Assembly: GCA_020002185.1 (NCBI GenBank)
Contig: JAHLWY010000249.1
Span: 1-64,000 of the forward strand
Direction of reading: 5' to 3'
DNA from: Paraescarpia echinospica
Lineage: Eukaryota; Annelida; Polychaeta; Sabellida; Siboglinidae
DNA: 64,000 bases
Position 1 is the stretch's first letter, and every line of letters begins with the position of its first letter. Position numbers and translations under genes: made by a program. The notes under the pieces were generated by a model. That model was not told where the DNA came from. It made no database searches and saw only the letters and a program-made list of their open reading frames with translations. Below are positions 1-64,000 of the stretch, piece by piece.

Positions 1-285
1 GACGCGTGGTAAAAATAGATGATTGAATCCGGGACATACATCCTTTAACTATAAACTGACGCCTTTGTTAACACAGGAAGACGCATAGTAAAAACAGAGG
101 ACTTTTCCGGGACGGGAAACTAATTATCCGTCACAAGACGCCTCGCTAAAACAAAACAGGAAGAGAAGTAGTAAAAATAGATGACTGAATCCGGGACATA
201 CATTCTTTAAATGTAAATAGACGCCTCGTTAATACAGGAAGACGCATAGTAAAAATAGATGACTGTTTTCAAGATCTCGTTCATG
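1..285. repeat. degenerate interspersed tandem repeat
   Basis: Blocks built on GACGC..GTTAA.ACAGGAAG and AAAATAGATGA.TGAATCCGGG recur. One pair, near 12 and 174, includes the following GACATACAT.CTTTAA. Spacing is about 160 bp. I see no coding potential. Confidence 0.55.
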
Positions 286-327
286 TGTTGACTTTCAATT
301 CATTCTATATACATAACAACAACAAAG

Positions 328-1589
328 ATGGCTGCGTTTATTCTTTGGGCTGAGTTACGCGAAAAATGGCGACAAGAAAAGATGTGAGTATTTATTATTT
401 ACTTGATGTCATCCGTTTTAACGATTAGGTATTTACTTCATTCGAGTAATTACACAGCGTTCTTAGAAGTTCTTCACATAACCTACCTGTACCGTACATA
501 TTTAAACACTAGTTCTGGTACATATATCAAAACTTTGAAAAGTATATAGTTACGCATAATTATTCATTTATCACTTCTAATAGTTGTCTATATCATCTTT
601 TTAGTGACAAAGAAAACAAAGAAGAGGATGATAAGAGCTCGAAGGAGGATGAGGATGAGGAGGAAGAGGAGGAGGAGGAGGAGTGGACGTAAGTGTTCAA
701 ATTATTATTATAATTATTATAGCACTATGACAGATACGAAATGGATCAATGACTGTGTTTTAATACCTCGCCTGTGGGTAACATTTAACGTCTTATTCGT
801 ATAGTTTTCAAAGTTTTATATAGTTTTCAAAGTTTTACATACTTCTCACTTGTCGACTTACCGTTTCATGTCTCCTCTATCACACTAGTGTGTACATTAT
901 TAATAGGTGACCTAGTTCTCCTCTCGGTGACTTCCTCTCTCTCGGTCTAGCTTGACTGCCTAGCACTGTGTACATAGGTGACCTAGTTCTCCCCTTAGTG
1001 ACTTCCCTTGATCTATCCACGCTCTCAAAATAGCTTGGTTGCCTAGCAACGCTGTGTCTGGTTATAGCACTATGGCAGAGACGAAATGGATCAATCTCTT
1101 GTGTACATTATTAATATATGACCTAATTCTCCCCTCGGTGACTTCCTCTCTCTCTCGGCCTAGCTTGACTCCCTAGCACTGTGTACATAGGTGACCTAGT
1201 TCTCCCCTTAGTGACTTCCCTTCATCTGTCCACGCTCTAAAAATAGCTTGGTTGCCTAGCAACGCTGTGTCTGGTTGTAGCACTATGACAGAGACGAAAT
1301 GGATCAATGTCTGTAATTCCTCTCCCGGTATGTAACATTTAATGTCTCATTCGTATAGTTTTGAAAGTTTTATATAGTTTTCCAAGTTTTAATATATACC
1401 CTTCGGATAGAATATGAATATCACTTCTATGATGTCCTCCGGGAACTCCTGGCTACAAGACCGCGTGTTTCGCCACCATCACCGTGGTACGAAGATTCCC
1501 CGGACCCAATCGATACCAGGGATATCGAAGCGTATTGGACATGTTACACAGATGATATCGATGAGGGATTTTCCTGTAAAGATGAATAA
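328..1589 (+). CDS. short spliced gene for an acidic protein (exons 328-383, 605-688, about 1413-1589)
   Basis: Exon 1 begins at an ATG (MAAFILWAELREKWRQEK) and stops at a GTGAGT donor at 384. Exon 2 lies between a TTTTTAG acceptor (ends 604) and a GTAAGT donor (689). It joins in frame and encodes a run of Asp/Glu with Lys and Ser. A third open stretch begins after CGGATAG at 1410, reads YEYHFYDVLRELLATRPR and later PWYEDSPDPIDTRDIEAYW, and ends in TAA within AATAAATAAA, a possible poly(A) signal. The 2-to-3 junction is off by one base with these sites, so a small exon is missing, another acceptor is used, or the gene is decayed. The exon 2 and exon 3 products are both acidic, which supports one gene. 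I recognise no family. Confidence 0.42.
719..1400. repeat. partial duplication inside intron 2, three copies
   Basis: A segment starting at AGCACTATG.CAGA.ACGAAATGGATCAAT occurs near 720, 1068 and 1281. The block from CCCTAGCACTGTGTACATAGG to the next copy is duplicated with few differences. The outer copies continue into shared CTTATTCGTATAGTTTT.AAAG sequence. This sits in the proposed intron of the acidic gene. Confidence 0.6.
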
Positions 1590-1599
1590 ATAAAAAAAA

Positions 1600-2480
1600 G
1601 GTTTCCTACTTTGATGATATGTTGGTGGTTATTATTATTATTATTACCATTATTACCTTCACAATCATTCTTTCATGTATACAGAATATATATCATACCT
1701 CTATGACTCCCTCATAGGTCATATGACAGGCGCCATCTTGGAATGTCTTCATAAGTACTCCGGTTTCATCACATGATGAGACTATTTCCACTTCTATACT
1801 CTATATACCGCTAGGAGTGCGTTAGGTCCACTTCTTACCGCTAGGAGAGGGTCAGGTGACAGGAAGTGCACCATGGGACAGGAACTGCATCATCATAAAA
1901 CAGACGCCATCTTAGAATTTACCCATGGGAGCACATGCACCCTCCAGATGACGTATCAAGAAACCCCCTCTTACTACTGCTGGCTAGTGCTTACGCAATG
2001 GCGTGAATGCACTGGGGAGGTAGCATACGGTCAGATTTCAAAGGACCGAGGAAATTTTACATTATAGTTAGGGTAGACAGGTAGGAAAGTTGAATCTAAC
2101 ATGTCATAATTATATACAGGGCAGGCAACTTTACATGTATATGAACTGTGGTACGGGTGGACATTTAGATGGGATAATTTTATAACGTATAGGAATGTCG
2201 ATATAATGAAGATTTATGTACATGTTGAATTACTGTATTACCTGTTGGGCGGTGTAATTATTGCAATGGTGCGCTGCCGCATCAGCAGAGATCACAAGAC
2301 AGATACAAAGTATATGGTTGATTAAGTGAGGTTTGGAAAGGAGAGAACACAGCTGTCCACAGTGATCAACAGGCGGGACGATGTAACCAGGTATTCTCTG
2401 TAACGAGAAATTATTACAGTGTCGTTATCAAACCCATACATCGAAGCCATACCGAGCGGTTGCCTAGACGATGAGATACT
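1600..2480. other. no supported gene
   Basis: There is a short ATT run near 1625-1650 and two similar patches containing CGCCATCTTGGAAT / CGCCATCTTAGAAT near 1730 and 1905. A 64-codon ORF at 1873-2067 (starts MGQELHHHKT) overlaps them and matches nothing I know. Confidence 0.4.
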
Positions 2481-2566
2481 GCGTTCATGTATAGTCTAGA
2501 AGAGAATACCGGAGTGTCGGGTCGGTGCGACGGCCATATATAACGTCAAGCTCGTTCGTGCGAACG

Positions 2567-2956
2567 ATGGGCCTATTGCGAAACATCCAACGCCTAGATG
2601 ACACCCGAGGCAAGGTTGAATTCACGCGCGAAGAAGGAAGTTCAATCGGTCGGAAATGCTTTGACTTCCGAATGTTGCGAACCGTCGGAAGAGCGTATAG
2701 TTGACGGCCGTGTCGACCAAGGGTATTGTTGGACCCGAACATTGGACTGTTCTATTTGTTGTATGGTGAAAGAGCACTTTATAGAAACCTCGATGTGTTA
2801 TGGCGCTCTTATACCCTCACTGGGTTGATAGCGGAAGAGAGTCTTTGCCTGTTACTAGTATTTGTGTTAGAGAGTGTGATAGGAAGTCACCGTAAACGGA
2901 TGAGTGGTTGCAGGGATGTCATGTTTATGTTTCCGGGTTTACCCGTTATAGGATAA
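2567..2956 (+). pseudogene. unrecognised open stretch with one in-frame stop
   Basis: The frame from the ATG at 2567 reads MGLLRNIQRLDDTRGKVEF, meets one TGA near 2700, and continues open as LLDPNIGLFYLLYGERALY to 2956. It is either a broken exon or chance. I recognise no domain and see no convincing splice sites. A 76-codon shadow in another frame is ignored. Confidence 0.18.
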
Positions 2957-3084
2957 GAGTGTGTAGGAGGCTGACGAGTCTTCCTCTAGCAATTTATGCA
3001 TTCTATTAGTTTTGTTATTCGGTGTGGGGTGAATAAATTTTGAAAACCGGTACCTTGTATAAATGTTTTTTTGAATTCCACTAT

Positions 3085-3372
3085 CCCTGAACCCAAAATC
3101 TGTTATAAGTTCGTTTCATCTGGCGGATCTTGATAGCCGTATATGCCATAGCCATAGAGTCTCCGTAGTAAGATATCGTGATTTATTGTGTCGAAGGCTG
3201 CTGTTAAATCGAGAAGCACAAGAAGTACTCCACGACGAGCATCAATCGCCTGTGCCACATCACTGTGAATGCGTAACAGTGCAGACTACGCACTGTGGCG
3301 TGGTCAGTTGGCACTCTGGTAGACGTCCAGTATGACATTCTCGTTCAGGAAGCGTTGCAGTACCTCCACACA
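3085..3372 (-). pseudogene. LINE reverse transcriptase fragment
   Basis: The minus strand reads ALLRIHSDVAQAIDARRG followed by VLLVLLDLTAAFDTINHDIL. This is the RT motif A region (LDLTAAFDTIDH) of jockey/CR1-type non-LTR retrotransposons. The preceding stretch (VEVLQRFLNENVILDVYQSA) contains at least one stop. The open stretch is about 95 codons and the rest of the RT is missing, so this is a dead scrap. The downstream residues (RRLYGYGIYGYQD) fit the usual post-motif A helix. Confidence 0.8.
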
Positions 3373-3399
3373 TGAAAACCAGGGATATTGATGGCATCT

Positions 3400-3800
3400 T
3401 TCAATTAAACATTAACCGTGGACTATGAAGTGTACATTTCTTGAACATTTATTCATTAATGACATGAACTATTTTTCATATGTGAACATATCATGTTAAT
3501 TATGCCTTACATAAATAAAACAAATTCTAAAAATAAATATAATAATTTAGACCCTACTAAGATATGGTGCTCTTAGTTTATGATGAAATATCTAAATGGT
3601 AAACTAAATTAGTATTGTCTCTAATTATTATACCAAACCTACATACACAAATGCACAAACGATGTAGCGAATCGTTGTTCCTAGAGTGTAGTGTCATTTT
3701 TTGCTAAGGGATCATATAAAACGAAATTACTTTCATCTTGCCTCAGCCCTCACCCCTTCCTCAGACGAACATTAATATGTTGATAGCAGTAATTAGCAGT
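3400..3800. other. AT-rich intergenic stretch
   Basis: AT-rich, with short ORFs only. I see nothing recognisable. Confidence 0.4.
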
Positions 3801-3814
3801 GTCGGTCAGAAGGG

Positions 3815-3895
3815 AATCGCATCAGGCATCGCATCTCGCAATGCATCGCGCATCGTCCATCGCCTCGCGCATCGCGTCGCGCATCGTCCCCGTGT
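3815..3895. repeat. GCATCGC cryptic simple repeat
   Basis: Irregular tandem GCATCGC / GCGCATCGTC / CATCTCGC words. The same vocabulary returns at 21130-21240. Confidence 0.6.
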
Positions 3896-4246
3896 TACAT
3901 GCAATGTTTAGAAAGTAGAAGCAATTATTCGAATACGCAATATCGTTCAGCTGCTCGTGCTAATGGGCGAACGGGTCATTATATTGGGATTCGCAGAAGT
4001 CGTTTATCCGTCTTCAAATTGGGGCGGGTATTTGCGCTATTCTCACGAGTGTCGCAGTCGCGACTGGCGAAGTCAATTACTAGTTTGACTCAGCTAACTT
4101 CCGCACTTCGCGTATGAGATCTGCCAGGGATGGTTTTGCATACTAAAGAGCTCTGGCTTGCGAGGATGACCTGGAAGCATTTATGAGAGACATGCAACAT
4201 ATACTTACTGTGAAACTAGATAAATTCATACAAAAAACAAGAAAAC

Positions 4247-5369
4247 GTGGCTAAGAAACTAGATAAATTCGTGATTGACACAAACTTAAAACTTGAGTCC
4301 CGCGACACAGACATATTTCAGCTGCAACAATTGGTAAGCAGGAAAAAAGAACACGAAGGTCGTCGTGATTCCGATTCACAGTCACACAGATATTTGAATC
4401 ACGACAAGTTCGAGAGGAGTGGGACAATTGGTACCAACACTTTTAATTCCTCGCGACCCACTACAATTGGGACACGCGCGAACGTTTAGTACGTCTCGTG
4501 TCGTGCCTCAAGAGCCCTGCATTGACAGCCCATCGGAGCTTCTCTCTTACAGAACGCACTGCCTATACACCATGCATTGTTGCTCTCCAACCGAAGATCC
4601 ACTCTAATAACGACAGTGCAGGACTGTCTACGGTGCGACAGGAAGACGGGGGGAGGGGGGGGCATGGACACTTTTTGGGACCGTGTCTATGCCCTAACTA
4701 ACCAGGCTTGCCCAGACGTAGTAGATGATTCCACCCTCCAAAGCCTGGCGGTGCTTGCATTCCTGAAGGGCCTCAAAGAGAGGAACGCGGCACAAGTCGC
4801 TATGAAGTTCCATAATCTCAGAGCCCTGTCACATTCCCCAACTGACGTAGACAGCCTGGAGTAGTTAGGCAGTTCCAACAATTCACCACTACAGATAAAG
4901 TGGCACCCACGTGTGAAGTATGTTATCTTTGTGGGGGTTCTGGCCATCGATCAAACAAGAGGAGATGTTCACCGTCGTCGATCACTTGCTTCGAGGGTAA
5001 TTGGAAAGATCACGTCTCACATTAAGCCGTCGCGAGGAGGCAACAAAAGTAAGTCGCAGGCATCGACGTCGGAGTAGTAACAGTAGCTCTGGTAGCTTCA
5101 CTACGGACTCCGAGTCCGACACGCCCCACACTCGGCGGAGAAATCACCGACATAACCTTAGACGGAGTCACCATCGCCAGAATGGCAGCTATCAGGGGAG
5201 TCGGAGAAGTCCCTGTCGTGCCGACTGCTCACGCGAGCAGGACAGCGGACATGTAAACGATGTGCGACGTACTGGTCACAGGAGTGACCGCAGCAATACC
5301 TCTCGTGACAGTGATCGTGACCGGATGAGGAATAGTGACAGGGATGATGCAAAAACATACGACTATTAG
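4247..5369 (+). pseudogene. decayed gag-like retroelement polyprotein
   Basis: Three successive plus-strand frames give one gag-like layout. An open segment at 4577-4864 includes FWDRVYALTNQACPD, SLAVLAFLKGLKERNAAQVA and LRALSHSPTDVDSLE, a helical capsid-like style, and ends at a TAG. In the next frame (about 4864-5030) comes VRQFQQFTTTDK and CEVCYLCGGSGHRSN..RC, a Cys/His cluster close to a zinc knuckle but with a longer last spacing. The last frame (5001-5369) is Arg/Ser/Asp-rich (RRHRRRSSNSSSG), ending at TAG. At least two frameshifts or stops separate the parts, so it is not functional. No protease or RT follows directly. It could be a gypsy/BEL- or DIRS-type gag; I cannot choose. Confidence 0.5.
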
Positions 5370-5564
5370 TCTTCGGCCGGTGATTGTTCTGGTATAATTA
5401 TACCCACCTATTTCAGTGACATTTAGGGTATACTTATACCAACGTGACTCTCAAAAAAACAATATTGAGCAGGCGCTAACTGTTCAGTGGTAACTGAATT
5501 GGACAGTTACAACGAACAAGCAATCGCCGCTCCGTGTGATGGCTGTCTATGAACTGCCTTTAGG

Positions 5565-5963
5565 TTGTCACATTGTTGTCGATTGCAGCTACGAGGCGAC
5601 ATACGGATTTGGTGCAGACATTACTACGGTGCTCAACCGAACTGTTTCAACAAATCGGGCGGTACACCGTTAAGTTGGGCGCCCTATCATGGTCATGTCG
5701 ACGTAGTCAGGGTGCTTATTGCATATGGTGCTAACTGTCGGCGATATGACGATTACGGCTACACGCCACTATCTTGGGCGAAGGGGATCGGGCATACCGG
5801 TGTGGTTGACGTCATTACCTCGAATTTGAACACCAAACACGGTATTTGCGAGGATCAGTGTACACACAGTCCGTTGCTAGGGGTACCAACGGATGGGAGC
5901 ATAGGATTTCATTCACCAGCACACCAAAACGTGTTAGTCATGATAGTGACTGTTCGGGACTGA
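5565..5963 (+). CDS. ankyrin-repeat ORF, probable fragment
   Basis: Two consecutive ankyrin repeats are readable: GGTPLSWAPYHGHVDVVRVL followed by IAYGANCRRYDDYGYTPLSW and AKGIGHTGVVDVI. They fit the consensus G.TPL..A...GH..VV..LL..GA with Ser replacing the usual His of TPLH. The start is uncertain; upstream sequence in other frames (GADITTVLN) may be an earlier repeat after a frameshift. The C-terminal 40 residues are unlike ankyrin. It follows the gag-like stretch on the same strand, so it may be captured material or an exon of a decayed gene. No splice sites were assigned. Confidence 0.5.
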   Translation: MSHCCRLQLRGDIRIWCRHYYGAQPNCFNKSGGTPLSWAPYHGHVDVVRVLIAYGANCRRYDDYGYTPLSWAKGIGHTGVVDVITSNLNTKHGICEDQCTHSPLLGVPTDGSIGFHSPAHQNVLVMIVTVRD

Positions 5964-6103
5964 GTGCTGACAGCGAGGCCTATCCGATAATTATCATAAT
6001 AGGGGTAGTTTCCCACGTGGGAAGGCCACACAAACACCATGACAGTTAGGCCTACACTGAACAAGGACGTGAATTTGAAAATGCGTGACGGCGCCGGTCA
6101 GCA

Positions 6104-6390
6104 CATTTCGTGGGTCATGTAGCTTTTAATAATTTTGTTCTTTTATAATCAGTGACATTATGAACATTTCGTGGGTCATGTAACTTTTAGTAATTTTGTT
6201 CTTTTATAATCAGGGCCATTATGAACATTTCGTGGGTCAGTAATTTTGTTTTAAATGTAATTATTAGTTAGCACTGAATATATGAGGGAGGGAGAATGTC
6301 GTAGGGTTAATAAAATACATGAGGGAGGGAGAATGTCGTAGGGTCACTAAAATACATCAGGGAGGGAGAATGTCGCAGGGTGCGGTCCGT
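6104..6390. repeat. two short tandem arrays
   Basis: First, a unit of about 62 bp (CATTTCGTGGGTCATGTA..TTTT..TAATTTTG) runs 2.3 times from 6104 to 6250. Then a unit of about 38 bp (GAGGGAGGGAGAATGTCG.AGGGT) occurs three times from 6282 to 6385. A (TA)n run follows at 6463-6492. Confidence 0.7.
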
Positions 6391-6619
6391 TTTATTGTAA
6401 CGTTGTGTGTCAAACTGTGGTCTGGGTGTGGGTGCGCAACCATACCCCAATATAAATATATATAAGATATATATTATATATATATATATATCTGTGAAGC
6501 CTATAAACTGGACTGCAAGAATTGACATCGACCGGACAACGCGCTACCAGTGCACGGTCTGTGTTAAACAGTCACCCACTATCCATGCTTCGTGGCCTCC
6601 TGTATGACAATGTAGGGGA

Positions 6620-7150
6620 CACTACATTCAAGTAAGTCCGTCTTATTCATAGTATTGTGCCCTGTGATAATATCTTGATATATTTAAACTAAATTATTTA
6701 ATTTTAGTGTTTTTAAAGTTTCTTACTTTTTAATGAAATGTAGTAATGCAATGATAATGTACAGGCTTTAATATAAAGCACCTCATATTGAGTTAGTTGC
6801 GTTATCGGGGCGAGTTTATATAATTTATTTAACAGTATCGTTAGTGTTGCGTTATTTTTTTTAGTACTACATGTTTTGCGATTATTGTAACATAATGTTT
6901 TGTCGTCTTGTATGATACTTGTGTGATTTGGGGATTTTATGGTGAATGTTTGTACAATCCAACTGAAAAGTTGCAAAAAAATTATTCTTATTCTTATTCT
7001 ATCTACAAAGTGTATGCTATTGTTGCAGTACGTAAACGGTAAGAATGTAACTAGCGTTTATTGCATCCTGCGGCGTCAGTGTAGTCGCGAATTATAAGAG
7101 TGACTGCGCCACATGGAAGCCTCTGAATCAGGTGTGTTGTTTCATCGAAG
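6620..7150 (+). other. no gene; possible LINE 3' tail near 6965-7005
   Basis: AT-rich. TTATTCTTATTCTTATTC at about 6983-7000 resembles the microsatellite tail of a non-LTR element whose body is not recognisable here. Confidence 0.3.
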
Positions 7151-7239
7151 TCTCAGGTGCGCGTAGGGGCTTATATAGGGGGTGTCATTGTGCATCCTTA
7201 CACGGACTACAGCGTCGCGCAACATTTAGCACTTATCAG

Positions 7240-7605
7240 GACCTGGCCCCGCCACACTCTTCGCTCCTTTTGTCTTTTGGAGAGGAATAACGTAACCAAT
7301 AGGACCGGGCCCCGCCACACTCTTCCCTTCTTATGTCTTTTGGAGAGGACTAACGTAACCAATAGGACTGGGCCCCGCCACACTCTTCCCTTCTTATGTC
7401 TTTTGGAGAGGACTAACGTAACCAATAGGACCTGGCCCGCCACACTCTTCCCTCCTTATGTCTTTTGGAGAGGACAAACGTAACCAATAGGACCGGGCCC
7501 CGCCCGCCACACTCTTCCCTCCTTATGTCTTTTGGAGAGGACTAACGTAACCGATAGGACCGGACCCCGCAACACTCTTTCCTCCTTATCTCTTTTTGGA
7601 GGGGA
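7240..7605. repeat. 63 bp minisatellite, about six copies
   Basis: The unit contains GGACCGGGCCCCGCCACACT, CTTTTGGAGAGGACTAACGT and AACCAATA. The third copy onward has small indels and the last copy is the most diverged. ORFs through it on both strands (LLERTNVTNRTGPRHTLPFL on plus) are by-products of the unit length being a multiple of three. Confidence 0.9.
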
Positions 7606-7609
7606 CTGA

Positions 7610-7985
7610 CATGAATAGTATTTCTAAAATTATGCAACATTTTATTATATCTACAACACTAAAACAGTTCAGGCAATAGTTAAAATTCATACACTCATAT
7701 GCGCTAGATCGCCTATTGCATTATCCATTCACAGTCAATTTCACGAAATATAGTGTCACTGTCTGGCTCTCCTTGTATTGATGTAGCACATTACTTTTAG
7801 AACGATTATTGTTACTTCACACATTTGTGGGGAAACGTCACATATTATAAAGTCACTGTGCATACAAGGAGTCACTGCTTGCGGATCTTCTCCAGGTATC
7901 GTTGACATAAGTTCGCCGCGCTGAAGTATCGCAGTAGCACTTTCCACGATACGGCGACGCCCCGACATGCTTTACATGGCAAACG
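7610..7985. other. no supported gene
   Basis: Only short unrelated ORFs, for example a 70-codon minus-strand one at 7756-7968. I see nothing recognisable. Confidence 0.35.
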
Positions 7986-8099
7986 AGTGGGCTTTCGCAA
8001 ATAACTTGAGATTCAAACACGCATTACACACCGCTTCGATGTTGTTCCGCAGGCTGTAAATGCTGCCAGTGCAAATGTATACCAGCTGATTAATACGCG

Positions 8100-8800
8100 T
8101 GTCATTAAACACCGTGAACGTAACATCCCACTGACAATATGTTGTCTTAACGTTCGTTCAGTCGAGACAAAACCTCTGTCGGTTGCAGATTTTTTTATTT
8201 CCCGGGACATCGATGTACTAGCCTTAACTGAGACATAGCTAGGAACCGACACTGACAATCAGGTTATAAACGAACTCGTGCCATCTGGTTACATAATACA
8301 ACACATCTCTCGACCCAGTGAGAAGCGCGGTGGAGGTGTGGTCGTATTCTATAAATGCGTACTCCATCAATGCCGATTGACCATTAAGACTGTGGATTCT
8401 ACACGGAGTAGCATGTTTACACATTTCGAACAGATGGACTGTACGATCATTACCAATGATGTGAATGTGAGATTGTGCATCGTATAATGTCCGCCTCCCT
8501 CTAAGCGAAACGGTTTTAAGAACAGTGTATTTTTCGTAGAGTGAAGTTTGTACTTGGACCGCTTTGCTGTCCAAGTACAAACCAACGATGTAATCCTAAT
8601 AAGTGACCTCAACTTCCACCTTGACAACGTTAACGATGCAAATGCGATGCGATTCAATGACACGTTGGAAGCTCACGGATTGGTACAACACGTGATAGGA
8701 CCCAAACACAAGATGGACCATACTCTGGACGTTGTCATCACCCGGGACATTAGTATCTTGTTGATAGGGAAGTCAACAGTTTATGAGCCATCTCTTGGAT
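8100..8800 (+). pseudogene. LINE APE-type endonuclease domain (broken)
   Basis: Readable pieces in order: NIPLTICCLNVRSVETK, DFFISRDIDVLALTET (the TET motif of the APE active site, followed by a stop where Trp is usual), SRPSEKRGGGVVVFYK (the GGGV motif), and after a frame break VILISDLNFHLDN (the GDFN equivalent, with G to S) with HGLVQHVIGPKHKMDHTLDV. A spurious palindrome-like segment at about 8540-8585 (TTTGTACTTGGACCGCTTTG and its reverse complement) lies at the break. The order matches the endonuclease of CR1/jockey elements; the stops make it inactive. Confidence 0.8.
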
Positions 8801-9047
8801 ACACTAATGGTAACCCTCCCGGCTGTGTGTTTTATAATTAACGTAACGAAACCAGACGTTTGCCAGCTGGTCACTTTCGGGAAGCTTCGGGACATTTGTA
8901 TTCCGGAATTTATCAAGAATTTAACGCCAATTTTGAACAACACTGATAAGCCGCTAAATAAACTTGTACACGCCTACACTACGGGAATTGAAGCGATTGT
9001 CGACCAAGACTCTCCCGCAGAAAGAAAGTTGATAACACTGAGACCAA

Positions 9048-10671
9048 ATGCAATGGTATTCAGATGAACTGAGACACGCCAGACACTCGCGCAGGCGAGC
9101 AGAGAGGGTATGGCGGCGAACCAAACTCACCGTTCATCGGCAGCTGTTCAGGGAGCAATGCAATGCAGTTAACAAACTGATGATCAGTGCGAAGAAAATG
9201 TTCTTTTCTTCAAAGATCAGAGACTGCGGCAAAGATCAGAAATAACTGATCAAATTAACGAGACATTTGATGGGTAACACAGGACACGTAATCTTCCTAT
9301 TCCATGAATCGGCCGAACAGTTAGCGACTACTTTCGGTGACTTTTATATGGACAAAGTCGCTACTATCCGACGTAACATTGATATCGGCAACCCAAGTGA
9401 CATCTACGAAACAGCATTGGACGATGAAGTCATGTTTTACCGAATCCCGCTTCAAACTTTTCTGCCATCCACCCACGATGAGATGAAGCGAATAATCACA
9501 AAATCGCCCAACAAGTCATGTGATTTAGATTAGATTCCGTACGTGGTTTTTGAGGCAGTGTCGGAATCATTTCGTGCCGTTGATTACAGCCATTATCAAC
9601 AAGTCGTTGACAACGTCAGTGATACCCGTATCTTTTAAACGTATGTTTCATGCAGCTGGGAGACCATTGCTTAAAAGGCCGGGTCTCGATAAGGAAGTTC
9701 TCAATAATAATGATCGGCCTGTATCAAACCTACCATACGCGTCGAAACTTCTCGAGAAAGTGGTTGAACACCGTTTGAAAGATCACCTGGACATCAACAA
9801 TCTACACGATATTCACCAATCGGTGTACCGAAATAATTATTCAACCGAGACAGCTCTAGTGAAAGTCCAGAACGACATCGCAGAAGCTCTTGATCAAAAA
9901 CGTGTAGTCGTCTTGATCATGCTGGATCTGTCCAGTGCGTTTGATGTCATCGACCATGACATAATGCTAAAGCGTTTTCAACATTTATTTGGTGTGACTG
10001 CAGAAGCCCTGGATTGGATGCGGTCCTTCATTAGCGGCAGAACGCAATGTGTCTCGGTCGGCCCCGCACTTCGCTTATTGTACATCTATGTTGCGGCGTG
10101 CCACAAGGATCTGTGTTGGGACGGAAACTGTACTGCATGTATACTAAACCAGTTGGAGATATAGTGAATAAAAATAATATTCGTTACCACTATTATGCAG
10201 CAAATGTATTTATCCATCAAACTTAACGAGAACTGGGCCAGTGAAAGGTCAGCCTTTGAAGCCTGTGTGGTGGATGTTGGTGGGTGGATGAATAAAAACA
10301 TGTTAAAACTGAACCAACAAAAAAGCCAACTCATTGTGTTTTCGGCCAAACACCGAATTCTGCATGTGAACGACTAGTCCCTCATGATCGGAGGCAGACT
10401 ACTATACGCTGTGCAATCCGTGTGAAATCTTTGAGTTATTATGGACAGCGGCTTGACAATGGAGAAACAGGTGAATGCGATCTCCAAGTCCTGTTTCTAC
10501 CACATCCGAAATATTGGCAAAGTCAGGCAATACATCACAAATGACGCCTGTAAGATTCAAGTCCAGGCACTGGTAATATCTCGCCTGGACTGTGGAAACG
10601 CGCAGTTGCAAGGTTTGCCTCACGTACTAATTGAACGATTGCAGCGTATACAAACTGCGCTGCTCGTCTAA
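9048..10671 (+). pseudogene. LINE reverse transcriptase and C-terminal region (broken)
   Basis: Linker region ELRHARHSRRRAERVWRRTK leads to the RT. Identifiable motifs: NDRPVSNLPYASKLLEKVVE (finger region), RNNYSTETALVKVQNDI, VLIMLDLSSAFDVIDHDIM (motif A), then in another frame CGVPQGSVLGRKLY (motif B) and HYYA with the following catalytic Asp pair lost through a 2-base deletion near 10195. Thumb-side sequences FYHIRNIGKVRQYIT and LDCGNAQLQGLP follow. The loss at the catalytic YADD site alone would abolish activity. Confidence 0.85.
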
Positions 10672-10678
10672 TCACCAA

Positions 10679-10883
10679 GGGCCGGTTTCATGAAGCGTAC
10701 TTAAAGTTACGCAATTACTCAGCGTCATGTGTTTGCGTAAACTCCTATGTTCGTTTATATTTTAAAAAAATCACGTCGTTTACTAAGACACCCATCTTAG
10801 CGTTAAGAACGTTCTTAGCCGCTCCATACAACCGGCCCCTGGGGCTGGTTTCATGTAGCGGCTAAGACCGTTCTTAACGCTAC
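10679..10883. mobile_element. MITE-like hairpin insertion in the LINE
   Basis: GGGCCGGTTTCATGAAGCG at 10679 is mirrored by CGCTCCATACAACCGGCCCC near 10827-10840. Directly after it a second inverted piece, GGGGCTGGTTTCATGTAGCG, continues as GCTAAGACCGTTCTTAACGC, the reverse complement of the sequence just before the centre. This gives a strong hairpin with arms of about 43 bp centred at 10840. It separates LINE residues ARLITK from LHWLPVKYRHRFK, which are near neighbours in intact elements. Confidence 0.7.
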
Positions 10884-11461
10884 GTGAACTACATTGGCTG
10901 CCAGTGAAATACCGGCACCGCTTTAAGGTCAACATCTGTACGTATAAAGTGCTCAACGGATTGGCACCGGCATACATGAGCGACATTGTGCAGAAACATC
11001 AACTAACGCGTACCTTAAAATCAACGAAGAAGTCGTCGTACCTGTGCTACGGAGTTGAACTTATGGTGAACGTTGTTTCAGCCGACAAGTGGCCATACTG
11101 TAGAACGACTTGCCTGAGAACATTAAACAACTGTACACTCTCAGCTCTTTCAAGAGACGCCTAACACACGTCTTTAAACTGGCGTACGACTGACGTGATT
11201 GAGTCACGCTCTCGTTTTAATGACATTGCTATATATACTAATGATTTATTCGTAATGTTTTATTGATGTATGTATTGTCAGTGTAATTTCAAGTGTTTAG
11301 TCATTTGTTATGTTTAAAGCAGCTCTTTTACGCTATTTATTTTTTAAATAACATATATTTTATAGTTTTAGTTAATTGATGCAGTTTTATGTAAAGCGCC
11401 TGAGAGCATTTTATCTTAAGTGGATTTGGGCGCGATATAAATTCCAATATTATTATTATTA

Positions 11462-11945
11462 TTATCGTCACAGTGCACACAGGATAGGTTTTATTCTACT
11501 ACACAATAAATGTGCTCAAATGAACTGGAACATCACAGTGCACACAGGCTAGGTTTTTTTCTACTACATAATAAATGTGCACAAATGAACTGGAACATCA
11601 CAGTGCACACAGGCTAGGTTTTGTTCTACTACATATTAAATGTGTACAAATGAACTGGAACATCGCAATATACATAAGCTAGGCTGTGTTGTACTACATA
11701 ATAAATGTGCACAAATGAACTGGAACATCACAGTGCCCACGGGCTAGGTTTTGTTCTACTTCATAATAAATGTGCACAAATTAACAGGAACATCACAGTG
11801 CTCACAGGCTAGGTTTTGTTCTACAATGTGCACAAATGAACTGGAACATCACAGTATACATAGGCTAAGTTTTGTTATACTACATAATAAATGTTCACAA
11901 ATGAATTGGAATATCACAGTGTACACAGGCTATGTTTTGTTCTTT
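11462..11945. repeat. 65 bp minisatellite, about seven to eight copies
   Basis: The unit contains AACTGGAACATCACAGTG, CACACAGGCTAGGTTTTGTT and CTACTACATAATAAATGTGC. It starts exactly at the ATT tail of the LINE. One copy is shortened near 11820. Confidence 0.9.
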
Positions 11946-11949
11946 CGCA

Positions 11950-12310
11950 GAAAGGTAATACAATGAGTTGGGGAAATCTGAATTGCGAAAACAGCTTTTA
12001 ACAGTAGTATGTGTGGGGGGTATCTGTGTTGGGTAAAATGTCATTTGCTACCGTAATAATAAGATACCACATGTCACACAACTAATCTGTATTTTGCTGT
12101 CAACAATGGACCAGGTTATGTGTAATATAAAAATTATATATTTAATGTTCTTCTTTGGTATGCTATATACACAAATGTTTTGTATAATGACATCACAGTT
12201 TGTTCGTCTGACACAGAATAGAGTCACTTGTGTTTCTGTTGTAGAGTAGTAGTTATTCCCAACTTTCCACCGGCATACGTGCTACCGGGGGCAACAGAAA
12301 TGTTACAAAG
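11950..12310. other. no supported gene
   Basis: AT-rich spacer. I see nothing recognisable. Confidence 0.35.
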
Positions 12311-12620
12311 ACCAAATGAAAACAAACGTGAAGAACTGCAACATAGACACGACTACGTGGGAAACTGACTGTGAAGACCGTGTGCGATGGAGGTCCATAT
12401 TCAAAACCGACGTGGAACAGTTTGAAATTAAACGAAGCCAAAAAAACGACAGCGGCGGAAGGATCGTGAACTCTACAAGAATACATTGGCGACTACTACC
12501 GCTGCTGCTACGCTAACACGTGTGTGATGTGTGTGGCCGGATCTGCAAATCTCGAATCGGCCTGTTCAGTCACCGACGAACTATCAGATATAACTGAATA
12601 TTATCATCATCATCTTCATT
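12311..12620 (+). pseudogene. 3' end of another LINE (C-terminal zinc finger)
   Basis: One frame reads NCNIDTTTWETDCEDRVRWR and FKTDVEQFEIKRSQKND, the conserved stretch before the C-terminal finger of many invertebrate non-LTR retrotransposon ORF2 proteins. After a frame break CDVCGRICKSRIGLFSHRR is readable near 12520-12575, the expected zinc finger. An ATC-rich tail (TATCATCATCATCTTCATT) follows at about 12600-12620. The rest of the element is missing (5' truncation). Confidence 0.75.
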
Positions 12621-12929
12621 ATGACTCAGATGATCATACTCCACAACGAGTGATTGCAAGAAAGACATTAGTAGACATTGCTACCAAGTATCCATTTTCC
12701 TGTAGTCTTTTAACCTGTACCTGGCTTTGCGCAACTTTGTCATTTCCTTTATATCGATGTGTCGTAGACGCTGCCAATATGTATGTGTCAGGCTTCAGGT
12801 CCCCCAGACGGATACTGCCCTGTTCCGTGCACAGCTCCCAAAGTCAGTCCGGATATTTGTAGTCTGGTTTCAGTTCTGAGTATGTTCCCTGCTCGTAGAT
12901 GTTGGCTCTACAAACGAAGTGGCAGAGTT

Positions 12930-13160
12930 TCTCTGGGCCTGTCTCAACGTCAAGCCGTTTAAGTTGTATGCCTCAAGCCACCGCCATCGCCTTGGCTTCC
13001 TTCGTCCGGGCTGAAATAAGCACAAAGACATACTACTAGACAGCGGCTGAACCAATACCGTACCACCGCCCGGCGGGCACCAGGTTCGAACCCCGGTTCA
13101 TCCGAATGACAATCCAACACTCCAACCACTCGACCACTGCGGCCCACTTTCTCCATCCCC
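12930..13160 (-). mobile_element. tRNA-derived SINE
   Basis: On the minus strand, starting near 13145, GGGCCGCAGTGGTCGAGTGG (A-box TGGTCGAGTGG) is followed about 35 bases later by GGGGTTCGAACC (B-box). The head resembles a Ser-type tRNA. It cannot fold as an intact tRNA because the acceptor stem is poor, and a non-tRNA body (CTTATTTCAGCCCGGACGAA) follows. Internal RNA polymerase III promoter boxes are thus present; activity is unknown. Confidence 0.65.
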
Positions 13161-13980
13161 AAACCTCACTAAGTCACACGGCTTTTTCTTTCCAATTGCT
13201 AAAAATTGTGGTAGGTACCCCCGAAAATGACAATATGTTTAACCCAACGCCTTTTGTTTTGCAGCTGGGAGGCAAAGGCTTCCACCCAACGGCAACGGCT
13301 AGCAAGATTTCCCATGTCTTAACATCAGCAGTGCTGTACACAGTATTTAAAAAATATACTGTTTTATAAATTTGCGATAAGCGTCACCTAACAGCCGCGA
13401 TCGGGTTGTTTGTATGGGTTTCGGATGTTTCGGCCCATGATGGGTTCGTAGTGGGCCGAAACACCCGGACCCTGTATAGCACACACATAAAACATCTGCA
13501 GTGGGGTCTTCAGATTCAGAAATATGAATGTTGTTTTACTTTGGCCTAAATTATTAACAGCATCCGCCGTGTAGGTGCTCCCCTGTGTTGAAGTATAGGC
13601 GGCTTATTGTTTCAGAAGGATGAACGTACTTTGGGCCATTTAAGTACAAGTTTACCCAGAAATGACCGTGGTCACGATTATGAATGGGCGATAATGTGAG
13701 GTATCGGTCAATCGGACCTGTTTACCGATTAGAAGAACAATTTTACTAAAACTGAATTAAATGAAACGCACTTAATTTCTCAACAGCATAACAATTCGAT
13801 AGTATCTTCCAAACTTGTGTTAGCTTACACAGCTGACACGGAATATGTGACCCGCACAGTCGCTGAAATGTCAACTTGAACGTCGCCATTATAAACAGGT
13901 GTCGCCATCTCGTGTCGGCGTGTGTCCGTCCGGATCACGGAGTTAGCTGCGTGTAACCAGCGTCAGTGAGATGGCTATTA
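13160..13980. other. no gene; one perfect short hairpin at 13428-13466
   Basis: TGTTTCGGCCCA and TGGGCCGAAACA form an inverted repeat around a short loop. No other structure or coding region was recognised. Confidence 0.4.
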
Positions 13981-13984
13981 TTCA

Positions 13985-14293
13985 GAGTTCGCCCCGCGAC
14001 GTCGCGATCCGCCGCGGTTCGCCGCCGGAAGTTGAATGGTTACAAATGCCGCCATTCCTGTCATTAGGAACATTTTGATTTCGGTAAAATCTCAACTTGC
14101 CATGCTCGAGTGTGAACTGAAGTGCTCAAACCATCAAAGATACCATTAAAAAGAATTACCATCGAATGTAAAACCAACTAGGGAAGCTATTTTTTTAGAC
14201 GCGCTGGAGTAGCGCACGTCGCGACGTCTGCACGTCGTAACAAAATCGATTATTTGTGGCTAAAAGCGAGGTCGCGGTGCGGCGCGAACTCTA
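13985..14293. mobile_element. possible MITE with GC-rich terminal inverted repeats
   Basis: AGAGTTCGCCCCGCGACGTC at 13985 is similar to the reverse complement of the sequence ending near 14293 (AGAGTTCGCGCCGCACCGCG). Flanking sequences also share a GCTGCG.GTAACCA word. No clear target-site duplication was found. Confidence 0.35.
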
Positions 14294-14294
14294 G

Positions 14295-15545
14295 ACACGG
14301 CCCAGCTGCGAGTAACCAACCTCCGTGAGATGGCGCCACTAGTTGTCGCTCACAATGTAGAACTTTTCCTAGTAGTTTCCATCTATCGACAATGTTTTAT
14401 TAACTGATTAGCCTGTGTAAGTAATGGTTAGAATGTCTTGGTTTTATGACGTCTCATATTCAATTACTCATCCTTTTTTCCGAACAGTATCGCCGAACTG
14501 ACCTTTTTATACTGGCATTGATGGTTCTTATATATGTGTAATGTCACGTAAAATAGTCGATGTAGACGATAGATATAGCTTTGTTCACCATATTAGAACA
14601 TGTGTGTACATATAATATTGCATTGAAATCTAAAGGAAAATGTATTGATACAAGTCTCTGATCGTGGATATTTATGTAAAAACGTAGCCGTACACAATAT
14701 AGCTGTGGCAATGAAGTCGACGGTGTTGTCCATAACTGACCCGCGCGTTTAATTTAAGCGAAGGGTGCTAAAAAGCGTTATTATTATAACTGATTAATTA
14801 TTACAATATCTCGGATAAATGGTTAAATTGTGCTTTTCTGGAACGACACGTAGCAACCACCGCTGTCGAAGGTTGATATACAGTCTTACTGGCAACATCC
14901 GGTGACTAGCAATAGTAGTCTATTGTTGCGCATGCGCGAAGCCAGGTAATCTCCTATGTCCTCTCCTACCTCGATCTGCTTATAGTAGATTAACGAACGT
15001 TGTTCCAAATGTCTATGATTTATAGTCTTACAATCAACTGATTGTCGTCACGACGCCTCTGCGACCGGAACTCGACGTACGAGAACGACGTAATCGCACC
15101 GAGGCTAGCGCCGGAAACCCGACAGACATACAATACCCCCTTCCTGTGATGGCTGAGAATAGCCATCCTGTATCATTCTGAATTTCGCAAAGCGGTGTTA
15201 TGATGCGATTAACGATGAACGATGCTGTGTGCGATGCAAAGCGCGACGGTATGGGCGGTCCTACAGCCATGAAGGGTAATCGCGCATTGTGTATAGCATC
15301 TCGCAGAATAAGCTGGCCCAAAACACCCATTCAGCCCGTGTCAGTTACACGGCATCCTATTGGCCAGCAGCGGGCGCGGAAAAAAAATTGTGGGCAGGAG
15401 ACGATGCAGTGTTTCTCGTCACTTCAATTCGCTTCCCCATCGTGACAACTTCTATTTTACTACGAAATTTTGAATCGCCTACGTTCAAAGACACGTGCTG
15501 CTATGAAAGACAACACAACTTAGGAGATCGTCGATCGCCTAATAC
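14295..15545. other. upstream of the DIRS-like element; no supported gene
   Basis: Short ORFs only. The stretch 15030-15545 may contain the 5' terminal repeat of the DIRS-like element. TGTGTATAGCATCTCGCA at 15289-15306 recurs exactly at 21134-21151, beyond the 3' end of the element. Confidence 0.3.
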
Positions 15546-15548
15546 TCG

Positions 15549-16154
15549 GTGAGTACCGGTATGGCGCAAGCCGTTTTGTTTGCGGGTCATTCTTATGTGG
15601 CACGGCTTGACAAATTTATGCTCAGGACGTACAGGGAACATTTCGAATTCGACCCGGCGCGCACCAAAGTAAGGTTGTTGGGAAAAGGCGGTACAACTAT
15701 CCCCAAACTAATCGGAAACGGTCTGTATGAAAAAATAGCGGAGCATCGCCCCCAGTTGTTAGTTTTGGAGGTCGGCACGAATGATTTAGATCGGCGGGGA
15801 GCAGATGCAGTGAACCTAGCGACTGACCTAGTTAGGCTAGCGGTCAAGGCCACAGGTAGCGAGGGAGGTTTTGTGATACAGAAGGTGTTGTTTTGCCCGG
15901 TGCTTCCAAGGGGATCTGGTAGGTTTAGAGCGAGGACGCCTGACTTTCAAAAGAAGGCTGAGCTTTTTAACACTACGGTAAAACGCTTATGCTTCCAAAC
16001 GTCAGCCCCGAATGTGAACATGAATTTACTCAAACATGTAACATTTACAGCGAAGGTCCCTTCCTTGCTATGTGACGGGGTCCACCTGAGTGACGCGGGA
16101 TTAAAGCGTTACTATTTTTCGGTGAGAAGGGCTATAGTCGCCGCACTGAAATAG
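15549..16154 (+). CDS. SGNH/GDSL-like hydrolase of the DIRS-like element
   Basis: A 201-codon intact ORF. Block I is VLFAGHSYVARL, with the nucleophile Ser in G-H-S instead of G-D-S. Block III is LLVLEVGTNDL (GTND, oxyanion Asn). Block V is LLCDGVHLSDAGLKRY, supplying the Asp-x-x-His pair. The fold is therefore a complete SGNH esterase/deacylase type of normal minimal size. No signal peptide is evident, so a cytosolic role is likely. The start may be the ATG at 15549 or the one at 15561 (MAQAVLF). It lies 5' of gag on the same strand and keeps an open frame while pol is broken. As I recall, hydrolase ORFs have been reported in some tyrosine-recombinase retroelements; the substrate is unknown. 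Confidence 0.8.
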   Translation: MSTGMAQAVLFAGHSYVARLDKFMLRTYREHFEFDPARTKVRLLGKGGTTIPKLIGNGLYEKIAEHRPQLLVLEVGTNDLDRRGADAVNLATDLVRLAVKATGSEGGFVIQKVLFCPVLPRGSGRFRARTPDFQKKAELFNTTVKRLCFQTSAPNVNMNLLKHVTFTAKVPSLLCDGVHLSDAGLKRYYFSVRRAIVAALK

Positions 16155-16539
16155 GATGTATGTGTTTGTTTCCCAGTCAATTGGAGCCGGTAACTTGAGT
16201 CTCTAACGGTCAGACAGCTATGCTCACATGCGATCGGCCATGTTGGTGTACCTCGGTCTTTTGTTTACGAATTTAAATACAGCATAACACGTGTACGAAG
16301 TGGTACGCATAAACGGCAAAACACCGGCAAAATAATAAGATGTTTCACGTAGTTTATACATGCATGTATGTATGTTGTGAATAAAATTCAAAAGAAAGAA
16401 AAATAATAATAAAAAAGAAAATACTGAAAACACAAACGAAATTGAGCGTTTGAATGAACAATGATTCTCTACAGATGTAGATGTGTATATTGTACATGCT
16501 ACCAGATAGCTGAGGCTTTTGAGATACTTCCAGGACATG

Positions 16540-17616
16540 TCAAAACATTCGACGGCAGGGAAACCCAAAAAGGGAGAAAAACATGTGACAGAGGTTCCTG
16601 ATGAATGCCAGGTACCTCCACCCTGCGATGACCAAAAAATGGAAGTCATGATGGCCGCATTGATGGCGAAAATTGACGAAAAATTTGAAAAACTCAGCCG
16701 GGAGCAGGCGACACTGATCCCAGCCCCGGCTGAAAGTGCTAGATCGCCAAATGAGCATCGGCAAGCAATAGCAGGAAGATCAACTGCAACTACCCATCAC
16801 GACCGTCATCACCGAAAACGAAAACGCACACCATCCCCCGAACCAGCCATCAACTCATCTGACACTGATTCCGACTACACGGACCACGAAAACCCAACCG
16901 AACACATAGAGGCAAGGATCCACTCCAAAGCGAAGCGGTCAGCACATCAATCAGGTACAACCGCTTTCGATATGGGTTGGGCAAAGCTAGGGGATGAGGT
17001 GACAGATAGGTTCAGACAACGTATCCTCACCAACGAATACTTTCCGCTGCGCATTCTGCGTACGGACTACGATATTGACCCCCAGGAGGACCCCTCTGCT
17101 CCCACCGTAGACAGGAAACGAACGGTTATTCCCGTAGATCAAATAGGGGAATGGCTGCATTTGTTTATGACATATGCAGCCATTAGGTCAGAGCAGTTCC
17201 CAGAGGAGGGTAGCCAGTTGATGACATATATGGATCACATCCTGACTATGCATGCTCGGAAGGGTCCCAGGGTGTGGCTTGAGTATGACTACCGTTTCCG
17301 TGTCAGGAGGGAGAGGACGGAGGCCCCCTGGAATGTTTTCAGCTATACCATCTACTCCAGTGTTAAGACTAGCTGTAAAGCTAAAGAAAACTCAACAGTA
17401 ACATCCCAGCCCTTTCGTGACTATGGTACCAGAAACGACCGTGCCCGCCCCATCCGTTTCTGCCACTATTTCAACAGGGGACAGTGCAAAAAGCGTGAAT
17501 GTCAGTACTCGCATGCATGCTCTTTCTGCAGAAAAGAAGGACACAGCCGGGTGGTCTGCAGGGCACGGACTGCTAGCAAAAAGACCCACTACACTAACAT
17601 CCCTAAAACAGCTTGA
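16540..17616 (+). CDS. gag-like protein with CCCH and CCHC zinc fingers
   Basis: The ORF is open from 16519; the ATG at 16540 (MSKHSTAGKPKKGEKH) is a plausible start. The N-terminal third is charged with a short coiled-coil-like stretch (ALMAKIDEKFEKLSREQATL) and a Ser/Asp/His-rich linker. A central globular part (TAFDMGWAKLGDEVTDRFRQ and WLHLFMTYAAIRSEQFPEEG) is the capsid-like region. The C-terminus carries CHYFNRGQCKKRECQYSH, a CCCH finger (C-x7-C-x4-C-x3-H), directly followed by CSFCRKEGHSRVVC, a classical CCHC zinc knuckle. These presumably bind the element's RNA. The order fits gag in DIRS/Ngaro elements. The frame is intact. Confidence 0.8.
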   Translation, partial: SKHSTAGKPKKGEKHVTEVPDECQVPPPCDDQKMEVMMAALMAKIDEKFEKLSREQATLIPAPAESARSPNEHRQAIAGRSTATTHHDRHHRKRKRTPSPEPAINSSDTDSDYTDHENPTEHIEARIHSKAKRSAHQSGTTAFDMGWAKLGDEVTDRFRQRILTNEYFPLRILRTDYDIDPQEDPSAPTVDRKRTVIPVDQIGEWLHLFMTYAAIRSEQFPEEGSQLMTYMDHILTMHARKGPRVWLEYDYRFRVRRERTEAPWNVFSYTIYSSVKTSCKAKENSTVTSQPFRDYGTRNDRARPIRFCHYFNRGQCKKRECQYSHACSFCRKEGHSRVVCRARTASKKTHYTNIPKTA

Positions 17617-17619
17617 ATC

Positions 17620-19200
17620 ATTCACAGGAACAGACAGCAATGCAGAAATCCAGGCACCATCGACAACAACAGCGAAGCATGTGTTACCAACGCCGGTAAA
17701 ACCTAAGGTTTTGTCTCTACTGTTGCAGGGGTATGACAAGAAATTAACTGACATTTTAGTTTCAGGTTTTACCGAGGGTTTCCACATTCCTTCCAGTATC
17801 CCAACAGATCCACCCAAGCATGATTACGAGAATCACAGGTCTGTCAGGGAGAACCTTGATATAGTGCAGCAGAAACTGAAGAAAGAGAAAGAGAAACATA
17901 GAATTGCGGTAACCTTTGCATGTGACCCTTTCCCAAACATGGTATACTCTCCTTAAGGTTTAATACCTAAGAAAGCGCAGGGTGAATTTCGGCTTATACA
18001 TGACCTTAATTTCCCAAAGTCCAACTCCGTTAACTCACACATATCTCCCGAATTCACAGCGGTCACTTTCCAAATGTTAGATCATTGTATGGAACAGCTT
18101 CTGTTGTTGGGTAAAGGAGCCTATATCGCTAAGGCTGACCTGCAAGATGCATTTCGGATAATACCTGTTTCCCCCCTTGATTATAGGTTGCTTGGCTTCA
18201 AGTTTCTGGAACAAAGGTATTTTGACATGTGTCTTCCCATGGGGTGCAGTAATTCATGTCAAACGTTCGAGCTCCTGTCTGATGCATTGCAATGGATTTG
18301 TCAGAATAAATTTCATGTCAGCAATATGAGTCACATACTCGACGATTTTTTTTTTTTCGGAAAAACACTCCATGAATGTCATACTAGTCTTTCTCGGTTT
18401 TTTGAGCTTAGTGATATGGTTAACTTACCAATAAAGCAGGCCAAAACGGTGTTACCTTCCACGATAGTCACACTTCATGGTATTGAGGTTAACACTATGA
18501 ATCAAACCCTTGCTTTGCCTCTAGACAAGGTGCAATCACTACGCCAAAAGTTGCAAAGTCCAGGCCAGGAGAAAGAAAGCCACCCTTGGAGAGGTACAAT
18601 CTTTGTCCGGCTCTCTCTCTCTCTCTCTCGTTCGCCTGCAGGGCCATCGCACCTGGCCGATGTTTTCTAAGAAGAATAATCGACCTAACCAGGGGAAAGA
18701 CAAGAGCCAACCATCGCATCCGTCTAACTGTTGAGGCTCGTAAGGACATATCGGCTTGGCTGGAATTTCTGCACACTTTTAATGGCACTTTATCTTTTCT
18801 ACCAAACAGATGGACATCATCAGATTTTTTTCAGCTCACAACGGATGCAAGCGGCTTTGCATATGGAGCTGTAGTGGGGATCAGTGGTTACAGGGGCAGT
18901 TTCCCCCATCCTGGGACTCCATGCACATTGCTGTGAAAGAACTCCTGCCAATCTTACTGGCCGTCAGGAGCAGGGGGCCAAAGTGGTCTAACCAACGGGT
19001 CATGTTCCTTTCAGACAACACAGCCGTGGTGGAAGTGATTAACAGGCAAACTGCCAAGGACACATAGCTGATGTGTTTGCTCCGAAAATTGATTGTTGCA
19101 TGTCTGTCGTATAACATATGTTTTCGTGCTAAGCACATCCCAGGAAAGATCAATGTTGTTGCCGATCTTATCTCACCGTTACAGGTAGAACGTGCACGCA
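17620..19200 (+). pseudogene. RT and RNase H of the DIRS-like element (broken)
   Basis: The frame starting before 17620 reads LSLLLQGYDKKLTDILVSGF up to a TAA at 17954, inside what should be the conserved SP.GL(V/I)PKK motif. It then reads GEFRLIHDLNFPKSNSVNSH, KADLQDAFRIIPVSP (motif A), CLPMGCSNSCQTFE (motif B) and SHILDDFFFFGK (catalytic LDDF box). At about 18607-18628 a (CT)n run interrupts SLSFACRAIAPGR and shifts the frame. RNase H follows: LTTDASGFAYGAVVG, a frameshift near 18900, then HIAVKELLPILLAVR and MFLSDNTAVVEVINRQTAKD, a TAG near 19065, and RAKHIPGKINVVADLIS. The motif order and LDDF box identify the DIRS order. Confidence 0.88.
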
Positions 19201-19279
19201 GCGTTCAACCCAGCCTACACAACCACCCAAAACTAGTTCCCACTCACTGGCTTCCCTGGTACACAACGCAGTGAGCACC

Positions 19280-20133
19280 ATGGGCGCGGCCTTCGCACCA
19301 AGCAGTGCCAGACGTTACTAGAGTAACTGGAAAAGGTTTGTAACCTTTGTACAAACATTATATAGGAAAAGGAAGTACCTGCCTGCTTCCCCAAACACAG
19401 TAATCGCCTTTGTTCAGTATCTCAAAGATGAGGGCAAGGCACCCAGTACTATTAGGACTTTCATATCGGCTATCTCGGAACGCCACAAAGCCTGTCGCTA
19501 CCCCGACCCAACAAACGACTATTTAGTTGTACAAATTTTAAAAGGCGTAGCACATGCCAGCCTGTCAGCTCACGTGACCTGTCCCTCATCATTAAGTCAG
19601 TTCCATTGTCTAAGTGTTCATCTTACTCAGTAGTCTTGCTCCGCGCTATGTTCAGCCTCATGTTCTTCGGTTTTCTTAGGATAAGTGAGGTAACGGCTAG
19701 CCCGCATAATCTGTCTGTGACACAGTGTCGCATAAAACCTGCCAAATTACGCCTGGTCTTCCATACGTACAAACATAGTGCGGGCCGTCCTTTCAGCTTG
19801 GATGTCTTCCCCACGGGAAAGACAACTTGTCCGTACCGGAGGATGGTGGAATATATCAAGTTCAGGGGAAATTATCAAGGTCCCCTTTTTCGCAGTGCCA
19901 ATAAATTGCCGGTGCAGAAGACCGCTTTTGCCAAATACCTTAAGGAAGTGCTAAGTAACACGGAGTTAGCAGGCAAGAAAATTTCATCACACTCTTTCAG
20001 GATAGGGGCAGCGACATGGGCAGCAAAGGCTGGCTTCTCATCGGAACAAATCAAAGCTATGGGTCGCTGGCATTCAAACTCATATCAGAAATATATTAGA
20101 GTGGAATCAGTCTCTAGCAAACCGTCCACGTAA
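19280..20133 (+). pseudogene. tyrosine recombinase of the DIRS-like element (broken)
   Basis: The N-terminal core-binding part is readable in one frame (NWKRFVTFVQTLYRKRKYLP, SPNTVIAFVQYLKDEGKAPS, TIRTFISAISERHKACRYPD) with a TAG at about 19318. Near 19600 a frameshift leads to the intact catalytic part 19606-20133. It contains SLMFFGFLRISEV (first catalytic Arg), KKISSHSFRIGAATWAAKAG (His-x-x-Arg) and AMGRWHSNSYQKYIR (His and the nucleophilic Tyr). All five expected catalytic positions are present, but the domain is split, so this copy cannot make a full enzyme without the frameshift. Confidence 0.88.
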
Positions 20134-20737
20134 AGCATCAGCCTCTGATAATTCACAACTAACCATATATAACAATTGTGTTTCATGGCGAGTCTACAAT
20201 GGTCAAACAAAGGTTGCTTGTCCTCGGTCCTGGCAACAATGAGCAAGTGGTACCGGAGGCGATTGACGTACAATACAGACCGGGATGAATCCGCACTTTC
20301 GATGGAGCTGCAGACCGACTTTGGCTACCCGGACTTTGTAACTCGTGGCAAGCACAAACGCTAGGACGAAAGGGTGAAATGCTATATGTGGTGGGGTAGA
20401 CTTGAAGTGTTTGTTCGTCTCTTGGCAGAGGGGGGGGGGGTGGCCGTGAGGCGGCCTATTCCTTTTGTTGGGAGAGGGACAGGCATGACAGGTCAGCCTT
20501 CCACAAGCCCATACCCCCGTTTCTTCTAGTGTCAGACGTTTTGGGAGGAACTTTTACATTTGTCAGTGTCCGTGTCCGATTACACCTGTCAGTACTAGTT
20601 GACAAGGCCGACTTATCAGGTCCGGCCTATATGCAGCCCTTTAGTAGGGGTGGTGGCCACCACATGTGAACATGGGAGGCCAGGGGGTTTTTACCCCCCA
20701 TTTTTGTATATATCAAGCTGGAATTACTGTAGCTAGT

Positions 20738-20770
20738 ACTATATAAAGGTGTGCAGTCTGCACACCGGGT
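20738..20770 (+). promoter_or_regulatory. TATA-type promoter in the 3' terminal region of the DIRS-like element
   Basis: ACTATATAAAGGTGTGCAG, followed by CTGCACACC, gives a TATA box near 20740 and a small inverted repeat at the expected start site. It lies about 600 bp after the recombinase stop. In DIRS-type elements the terminal repeats carry the promoter, so this is probably part of the 3' terminal repeat. The matching 5' copy was not identified. Confidence 0.4.
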
Positions 20771-21079
20771 ATCTTTTTTCCCTTGTGTTTTATATACTGT
20801 AAACATATGACAGTCGGTATGCTGTAATTTAATATAACAGCAATCAAGGGTTTTTTGATAAATATCTAGTATGATTATTATATATGTACAAAAATGTGTC
20901 GTACATAACATGTGTGGTCCATCAATTTGAAATCTGGATGTACTTGGATGTGCACAAGAAGTTGACTATTGTATATATTATATGTGCGCAGTGGCAGTCC
21001 CTGTATTAATAAATTTGATTGTCCAATACCAACCTACCCAATAGTCAGTACAAACAGAGAAAAGGCTGCATGAACATAA

Positions 21080-22240
21080 CACGGATACACCGGGAATAGG
21101 GGGGGGGGGGTACCGAGTAGAGTAGTACACGAATGTGTATAGCATCTCGCATTGCGTCGCATATATAGCGTCTCGACGTACATCCGAGCACGCATCCCAT
21201 TGCGTATCGCATAATCACACATCGCATTGCAAAATTTTGAAGTACGTATCGATAGCCTTTCTTTGGCACCATAACGTCTCATAGAATCATATAATCACAT
21301 CTATAAAGAATCACATCTATAAAGACTGATTTCTTTCATGACTTCATTTTGTGAAATCAATAATTCGTAATAGAAGCATTACTACGAAGACAAAATGGAT
21401 CATTACATGCGCACGGCGACCATGCAGGTTTGTCGAAGAAGTGATACCACCTTACTATAATTTATCTACCCCTAATATAATAAACAAAACTATGACACAC
21501 CAATAGCCATTATCATGCGATGAACAAGCATAAAGAATACTTTGCTTATTTAGTGCATAACTCCCCGGTAACCTGATTCCTCATATCTGACATATTATCG
21601 GTATCGATATATAGCCATTAATAAAGTCAAAGGAACCGATAATTTCAGCAACTAAGCGCAGTTATTTTTATTAAACGCATGTAGATTGTAATCTAATAAA
21701 AATCTACTATTTAAAGTATTCTCGCATTACATATTTTATTACCAACTATAGTACTAGTTAACATATTTTCTAATGGTCTAAATTAATTTCTTAGGAATCA
21801 TTATATAATTATGCAGTTGAATCGCTCAAATTGGCTACCTCTTTGAAACAGCGGTCCCTGAATAGAGTCCACTTTATAAAAAAATAAGTTATATATAGAA
21901 CAATGCTCCGTCCCTAGGACTGCTCAAAGCACGTTACACTTTACTCCTGGCAGACCTGTCCAATCGAACACCATCTCGACTTCTCTGGGAAGCATTCAGC
22001 CACATTACAATTACTGCGTGATTAATATTCTTACTCATATGTCCACCACTGTATATAACACTGAACGAACATGAGCAACGCACGAGTTTGCCCAATGATC
22101 AACACGGCAACACAGGATTCGATCCCAGTTTCGTTCGATTGTGGTTCTATTCAACATTGGAGAGCGAATAGCTGATTGCGTCGTTAGAGTACAGAATACA
22201 CACTGGTATATTACCAATTCATGCGTACAACCAGCGCTGA
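21080..22240. other. intergenic, with a GCATCTCGC cryptic repeat at 21130-21240
   Basis: A G-run at about 21101-21110, then irregular GCATCTCGCATTGCG words similar to those at 3815-3895. ORFs through it (minus 21034-21282) are repeat artefacts. The rest is AT-rich with nothing recognised. Confidence 0.4.
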
Positions 22241-22257
22241 CATATATTGGTCCTACG

Positions 22258-22355
22258 TACACTACGTCCTAAAGTTCATGTCACACTACGTCCTAAAGTA
22301 CATGTCACACTACGTCCTAAAGTACATGCGACACTACTTCCTAAAGTACATGTCA
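22258..22355. repeat. 24 bp tandem repeat, four copies
   Basis: Unit ACACTACGTCCTAAAGTACATGTC, with small differences in the outer copies. AT-rich sequence with no gene follows to 23080, including a G-run near 23001. Confidence 0.8.
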
Positions 22356-23084
22356 CACACGAATAGCCGCAATAACCTTATCAGGAAATGCTACTTAATT
22401 ACACATAAGCTTTAATACCAATCGCTAATATACAACTATAATATCAAATGTACAAATAAAAAAATGTGACACCAGTTTCATGGTGGCGACTCCAAGCCGA
22501 TTACATAGTCCACTAATCACTGGATTGTGACACAGAGTAGAACCTCGTTAATGAGAAATAAAAATGTTACTCAATGTATATATCCGGATTAACGAGTTTT
22601 GCTTAGAATATACGGGTCCAGTGTTGCGATTGGGCGTTCTTCAGAGTTGACGCCCACATTGTGGCTGACCACGGTCCGATCAGTGCAGAGAGAGTGTCAT
22701 CAGTTAAACAAAACAATGATCGTTCAAACTATCGGTATGCACATAAATTACATTAATAAACATCACCTTACTATAATGCATAAATTAACAAATTAATCAA
22801 TTCACTTGGGTACATAACAATTGGTTAATTGTTTACATAACACAACAAACCTTAATTATCTAACAGTGAAATTGATCCGTCAAATAAAGTATAATGACAA
22901 TCTGTACACGCTGTTTTGAGACGACCCCTCGATCTAGTTATAGTTAATTAATATTGACACCTACCCAAGTCACGTCTGGCAGCGACACAATAATTAAATC
23001 GGGGGGGGGAGGTGATTAATTAAAATATGGGGTTACTCAATAACTTCAACAAAACCTGACGGAATATCAAACGTGAACATATAT

Positions 23085-24228
23085 TTGTAAATCATTATAA
23101 TTATTATTGTGTATAAATCATTATAATTATTGTTGTGCATAAATCATTATAATTATTATGGTGTATAAATCATTATAATTATTGTTGTGTATAAATAATT
23201 ATAATTATTGTTGTGTATAAATCATTATAATTATTGTTGTGTATAAATCATTATCATTATTGTTGTGTGTAAATCATTATAATGATTGTTGTGTGTAAAT
23301 CATTACCATTATTGTTGTGTGTAAATCATTATAATGATTGTTGTGTATAAATCATTATAATTATTGTTGTGTATAAATCATTATAATTATTGTTGTGTAT
23401 AAATCAGTATAATTATTGTTGTGTATAAATCATTATAATTATTGTTGTGTATAAATCATTATAATTATTGTTGTGTATAAATCATTATAATTATTGTTGT
23501 GTGTAAATCATTATAATGATTGTTGTGTATAAATCATTATCATTATTGTTGTGTGTAAATCATTATAATGATTGTTGTGTATAAATCATTATAATTATTG
23601 TTGTGTGTAAATCATTATAATGATTGTTGTGTATAAATCATTATAATTATTGTTGTGTATAAATCATTATAATGATTGTTGTGTATAAATCATTATAACT
23701 ATTGTTGTGTATAAATCATTATTATTATTGTTGTGTATAAATCATTATAATTATTGTTGTGTATAAATCATTATCATTATTGTTGTGTATAAATCATTAT
23801 AATGATTGTTGTGTATAAATCATTATAATGATTGTTGTGTATAAATCATTATAATTATTGTTGTGTATAAATCATTATCATTATTGTTGTGTATAAATCA
23901 TTATCATTATTGTTGTGTATAAATCACTAAACTTATTGTTGAGTATAAATCAATATAATTATTGTTGTGTATAAATCATTATCATTATTATTGTGTATAA
24001 ATCATTATCATTATTATTGTTTATAAATCATTATCATTATTGTTGTGTATAAATCATTATAATTATTAGTGTGTATAAATAATTATAATTATTATTATGT
24101 ATAAATAATTATAATTATTGTTGTGTATAAATCATTATAATTATTGTTGTGTATAAATCATTATAATTTTTTTGTGTATAAATTATTATAATAATTGTTG
24201 TGTATAAATCATTATAATTTTTGTTGTG
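23085..24228. repeat. 26 bp minisatellite, about 44 copies
   Basis: The unit GTATAAATCATTATAATTAT plus TGTTGT is repeated over 1.14 kb. Variant units with CATTATCATTAT and CATTATAATGAT are interleaved in short higher-order patterns. The later copies (after about 23930) are more diverged, as expected at an array edge. There are no long ORFs. Confidence 0.95.
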
Positions 24229-24493
24229 TCTCGGTCTGAGATTAAATGTTTTAAATTTGAAAGTTGTGTTAGTTAACCCCTGAAGGGTAGTTACCGGCTG
24301 ACAGATGACGTCACGCCAGTAGGCGCGTGACGTGAGCGTGTGAGAGGGTGTGAGGAAGGTGAGAGACGTTGATTGTAATTGTTTACCTGTGGCCGGCGTC
24401 GGACGAGTCTACGGCGACAGACGACGTATGTTTTGAAAATACTCCTTGATTTTTCCGTCAGATTCTGTTCTAGGATGGATTTTTCTTAAGAGC

Positions 24494-25114
24494 TTAATAT
24501 CTTAGTGAAACGGTCCCCAGGTCCCTGGCCCAGTCCCCCCTGCGCGCCTTCACACACCGGGCCACATCCTGGATCCGGGCCAGATACCCCTGCCACCCGG
24601 CCGGTGTGTCAACTCGGGACTCTCCCGGTGGGTGCTGCAGGTCGAGTCTACAACAAGACAAGTCTACGTCAACTAGTTTCTCGCCGTCACATGTCAAGCT
24701 ACGAGTGGCGCACTCTAGCGGCCACCCACGTCTTACATGACGTCATCATGTTATAAATCACCAAGTTAATCTCATATTTGCGTGGTCAGTTTGGGAGGGG
24801 TCAGGGGCCGAGTGACGCCGCTTGGTAGACACTGCAGCAGTGGGTCGTCTGTTGTACGTGACAGACGCCAACTGTCGGCGTGACGTCACGTACGTTACAA
24901 CTATTGTGACTGTTGTGTGAGATAAAGTGTACAAGTTAAGTGGACGTTGGAGTTGAGTGATCGTACAACGACACGAAGGACTCGTCCTTTAAAGACGACA
25001 ACGACAGAGTCAGTCACTCGAGATACTCACATTGGTAGATGGAGGCCTTGTCTCGACGTCATCATGGACCTCACCCGGGCCACTCCTGACTCGGTGAGCC
25101 CGTTACCGCTTAGA
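24494..25114 (-). CDS. LRR gene, distal alternative 3' end (exons 25114-25031 and 24647-24494)
   Basis: The minus-strand exon 25114-25031 is exactly 84 nt. It lies between a TTGTTACAG acceptor and a GTGAGT donor, and reads LSGNGLTESGVARVRSMMTS, an RNI-like leucine-rich repeat (LxxNxLxxxGxxxL). The next exon begins after TTGTTGTAG at 24647, reads LDLQHPPGESRVDTPAG.. then YLARIQDVARCVKARRGDWA, and ends at TAA (24494-24496). Phases match: both exons start with one base completing a codon, as do the exons at 26.7-28.0 kb. No LRR exon lies between 25114 and 26739, so these exons most simply splice to the upstream exons as an alternative to the 26829-26739 terminal exon. A separate, truncated paralogue is the alternative. 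Confidence 0.6.
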
Positions 25115-26290
25115 CTGTAACAAGTAACAGTTACAAACTTAAACATTGTGACAACATTACAACGTCACCCTGGTGATAATATCTCTTACTGATAGACTGA
25201 AACATATAGCAGTAATATACATAAACACTGAAATAATATTACCAAGTCGTCGTCGGGTTTAATATCACGTTACTGATTAGATTGTGACAAGAGAAACACA
25301 CATAAACATTTGTTACACTGTGAGAACGTCACCACATCTCTTGATTAGACTATAACAAGAGAAACACACATAAACATTGTTACATCGTGAAAGCGTCACA
25401 CCGTCTCTTTAACATTGTTACACTGTGAGAGCGTCACCCCGTCTCTTGAGTATACTGTAACAAGAGAAACACACATAAACATTGTTACACTGTGAGAGCG
25501 TCACCCCGTCTCTTGATTAGACTGTAACAAGAGAAACACACATAAACATTGTTACACTGTGAGGGCGTCACCCCGTCTCTTGATTAGACTGTAACAAGAG
25601 AAACACACATAAACATTGTTACATCGTGAAAGCGTCACACCGTCTCTTGATTAGACTGTAACAAGAGAAACACACATAAACATTGTTACACTGTGAGAGC
25701 GTCACCCCTTCTCTTGATTAGACTGTAACAAGAGAAACACACACAAACATTGTTACACTGTGAGGGCGTCACCCCGTCTCTTGATTAGACTGTAACAAGA
25801 GAAACACACATAAACATTGTTACATCGTGAAAGCGTCACACCGTCTCTTTAACATTGTTACACTGTGAGAGCGTCACCCCGTCTCTTGAGTATACTGTAA
25901 CAAGAGAAACACACATAAACATTGTTACACTGTGAGAGCGTCACCCCGTCTCTTGATTAGACTGTAACAAGAGAAACACACATAAACATTGTTACACTGT
26001 GAGGGCGTCACCCCGTCTCTTGATTAGACTGTAACAAGAGAAACACACATAAACATTGTTACATCGTGAAAGCGTCGCACCGTCTCTTGATTAGACTGTA
26101 ACAAGAGAAACACACATAAACATTGTTACACTGTGAGAGTGTCACCCAGTCTCTTGATTAGACTGTAACAAGAGAAACACACATAAACATTGTTACACTG
26201 TGAGGGCGTCACCCCGTCTCTTGATTAGACTGTAACAAGAGAAACACACATAAACATTGTTACACTGTAAGAGCGTCACCCCGTCTCTTG
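25115..26290. repeat. 67 bp minisatellite carrying a splice-acceptor-like motif, about 15 copies
   Basis: The unit holds CTCTTGATTAGACTGTAACA, AGAGAAACACACATAAACAT and TGTTACACTGTGAGAGCGTC. Spacing of 67 bp was checked at 25515, 25582 and 25649. A longer period of about 440 bp, marked by the shortened unit CGTCTCTTTAACATTG at 25401 and 25841, shows block duplication. Read on the minus strand each unit contains a pyrimidine-rich TTTCTCTTGTTACAG followed by TCTA. This is nearly the acceptor and first bases of the adjoining 84-nt LRR exon (TTGTTACAG, TCTAAG). The array thus looks like an amplified intron/exon boundary. Confidence 0.85.
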
Positions 26291-26738
26291 CATCCAGCCT
26301 CAATTGACGTCTTTCATCTTCTCCCAGTCGCCGCTTGTCTTTATTGCCGCAGGGGAAAGTCACTTGTAAAATGTTTGTCTCAACAGATTAGAGATTAGTC
26401 ATCTTGATCTTTAAAACAATATTTAGAATAACATTTATTTGTGAAGCAATCGTCAGTACAATTATTGGTGATAATAAAATGTATTGGGGATGTTAATATA
26501 ACTAATACTAATAACTAATAACAATGTTTTACTTTGTAATTGTGCCGCACTGACAGGTATTTTAAAAAGGAGTGCGGAAGGAGAAAAATGCGACGTGATC
26601 AAAAGTGACACGTTTTTGCAGCGACATTACTTTTAACAGCAGAAACTTGTCTGAGACCGCAATAAACTGGTCGATGTCGCCGGGTACAGGGAGAAAGGTG
26701 AACTTTAACCTGGGACAATCAACAAGTCGACGTGTCAC
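26291..26738 (-). other. probable 3' UTR of the proximal LRR transcript
   Basis: It follows the TAA at 26739 on the minus strand. GGCAATAAAGACAAG at about 26335-26350 supplies an AATAAA poly(A) signal. No other coding region was seen. Confidence 0.35.
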
Positions 26739-28038
26739 TTAATCGAGCCAGGTCAGTTTGGGGAGCGACTCGAGGACGACTGAGACAACAGCGACAGCTT
26801 CGACGTCATCCAGGTAGTTCCACCTCAACCTGCCGACAACAGATCGTCTCGTACAGCGTCGGCGACAAGTGTCACTCTCACGGCACTAACGTCCCATGAC
26901 ACCAACACTTGTTCGTGTACGTGTGTGTGTTCGTGTATGTGTGTTCGTGCATAAATGCATGCATATTTTGTGTGTGTGTGTGTGTGTGTGTACGTGCGTG
27001 CGTGCGTGAGTGCGTGTGTGGGTGTTCTTGCGTGCTATGTTCGTGCGTCTATGTGTTCATGCGTGTGGGTGTTCATGGATGCATGTATTCGTGTGAGCAG
27101 GTGTTAGCGCATGCTTGTGTTCGTGTATGTGTTTGCGCGTGCATATATTCGTGCATGCATGACTTTGTGCATGTGTTCGTGCATATGTTCGTGCATATGT
27201 TCGTGCATGTGTTCGTGCATGAGTTATGCAACTGCTCGTGTGTGCATGTGTTGGTGCATGTGTTGGTGCATGTGTTCGTGCATGTGTTGGTGCATGTGTT
27301 CTTGCATGTGTTCGTGCATGTGTTAGTGCATATGTTCTTGCATGTGTGCGTGTGTGTGTGTGTTCCTGTGAGTGTTCGCGCGTATGTTGGTGGGTGTGTT
27401 CGTGCAAGTGTTCGTGCACGTGTTGGTGCATGCGTTGGTGCATGTGTTGGTGCGTGTGTTCGTGCATGTGTTCGTTCATGTGTTTGTGTATGTGATCTTG
27501 CATGTGTTGGTGCATGTGTGCGTGTGTTCGTGTGTTGGTGCATGTGTCCGTGCGTGTGTTCGTGCATGTGTTCGTGTGCATGTTCGTGCGTGTGTTCATG
27601 CATGTGTTCGTGCGTGTGTGTGTATGTAATGTGGTGTCACTGACCACAACGTCTTGAGTCCGGAAGCAGCTGCCAGAGTGATCGTCAGCGTCGACACGTC
27701 GTCGTTGTGGAGCTCGCACTGGTGTAGACTGTTCAACAACAAACATTTGTTTACTTCTGACAACACTCGGGTGTAAACACAGACAAATACATAATATCGA
27801 AATGTTACGTCATTTATCAGGATTTACATCATCGTCTAGACATTCCTTAATACTTGCATTTGTTCGTATTTGTGTAAAAATAACAACATGATTGTAGTTA
27901 GTCTACAGTGAACACGCGAGAGACATTGTCTCTTCGCTGTTACCTACAAACCTTATCTTCCGTAGCCAGGGCGCCTTCAGTAGACACTGCGTCAACGCTC
28001 TGGCTGGGGCAGCCCCGTGGAAGTTGTTCAAGGCGAGC
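26739..28038 (-). CDS. C-terminal exons of a leucine-rich-repeat protein (28038-27952, 27728-27645, 26829-26739)
   Basis: Three minus-strand exons join in one phase. Exon 28038-27952 (87 nt, after a CACAG acceptor) reads LALNNFHGAAPARALTQCLL. Exon 27728-27645 (84 nt, AACAG acceptor, GTCAGT donor) reads LHQCELHNDDVSTLTITLAA. Exon 26829-26739 (91 nt, GGCAG acceptor) reads LRWNYLDDVEAVAVVSVVLE and ends at TAA. All start with one base completing the previous codon and, except the last, end with two. Each encodes one 28-29 residue repeat of ribonuclease-inhibitor type, the arrangement seen in NLR-like and related LRR genes. N-terminal exons are not in view; they would lie upstream, beyond 28.1 kb on the minus strand, where the 11 kb palindrome sits. 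The gene may be an innate-immune NLR, but no NACHT, TIR or death domain is visible. The 28038-27952 donor (GTTTGT) is weak. Confidence 0.72.
26905..27632. repeat. GTGTTCGTGCAT-type minisatellite inside an LRR intron
   Basis: Twelve-base words such as GTGTTCGTGCAT, GTGTTGGTGCAT and GTGTGCGTG are repeated over 0.73 kb. It is open in several frames on both strands (for example HVFVHMFVH on plus, THEHAHEHM on minus), with ORFs up to 244 codons. It lies entirely within the intron 26830-27644 of the LRR gene. The ORFs are low-complexity by-products. Confidence 0.9.
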
Positions 28039-28549
28039 CTGTGAACATGAAACAAACTGTCAATATGCACGTCGATGTGTCCACAAATCACCTTTCAACG
28101 TGTACCTATGATCATCGTTAATACCGTTATTAGGCCCTACTGGTTAATTGTCTCCGAACGTAGATAAGGATAAGGATAAGGATACTTTTATTTTTTCCCA
28201 ACAGCATTTAAGCAGATACAAATTATGTAAAATATATTCACACATACATATACTGGCATATGTAATAATATCGAAATGCAAAAATGCAAATACATCTGAA
28301 GATATGTAGTCTGCAAAATGTACATTTTGCAAAGAACGAAAGAAAGAAAAAAACAGTCTGCATTTAATGCCAATACATTATTACCAGCAGGAGTCAGGAC
28401 TTACCTTGAGAAAGACAATCAACTTTTGTATGACAATTATCACTGAATACGTAAGTACAAAAGGTGCCCAACACAATAAATAAATTATATAACATTTCAT
28501 CCATGTATATAATAGGCAGATGCGTAAGTTTAGAAACAATGCCGCGACC
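28039..28549 (-). other. intron or upstream sequence with a minus-strand retroposon tail at about 28165-28200
   Basis: AAGGATAAGGATAAGGATAC, followed by TTTTATTTTTTCCC, reads on the minus strand as GGGAAAAAATAAAAGTATCC followed by TTATCCTTATCC, a poly(A) signal plus hexamer tail typical of a non-LTR element. No RT remains. No further LRR exon was recognised. Confidence 0.4.
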
Positions 28550-28689
28550 ACGTCAGTAGTAAAGGAGGTTAAGTACCGGGCAGGTTGGCGCGGCCCGAAG
28601 CAAAAGCAAAAGTACCCGGATGTAGGTCAAGGTCAAAGGTCAAGGTCAACGATAAAGGTCAAGTACCCGGATGTATGTCAAGGTAACGT

Positions 28690-29580
28690 GGCGCCCCTAC
28701 CGGAATTTTTTCTGAACTAAAATAGCACCCCTGGCGGATAGTTGGTGAACTAAAATATGTCCCACCAAAAAACCACAACAGCGCCCCCTAACGGATAGTT
28801 CGTGAACTAAAATACATTTCCGCCAAAAAATTACCTCCAAAATTAGAACAGCTCCCCTGGCGGATAGTTGGTGAACTAAATATTTCCAGACAAAATGTTA
28901 ACAGCGCCCCCTAACGGATAGTTGGTGAACTAAACTATTTCCCGCAACAACCAACGTAGCGCCCTCTAACGGATAGTTGGTGAACTAAAATATTTCCCGA
29001 CAAAACTAGGACATCGCCACCTAGCGGATAGCTCAGGAACTAAAACATTTCCCCAAAACTATAACAGCGCCACCTAGCGGATAGCTCATGAATTAAAACA
29101 GCACCACATGGCGGAATTTTTTGGAACTAATATAGGTTGGCCCGCAGCGCCCCCTAGCGGAATTTTTCTTAAACAACTATTCAAGTGGTGTCACCTGACG
29201 GACAAATTGTAAACTAAATGTTCGAGTACTGCCCAATTTCGTGCTTCTTGGTCTGACCATTAGTGCCCCCTGGCGATTTTTTTTGAACTAAATTTCCCCT
29301 GGCGGATAGGTCGTGAACTACAAGTGGTGCCACCTGGAGGATAAGTTGTGAAGTAAATGTTCGAGTACTGCAAATATTCGTGTCTCTTGCACGCTTGCGT
29401 GCAATGGAGCCCCCTGACGGTTATATCACGAACTACAAACATCATCCCCTATTGGCCAAGTGAGCAAACCACATATGGGTACTGCAAATATTTGTGTCTG
29501 TTGTTTTTGTCGAGTGCTTACTCCTGGTGGATATATCATCATCAACTGAAAGCACCCCTGTTAGATAAGTTGTGAACTAA
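28690..29580. repeat. subterminal repeat array, left arm
   Basis: About a dozen diverged copies of GCGCCCCCTAGCGGATAGTT, plus GGTGAACTAAAATATTTC, lie 50-65 bp apart. They are most regular near the element end and decay inward. Such arrays next to TIRs serve as transposase-binding sites in several DNA transposon groups; that role is inferred here. Just outside them, at 28600-28690, are AAGTACCCGGATGTA..TCAAGGTCAA words. Confidence 0.75.
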
Positions 29581-29660
29581 ATAACAACTGCAGTCCGCGC
29601 TTGTGTACATTCTACTCAGCAGTCCGTGCTTTTGAATTTTCTACAATCCGTGATCTTTCA

Positions 29661-29746
29661 GCACGCCCACGTGACCTTTATGTTCTGTTCCATAATCTTT
29701 CGGCACGCCCACGTGATCTTTATGGTCTGTGGACTGGTTATAAAAG
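29661..29746 (+). promoter_or_regulatory. promoter of the small basic ORF: two E-box repeats and a TATA box
   Basis: GCACGCCCACGTGA occurs at 29661-29674 and again at 29703-29716, each preceded by TTTC.G and followed by .CTTTATG. TATAAAAG is at 29739-29746. The core CACGTG is an E-box. The same block recurs before the zinc-finger gene, so the two genes are probably co-regulated. A start site near 29770 would precede the ATG at 29790. Confidence 0.6.
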
Positions 29747-29789
29747 GCCTGCGTCTGCTTTTGTGGTCATTATAGCTTACATCTTGAAA

Positions 29790-29996
29790 ATGGGTGTGAA
29801 TTCATCTACTGACAACGTCCGAGATATTGCTACCGACAATGACCGAGATGTTGCGGGTAGGAACAAGCGACGACACCCGGTGGCCGACCTTTGTGTCTAT
29901 CAACATACCAAGCGACTGTCTCCGTCACTGAGCACATCCGACCACCGCAAGGAGACACGACGCCTCATGAGGTTGTCTGTCGAGAAACTTTCATAA
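29790..29996 (+). CDS. small basic protein, 68 aa, first gene of the palindrome
   Basis: The ATG 45 bp downstream of TATAAAAG opens a 68-codon frame. It starts MGVNSSTDNVRDIATDNDRD, continues with a basic stretch (AGRNKRRHPVADLCVYQHTK) and ends with RKETRRLMRLSVEKLS. NKRR and RKETRR could be nuclear signals. No domain is recognised. The longer frame open from 29601 would need a start upstream of the TATA box, which is unlikely. It could be a 5' exon: AAGAAACGG and AGAGCCAACCA follow, but no clear donor was found. The right arm has lost this gene. The evidence that it is real is the promoter placement, not homology. Confidence 0.45.
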   Translation: MGVNSSTDNVRDIATDNDRDVAGRNKRRHPVADLCVYQHTKRLSPSLSTSDHRKETRRLMRLSVEKLS

Positions 29997-30099
29997 GAAA
30001 AATTCGACGAAATTCCAAGAAACGGTTCTTTTCAGAGCCAACCACATTCTCACAAAAGAGTATTAGCTATTCTCATAGGTTATAAATTTCGTGCTCGTT

Positions 30100-30146
30100 C
30101 GGCACGTCCACGTGACTTTTCGGCACATTTACTAACTATATAAGCG
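30100..30146 (+). promoter_or_regulatory. promoter of the zinc-finger gene
   Basis: CGGCACGTCCACGTGACTTT at 30100 repeats the E-box block of the preceding gene, followed by a second TTCGGCAC and TATATAAG at 30137-30144. A start about 30 bp on (near 30168) makes the ATG at 30185 the first in the transcript, in preference to the in-frame ATG at 30149. The right arm lacks this promoter. Confidence 0.62.
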
Positions 30147-30184
30147 CGGTGTATTACCAATCTGAGCCAACGAGCAGAACCATC

Positions 30185-31420
30185 ATGCCGGTGACCAACC
30201 ACCCTGTCGGGCCATCGGATCCAGACGTAGTGGACGTCCCAACTCTAGAATCAACGGTAAGCGTCGACACAACTATCAAGGTCAAAGGTCTCCTTATCGA
30301 CAAAGTACCGCAGCATACTCCCTTCAACATCAGGTGTAGATACTGCAAGAAGGGTATGATTGTCGACGACAGGGGACATTTGCAATGCGAACGACACGGT
30401 TATATGGCCTCTGACATGTATATCATGGTTCAAACGGTTGCGACTGATGAGGAGGTCCTGCCACCAGCAAGCTCATTACCACCATCGCTGAGACCCTTCA
30501 TCTGCCTGGACTGTGGGGGATCGTTCACACGGAAATGTAATTCCAAGCAACACGTCACCAGCGGATGTTGTGCACGTCGGAAGAGGACGGCCGATGAAGC
30601 CAAGTTGTATACGTCAGTGGTGAGTCATACTTTGTATTGTTTTACTATGTACTTTCACCATCGTCGCCCCTGCGTATGTTTACCTCTGCTAAAATGGCAT
30701 CCCTGTATATGTTTACTTCCGTTAAAATAGCGTCCCTCTAATTTGTTTACATCCGTCAAAATGGCGTCATTATCACCGTACTCTAGCAACGGTGTACTAT
30801 TCCCATTCATTCTTTAATATTTATTAAATATTATTGAAATATTCTTGCAGAATTACATTGAAGGCCCGCTACCACCAAAGCGTCAACGAATGGTCTCTGT
30901 GTCGACAGAGACGATTAACGACAACAGAACATCATCGATACCAACTTCCGTTCCTGACGACGTCACAACTACCCATGCTGTCAATGTCACAACTTCTACT
31001 CAGCCTGCCAACGTCACAACTTCTGCTCCTGACTTTACTGGTCCGAACATTACCATTGATTTCCCTGTAATTGAAATGAAGAAGACGCTGGCACGACACA
31101 TAGCATGTAACATCTTTGAACTCTCAAGACGACAATGTCGTGGTTGCAAGATAGACCATCCTAGTCAATGTCATCACGATTGTATGTTATCTGATGACAT
31201 TCAAATTTGCATGCACTTTGACGAGGCTGTGGAGACCATTAATTCAACCGCAGTGGTGAAAGACTGTTTGAGTGTTTTGTTAGACGCGGGTGTGAAGCTA
31301 TCCGATGTGACAGTCGAACAGTTGTGTAATATCAATACTTGGTTGCAAGAATCTGTTTCGAAACAGTGGCGAAACACTATGAAACATATGGTTCTGGCAG
31401 TAATGGAGGGTGACCTGTAA
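30185..31420 (+). CDS. spliced zinc-finger protein, left arm (exons 30185-30619 and 30851-31420)
   Basis: Exon 1 ends at a GTGAGT donor and exon 2 starts after TATTCTTGCAG; the join is in phase 0 and gives 334 residues. Residues about 51-71 hold CRYCKKGMIVDDRGHLQCER-H, a CxxC...CxxH zinc-ribbon-like unit. Residues 107-128 hold CLDCGGSFTRKCNSKQHVTS-GC, a C2HC finger. RRKR at 131-134 and PPKRQR early in exon 2 are likely nuclear signals. A Thr/Ser/Val-rich linker follows, then a second Cys/His module, CRGCKIDHPSQCHHDC, and a helical C-terminus (CNINTWLQESVSKQWRNTMK). I recall the C.GC..DHPSQ..HDC motif from uncharacterised, often repetitive invertebrate ORFs but cannot name the family. A DNA- or RNA-binding role is inferred. 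This copy is intact. Confidence 0.75.
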
Positions 31421-31609
31421 AGAACTTTCTTTTGTCTTGTACACGATTAAACTTTGCAAGACTCTGTATCAATGTCTCAGGTTCTTTTAGTTATGGAGCG
31501 TGACATGTAAATACGTTTGTGTTGTTCACGAATAAACTGTGCAAACCTCATCTTGTGTCTTTTTCATAGTGTAATGCAAAGCGATTGTTGGGAACCTTAC
31601 TAATAGTCT

Positions 31610-32025
31610 TACACTTCACAAGTATGTCTGTGTAGTTCAGTAGAGTTGATAGCCACTTATGTATGTGTAGTTCAGTAGAGATGATAGCCACTTATGTATG
31701 TGTAGTTCAGTACAGATATGTTAACCACTTATGTCTGTGTAGTTCAGTACAGATATGTTAACCACTTATGTCTGTGTAGTTCAGTACATATATGTTAACC
31801 ACTTATGTCTGTGTAGTTCAGTAGAGATGATAGCCACTTATGTATGTGTAGTTCAGTACAGATATGTTAACCACTTATGTCTGTGTAGTTCAGTACATAT
31901 ATGTTAACCACTTATGTCTGTGTAGTTCAGTAGAGATGTTAACCACTCATGTCTGTGTAGTTCAGTACAGAGATGTTAACCACTCATGTCTGTGTAGTTC
32001 AGTACAGAGATGTTAATGTACTCAG
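31610..32025. repeat. 37 bp minisatellite, left arm
   Basis: The unit contains ACTTATGTCTGTGTAGTTCA and GTACAGATATGTTAACC, about ten copies. The right arm has the same repeat, with fewer copies, at 37640-37850. Confidence 0.85.
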
Positions 32026-32104
32026 ACCAACTAGTTGGACAAATGAAACACTATGCTTTGATTAACACGCTGCACAAATTTGTCAATTCGACGTGTTATT
32101 GCGT

Positions 32105-32275
32105 CAAACCCTCAAAAGTGAGGAGGATGTGGAGGAGGGCTAGAGATGGACGCGTTGAGGAGGAGGAGGAGGAGGAGGGCTAGAGATGGACGCGTTGTGG
32201 AGGAGGAGGAGGAAGAGGAGGAGGAGGAGGGCTAGAGATGGACGCGTTGAGGAGGAGGAGGAGGGTTACCGTGTG
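32105..32275. repeat. GAG-rich repeat with GGCTAGAGATGGACGCGTTG spacer
   Basis: Runs of GGA/GAG triplets are separated by GGCTAGAGATGGACGCGTTG. The counterpart is at 37385-37540 in the right arm. Confidence 0.8.
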
Positions 32276-32336
32276 AGATTCCACCGCTTCCACCTCAATT
32301 CCACTACAATAGACGGGTTATCGCGTGAGATTTGCT

Positions 32337-32685
32337 AATCACTCACTCATTCATTCACTCACTCACTCACTCACTCACTCACTCACCCTTCTTATCTGTT
32401 CACTCATTCACTCACTCACTCACTCACTCACTCACCCTTCGTGTCTGTTCACTCACTCACTCACCCTTCGTGTCTGTTCAATCACTCATTCACTCACTCA
32501 CCCTTCGTGTCTGTTCAATCACTCACTCACTCACTCACTCACTCACTCACTCACTCACTCACTCACTCACTCACTCACTCACTCACTCACTCACTCACTC
32601 ACTCACTCACTCACCCTTCGTGTCTGTTCACTCACTCACTCACTCACTAACTCACTCACTCACTCACTCACTCACGCCGTCCCTT
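32337..32685. repeat. (TCAC)n microsatellite with CCTTCGTGTCTGTTCA interruptions
   Basis: Tetranucleotide runs are broken several times by CCTTCGTGTCTGTTCA. Long ORFs here (SLTHSLTHSLTH) are by-products in three frames. The right-arm counterpart is at 37020-37325. Confidence 0.9.
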
Positions 32686-32879
32686 CGTCCTTTTCTAACA
32701 TTTTATCTTTTCAACATGTTACCGTGGTAACATTTTCGTATTTTAGTGCGTACAATTCATCTCGCCACTCATTTCATTGCTTGCATTTGAACCATAAACA
32801 CCTGCATCACGAGCTCGTCGACTGTTCTACTGGCTGCCAACAAGCCCACACCAACACCGTTCCAGTGCCCAAATTGCAA

Positions 32880-33785
32880 ACGAGACAAGAGACGAGACTA
32901 TGACCGAGATAAGCCACGAGACTACGGATGACACATCACACGAGACTATGGATGACACATCACACGTGACTACGGATGTCACATCACACGAGACTACGGA
33001 TGTCACATCACACGAGACTACGGATGACACATCACACGAGAGTACCGACGAGACAAGAGACGAGACTATGACCGATATATACCACGAGACTACGGATGTC
33101 ACATCACACGTGACTACGGATGTCACATCACACGAGACTACGGATGACACATCACACGAGAGTACCGACGAGACAAGAGACGAGACTATGACCGAGATAT
33201 GTCACGAGACTACGGATGACACATCACACGAGAGTACCGACGAGACAATGTCCGAGATATGTCACGAGACTACGGATGACACATCACACGAGACTACGGA
33301 TGACACATCACACAAGAGTACCGACGAGACAAGAGACGAGACTATGACCGAGATATACTACGAGACTACGGATGACACACCACACGAGAGTACCGACGAG
33401 ACAAGAGACGAGACTATGACCGAGATATACCACGAGACTACGGATGTCACATCACACGAGACTACGGATGACACATCACACGAGAGTATCGACGAGACAA
33501 TGTCCGATATATATCACGAGACTACGGATGACACCTCACACGAGACTACGAATGTAACATCACGCGACATACCGACGAGACAAGAGACGAGACTATGGCC
33601 GAGATATGTTACGAGACTACGGATGACACATCACACGAGACTACGGATGTCACATCACACGAGAGTACGGACGAGACAAGAGATATGCTACGAGACTACG
33701 GATGACACATCACACGAGACTACGGATGTCACATCACACGAGAGTACGGACGAGACAAGAGATACGCCACGAGACTATGGATGAC
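32880..33785 (+). repeat. 24 bp-based tandem repeat open as a Thr/Asp/Ser/His-rich frame, left arm
   Basis: The unit ACGAGACTACGGATGACACA plus TCAC is mixed with ACGAGAGTACCGACGAGACA variants. It is open for 294 codons from 32900 (SHETTDDTSHESTDETRDET). The right arm has the same frame on the minus strand, 36602-37000. The frame is kept because the unit is a multiple of three, and no start signal supports translation. I call it a repeat, not a gene. Confidence 0.75.
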
Positions 33786-33789
33786 GATA

Positions 33790-35002
33790 TATCACTAGAC
33801 AGGACTTACATATATACACTAGTAATCGGCGTCATCTCATTTACATAATCAATCAGACCGAATGTACATAACGTGACTTCCCTTAACACAAAAACTGTGC
33901 GCGTTCATGAGATAGGCGATATCCGATACCACTCAACGGATACCAATGTAATTAGTCAGAGTATTGTTATCTACCGACCATGATAGATCTCTATTCGTTG
34001 ACACACTTCCGGGAATTCCCGAAGCATAGAGGCCGCCATGACAGTCAAGTAACATCCGGTGCGACGTCACTTCCAACGTACCGTCCCTAGTAGAGGCTGT
34101 CATAGCAAACGAATTTGAAAACTGCTATGACCGAAAACGACTATGTCAATAACATGTAAGGACAACCACCTGACAGGACTTCATTCAAAGAGGTGACCAT
34201 CACGGTTCCCAACGCCACTCAACGGACACCAATGTAATTAGTCAGAGTATTGCCATCTACCGAACATGATAGTTCTCTATTCGTTGACACACATATTCGT
34301 TGGGAATAGCGGAAGCGTAGAGGCCGCCATGTCAGGTCGCCATGACATTCAAATAACTTCCGGTACTACGTTACTTCCGGCGTAGCGTCCCTAGTAGAGG
34401 CCGCCATGACAGTCAAATGACTTCCGGTACCACGTCACTTCCGGCGTAGCGACCCCTAGTGGATAATCGGAGTACTACGTCACACACTGCCATAGAAAGC
34501 GAATTTGAAAATGGATGTGATCGAAAACGAGTATGTCAATAACATGTAAGGAAAACCACCTGACAGGACTTCATTCAAAGAGGTCCCAAACATCACATAC
34601 CTTTATGTCAAGAGACGATCATCTGTTCGGATTCACGTCCAACGAGACGACCATAGGACTCGCATGAGGTATCGCTTCTATTAATGGAAAACATATGTAT
34701 ATGAAGCAGCCGTCTTTTCAACGTAACAATTCCATATTTTCAAATAGTGCGAGCGACCAGATACGATACGACCATCTCGAGAGTCGAAAAAGGAAAGACC
34801 AGATTCGTCGGAAGCACGGTATGTTCACTAGTTTTCGGCGTGATCTCATTTGCAAAATCAATCAGACCGAACGTACATCACGTGACTTCCCTTAACACAA
34901 AAACTGTGCACTTTCATGAGACAGGCGACATCTGATGGCCCCAACGGATAGCAATGTAACAAATCAGAATAACGCCAACTACCGACCACGATAGATCTCT
35001 AT
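33790..35002. repeat. inner unique part of the left arm
   Basis: It matches 35386-36600 inverted. It contains sub-repeats with GAGGCCGCCATGACAGTCAA and CTTCCGGTACCACGTCACTT. A 66-codon ORF at 34695-34895 (MYMKQPSFQRNNSIFSNSAS) is kept in both arms with a few residue changes, but has no domain. Confidence 0.7.
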
Positions 35003-35121
35003 TCGTTCTCTCTCTCACACAACACATTCTCTCTCACACAACACATACACACACTCTCTCTCTCACACACAACACATACACACACTCTCTCTCTCTCTCT
35101 CTCTCACACAACACATACACA

Positions 35122-35156
<35 letters not shown>

Positions 35157-35169
35157 ACACACACACACA

Positions 35170-35209
<40 letters not shown>

Positions 35210-35385
35210 ACACATTTGCTTGGTGGTGAGTGAGTGAGTGAGTGAACAAATGGGGTGGTGGTGAGTGAGTGAGTGGTGAGTGAGTGAGAGTGGTGAGTGA
35301 GAGTGAGTGAACGAACACGAAGGGTGGGGAAATGGTATTATTATTGTGTCAATGTTAGTAATGTGTGTGTGAGAGAGAGAACGAA
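35003..35385. repeat. central loop of the palindrome: CT/CA and GTGA simple repeats
   Basis: (CT)n, (CA)n and ACACAACACA runs go from 35003 to about 35220, then GGTGAGTGAGTGA runs to about 35320 and a short unique piece. The inverted arms begin at CGAATAGAGATCTATCGTGG (35391) and its complement (ends about 34999). Confidence 0.8.
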
Positions 35386-38050
35386 TAGAGATCTATCGTG
35401 GTCGGTAGTTGGCGTTATTCTGATTTGTTACATTGCTATCCGTTGGGGCCATCAGATGTCGCCTGTCTCATGAACGTGCACAGTTTTTGTGTTAAGGGAA
35501 GTCACGTGATGTACGTTCGGTCTGATTGATTATGCAAATGAGATCACGCCGAAAACTAGTGTATATACCGTGCTTCCGACGAATCTGGTCTTTCCTTTTT
35601 CGACTCTCGAGATGGTCGTATCGTATCTGGTCGCTCGCACTATTTGAAAATATGGAATTGTTACGTTGAAAAGACGGCTGCTTCATATACATATGTTTTC
35701 CATTAAAAGAAGCGATACCTCATGCGAGTCCTATGGTCGCCTCGTTGGACATTAATCCGAACAGATGATCGCTCTTGACATGAAGGTATGTGATGTTTGG
35801 GACCTCTTTGAATGAAGTCCTGTCAGGTGGTTGTCCTTACATGTTATTGACATAGTCGTTTTCGATCACAGCCGTTTTCAAATTCGCTTGCTATGGCAGT
35901 GTGTGACGTAGTACTCCGATTATCCACTAGGGGTCGCTACGCCGGAAGTGACGTGGTACCGGAAGTCACTTGACTGTCATGGCGGCCTCTACTAGGGACG
36001 CTACGCCGGAAGTAACGTAGTACCGGAAGTTATTTGAATGTCATGGCGACCTGACATGGCGGCCTCTACGCTTCCGCTATTCCCAACGAATATGTGTGTC
36101 AACGAATAGAGAACTATCATGTTCGGTAGATGGTAATACTCTGACTAATTACATTGGTGTCCGTTGAGTGGCGTAGGGAACCGTGATGGTCACCTCTTTG
36201 AATGAAGTCCTGTCAGGTGGTTGTCCTTACATGTTATTGACATAGTCGTTTTCGGTCATAGCAGTTTTCAAATTCGTTTGCTATGACAGCCTCTACTAGG
36301 GACGGTACGTCGGAAATGATGTCGCACCGGATGTTTCTTGACTGTCATGGCGGCCTCTATGCTTCGGGAATTCCCGAAAGTGTGTCAACGAATAGAGATC
36401 TATCATGATCGGTAGATAACAATACTCTGACTAATTACATTGGTATCCGTTGAGTGGTATCGGATATCGCCTGTCTCATGAACGCGCACAGTTTGTGTGT
36501 TAAGGGAAGTCACGTGATGTACGTTCGGTCCGATTGATTATGTAAATGAGATGACGCCAATTACTAGTGTATATATGTAAGTCCTGTCTAGTGATATATC
36601 GTCATCCATAGTCTCGTGGCATACCTCTTGTCTCGTCCGTACTCTCGTGTGATGTGACATCCGTAGTCTCGTGTGATGTGTCTCGTAGTATATCTCTTGT
36701 CTCGTCCGTACTCTCGTGTGATGTGTCATCCGTAGTCTCGTGTGATGTGACATCCGTAGTCTCGTGACATATCTCGGCCATAGTCTCGCCTCTTGTCTCG
36801 TCGGTACTCTCGTGTGATGTTACATTCGTAGTCTCGTGTGAGGTGTCATCCGTAGTCTCGTGATATATCTCGGACATTGTCTCGTCGATACTCTCGTGTG
36901 ATGTGTCATCCGTAGTCTCGTGAGATGTGACATCCGTAGTCTCGTGGTATATATCGGTCATAGTCTCGTCTCTTGTCTCGTCGGTTCTCTCGTGTGATGT
37001 TTGCGCAGCGTGTTGGTCAAAGCATAGTGTAATGAGTGCGTGAGTGACAGCGTGAACAGACACAAAGGATGAGTGAGTGAGTGAGTGAGTGAACAGAAAC
37101 GAAGGGTGCGTGAGTGAGTGAGTGAGTGAGTGAGTGAGTGAACAGACACGAAGGGTGAGTGAGTGAGTGAGTGATTGAACAGACACAAAGGGTGAGTGAG
37201 TGAGTGAACAGACACGAAGGGTGAGTGAGTGAGTGAGTGAGTGAGTGAGTGAACAGACACGAAGGGTGAGTGAGTGAGTGAGTGAGTGAGTGAGTGAGTG
37301 AGTGAGTGAATGAGTGAGTGATTAGCAAATCTCACGCGTTAACCCGTCTATTGTAGTGGAATTGTGGTGGAAGCGGTGGAATCTCACACGGTAACCCTCC
37401 TCCTCCTCCTCAACGCGTCCATCTCTAGCCCTCCTCCTCCTCCTCCTCCTCCTCCTCAACGCGTCCATCTCTAGCCCTCCTCCTCCTCCTCCTCCTCAAC
37501 GCGTCCATCTCTAGCCCTCCTCCTCCTCCTCCTCACTTTTGAGGGTTTGACGCAATAACACGTCGAATTGACAAATTTGTGCAGCGTGTTGATCAAAGCA
37601 TAATGTTTCATTTGTCCAACTAGTTGGTCTGAGTACATTAACATCTCTGTACTGAACTACACAGACATGAGTGGTTAACATCTCTACTGAACTACACAGA
37701 CATAAGTGGTTAACATATCTGTACTGAACTACACAGACATGAGTGGTTAACATATCTGTACTGAACTACACAGACATAAGTGGCTATCATCTCTACTGAA
37801 CTACACATACATAAGTGGCTATCATCTCTACTAAACTACACAGACATACTTGTGAAGTGTAAGACTATTAGTAAGGTTCCCAACATACGCTTTGCATTAC
37901 ACTATGAAAAAGACACAAGATGAGGTTTGCACAGTTTATTCGTGAACAACACAAACGTATTTACATGTCACGCTCCATAACTAAAAGAACCTGAGACATT
38001 GATACGGAGTCTTGCAAAGTTTAATCGTGTACAAGACAAAAGAAAGTTCT
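35386..38050. repeat. right arm, inner parts
   Basis: In mirror order to the left arm: the unique part to 36600; the CGTAGTCTCGTGTGATGTG array 36600-37000; (GTGA)n with CGAAGGGTGAG interruptions 37020-37325; CTCCTCCTC runs 37385-37540; a minisatellite 37640-37850; then gene-flanking sequence. Array lengths differ from the left arm, so the arms evolved separately after pairing. Confidence 0.8.
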
Positions 38051-38064
38051 TTACAGGTCACCCT

Positions 38065-39168
38065 CTATATTACTGCCAGAACCACATGTTTCATAGTGTT
38101 TCGCCACTGTTTCGAAACAGATTCTTGCAACCAAGTATTGATATTACACAACTGTTCGACTGTCACATCGGATAGCTTCACACCCGCGTCTAACAAAACA
38201 CTCAAACAGTCTTTCACCACTGCGGTTGAATTAATGGTCTCCACAGCCTCGTCAAAGTGCATGCAAATTTGAATGTCATCAGATAACATACAATCGTGAT
38301 GACATTGACTAGGATGGTCTATCTTGCAACCACGACATTGTCGTCTTGAGAGTTCAAAGATGTTACATGCTATGTGTCGTGCCAGCGTCTTCTTCATTTC
38401 AATTACAGGGAAATCAATGGTAAAGTTCGGACCAGTAAAGTCAGGAGCAGAAGTTGTGACGTTGGCAGGCTGAGTAGAAGTTGTGACATTGACAGCATGG
38501 GTAGTTGTGACGTCGTCAGGAACGGAAGTTGGTATCGATGATGTTCTGTTGTCGTTAATCGTCTCTGTCGACACAGAGACCATTCGTTGACGCTTTGGTG
38601 GTAGCGGGCCTTCAATGTAATCCTGCAAGAATATTTCAATAATATTTAAAAAATATTAAAGAATGAATGGGAATAGTACACCGTTGCTAGAGTACGGTGA
38701 TAATGACGCCATTTTGACGGAAGTAAACAATATAGAGGGACGCCATTTTAACGGAAGTAAACATATACAGGGATGCCATTTTAGCAGAGGTAAACATACG
38801 CAGGGGCGACGATGGTGAAAGTACATAGTAAAACAATACAAAGTATGACTCACCACTGACGTATACAACTTGGCTTCATCGGCCGTCCTCTTCCGACGTG
38901 CACAACATCCGCTGGTGACGTGTTGCTTGGAATTACATTTCCGTGTGAACGATCCCCCACAGTCCAGGCAGGTGAAGGGTCTCAGCGATGGTGGTAATGA
39001 TCTTGCTGGTGGCAGGACCTCCTCATCAGTCGCAACCGTTTGAACCATGATATACATGTCAGAGGCCACATAACCGTGTCTTTCGCATTGCAAATGTCCC
39101 CTGTCGTCGACAATCATACCCTTCTTGCAGTATCTACACCTGGTGTTGAAGGGAGTATGCTGCGGTAC
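38065..39168 (-). pseudogene. zinc-finger gene, right arm copy (5' truncated)
   Basis: Exon 2 (38622-38065) and exon 1 (39168-38854) mirror the left-arm gene with the same GTGAGT...CTTGCAG intron. Differences include N to D at the exon 2 start, a Met/Val and a Ser/Arg change in exon 1, and an altered 3' end where AATATAGAGG puts a stop a few codons early. The promoter, the start and about 38 N-terminal codons are missing. The element sequence resumes at GACAAAGTACCGCAGCATAC fused to subterminal repeats at 39169. The ATG available at 39117 (MIVDDRGHLQCER) would lack the first CxxC. Most fingers and the CRGCKIDHPSQCHHDC module are kept. Confidence 0.75.
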
Positions 39169-39169
39169 T

Positions 39170-39445
39170 TTGTCAGGGGCGATGTTCTAGTTTTGGCGGG
39201 AAATATTTAGTTCACCAACTATCCGCCAGGGGGAGCTGTTCTAGTTTGGGATGTATTTTGGCGGGAATATATTTTAGTTCACCAACTATCCGTTAGGGGG
39301 CGCTGCTGTGGTTTTGGGAGGTACATATTTTAGTTCACCAACTATCCGCCAGGGGCGTTGTTTTAGTTCCCGCGCAAAAAAAAATTGCGCTATTTTAGTT
39401 CCGAAAAAAATCGGTAGGGGCGCTACGTGACCTTTACCTACATCC
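39170..39445. repeat. subterminal repeat array, right arm
   Basis: About four copies of the inverted unit (TAGTTCACCAACTATCCG, then CCAGGGG or TTAGGGG) lie before the terminal 100 bp. The inner part, present in the left arm, is deleted. Confidence 0.75.
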
Positions 39446-39551
39446 GGGTACTTGACCTTGACCTTTGACCTTTACCTACATCCGGGTACTTTTGCTTTTG
39501 CTTCGCGCCGCGCCAACCTGCCCGGTACTTAACCTCCTTTACTACTCACGT

Positions 39552-41785
39552 ATACATAGCGAGATATCCAACTTGGAATAAACGATACCAGAAAGACCCG
39601 GCCTCGACTCTGAAGGGAGACATTCCCGCGTCAACTCGAGTCATCGAGTGTAAGGATGCGACCGATACTTTTTGTCATTTAATTAATTTCGTGTCTTCAC
39701 ATAAAACGTTTGACATGTTTAATAGCTAATCGAACAGGAGGCGTGTAAAATATAAGATTACGTTTAAGTTTTGACGGGAATTTAAAGACAACATTACTAA
39801 AAATTAAAATGTAGGGTTTATACTTAGGCTGGTTACGCGCGTTGTTGGGCACATATTTATATTGGAGTCAGCCAACACTCTTTCTTTGAAACAATAATTC
39901 GATTATTCCCTGAAGCATGACAGTGGGTAATCTGTAATACTGTTTTTTCTGTGTACTTGGGCATATCATAGAATATAAAGTTGATTTTTTTTTATAATTG
40001 CTGAACTATTTTTAACATTTTTTAACAGTTTGTTTTGGTATTTTTAGACGTTTGTTCTCATAAAACCCACACATGTGTTGTAACCACAAATACCTACATT
40101 CTTAGGTGCGTCAATTGCTGATCTAAAGCGGGAAAGTCACATTTGTTATTTGTAACATGACAGTAGTCCAACAGAACAGGCAAAACGATTCCAGCGGGAT
40201 CTAAAAACATTCTCTTAAACTAGATTAATCAAATCAAATGTTGTATAATTGAGGTTAAACAGTTCAATTCACATCACCTAACGCATTTTGTATGTGCTCG
40301 CTTATTTACTTACATAGTCATACCTTATCGACGAAATTATACAATATTGCCAGAACGGCACTGCTACACGAAGTAACTTGATAATTAAGCAGACGACACC
40401 GACAACATTATTGTGTTGTCACCTGGAAACGTTTGTGAATTAATTTAGTCTCCGTTTCATTCGCTATATGTTGTTGGGAAAGATAAATTATAATAAATCC
40501 AAGTGCGTTTCAGGCCCTTTGTGTGATTGTTTTGTTTTTTCGGGTGCGGATAAAGGCGAATTTTTTCGCAATTCGACGGTGAGTAGCATGGTAACTTTTT
40601 TGCGGTTCGACAGTGTAGTGCTGGATATGTACCACGATTCGAGAGGACAGTCTGTTTCTTGGAGATTTTTCGCGGTAACGCTAATATTTTTTACGGAGTT
40701 TCAGATTTTTCACGAAATGACCCAGACCGTTAGTGTGGTTGATTATTTTTTTATTGGGACATTTTGTCGATTTGAGGAAGTGTTGAAGATTAATCTCGGT
40801 TTGAGAGGGGGAGTGTTGGAATTTTTCCAAAGGTTAATGTGGATAATGTACTAGATTTGGCATAGTTTTACGGTGCAGTTTTCGCGATAGAGTAAGTCGG
40901 GACATAACGCACAGTTATCGGGATATCGGATGCAGAGAACAGGTTCCTGTAGGAGTATATCGTCTGCGTGTTATGGATAAACTAGTTCGGTTTCTTAGGA
41001 ACGTTCCTTGTGGTGACATTTTTACCGACTTTTGTTTTTGAAAATATATTTAGTCATTTTAGAGGAAATGATATTGTGGGGTATGCAGCCCAACTACGTG
41101 GCTGAAAGCCCTGAGGTGGACGTTTAATAAATACCTTTATATTGTTATTATATTTTGCATGCGACCGATACATTTATACCACTACTACAATACTATTTCC
41201 ATGTTCGACAGATTCGCATCATTTGTCTTAGTTTCTCATGGCTACTGCATACAGTCCCCCGTTGATGAGAACATTTAAATGTGCAATTTTGCTAGTAAAA
41301 TGGTAATGTGTGTTTTGTATCTATTGCACCCTTGTTGTAACTAGAGAGACACAATGATCTACAGCTTCACCTGGCTACCTCGAAATTCCTATTTTCAGAA
41401 CTTATAGGTAGATAGGGTGGGAGGGCGTTTCGCCCCAGAGGTTTTTTTATCACCCCGTACTCCAGCGTTAACATTTTCTCCGGAGTCTCAATTTAGTTAT
41501 GTCGCGATTTCTAATCAAGCAGAGTTAGTTCTATCGAAGCGGAACCTGTTTGCCTCAGCGTGGGAGGGCGCGCTCTTTAACCCATGCTGTCACAGAGACA
41601 CAAACTGTTATCGTTTAATCGGGGATAATACGATGTTATTTTATGGCCGATGAAACAGAGGGGCATCTTATCTTCGTCATCATCATCCTCATTGACATCG
41701 TCATGATTATTGTTCACGTCACGTTCAAAACACCGTCGATTAACCGTTGTCGTAGTATTTGAAGTCGTCATCCCCATACATTGGC
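39552..41785. other. no supported gene except a weak 128-codon ORF at 40468-40854
   Basis: AT-rich. The ORF at 40468 (MLLGKINYNKSKCVSGPLCD) is Phe-rich with no domain. A minus-strand ORF at 41577-41777 includes NNNHDDVNEDDDDEDKMPLC and ends near the next candidate exon; it may be its continuation or chance. Confidence 0.3.
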
Positions 41786-41789
41786 GTAC

Positions 41790-41988
41790 CTTAAATGCGT
41801 GATATCCCGAGCGGCACCGGACTCGATAATTAACTGGAGATACGACAGGTCATCCAACCCGACAACTTTATCCATATCCAACATCCCGTCAGCTGATATT
41901 TGGGCTTCAGTGTTTAGCCACATGTTTGGCTGTTTCAACTGCTGGAAAACGGACATAGCCCGCTTGCTCTTGTCTTTTTCTGTGTCAT
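41790..41988 (-). CDS. candidate internal exon, unknown protein
   Basis: On the minus strand a pyrimidine-rich TTTTCTAATTGAACAG acceptor (ends 41989) precedes a 199 nt open stretch ending at a GTACGC donor (41789). It reads DTEKDKSKRAMSVFQQLKQP, NMWLNTEAQISADGMLDMDK and VVGLDDLSYLQLIIESGAAR. The composition is that of a real soluble protein and both splice sites are good. I recognise no family, and neighbouring exons were not found with confidence. Confidence 0.42.
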
Positions 41989-42233
41989 CTGTTCAATTAG
42001 AAAACAATAGTGTGCCAATCAATGCTACTTTAGACTGCGTAAAATCTATACACAAGAGGTGTCTATGAAGCTGTTTAGATAAGGCTGATTTTTTTGTCAA
42101 CTTGTAATAAATACGCTTGTCTAATCAATAAATGATATTGGCGAATTGGACGAATTGATAGCAATTGCAGTATTAGTCTGGAAGTAAAACTACTAACAAT
42201 AGTCGTGAAAATGTTAATCGAATTTGAAGTAAT

Positions 42234-43916
42234 GAAATAACACAATTTTCTTTAGTACACACACAACTAGGAATTTTTGACTCACAATCAACGTTTCAAC
42301 CGCCTACATCAGGAACTGTTCTTCCTCTGCCGCCAGATGGTGTGACGAGCAGGCTGTCCCACACGTGAATCAATGTGTATCCACCTCGTCTCTTTTCATT
42401 GTTGGTGTTGTCTTTCTAACTCAGATGGCCTCCTTAATACACCAACAACATACAGCTGAGAATGTACCAACCATGTATTGTACTTCTAAAATCCACAAGC
42501 CAGAAAACCGACTCAGACCCATTGTGGACTACACAGGGTACAAAGGGTACAATGTATCTAGATCGCTGGCGGATCTTCTAGGATCTATCGCAGGGAAGAC
42601 CTTACACAACATCAAGCATTCGAAGTACTTAGCTAATGAAACGACATATGTTATGATTGAACAAGATGATATGTTGAAACGACAAGATGAATGACACAAC
42701 ACTGAAGCTACAGACAAATCTAAATGTGGATGAAATTATGGAGGTGTTGGAGGTTCATCGTCACAACAACATACTTCAGCTTCACGGGTACAATTTACCA
42801 ACAGAAGTTCGGCACCGCGATGGGAAGCCCAGTGTCACCGGTGATAGTCCATCTATTTATGATCACATAAATAGATTGGCTGAAACAACAAGCCATTGCC
42901 ACAGCTCCAGTAACTTGTCAGCCCACACTATGGAAGCGATACGTGGATGACGTAATGGAAATCGTAAGAAAGGGGTGTCAATAACAACTGACAGATCACC
43001 TTAACACATCTGACGCAACAGGCAACACCAAGTTCACGTACGAAGAAGAGATTGAGGGGTCACTGCCGTTCCTAAACACATTGAACGGTCAAACTCGGAG
43101 TGTATCAAAAGAAGACCCACACCGACCAGTATCTGGACTTTAGTTGACACCATACGCTACATCAGAAAATGGGTGTCATCAAAACATTACTGGAATGGTG
43201 CAACAACATCGTAACTGAGACAGAGGACAGAAAGAAAGAGATGGAGCACATCACCAAGGCGGTGCGGGTACCCAAGACGAACCATAAGGAAGACGAGGGG
43301 TAAGACTAAGGATAAGAAGAACACAGAAAAGTCCACAGGTATGGTCACCTTTCGACACGTCCAAGGAGCGATTCTGACGACCCCTCAACCTCAGAAAAAT
43401 ATTAGTACACTCAAAACACAAAGTGGAAGACAGCAAGAAGACAGACTATGTATACCAAATCCCTTGCAAGACCTGCAATACATCGTTCACTGGGGAAACG
43501 GGGACAACATTTGGCACGTGGCTAGAAGAACATAAGAATGAAGTTGAATCTATAACAAAAGACGTTCGCCCGAGAGAAAAAAAGGAAAGTATCGACAAAC
43601 ATTGAAAACTGGCCATCGATAACATACTTTGAGGGCAGAAACAACTGTGTACTAGACTGGGAGGGTGCCAGAGTGATAGTTAGAGAGACAGACAGGTGTG
43701 CGCGATGTATTAAGGAGGCCACCTAGATTAGAAAGACAACACCAAAAATGAATAGAGACGGGGGGGGTACAGATTGATTCACGTGTGGGACAGTCTGCTC
43801 GCCACACAATCTGGCGAGCATAGGAAGAACAGTTCCTGAAGATGGCAGCCGAAGGCGGTTGAAACGTCGATTGTGCGTCGAAAATGAATAGTTGTGTACT
43901 AAACAAATTGTGTTAT
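42234..43916 (+). mobile_element. Penelope-like element with inverted terminal repeats
   Basis: RT, YVDD and GIY-YIG endonuclease pieces lie in one orientation between two inverted copies of about 208 bp (42234-42441 and 43708-43916). The left copy is the reverse complement of the element's own 3' end, including the 3' coding tail (IKEAT.IRKTTPKMNRD). Such partial inverted copies (pLTRs) are known in Penelope elements. The internal region is only about 1.27 kb and has many frame breaks. Confidence 0.85.
42445..43610 (+). pseudogene. Penelope reverse transcriptase and GIY-YIG endonuclease (broken)
   Basis: Readable motifs in order: SKIHKPENRLRPIVDYTGYK, YNVSRSLADLLGSIAGKTLH, then TGTIYQQKFGTAMGSPVSP (motif B), LWKRYVDDVMEIV (catalytic YVDD) and KFTYEEEIEGSLPFLNTL. 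After a gap, KKTDYVYQIPCKTCNTSFTG, ETGTTFGTWLEEHKNEVES is the GIY-YIG type endonuclease with its Cys pair; the usual Arg after ETG is Thr and the Arg before LEEH is Trp. The RT N-terminus is lost and stops or frameshifts occur between segments. The apparent ATG start at 42365 falls in the inverted repeat and is artificial. Confidence 0.85.
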
Positions 43917-43924
43917 TGTGTTAT

Positions 43925-44290
43925 TACTAACAATGATATTCTCAGATTGTGCTACGTCTGAACGTTTATCCAGAATGTATATTCCCATTACTGTAGTTTA
44001 ACTAAAATTATTAGATTTTATTAATTATACTTCTACAATTTGTTTAAAGGATTACACCGAACTCCGCACGTTTTATGGGAACCATAAAAAGACTTTTTAA
44101 GACGAAGGGTATCTTTCTGTTCCAAAGCTCCATTCTCTATTCGACTTAATTCATTTACTGTACTAAATATAACGTTTCAACGATATGGACACATTACATA
44201 CACAACACCCAGACAATGAACATCCTATTTTGAGTGTGATGTGGAGGCACGCGGGACAAACCAGTGTGATAAACATTGTAGAGTTGGTTG
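43925..44290. other. no supported gene
   Basis: AT-rich spacer. I see nothing recognisable. Confidence 0.35.
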
Positions 44291-44293
44291 TAG

Positions 44294-44554
44294 TCATGCT
44301 GCCATATCGTGAACATTTCTCTTTAAGAGAGGTGGCACTTTGAATGTGCAAAAGGGACACCACAAAGGGTCGTTATTGAGGATTTGAATTCGCACTTCTA
44401 TAATAAACACACCAGCCAATTTTCTTCTTATTTCAGAGATATTTCCCTGCAGCCGTTCCTCTAGCTCAGCTTTAGAGTTTGATATATCAAGGACAGCCTG
44501 CACTACAACATTAACGCGCCATTTATTTGTGATAGCCTGCATGTCCGACAACAA
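44294..44554 (-). CDS. weak candidate exon, unknown
   Basis: An open minus-strand stretch reads MQAITNKWRVNVVVQAVLDI and AELEERLQGNISEIRRKLAG, amphipathic and possibly coiled-coil. The C-terminal part, after FIIEVRIQ, looks less protein-like. No family is recognised and splice sites were not assigned, so it may be chance. Confidence 0.2.
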   Translation of the reverse strand: MLSDMQAITNKWRVNVVVQAVLDISNSKAELEERLQGNISEIRRKLAGVFIIEVRIQILNNDPLWCPFCTFKVPPLLKRNVHDMAA

Positions 44555-45039
44555 ACAAAGCTAGCAATATTCAGAATAGCCAGAACATTTAATACTGTTG
44601 TTATGGGGTCCATGATAGCAAGTACACTCAGCATAGATATTCAGAACAGCCTGCCATTTCGTTTAGAGCCCATGTTATGCAGGACTGAATACACGATACA
44701 CACTAGCGAGGCGCAATAGTCACAGTTTTCTTGACATCAACTTTAATTCTTAATGTGTTGCTAACCTGCCGCTATTTCTCATTGTATGTAGTTTGTAATT
44801 TGATTGTCATGGTGACTTTGATAACTACCTGTCTGTGCTGGATGTCCGCAGCGGAAAGAGCCTGCTGCCACGCCGTGCGTTCATCTCGAATGAAATCTGC
44901 ATCTCTCCCGTCGATTGGAGTAGTTTGGATCTAGACAAAACCTCGGTATATCCACGAACAATAGACACTGATAGGTCAAACTACAAAATGCACGTAATTA
45001 GCCTTGCGAGAATGGCATTAATTACGAAATGGTGTATTT

Positions 45040-45790
45040 AATAATAATAATAATGACATTCTGAAGCGCTTAAATACTCGGGAACCCGCGCTCAAAGGTG
45101 CAACGTGTTAGATTCGTCATGAAAACGATAAAATGGAACGAGTAATCATTATTAAAAGCCAGGTAACGCCGACGATTTGAGTAAAAAAAGTCGTCAATTC
45201 GTTAGGGGAATATGGCTGTATTTTCAGATGACGTTAATGTGTTGTGGAGTTCGTGCCTTTTGATGTGAGGTCGATTATTTGAGTTGCCTGCCCATATTGG
45301 AAAGACCAGGAGATTAGTCAAATATGGCAGGTGCTGCTCAGAGAAAGCTCGGAAAGAAAAAGTGGAAACTATAAGTTTCATTCGTCATGAAATACGAAAC
45401 CAGAGGGTCTGTTTAAGTATGGGCAGTGGTGGTGATTGTCATGTTTAGTCGTGTTTAGAACGAACTGCCAGAGTCGAGCACATGGCTTGAACGAACACCA
45501 TCTTTATTCACTACCGCATAATACACCGATTACACTGACCAGATCCAACGCGTTACTACGTGATTTTGTCCGCCAGACGGCAGCACCTCACGGTATGGTT
45601 ATGCTGTGATAATAATTACAATGAACATTACAGTAACAAACGAGGCGCCTTGAGTACGACACGTGCACCACAATTTTGCACATGTATACTGGATTTTAGC
45701 TACGTTTATTTCAGTAACCTTCTTTAGCATTGAGTTGCAATACTTAAGACGGCTAATAATCAGTGCAGTTGGTATTGTTTTAGCAGTAGA
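45040..45790 (-). pseudogene. LINE 3' fragment (L2/CR1-like)
   Basis: On the minus strand AKTIPTALIISRLKYCNSML and INVAKIQYTCAKLW match the thumb-side region of CR1/jockey RTs (usually TALV.SRLDYCNSLL..LQR.QN). About 600 bp on, GAGTATTTAAGCGCTTCAGA followed by ATGTCATTATTATTATTATT at 45085-45042 is a typical LINE 3' end with ATT tail in the same orientation. It is 5' truncated and decayed. Confidence 0.65.
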
Positions 45791-45799
45791 CAACGATAT

Positions 45800-46478
45800 A
45801 TGTCGTATGTGTCAGCACACGTAAACATACTAGTGTTTCACCAAGATATATCCCATATATTACCCTGAGCCCAGTATGTGCAAAGTGCAAAATACACATG
45901 CCGATATTACCCCACGAGCCCAGAAACGAATTTCGTTGTCTGGCAGATGGCGCCACCGAACACGCCGCAAAAAGCTTAGTAGCTACACAATTCTCGTTCA
46001 GTGTATGTGTGAGCATTCTGTAAACTAACTAGTTTATACATGACTACATATCACTGACGTCGGAAATGGGTAGCTTAGGGGGAGGGCGCTGAGACCCCAA
46101 TATTTTAAGGGAAAGGGGGTGCTAGATATACGTTTAGCCCCCAACATTTTCTGAGCCTCAAGGGAGGGTGCTGTTGAAGATTTTTGGACTTTATTGCCCA
46201 CTTCAAGGGGTGGTTTCGGCGGCAATCCACCATCCCACAGCAGGTAGCAACGCATTTTTATGATGTCGGGGTGTGGTCTGTTCACTCCATGGGGTCAAAC
46301 ATTTTTGGCGTCGTTGCATAAATAATAATTATCTTGGGTCGTAAACGCGTGTATCGTGACGCGTTGACATAAAACAGCGAGAGCGCGTTTATACCAACCC
46401 CTCGATCTATCGAACAACCAGAGCTTCGTCATCTTAACGCGTTGATATTATTATTTTTATTAGCCAACTAGAGCGTGG

Positions 46479-46515
<37 letters not shown>

Positions 46516-46900
46516 TAGATTGTAGGCGTGGCTGACGAATCTGGCCCGATTTACTCTAGCCACATTAATAAACCGTTATAATGCAGCGCATGACGCGGTA
46601 TCAGAGCGTGCGTTGGCCCGTAGTAGGACTACTGGCTTTGTTGGCATATAACCCTGGCACAGGCCCCAGCTGTTCTAACGTCATTTTCTGTAGTAGGTCG
46701 ATTACGTCTGAGATGGACTGATGGTACGAGCGTGAACATCATAAAATGGATACTGTAAACATATTGTTTGAGAAGTCAATAAAATGTTCCTTGTTTCATT
46801 GTTTCAGTTGTATTAATGTATCCATGCAATTGTAGGTACTATACGTGATCATGCGCATGTACACGCACAGGTGTTATATAAGGAATTATGATGAACCTAT
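45800..46900. other. no supported gene; (TA)n at 46479-46513
   Basis: Short ORFs only. A TA microsatellite followed by GATAGATAG lies in the middle. The next exon of the HEPN-like gene (minus strand) would be expected somewhere below 46900 but was not identified. Confidence 0.35.
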
Positions 46901-46910
46901 ATAGACTTAC

Positions 46911-49900
46911 CGCTTTAGTTTTCTTTTTATTCAACAGGGGATGAAAAAACTACAGTTGATCAGTAGATTCAATATTCCAGATGCATCGTTGTCACTGGGA
47001 CTAACAATAGACCGATTCTGGCCTGTGTTCATGAAAGCTTTGGCTACTTGCCATGGTTCGACAGGCCACTGACTAATGTCATCGTTGTCACTGGGACTGA
47101 CACTAGACCGGTTCTAGCATCTGTTCATGAAAGCTTTGGCTACTTGCCATGGTTCGACAGGCCACTGACTAATGTCATCGTTGTCACTGGGACTGGCACT
47201 AGACCGGTTCTAGCATCTGTTCATGAAAGCTTTGGCTACTTGCCATGGTTCGACAGGCCACTGACTAATGTCATCGTTGTCACTGGGACTGACACTAGAC
47301 CGGTTCTAGCATCTGTTCATGAAAGTTTTGGCTACTTGCCATGGTTCGACAGGCCACTGACTAATGTCATCGTTGTCACTGGGACTAACAATAGACCGAT
47401 TCTGGCCTGTGTTCATGAAAGCTTTGGCTACTTGCCATGGTTCGACAGGCCACTGACTAATGTCATCGTTGTCACTGGGACTGACACTAGACCGATTCTA
47501 GCATCTGTTCATGAAAGCTTTGGCTACTTGCCATGGTTCGACAGGCCACTGACTAATGTCATCGTTGTCACTGGGACTGGCACTAGACCGGTTCTGGCCT
47601 CTGTTCATGAAAGCTTTGGCTACTTGCCATGGTTCGACAGGCCACTGACTAATGTCATCGTTGTCACTGGGACTGGCACTAGACCGGTTCTAGCATCTGT
47701 TCATGAAAGCTTTGGTTACTTGCCATGGTTCGACAGGCCACTGACTAATGTCATCGTTGTCACTGGGACTGACACTAGACCGGTTCTAGCATCTGTTCAT
47801 GAAAGCTTTGGCTACTTGCCATGGTTCGACAGGCCACTGACTAATGTCATCGTTGTCACTGGGACTGACACTAGACCGGTTCTAGCATCTGTTCATGAAA
47901 GCTTTGGCTACTTGCCATGGTTCGACAGGCCACAGACTAATGTCATCGTTGTCACTGGGACTGGCACTAGACCGGTTCTAGCATCTGTTCATGAAAGCTT
48001 TGGCTACTTGCCATTGTTCGACAGGCCACTGACTAATGTCATCGTTGTCACTGGGACTGACACTAGACCGGTTCTAGCATCTGTTCATGAAAGCTTTGGC
48101 TACTTGCCATGGTTCGACAGGCCACAGACTAATGTCATCGTTGTCACTGGGACTGGCACTAGACCGGTTCTAGCATCTGTTCATGAAAGCTTTGGCTACT
48201 TGCCATGGTTCGACAGGCCACTGACTAATGTCATCGTTGTCACTGGGACTGGCACTAGACCGGTTCTAGCATCTGTTCATGAAAGCTTTGGCTACTTGCC
48301 ATGGTTCGACAGGCCACTGACTAATGTCATCGTTGTCACTGGGACTGACACTAGACCGGTTCTAGCATCTGTTCATGAAAGCTTTGGCTACTTGCCATGG
48401 TTCGACAGGCCACTGACTAATGTCATCGTTGTCACTGGGACTGACACTAGACCGGTTCTAGCATCTGTTCATGAAAGTTTTGGCTACTTGCCATGGTTCG
48501 ACAGGCCACAGACTAATGTCATCGTTGTCACTGGGACTGACACTAGACCGGTTCTAGCATCTGTTCATGAAAGCTTTGGCTACTTGCCATGGTTCGACAG
48601 GCCACTGACTAATGTCATCGTTGTCACTGGGACTGACACTAGACCGGTTCTAGCATCTGTTCATGAAAGCTTTGGCTACTTGCCATGGTTCGACAGGCCA
48701 CTGACTAATGTCATCGTTGTCACTGGGACTGGCACTAGACCGGTTCTAGCATCTGTTCATGAAAGCTTTGGCTACTTGCCATGGTTCGACAGGCCACTGA
48801 CTAATGTCATCGTTGTCACTGGGACTGACACTAGACCGGTTCTAGCATCTGTTCATGAAAGCTTTGGCTACTTGCCATGGTTCGACAGGCCACTGACTAA
48901 TGTCATCGTTGTCACTGGGACTGGCACTAGACCGGTTCTAGCATCTGTTCATGAAAGCTTTGGCTACTTGCCATGGTTCGACAGGCCACTGACTAATGTC
49001 ATCGTTGTCACTGGGACTGACACTAGACCGGTTCTAGCATCTGTTCATGAAAGCTTTGGCTACTTGCCATGGTTCGACAGGCCACTGACTAATGTCATCG
49101 TTGTCACTGGGACTGACACTAGACCGGTTCTAGCATCTGTTCATGAAAGTTTTGGCTACTTGCCATGGTTCGACAGGCCACTGACTAATGTCATCGTTGT
49201 CACTGGGACTGACACTAGACCGGTTCTAGCATCTGTTCATGAAAGCTTTGGCTACTTGCCATGGTTCGACAGGCCACTGACTAATGTCATCGTTGTCACT
49301 GGGACTGACACTAGACCGGTTCTAGCATCTGTTCATGAAAGTTTTGGCTACTTGCCATGGTTCGACAGGCCACAGACTAATGTCATCTTTGTCAATGGGA
49401 CTGGCACTAGACCGGTTCTAGCATCTGTTCATGAAAGCTTTGGCTACTTGCCATTGTTCGACAGGCCACTGACTAATGTCATCGTTGTCACTGGGACTGA
49501 CACTAGACCGGTTCTAGCATCTGTTCATGAAAGCTTTGGCTACTTGCCATTGTTCGACAGGCCACAGACTAATGTCATCGTTGTCACTGGGACTGACACT
49601 AGACCGGTTCTAGCATCTGTTCATGAAAGCTTTGGCTACTTGCCATGGTTCGACAGGCCACTGACTAATGTCATCGTTGTCACTGGGACTGACACTAGAC
49701 CGGTTCTGGCCTGTGTTCATGAAAGCTTTGGCTACTTGCCATTGTTCGACAGGCCACTGACTAATGTCATCGTTGTCACTGGGACTGACACTAGACCGGT
49801 TCTAGCATCTGTTCATGAAAGCTTTGGCTACTTGCCATTGTTCGACAGGCCACAGACTAATGTCATCGTTGTCACTGGGACTGGCACTAGACCGGTTCTA

Positions 49901-50671
49901 GCATCTGTTCATGAAAGCTTTGGCTACTTGCCATGGTTCGACAGGCCACTGACTAATGTCATCGTTGTCACTGGGACTGACACTAGACCGGTTCTAGCAT
50001 CTGTTCATGAAAGCTTTGGCTACTTGCCATTGTTCGACAGGCCACTGACTAATGTCATCGTTGTCACTGGGACTGACACTAGACCGGTTCTAGCATCTGT
50101 TCATGAAAGCTTTGGCTACTTGCCATGGTTCGACAGGCCACTGACTAATGTCATCGTTGTCACTGGGACTAACAATAGACCGGTTCTGGCCTCTGTTCAT
50201 GAAAGCTTTGGCTACTTACCATTGTTCGACAGGCCACTGACTAATGTCATCGTTGTCACTGGGACTGACACTAGACTGGTTCTGGCCTCTGTCCATGAAA
50301 GATTTGGCTACTTGCCATGATTCGACAGGCCACTGAGTAATGTCACTGTTGTCAAGCGTTAGTCGGGTTCTGCGTGTGGCTTTCTCTGCGGCAATGCCGG
50401 CCAGCTATTGCGAGCAGACGTTGTCGGGGCAGTTCATCGAATAGGCGTTAGTGTTTCTGTCGTAAGTGATGTTTCCAAAGGAACAGGGAACACTGCACCG
50501 GGTCCCTCCACAGGTGAATTTTAGCAGGTGGTGCAAGTCGTTCATCTGGTCATGGCAGAATGACCGCAAAGCTTATATGCTGACGTGAAGAGCACGCGTG
50601 GCCTTGATCCAGTTGAGATACTCTGCGTCGTTCAACTGGCCAGTGCCACCCGCAGTACCTCCTGTTGCCAT
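46911..50671 (-). pseudogene. HEPN/DZIP3-like N-terminal exon disrupted by a 96 bp tandem expansion
   Basis: The minus strand opens at ATG 50671: MATGGTAGGTGQLNDAEYLN, WIKATRALHVSI, a TAA, LRSFCHDQMNDLHHLLKFTC, CSVPCSFGNITYDRNTNAYS, NCPDNVCSQ, a TAG, then TLDNSDITQWPVESWQVAKS. From there a 32-codon unit (DISQWPVEPWQVAKAFMNR..) repeats about 35 times. The unique sequence resumes at 46998 as DNDASGILNLLINCSFF, then after a T-run frame slip HPLLNKKKTKA, up to a GTAAGT donor at 46910. Both unique halves join through one unit, so the unit is part of the original domain. From memory this matches a domain common in mollusc and amphioxus proteins of HEPN/DZIP3 type, often tied to immunity. The stops and array make this copy non-functional as written. 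Confidence 0.78.
46985..50335. repeat. 96 bp coding-derived tandem array, about 35 copies
   Basis: The period is exactly 96 bp and the copies are nearly identical. Variable sites are GACACT/GGCACT/AACAAT, CTGACT/CAGACT, CCATGG/CCATTG and CTAGCATCT/CTGGCCTCT. On the minus strand the CTAGCA form creates an in-frame TAG in most units. Six units, including both edge units, keep the TAG-free CTGGCC form, which is probably ancestral. The plus-strand frame stays open for 1,090 codons only because the unit is 32 codons with no plus-frame stop. Confidence 0.95.
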
Positions 50672-50860
50672 GGCAATGTTTATTGTGATCATACAAATTA
50701 AAACATATGCTCACAGTGAATACTCTATGATATTATGAAACGTGTGACAATTACACTATAATCACAGTACATGTACATATACAGATCAAGTTTCTATCAT
50801 AATTTAAAACATTGGCACTTGGATTGGATGGGATTACTCCAATAGAATTACTGGAAACTA

Positions 50861-50927
50861 TGGAGCAAACTAGCATTATGATAGAGAGAAAGTGATAAGT
50901 ATATATATATATATATATATATATTTG

Positions 50928-50958
<31 letters not shown>

Positions 50959-51007
50959 ATATATATATACTTTTCACTTTCTCTCTATCTTAATGCTAGT
51001 TTGCTCC
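50861..51007. repeat. TA-rich hairpin with 40 bp arms
   Basis: TGGAGCAAACTAGCATTATG, followed by ATAGAGAGAAAGTGATAAG, is mirrored by CTTTTCACTTTCTCTCTATC, followed by TTAATGCTAGTTTGCTCCA, around a (TA)n core. It looks like a small MITE or a TA-filled palindrome. Confidence 0.75.
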
Positions 51008-51009
51008 AT

Positions 51010-51875
51010 ATATATGATAGGAATGAATCAAATATTATATCATTATTTTTCAAATGTTTGAGATTAAGTCTGATAAATACACATAAGTTAATGTAAGATT
51101 ATTTACTGACTTGTAAATTGCAAGAAAGGATTTCCACCGATTTTGTTTTGAAAAGGGCAAAAAGTACAGTTGCTAATGGGAACGACGTTATCTTCTCCTT
51201 TTGTTCACTGAGTATGGAATGACCAACGACAACAACTTTAGGCGGTGTTTCCCATAGACAGCAACTCCCGAAGGGAACATATTTATTTATGGTAACAACG
51301 GCAATGCTAAGGTCATTAAAAATGTTCCCGCGGTGTTACCCTAGTACGAAATGACCAATAACAAGAACTGTGTGTGGTGGGTTCCCCCTGACACCGACCC
51401 CCAAAGAGTGACGAAAATGTATTTACCCACGCTGAAACCAAGCGGATTTCGCGGTGCGGTGAACGATGCCACTCGATTTACCAACAGATCAGTTGTTAGT
51501 GCAGTTGAACGTTGGTAATTGTTCAGTGTAAACTGTTAAATATACATTTTGAATAAGCGAACGTTTGCCATTGTTTGCATTTAAACAGTTCATTGATTGT
51601 TTGCAAACCTATATCGCCTTTTCAAGAGAATATGGTGGACGCGGGCCCCGTTGGCCTAACATTGTCGATGACAAGATTAGTTCGCTCTATGTGCCAGCAG
51701 AGCTTCGACTACATCCAACTGATAACATCAATTGATACAAACGTTCACCTCTTATCTTACATGTCAAACACTCCAAGACGCCTTTGCTGGTTCGGGTCGA
51801 TGACGTCGTCCAGATATATTTATACCATATACAGGCCTTATGTTTTTCGCTCCACAAAGCAACGCGTCATTCCTC
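51010..51875. other. no supported gene
   Basis: Contains two similar patches with GAATGACCAACGACAACAAC / GAAATGACCAATAACAAGAA near 51210 and 51348. A 112-codon ORF at 51575-51913 has no recognised domain. Confidence 0.35.
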
Positions 51876-51879
51876 TGGT

Positions 51880-53310
51880 ATGTAGGGGAGATCGGGGCAA
51901 AGCGGCCCCCTAAGCAAGCAATTGCTATTGTGTACATATTTGTAAATATTTTTTGAAATATTTGACACTGAGACTCACTACAGGAAGTGGTCTAACAGAT
52001 GATCCTGCAATGCTGAAAGTGCACCCTCTTCAATATGTCCACATTGCCCCACCCCTTGGGCAAAGTGGACACTCTTTGCGTGACATCAAAAGCCAACCCA
52101 ACCAAACTTAAAAAACGAATGAAAACGGATCGAAGACGAAATCGTGATCTGATCATATACAGCACTTCTAAAACATCACGTGAATCAAGTATTACTGTTC
52201 AACGGATACGTACATAAAACGTGTGGCATTCGAGTTGTATTATCAATAACTGTAATGGTAACTACGTTAACTAATATGGTAAACATTCTTATTGTAACAA
52301 ATAGCAAATTAGATATACTTAGGATTCCTTACATAACTCAACAAACATGATCGTGTAATTGGTTAATGCTGACTTTAAACTGTTTTGAACAGATCACTTA
52401 CAAAAGCACGTTCGTCAGCGATGCCGCTGCTTGCATCTTAGACCTACTAATTGCAGAGTAGACAACGTAAAATAGCATTAACTAAAATGGTAAGCATAGT
52501 TAATGTAACTAAAAGCAAATTAAACATACAACGCTATCCTTAAATAACTCAACAAAGATGAACGTGTAACTGGTTCGTGTCGACTTTAACATGTTTTGCA
52601 CATATCACACACAAACGCATGTTCGTCATCGGGTTAACTGGGGGTGTGTTTCCCTAAATGCTGCTACCCATCCCTCACCAGCCAGTTCACTTTGCATATT
52701 AAATGGGTGTGGTATATCATTCTTCTCTACAAACTGAAATGCTAATCGTCACAGGTCAATTATCGACAATCCAAACATCCTGGATTCAAGTTCAAGAATA
52801 TGGTCACACAGTTGTTGTTCCTCTTCCCGAGAAAACACGGGTTTGTGGCGTCAAAGACCCTATCTTTAACCGTTCTCGAAGTCGCCCTTTTCACCCTTTG
52901 TTTGAGGGTTGTTCTTTGTACGTTGAAGGTGGCCGCTGCTGTTTTCACGTTGCTACCTGACTTAACCGCACCGGTGGCTTTTGCCATAGATACATCGCTC
53001 CACGCTTGCTGCGTACTTGTTCGTTTATAAGTTCTTACCATTTTAAACTGCAGTAACATACATACGTAGGGTGTTAATTGTATGCAGAATAGAACAGTCA
53101 TGCGCTGAGCAGAATAAATCAATGGGAGGGCAGGGTGCGGGGCGTGATGTAATTACCTAAGCAATAACATCCGCAATTTAATTTCGACCATAAATCTTTA
53201 AATTTACTCAATGTCCACTTCTATGTAATGCTGTAATTATTATTGTATATGATTAGACAACAAACTACTAAATAATAGAAACTATGTCCCATCCATTTTG
53301 CCCCACATTC
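51880..53310 (-). mobile_element. pogo/Tigger-like DNA transposon relic
   Basis: A minus-strand transposase N-terminus lies between GGGGAGATCGGGGCAAAGCG at 51887 and the inverted-like CATTTTGCCCCACATTCGC at 53295. GGGGCAAA-type termini are usual for this group. A further CATTGCCCCACCCCTTGGG lies inside at 52042. The ends are inferred from these words only. Confidence 0.5.
52620..53041 (-). pseudogene. pogo-like transposase N-terminus (psq-type HTH, CENP-B-like), broken
   Basis: From ATG 53041 the minus strand reads MVRTYKRTSTQQAWSDVSMA, KATGAVKSGSNVKTAAATFN and VQRTTLKQRVKR, the psq-type helix-turn-helix with its usual VR.YKR start. A frame shift follows; then FSREEEQQLCDHILELESRM, FGLSIIDL and a stop, then LAFQFVEKNDIPHPFN and GWVAAFRETHPQL belong to the second, CENP-B-type HTH. 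The DDE catalytic part is absent, so the copy is dead. The DNA-binding half is the only remnant. Confidence 0.75.
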
Positions 53311-53319
53311 GCTGTCGTA

Positions 53320-54050
53320 ACAAATGTGAGCCATTCCCATACGCTATTCCGCGAACATTGTCATAACTTAGTTTTACCTATACATATATGTGGCGGATCA
53401 CACGCTTGCAAGCATTTCCAATATTTCTGACATATACGACTATGAAAAGCGATCCATAAAACGAAAAAAATTGCAAGAAAATACACTAAAAGCTACTTAC
53501 CATCAGAACGTAAAAATGGCGACTGATTTGCCACGCGAAGGTGGTGCACCCAAGCATTAATGATATCAACTAATGTTTTTATCACATGAACGTTAGATGA
53601 TGCAAGTGGTCTGAACACAAGCTAGCGTATATACACACAGAACATTCTTGTTCTTTTAATTGGACAGACGGTTTTTACAGAGGTATATTGTGGTATTAGT
53701 AGCGGGTTAAACAATTGGTTATATAGCGGTATATTGTAGTATTAGTAGCTGGTTAAACCATTGGTTTTTACAGCGGTATATTGTGGTATTAGTAGCGGGT
53801 TAAACTAGTGTTTTCGACACTAAGAAATTAGCTAACGCATTGTCTTCTCAATAAATGTCGAAGACATTGTCGATGTGTGAAAATTGTTTTTTTTTAAATA
53901 CAGTCTGTCTCTGGTTTTTGTATTTAATAATATGCCTTTAAATCATTTGTTAAAGGGATAAAAAAACTATTGCTTGAATTCATATTATATAAAATTTTTC
54001 CTGTATATTTCCATTTCCACCAAGACAATAATTTTACCAGAATTCAATAT
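53320..54050. other. no gene; 55 bp repeat, three copies, at 53665-53815
   Basis: GCGGTATATTGTGGTATTAG, plus TAGCGGGTTAAAC and ATTGGTT, recur three times. The remainder is AT-rich. Confidence 0.5.
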
Positions 54051-54056
54051 ATTGGG

Positions 54057-56045
54057 TTATTCCGTGTCAGACGAACAAATGTTCTGGCGACTTTCCAGCA
54101 CATCGTCTTAGAATTGGCTGAATTTTTATATGTCAAAATATACATCAAAACTAGATTGTGCTGAAAATTTCAGCTTCATTTAACGATATTCCCAATTTTG
54201 GCGGAGATCTGAAGTTTTGTAAGTTTTTGTCAGATGTGTCGCGACGAGCTAAAATACCATTTTCAGGGGCTCAGAGCTTTCACATTTGGCATGTAGATTA
54301 ACTGACATACGGGGAATCCAAACATGCCATCATTTTAAGTGTCAGATGAATAAAAGAGGAGCTGTGGTACCAGCAATTTGAGGTTTTGTTTATTCTGGCT
54401 CATGTTTGGAAGCAAAATGTACCTGGAAATAGGATACCCAATAGCGACTGATGTTTATTTTCAGTTCCCATAGTGGCCTAGTTGCTATTCCAAAAGAAAT
54501 CTGATCACTTACACAGTGTGATTGCATCATATATCTCCAGCAAAATGGATAAATCATATTTTGGACCATACACAAACACGTCATATCTCCAGGGGTATAA
54601 GTCACACAACTTATAAACTTTACAGATGTATTCTATAAATACATATTAGCAACCAGTAAAACAATTAGGGATGTGTTCTTCTTAGTTTGGATTTTATGAA
54701 TTTTTGAATATGCTAGCATATATGAGGTTGAGTAATTTGCGTCTGTGCAAAGATATTAAAGTTTTTCATCAAACTGGTCAGCAACGCTTTCTACATTCAC
54801 TGTGGATCTACTTTCAAGATATAGTATGAAACATTTTAACAATCAACACTAATATATATAGTTACGCATGACATCATATTTATAGAGAACATTCTTCTAC
54901 TTGGTAACAAGTAGGCATAGATACCGCTGCTTGAATGCTTCACTAACCAGCCGTAGGGACCCTTTAATTGCAGATTTATGAAATATGAACGGATCACATC
55001 TGTAAAGATGAGTACTTTGAAAGCAGAAATTGTTCATTGTGCATACAAACTGTATGAATGCTGGAACCACTTTGAGGTTGTGAGTCACTTCTCCGTAATA
55101 TCAATTTCTGCCCTTGATTTGTAAACTCTGTAATACACTTTAGGCCAGTTCTGCCATGGGTCCACGTACCTTGGTGACATTCATTCTTCAGTATGTCTCC
55201 AAAAGAACAAGTGTTCAATTTAGAAGAACCACTGTATGCCATTGTTGCCAAGTCCATATATGTGTAATAGAACTGGACATCCTTTAAGTTACAATCTGCA
55301 CTGGTTGATCACAGCTTACTATATAGCTTGTGGGTAGAAAGTGGGTAGAAAGTGAAAGTATGATTATTGTTTTACTGCTGATGAATAACAACTTCCAGAG
55401 GAAACTGTGGTTCAAGATAACGTCATAGTGCATAGGGCACTGCAGTATCCGCGTTATACAGCCTGCATGTGTGCGCTGCATGTTTATTGCATCGTATTCA
55501 TTTTCGATAGATACAGCATATGACAGTATTAGCTAAATGCTAGTGTTCAAAAATTAATCAAATCCAAACTAAGAAGAACACATCCCTACATTTGTTACTC
55601 ATTGTTAATACACATTTAAGGAATACACCTGTAACGTTTCTAAGTTGTGTGACTGATAACCCTGCAGATACGACGTGTCTGTGTATGGTCCAGAGTATGA
55701 TATATCCATTTTGTTGGAGATGCGTGATGCAAACACACAGTGTAAGTGATCAGATTTATTTTTGAATAGCAACTAGACCACAGTGGGAACTGAAAATAAA
55801 CATCAGTCTCTATTGGGTATCATGCTCTCAGGTATATTTTGCCTCGCATTGGTATTTTAGCTCGTCGTGACAAATCTAATACAAGTTACAAAACTTTAGT
55901 TCTCCGCCAACATTTGGAAAATCATCAAATGCAGCTCAAATTTTCAGGATAAGCTAGTTTTTATGCATGTGTTAACATATACAAAAGCAGCCAATTCTAA
56001 GATGGTGTGGTGGAAGCCATTTGTTCATCTGACACGGAATGACAC
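54057..56045. mobile_element. DNA transposon with long imperfect terminal inverted repeats
   Basis: The left arm, from 54057 (TTATTCCGTGTCAGACGAAC) to about 54720, matches inverted the right arm from about 55535 to 56045 (ending GTTCATCTGACACGGAATGA). Shared internal blocks include ATGTTTATTTTCAGTTCCCA, TGTGTTCTTCTTAGTTTGGA and TTTGTCAGATGTGTCGCGAC. The left arm is about 665 bp and the right about 510 bp, the latter with deletions. The 0.8 kb centre has only frame-shifted minus-strand ORFs. The superfamily is not assigned. Confidence 0.72.
54897..55257 (-). pseudogene. remnant ORFs inside the long-TIR transposon
   Basis: Two overlapping minus-strand frames (55257-54994 and 55088-54897) could be one coding region with a frameshift. 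The first reads MDLATMAYSGSSKLNTCSFG and later FTNQGQKLILRRSDSQPQSG. The second reads THNLKVVPAFIQFVCTMNNF and IKGSLRLVSEAFKQRYLCLL. No catalytic motif is recognised. They are likely the last part of a transposase or cargo gene. Confidence 0.3.
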
Positions 56046-56099
56046 TATTATATTTGTCATCAATTCATTCCTGATTACATATTTTGATTTGTTCTTAAC

Positions 56100-56945
56100 A
56101 ATTTTATCTGGGGCAAAGGAATCAACACCATTATGGAGTTGTGTCATAAATTCTTTAAATGCATTATTTATATCTAACCGATGTACGTGAGTCCAATCAA
56201 TTTCTTTAAGAGCGGTAGTTATATGATGGATGCTTAGGAAACTGACCTATGTTTGAAGATAAGCGGCTCGTGTAATGTTTTGGAAAATTCCCGTTTACCA
56301 ATAAAATAAAATATAGGCAAGTGATCCAATATGTCACTATATAGGATGCAAGAATTGACCATTGCATTGGTATGTCTTACATAAATATTATCAATAAGGG
56401 TTGCAGATGTATGGGTGATACGTTTTGGTTTAGCAATTGGTGGAACCATGTTAGCACCAAAAACAAATCTGGCATGTCGCTTGAGGGTCGGTGCGAGTCC
56501 AATTTAAGATAGACATTTTGATATGTTCCAATTATAATTTGATATGTTCCAATTATAATTTGATGAGTTGCGTTTCGAATTTTGTTTAAAATTTACTAAT
56601 AATATTTAAGTGATGAACTAACCTCTGTATTGAAAATACGGTAGATCTCTCCAAAAATGGATGTATAACATTTGTTATTGGACTGAATAAAAATTGACTC
56701 GAATTTACCCTCTAGAAAAATGCCAAGATCATCACGAATATGATTTTGAATATCATCACGCACGTATGTAGCAACACCACCTTTAGGTTTAGTATACCTG
56801 TTTCGAAGACTACCTACAGTCGTTCTCCTCAAGTAGAAATGTCTGCAGATGTGTGGATAAATAGTAGTTGTTGAAGGCTGTTTGCTATGGATGGTACTTA
56901 ACGAGGATATTACTTTATACGGCGAACATCTCGCAATCATTACAT
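56100..56945 (-). pseudogene. LINE APE endonuclease fragment
   Basis: On the minus strand, YTKPKGGVATYVRDDIQNHI and RDDLGIFLEGKFESIFIQ (GGV motif) are followed about 200 bp on, in another frame, by VPPIAKPKRITHTSATLIDN and ILYSDILDHLPIFYFIGKRE (the SDH-type active-site motif). The order matches an APE endonuclease of a non-LTR element. A TATGTTCCAATTATAATTTGA duplication at 56520-56560 lies in the break. The RT is not present. Confidence 0.75.
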
Positions 56946-56999
56946 ATCTAGCAGGTAGATAATATAGATAAGATATCCAAGTAATAAATTATTATTAGA

Positions 57000-57570
57000 C
57001 TTTTGCAAATACTAGTGAATGCATAGTCATATAATGTATGAGTATGTATATTATATATCATAAATTAAAATAATATATAAAATATCATACACGAAAATAA
57101 TTTACGTATATTATGTATAATATATCTGAATAGACTATACATAAAATTGAACAATTTTGTTATGAACATTCGCTTTTTAAAATCAAACACAACCGCACGT
57201 GAACATCCAAACATAAACGCGCGCGGGCACACACACATCCACACTCTTCCCTATTGTCCGAGATTGCGCTTCAGATTAACGCAATGCAAAAGCTCAGAAT
57301 AGTTATTTTAAACTTAGTTGCAAATGAACTTTACATGACAAGATCTAGTGCAGATAGCATATAAAATACAACCTGCTTGTCAGTGTCACGAAGTAAAATT
57401 CCATTAACATACACTATTTTTTCGTTGTGAATTGTCACTCGTATCAGGAACGTGTCTGAGTAATGTCCAAACGTTTCAACGTTGATAACAGCAGACAGTG
57501 GCTGGTCTCACCATCCTTTTGTCGTATTAGCTCAAAAGGGTGAATGAATAACTAGACCTGCATTAACATA
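57000..57570. other. no supported gene
   Basis: AT-rich with TATA-like words. I see nothing recognisable. Confidence 0.35.
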
Positions 57571-57576
57571 CTTTTT

Positions 57577-57805
57577 GTTATGACCCATCTACGGCGATAT
57601 CATTAGCCGTGTTACGACCCATCTACGGCGATATCATTAGCCGTGTTACGACCCATCTACGGCGATATCATTAGCCGTGTTACGACCCATCTACGGCGAT
57701 ATCATTAGCCGTGTTACGACCCATCTACGGCGATATCATTAGCCGTGTTACGACCCATCTACGGCGATATCATTAGCCGTGTTACGACCCATCTACGGCG
57801 ATATG
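57577..57805. repeat. 34 bp minisatellite, about seven identical copies
   Basis: The unit ACGACCCATCTACGGCGATA plus TCATTAGCCGTGTT shows almost no differences between copies, so the expansion is recent. GC content is higher than the surroundings. The flank 57810-58245 holds nothing recognisable. Confidence 0.95.
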
Positions 57806-58247
57806 AGTAGCAAACATACGGATGACTTTTCGGAAAAGATCTGAGTGAACGCATCAGGTAATATTAGTTTGTATTCAAGGTCCAAGGCATATAATTTACT
57901 GAGAAGAAGCAACGGTGCCGAGTCTGGACGTTTAATGTTTTTGTATATCATGGTAAAAATAATTAAGCCATCTACAAATATATCCCTGGATGCATGCAGA
58001 AATTTTGAATAGTTTTTAAGTTATTGACGTTTGAAAATCCACAGTGCTTAATATGTACCAGGTCTACTTGTTGTTGGTCACGTCCGCACGCTTACAAGTA
58101 GCGCCCTCTTTCGCATTTGATATATTTCTTACAGATGGAGCTGTGTACCATTTTTGTTATTTAGCGTCGAAATTATCGCCCGTCATGTTAGTGTATTACA
58201 AAAAGTGAAAGTCAAAAGTTGTATTGGATAAATAGCAGTACGACATA

Positions 58248-58529
58248 TCTATATTATAAAACAGTTCGTTCTCTGTTTGTTTGTGCACCCACATCTCCGT
58301 TAATTTTGTATGTACCGGGTTGGAATTTCAACCCAGCACCCGCTGTTGCTGGTTACGTCAGTTGAGCGATTGATATTGAGATTTCTGGCAAAATGTTTTC
58401 CTAACTACAAGGCCAGAGACCAGTTACCATTTATTAATGCGGGTAGGCTGGAAACATTTGAGATGCGTTTGGGGTGTCTAGTACGTATGACTGCCTTCTC
58501 CCCGGGCAACGCCGGGTAACTCAGCTAGT
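58248..58529 (+). mobile_element. short non-autonomous Helitron
   Basis: It begins TCTATATTATAAAACAGTTC after an A..T-rich site, and ends CCCCGGGCAACGCCGGGTAA followed by CTCAGCTAGT. The 3' end shows the Helitron hairpin (CCGGGC/GCCGGG type) about 10 bp before the CTAGT terminus. There is no Rep/helicase ORF. The 69-codon ORF inside is incidental. A (CA)n tract starts immediately after the terminus. Confidence 0.75.
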
Positions 58530-58533
58530 ACAC

Positions 58534-58603
<70 letters not shown>

Positions 58604-58667
58604 CGTACTCACATATACATATAAATATATATACATATACAGTTATACACACACACTTATATGTACA

Positions 58668-58735
<68 letters not shown>

Positions 58736-58746
58736 ATATATATATA
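58530..58746. repeat. (CA)n and (TA)n microsatellites
   Basis: (CA)n 58530-58602, then mixed CA/TA, then (TA)n with TTTA interruptions to 58746. Long ORFs through it are artefacts. Confidence 0.95.
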
Positions 58747-58779
58747 CGTAGGGCCGTATTTCTGTCGAATCAGGTCCGT

Positions 58780-59010
58780 TTACTCCATGGTCAGTTTACT
58801 CCACGGTCTGTTTACTCTACGGTCAGTTTAGTACACGGTCCGTTTTCACTACACGGTCTGTTTAGTGAACGGTCCGTTTATTCCACGATCTGTTTGCTCC
58901 ACGGTCATTTTACTCCATGGTCTGTTTGGTCCATGGTCCGTTTGCTCCACGGTCCGTTTACTCCACTGCCCGTTTACTCCACGGTCCGTTTACTTCATGG
59001 TTCACTGACC
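58780..59010. repeat. 16-17 bp minisatellite
   Basis: Diverged copies of GTCCGTTTACTCCACG, about 14, continue directly from the microsatellite block. Confidence 0.85.
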
Positions 59011-59039
59011 ACGGGTTGTTAGCTGTTGCGCGATATAAC

Positions 59040-59440
59040 CTTTAATGGTACGGGCGTTGTTCGTTCTCATGTGCAGGACTGACGCTCCGGAATGCGCTGT
59101 CGGAAGATTTACGGCTGACACAGTTCATAGGCACATTTAAAGCCAGTCTTAAAACACACTACTTCAAACTTATTTACGGCTGACACAGTTCATGGGTACA
59201 TTTAAAGCCAGTCTTAAAACACACTACTTCAAACTCGCGTTTAATGGTTAGCCCTAACACGTCACACATGAGTCTACTATTATCGCAGTATATTTTATTC
59301 TTTACAATATGACAATTATAATATATATTTTATGGCTATTGATTATTATTTATTATTTTTATATTAATTCTTACTTTAATGCATCTCCATATATATATAT
59401 ATATATGATTCTAGTGTATAAATAAAACTATTATTAGGTA
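59040..59440 (+). pseudogene. LINE 3' end with a 62 bp internal duplication
   Basis: LRNALSEDLRLTQFIGTFKA, then SLKTHYFKL, is the C-terminus of CR1/L2-type ORF2 (usually WN.LP..LR...S...FK..LKT.LF). The block TTTACGGCTGACACAGTTCA through ACACTACTTCAAACT occurs twice in tandem (about 59108 and 59171). A 3' UTR with TAAATAAAACTATTATTAGG and a short ATT tail follows. Confidence 0.7.
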
Positions 59441-59511
59441 TTATTATTGTACGTGTATACTGTGTACGGCTGGAACTACACTTGAGCTTAGTATGTAACC
59501 AGAAGACGGAG

Positions 59512-59517
<6 letters not shown>

Positions 59518-59575
<58 letters not shown>
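59518..59575. repeat. (GA)n microsatellite
   Basis: An uninterrupted AG run of about 50 bp. Confidence 0.95.
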
Positions 59576-59579
59576 GAGA

Positions 59580-61290
59580 CAGAAAGAGAGGGACAGAACC
59601 ACGTAGAAACAGAACTGCCTAACACTGGGTGGCCCATGTCAAGGAGACGAGTGCCGTACCCGCTGGCAAATTAGATGAATACATTCGATGAATACATTGA
59701 CACTTGAGTAACTGGTTGAGATCTTCGAGGTGTCTTGTCATGTCCGTACTACGCAATGCGCTTCCCGAATCTGAGACATTGCGTAATTGGCAACGTTTAA
59801 TATTATGTTTACTCCAGATCCCTTGATTTAAAATGAATATCGATTTGTACTACATTCATTCTAACATTAATAGTTTGATCCAGTATATATTAATGAACCA
59901 TACAAATATAACCTAAACTTCAATGCAACAAAATGGGCTCGCCCCCGAATAAACATTGGCAAAAGTAGTTTGGGTCATTCTACCAATTCAAACATTTTTA
60001 CATCAGTTTTACTTGTCCTTGAAATGTTGTTATTTCAATATATGATATTTGATTAATCACACATCGAAATATTCAAGCTTACAAATAAATTAGTATGCCA
60101 AAAATAGCTTAAGATATTCATTTTATTTCGTTGTCTACTCTTTTACAGACGTTCCCATCTGTAGTATAGAGTAATGAAACTTAAAGGAAAACAAAAGGAA
60201 ATTGTTTAGGTCTATGCATATAAAACTAATTATGACTGGCGATGTGGTGTTTAACACAGGTCTGTGTGATGCGCCAAGTGCCGTAGTGTAGTGTGTAGTG
60301 TGTAGTTGGTGCTTCATATTCTTGCTTTCGGCTACAGCCGCCAGATAGCTCCTTGGGGTGAAAAGGGAGCCGACTGCGTAAGTCTCCCCTTATGCAGGGG
60401 GCCAAGTGGGTTGAACAGACGTGGAATGCTATCAAACGTTTGCCTCCAAAAACATTTATACATATATCTAGGATCACAACTTAGGTGAACAACCTTTAAA
60501 ACAAATTACTGAAAAAAAATTATTAGCCCCTAAAGACGCTCGTCCAAACCCACAAGGAACTAGCGTTGTAACTCGTTCCGTTTAGATAGTTTGCCCTTTT
60601 TTGAGCGATAATACCGGTTTGTTTACGCTCGAAAATTAACAGGTTCGTTATTACAAACATGTCAAAAAGTAATGTCAGCAGTACGTGTCTGTTTACAATC
60701 TTATCATATAGGAAGACTTAGCATATGAGACTGAGGTTCTAGCAAGCAGATGTGTTTTACGTGCCCTACGTTTGTGCATCATCCAATTAAGATGTTTCGG
60801 CAATGTTTTGAATCCGGGCCCACCTCGATTTCGTCATTATAACTACATTTTGCGTAAATTTAATACCTCAGTGCATTCATTCAGTAATTCGACATCATTT
60901 CAGGCATATAATGTTTAACACTATTTGCGTCTAATAGCACGTTTGAGGCCCAAATAGCGCCCCGTTTTGTGCAAAACGCCTCACTGTATGTATTACAATA
61001 AACACAACGCGCGTTAAACGTGTAAAAGTCATGGGGCTATTTGTAGGTTTTTTGGTGATCAGTTACATTATGAATTGTAATTATTTAACGTTAATTGGGA
61101 TAGTTGTTTTATGATGTTGTTCTTTTAACACATAGGGTTTGTGATGTAGACAACTGAGCCGAGATGAGTCAGGAAAACGGGTAATTGATAGAACCGTGTC
61201 ACTGCAACAGGCAACGAAAATACTCGAAAACTAAATTAGTTAACTAAACAAAGTGAATAATATGGCAAGAACAAATGAGCAAAGGACTAT
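59580..61290. other. no supported gene
   Basis: Short ORFs only. TAGTGTGTAGTGTGTAG occurs near 60290. I see nothing recognisable. Confidence 0.35.
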
Positions 61291-61299
61291 TTAAAGTGC

Positions 61300-62484
61300 A
61301 TGTCAAAACAACACCATATTTGTTTTGGCAATAACAGCTGTTCGCCATTCCACAAAGACGAACCTTTGCAACACGCTACAATAGGGATATTACTAAAGAT
61401 GTACCTGCTGGTACAAGTATCATACACTTCTGCGGTGAACGGTACAATGCCCAAAAGCCTGAAGTCATCCGTGCAGCAACACATATATGCCCGGCCACAA
61501 CCAGCAAGGCTGTTTGAGGTCAGTGAGCAGTACAGAGCTCCTGGTCCTCAGGAGTTCTTCTCTGTGTCGGTCAAGAAGGCGGGACTGCTGAACTTCCTAT
61601 ATGAGACATGGAGTAAAGAAGAGCAGCTAGCACCGATGATGGGCTTGATGCGACTGTACCTGGGTGGCGGTTTCAGGGTAGAAACTAAGACCGTGTTGGT
61701 TACGCAGGGTACTGTTACAGGTGTGCCTGACATGGAGTCAACTCAACAGGAGGCAGGGACCAGAGTAATTCTTCACACCATATACAGTGTCCGGAATGAA
61801 GGTGTCGACCAAGTAATTGTCCAGGCCAAAGACACAGACATCGTTGTCATGTGCGTCTATTATGCTTGCACGCTGTTGAAAGATCTGCCAGAACTGTGGG
61901 TTCGAACTGCACTGCACCAGATAGCTATCTACCGATCCGTGAGGTGTGTGCTGCTCTTGGAACCTCGCAATGCCATGCACTTCCCTTCCTGCACAGCCTT
62001 AGTGGGCGAGACACAAACAGCTATCCATATTTCACTGGTAAGAAGGTGTGGATGAACCGCAGCAAGGCAGCGGACACATCTGCACTTGAGAACTTTGCCG
62101 AACAAGATGACGCTAATATAACACACACGTGATCAACCAGACAAGCTACCCTACGATCTATATACACCTTTGGCGACTATGATAGACAAGAGTGCTAATG
62201 TCAGCAAGCCCGTCTTCCCTCCGTATGAAGAGTATGGGAGGTTTCTGGATAACGGCAAGCTTGTTCCAATGGCATCCACGCAACCTGCTAGCCCATTGCA
62301 AATGACAAAGACCATATTCTGCGGCTGCACCAAAGGATGCAACATAAACTGCTTATGTGCCCAAAAAATCATTGCCTGTTACATTAGTTGTCGCTGCCAG
62401 GGATCGGTCAAAAAGTGCAGCCGTGCGATGTATGCTGCAAGGTTTGACAACAGCGAAAGCAGCGAATCAGAGCGTGACAATTAA
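61300..62484 (+). pseudogene. PIN/XPG-like (asteroid-like) protein with Cys-rich tail, frameshifted
   Basis: The frame from 61300 reads FFSVSVKKAGLLNFLYETWS, MRLYLGGGFRVETKTVLVTQ, TGVPDMESTQQEAGTRVILH and GVDQVIVQAKDTDIVVMCVY. It is a repetitive invertebrate family that I recall with STHEEADTR and DTDVVV motifs and that resembles XPG-I/asteroid PIN nucleases. In this copy the Asp of EADTR is Gly, which would remove an expected metal ligand. Near 61915 the frame slips and continues as YLPIREVCAALGTSQCHALP and FLHSLSGRDTNSYPYFTGKK to a stop at about 62132. A third frame (62170-62484) ends in a Cys cluster, CGCTKGCNINCLCAQKI and CYISCRCQGSVKKC. The N-terminus is missing. Confidence 0.65.
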
Positions 62485-62489
62485 TAGAA

Positions 62490-64000
62490 ACTGGCAGCAC
62501 TTCTAATGCTGCACTGTTTACCTTCTAGCAAGTAGGTTTATGCACAAATTACCTTCAAACATGGGTCATAGATAATTATTGTTGTGTTAAATTTGTGTTT
62601 ACTGAACAACGATAAGTACTTTCAAGGGAGAAATCGATCCATGTTATAGTTACGCGTGATGACAAGATTGTCTGGTGTTCGGTTAATGTCGAGGTAAATG
62701 TTTTCAGACTACTCATAAACTAGTACTACCTAATGCAATGTTATTTACTATGTTAAAGTAAAATATAAAAAACTTTCAACATTTGAACACGGCAGTTTTC
62801 CTTTATTTTGCTTGACGGTTGTGTTTAGGGGGTAGGTGAAGAAAATCACCTACATTTTGGTTTGAAAGTCATGTATTCTAATACTTTTCTTTCCTCTGTA
62901 AAGTAGATTCATAGGAGAAACTAATTTAGTACAAATGGGACATGTGGGACTCATGTGTGAATTACATTAGAAAAATAAAAAAAATAATCTGAAAAGCAAT
63001 GCACTTTGAACCACTATTTCTTATCTGACCAAGTCGATTTAATTTTCATTTGGCGCAATTTAGCTGCAATACAGTAGTAACACTAACTTAACTGGTACAT
63101 ATACAGATTTTAAGAACGTCACAATACTTACAGAGGAATTGTAAATAATACATTTGATGATGACTACAAAAATCACCTTTTAGTGTATAGAGGCATGTAG
63201 TCTAAGTGCTGTTTACATGTTTCCAGTGATATTTTTCAAGGTTGTCCACCTAGGTTACGATCCTAGGTATATGTAGGTATCATTTTTGGGGCAAACCTTT
63301 TACTGTATTCCATATCTACTTTCATCAAACAACTGCACTTGGCCCCCTGGATACCAGCTGGCACATAGCTTCTCCATAGACGAGACTCCAGCCGAACTTT
63401 CGTGTGGTACACTGCGTATACTGGGCACCTTGCAGCCCCAGGCTAATGTACTAGGAATCTCGGAGTAGGATGGAGCCTTAAAGGTGCAGTGTACAGGGCC
63501 TAACAGCATGTGGATACGTCCCGATGCTGTACCATTCCAACTCCCAACTATGGGCAAATAGTATTGGGCAGATCACGCTAGTAGTATGCTCGCGTTTTTG
63601 GAGGGGCATCCTGCGGTGTTTAAGCGATATTAGGGAGGTTTCGAAAGCCTCCCCCCTGAGCAAAGTGAGCCTCCTCCTGAGCAAAGTGAGCAGTCACGTG
63701 ACCTGCGCCTCCTAGCGGAAAGAAGTGTACCTAAGTGTCCGTAGTGCCATCTAGTGCTAAGCAGCCGTAGTACTATCTATATCTAGCGACTCGGTCTTTA
63801 AAACATGTGATGTATGTATGTATGTATGAAGAATTAGTACTAAGGGAATAACTAGTAACAACCACAGTTTGAAAGTTGATTAGGTTGTTAATGATAACGA
63901 GGCGTGTAGAGAGGTATTAGTTGTGCATGAATGTACGTGTATGAGAGGAGAGAGAGGATGTGCGTGTGTGAAAGAACTAACGAAACACAAGAGTATATAC
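62490..64000. other. no supported gene; weak 85-codon minus ORF at 63300-63557
   Basis: AT-rich to 63250. The minus ORF (MPIVGSWNGTASGRIHMLLG) has no recognised domain. CTGAGCAAAGTGAGC is duplicated near 63655 and 63678, and a short (ATGT)n lies near 63812. The window ends in GA/GT-rich sequence. Confidence 0.35.

Follow-up and report, generated by a model that had tools for sequence, protein, structure and literature searches.

A near-perfect 11-kb palindrome in Paraescarpia echinospica is one copy of a repeat family with Maverick-type ends and, in its better-preserved copies, a T-shaped centre

The window analysed here, the first 64,000 nucleotides of contig JAHLWY010000249.1 of Paraescarpia echinospica, contains a near-perfect palindrome of 11 kb with a gene in each arm, and it raises the question of what kind of element such a structure represents. 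A preliminary description, made from the letters alone, had read it as a giant foldback transposon. Foldback transposons (FB, Galileo) have very long inverted repeats, subterminal arrays and a 9-bp target duplication. The genome searched for related sequences is that of a eukaryote (1.08 Gb in 3111 contigs), in which the window lies in the contig labelled C246. The palindrome is real, and it belongs to a large, recent repeat family of which it represents one integrated copy. With a probability of roughly 0.55, this copy derives from a linear replicon of the Maverick/Polinton type, as a palindromic (snap-back) element that is non-autonomous and was copied and inserted in trans. The anatomy is read directly from the loci, and the route of replication is what we infer from it.

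The palindrome spans positions 28555-39546 (10,992 bp), one base further in on either side than the 28554..39547 first given, with its midpoint at ~35.2 kb, and long inverted repeats make up most of the element. Its ends read 5'-AGTAGT...ACTACT-3' and its termini are exact inverted 26-mers, the first starting at 28555 and the second stopping at 39546, which confirms the terminal inverted repeats already described. The left repeat (28555-28910, + strand) starts AGTAGTAAAGG and is 80% similar to the right one (39176-39546, - strand), which finishes CCTTTACTACT. Flank comparison placed a target duplication of CACGTC at 28549-28554 and CACGTA at 39547-39552; the duplication proposed earlier as ACGT/CACGT was therefore correct in kind but not in length, which is 6 bp rather than 4-5 bp, with 1 of 6 positions mismatched in the window. 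The outer arm pair (30299-31832 versus 37639-39174) is 98.0% identical and the inner arm pair (33377-35028 versus 35360-37000) 96.6% identical. As reported before for a 1.3-kb deletion and base changes, the arms differ by deletions and substitutions: the counterpart of left-arm positions 28911-30298 (1,388 bp) is absent from the right arm, and the breakpoint of this 1.39-kb deletion lies at 39174/39175. One tandem repeat array occupies 31623-32016 in the left arm, and another, which reads ETTDDTSHE in one frame, occupies 32880-33800 with its mirror at 36586-37001. The left-arm inner block ('centreU', 33811-35021, + strand), which is common to other palindromes, and the right-arm inner block (35366-36586, - strand) bring the arms to their ends at 35021 and 35366; the 344 nt in between (35022-35365) are simple-sequence filler that replaces a lost T-shaped centre. 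ORF and Pfam scans of the window element recognised neither an integrase ORF nor, in agreement with the first reading, a transposase ORF.

The window insertion is also carried by a second contig, C11 (57.065-57.070 Mb), in which both host flanks match those of the window, with 16 substitutions in 2425 columns (74 gapped) on the left and 17 substitutions in 2506 columns (34 gapped) on the right, ~0.7% in each case. The target duplication in C11 is a perfect CACGTC/CACGTC. Most simply, judging by these alignments, the C11 copy is probably the other allele of the window insertion. C11 lacks the counterpart of window positions 30805-38584 (7.78 kb spanning the centre), and the right-arm segment deleted in the window is mostly still present there. 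The window and C11 miss different stretches, so a larger palindrome has been trimmed differently in each haplotype. Between the two copies, the outer left arms show 52 substitutions in 1513 columns, which exceeds the flank divergence several-fold and sits less well with the allelic reading; our guess is that conversion from other copies lies behind the excess, and two independent insertions at one site are a possible alternative. Gaps and contig ends at or near palindrome centres could be taken as signs of an assembly or hairpin-read artefact. Such an artefact has a negligible probability, given that the host flanks differ between left and right, 6-bp duplications recur at many loci, the window insertion occurs in two contigs with different centres, and substitutions and deletions separate the arms; the preliminary description had likewise argued against a hairpin-read origin.

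The search of the genome for the ends in inverted orientation, which had been suggested as a check, was run, and the 26-nt end was found 110 times versus 0 for the reversed control. Among the 100 ends listed, a '-' partner was found at a distance of 1-25 kb for 25 '+' ends, with spans of 3.1-16.0 kb, and two of these 25 use one common '-' partner. First-look candidate places numbered 1684 for the end region, 2013 for exon 2 of the arm gene, 1852 for a 2-kb piece of a type-B polymerase (PolB), 1412 for the inner block and 797 for the T centre; these totals are orders of magnitude because the best 40 of each were scored. The identities quoted for the family are those of the best copies (the best 40 of each probe). 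For exon 2, PolB and T, the top matches at the 40 places scored have 98-100% identity, which makes at least these copies recent. The loci read were the window and 16 other elements, plus the centre of L042; L020-L021 were ORF-scanned only, and L002-L008 lie outside the analysis. This sample is biased, with C5, C14, C1a, C1b and C4-71 picked for paired ends, C11 as the best match after the window, and C12-58, C3082, C13-15, C10-38 and C4-4.9 for paired exons; only C7-70, C7-60, C4-11, C1-49 and C3-43 were top exon-2 matches without a visible partner. Among these five partner-blind loci, C3-43 is a full palindrome, C1-49 is an asymmetric inverted element, and the remaining three have other arrangements.

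Palindromic loci in which no polymerase was detected number 11, and they represent 10 insertions, since the window and C11 count as one. A 20-mer of the end was found with at most 5 mismatches on both sides of 13 of the 17 loci. Identical 6-bp flanks surround 10 of these 13 (C11, C14, C1a, C1b, C4-71, C12-58, C3082, C10-38, C7-60 and C4-11); the duplication has one mismatch in the window and C3-43, C7-70 has no matching 6-bp flanks, and C5, C1-49, C13-15 and C4-4.9 have no detectable end pair. When the flanks of C1b were joined, 28 of 36 matches among those listed spanned the junction; these are copies of the repeat that the element interrupted and thus represent related empty sites for C1b. 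With the joined flanks of C3082, 9 matches among those listed, from a total of 336, crossed the join, at 71-75% identity and with differing lengths. Altogether, the target duplication, the related copies and the empty sites of C1b support that part of the foldback-transposon reading which holds that a palindromic unit has transposed. Likeness to the Foldback family is not supported: the ends and the 6-bp duplication are of Maverick type and polymerase-bearing relatives with the same ends are present in the same genome.

These relatives, C14 and C1a, are non-palindromic, have the same ends as the palindromes and carry a type-B DNA polymerase. Their terminal repeats measure 541 bp (100%) and 484 bp (93%), respectively, and the two elements are 96-99% similar over most of the left part and the polymerase. 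In C1a, small C2H2-type ORFs are followed by a long ORF on the + strand and then, on the - strand, by a C2H2 ORF and an RPA-like gene; in C14 both - strand genes are reduced to pieces. The long ORF has 1596 homologues at E<=0.001, with PF03175 in 111 of 120 among those listed, and hmmscan matched PF03175 to P0001 (E 1.1e-6) and P0012 (1.3e-10), with P0006 just under the cut-off. It contains, in sequence, DFE, GNSGYG and DTDS, which we take to be polymerase-B motifs. The long ORF itself, in contrast to its homologues, has no Pfam match, and this counts against the snap-back reading. PHROGs and PDB sequence searches with it gave nothing useful, and 4 pattern matches in viral contigs yielded 0 confirmed relatives. 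From the family of the polymerase and the ends, we infer protein priming. A 2-kb piece of the C14 gene, used as a probe, detected no polymerase in the 11 palindromic loci. Five of these (C5, C4-71, C12-58, C13-15 and C4-4.9) contain a gap written as 1000 N whatever its true size, located either within one arm or at the centre or close to it, and because such gaps could hide genes, the absence of the polymerase is firm for the six gap-free palindromes only. The possibility that genes lie in the gaps of these 5 of 11 loci counts against the snap-back reading.

Vertebrate Mavericks are described with an (AGT)2//(ACT)2 end motif and a 6-bp target duplication (PMC8097293). Ends of either (AGT)2//(ACT)2 or (AG)3//(CT)3 mark Maverick/Polinton elements in general. 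The present family resembles them in its 5'-(AGT)2//(ACT)2-3' ends, its 6-bp duplications, its terminal repeats of some hundred bases and the type-B polymerase of its relatives; however, it is palindromic, has a T-shaped centre and an RPA-like gene, and shows no detected polymerase in the palindromes, no integrase in the elements read and no packaging ATPase match. With FB and Galileo it shares very long inverted repeats with subterminal arrays, and it differs from them in its ends, its 6-bp duplication, its polymerase-bearing relatives and its T centre. Pfam named no Foldback-related transposase in the ORFs scanned. A cut-and-paste foldback transposon would move in double-stranded form only, by means of a transposase or integrase acting on the ends, and the T would be incidental. 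This would account for a unit moved with target duplications, for the long inverted repeats and for the lack of a detected polymerase within, but it is an improbable explanation in view of the Maverick ends with their 6-bp duplication, the polymerase-bearing relatives that share these ends, the conservation of the T centre and the mutual similarity of the arms at five of nine insertions (the last two are described below).

The left arm of the window holds a predicted two-exon gene of 334 aa with an open reading frame (30185-30619 and 30851-31420, + strand). Exon 1 has half of an RPA-C-like zinc ribbon domain, after which comes the C2H2-like exon; exon 2, stop included, has a C..C..DHPSQ..H..C domain. 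In the right arm, exon 2 (38065-38622, - strand) is four residues shorter at its end and exon 1 (38854-39174, - strand) has had its 5' part deleted, so the gene in each arm that had been described is indeed there, open in the left copy and incomplete in the right. For comparison, the RPA-like gene of C1a matches PF08646 (E 1.7e-7) and, weakly, RPA1 in PDB (E 0.019), and the RPA-C domain was found in C1a and in the palindrome C5. The window gene keeps ~half of the C1a RPA-like domain and then passes into the C2H2-like exon, where its DNA is ~69% similar to a C14 stretch upstream of PolB. At the level of sequence, the mirrored gene thus looks like a chimera, an RPA-like gene to which a C2H2-like exon was added, presumably by template switching, and this is a better name for it than the paired zinc-finger genes of the preliminary description. 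A Pfam scan of the window exons returned weak zinc-ribbon matches and nothing else, and the spliced protein has 4 homologues only. Of the 11 palindromic loci, 10 have exon-1 or exon-2 sequence in each of their arms, and no RPA exons were detected in the palindrome C1b, which counts against the snap-back reading. A short ORF of the window (29790-29996, + strand) is a reduced relative of a SERTA-motif ORF in C11, and it is the C11 ORF that matches PF06031 (E 4.4e-8).

The centres of C3082, C3-43, C1b and C13-15 are an uninterrupted 122-nt structure laid out as a T, in which a long outer stem carries two side hairpins and a third, small one. When small fetches and contig starts are included, the T is intact in 11 loci, at 122 nt every time, and damaged in C10-38, C12-58, L042 and L048; its 44-nt core was found 60 times genome-wide versus 0 for the reversed control. 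Folded as single-stranded DNA, the C3082 T reaches -81.1 kcal/mol (z -19.9, with 0 of 200 shuffles as stable); a good folding score is expected of any long inverted repeat, so it is the conserved side arms that matter. Covariation is limited to one paired change (C1b, small middle hairpin) in 5 distinct sequences, which are too few to judge it. Contigs C2060 and C2410 start 15 and 55 bases ahead of the T, as would be expected if palindrome centres are where assemblies break. In the window copy the T has been lost, which is why it was not visible from the window sequence, and the probable allele C11 has lost 7.8 kb of the centre. The T could instead be an independent hairpin MITE, the palindromes being made in the chromosome by inverted duplication or arm conversion: at ~135 bp with inverted ends it is MITE-like, and target duplications would survive conversion in place. 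Moreover, probe and pattern searches found neither the T nor the inner block in the two PolB elements, C14 and C1a, which also counts against the snap-back reading. However, arm sequence begins on both sides of the T in 6 of 6 flank-fetched copies (small fetches, L043-L048; further out, arm sequence fills the rest of the fetch in two, and the flanks meet a gap in two, the end of another element in one and a deletion in one). Several palindromes at separate loci also have one centre in common, an argument that it was the palindrome itself that spread, and a MITE origin is quite unlikely. A separate random snap-back at each locus was set aside, since palindromes at different loci share one centre.

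The arm comparison covered 649-726 bp (455 bp in C5), with part of exon 2 included. The two arms are strictly mutual nearest relatives within the sample at 5 of 9 insertions (C12-58, C3082, C13-15, C5 and C4-71), C10-38 gave a tie, and the test failed for C4-4.9 (one base short), C3-43 and the window, which counts against the snap-back reading. The strongest case is C4-71, with 0.55% between its arms versus ~7% to every other element sampled. A distance of 0.4-0.7% separates the C5 arms from the PolB element C1a, and this near-identity indicates that the outer parts are common to palindromes and polymerase elements.

In the snap-back reading, a polymerase from the relatives would start at the terminal repeat by a terminal-protein mechanism and displace a single strand; folding back, this strand would form one long hairpin with the T structure as its closed end. 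The folded hairpin would rebuild the double-stranded terminal origin, copying around it would yield a new palindrome with equalised arms, and a retroviral-type integrase made elsewhere would insert the product with a 6-bp duplication. Once in the chromosome, the palindrome centre would be unstable and would be cut out. No terminal protein was identified, and neither an extrachromosomal form nor a transcript or intermediate of replication was observed; these points count against the snap-back reading. No integrase was found in the ORFs scanned of the elements read, which counts against the snap-back reading, and an integrase helper acting in trans is plausible but unproven. In P0182, a homologue of the C2H2 ORF, an rve domain follows (E 4.4e-6, which falls short of the curated cut-off). 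Its rve part had 0 matches in all fetched loci and 2844 candidate places in the genome, 150 of which were scored, and an rve match lies 0.7-1.05 kb downstream of the shared N-terminal domain for 19 of 150 scored domain matches. None of the 150 scored rve matches is within 15 kb of the 40 PolB, 40 exon-2, 40 inner-block or 71 T places, and one lies 4.1 kb outside a terminal repeat. The Pox_A32 profile for a packaging ATPase had no match across the genome (45 candidates scored).

Snap-back genomes that replicate with factors supplied in trans are described in AAV populations (PMC8235507). As that account presents them, half of the genome is duplicated in inverted order. They are packaged parvovirus genomes with terminal ITRs; the present family, by contrast, has Maverick-type ends, a central T and chromosomal insertions. 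Adenovirus inverted-duplication genomes and yeast pGKL1-derived hairpin plasmids are palindromic derivatives of protein-primed linear replicons; to our knowledge, these are non-chromosomal, and we know of no conserved T centre in them. No description of palindromic Maverick derivatives or of a T-shaped centre was found in titles and abstract openings of the literature, mostly outside subscription journals. What is new here is Maverick-type ends on a palindromic, hairpin-centred, non-autonomous element, which is a real and unusual object. Since assemblies often have breaks at the centres of such elements, under-reporting would be expected. We suggest, tentatively and with the odds somewhat against it, that this is a new kind of replicon, with Maverick-type, presumably protein-primed ends, the T as an internal turn and the displaced strand as a complete, self-folded hairpin genome; most copies would carry an RPA-like single-strand-binding gene in both arms and borrow polymerase and integrase, the arms would be re-equalised in each cycle, and arm divergence would date the insertion. 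If true, protein-primed ends and hairpin turning would be united in one chromosomal parasite, and snap-back defective genomes would be able to become a transposon family with many recent copies. Divergence between arms may work as an insertion clock, and the window together with its probable allele C11 offers a natural view of long-palindrome instability.

The ITR of parvoviruses and AAV is T-shaped, with a long stem and small side hairpins. The likeness of the present T to it is one of layout; the T lies at the palindrome centre and not at genome ends. The T-shaped hairpin and the RPA-like gene might point to the chromosomal trace of a single-stranded-DNA virus-like agent that had a T-shaped telomere and captured Maverick ends; with the T in mid-element rather than terminal, and neither a capsid nor a parvovirus Rep family (Rep/NS1) named by Pfam in the ORFs scanned, this origin is very unlikely. 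As for flip and flop, in a palindrome the orientation of the hairpin is set solely by the strand that is read.

When the palindromic copy at 28555-39546 was compared with the contig carrying the same insertion (C11, most simply the other allele), the alignment of the outer left arms, from window position 28555 to 29990, held 52 substitutions in 1513 columns; the host flanks of the two, however, were only about 0.7% different. This excess divergence of the left arm could possibly reflect conversion or separate insertions.

Elsewhere in the genome, the family included a non-palindromic member of 3.1 kb (L024, C7:60414153-60417278), which had perfect ends, a TATATA target duplication, and one copy each of the ORF with the SERTA motif and of exon-1 and exon-2 of the RPA-like chimeric gene. 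Locus L047 (C6:33239580-33240060) probably represents the insertion of one family member into another: about 25 bp from a T-shaped hairpin centre of the conserved type, a TATATAT stretch held the end of a terminal repeat of this family that lacked its first base. Integrase-like ORFs formed a large family across the genome, many of them about 450 aa and stop-free, and part of them had an upstream domain in common with the C2H2 ORF of C1a, the non-palindromic relative with a type-B DNA polymerase.

The window also contained a retroelement remnant (16510-20133), in which a reverse transcriptase ORF (17957-18670; PF00078, E 4.3e-13) preceded one for a tyrosine recombinase (19456-20133; PF00589, E 1.1e-7), an arrangement like that of DIRS elements. 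A 26-bp AT-rich unit was repeated 44 times in tandem at 23088-24229, within the lowest-GC stretch of the window. A second array, of 35 copies of a 96-bp unit that were 97% alike (46984-50354), was open throughout in a single frame (1117 aa, 46967-50320); the Pfam matches on this frame, Smr and EBNA2_N, look like chance matches on repeat sequence. Finally, two nested inverted repeat pairs at 54046-56054 (314 columns at 85% and 215 at 80%) are probably a further small inverted-repeat element.
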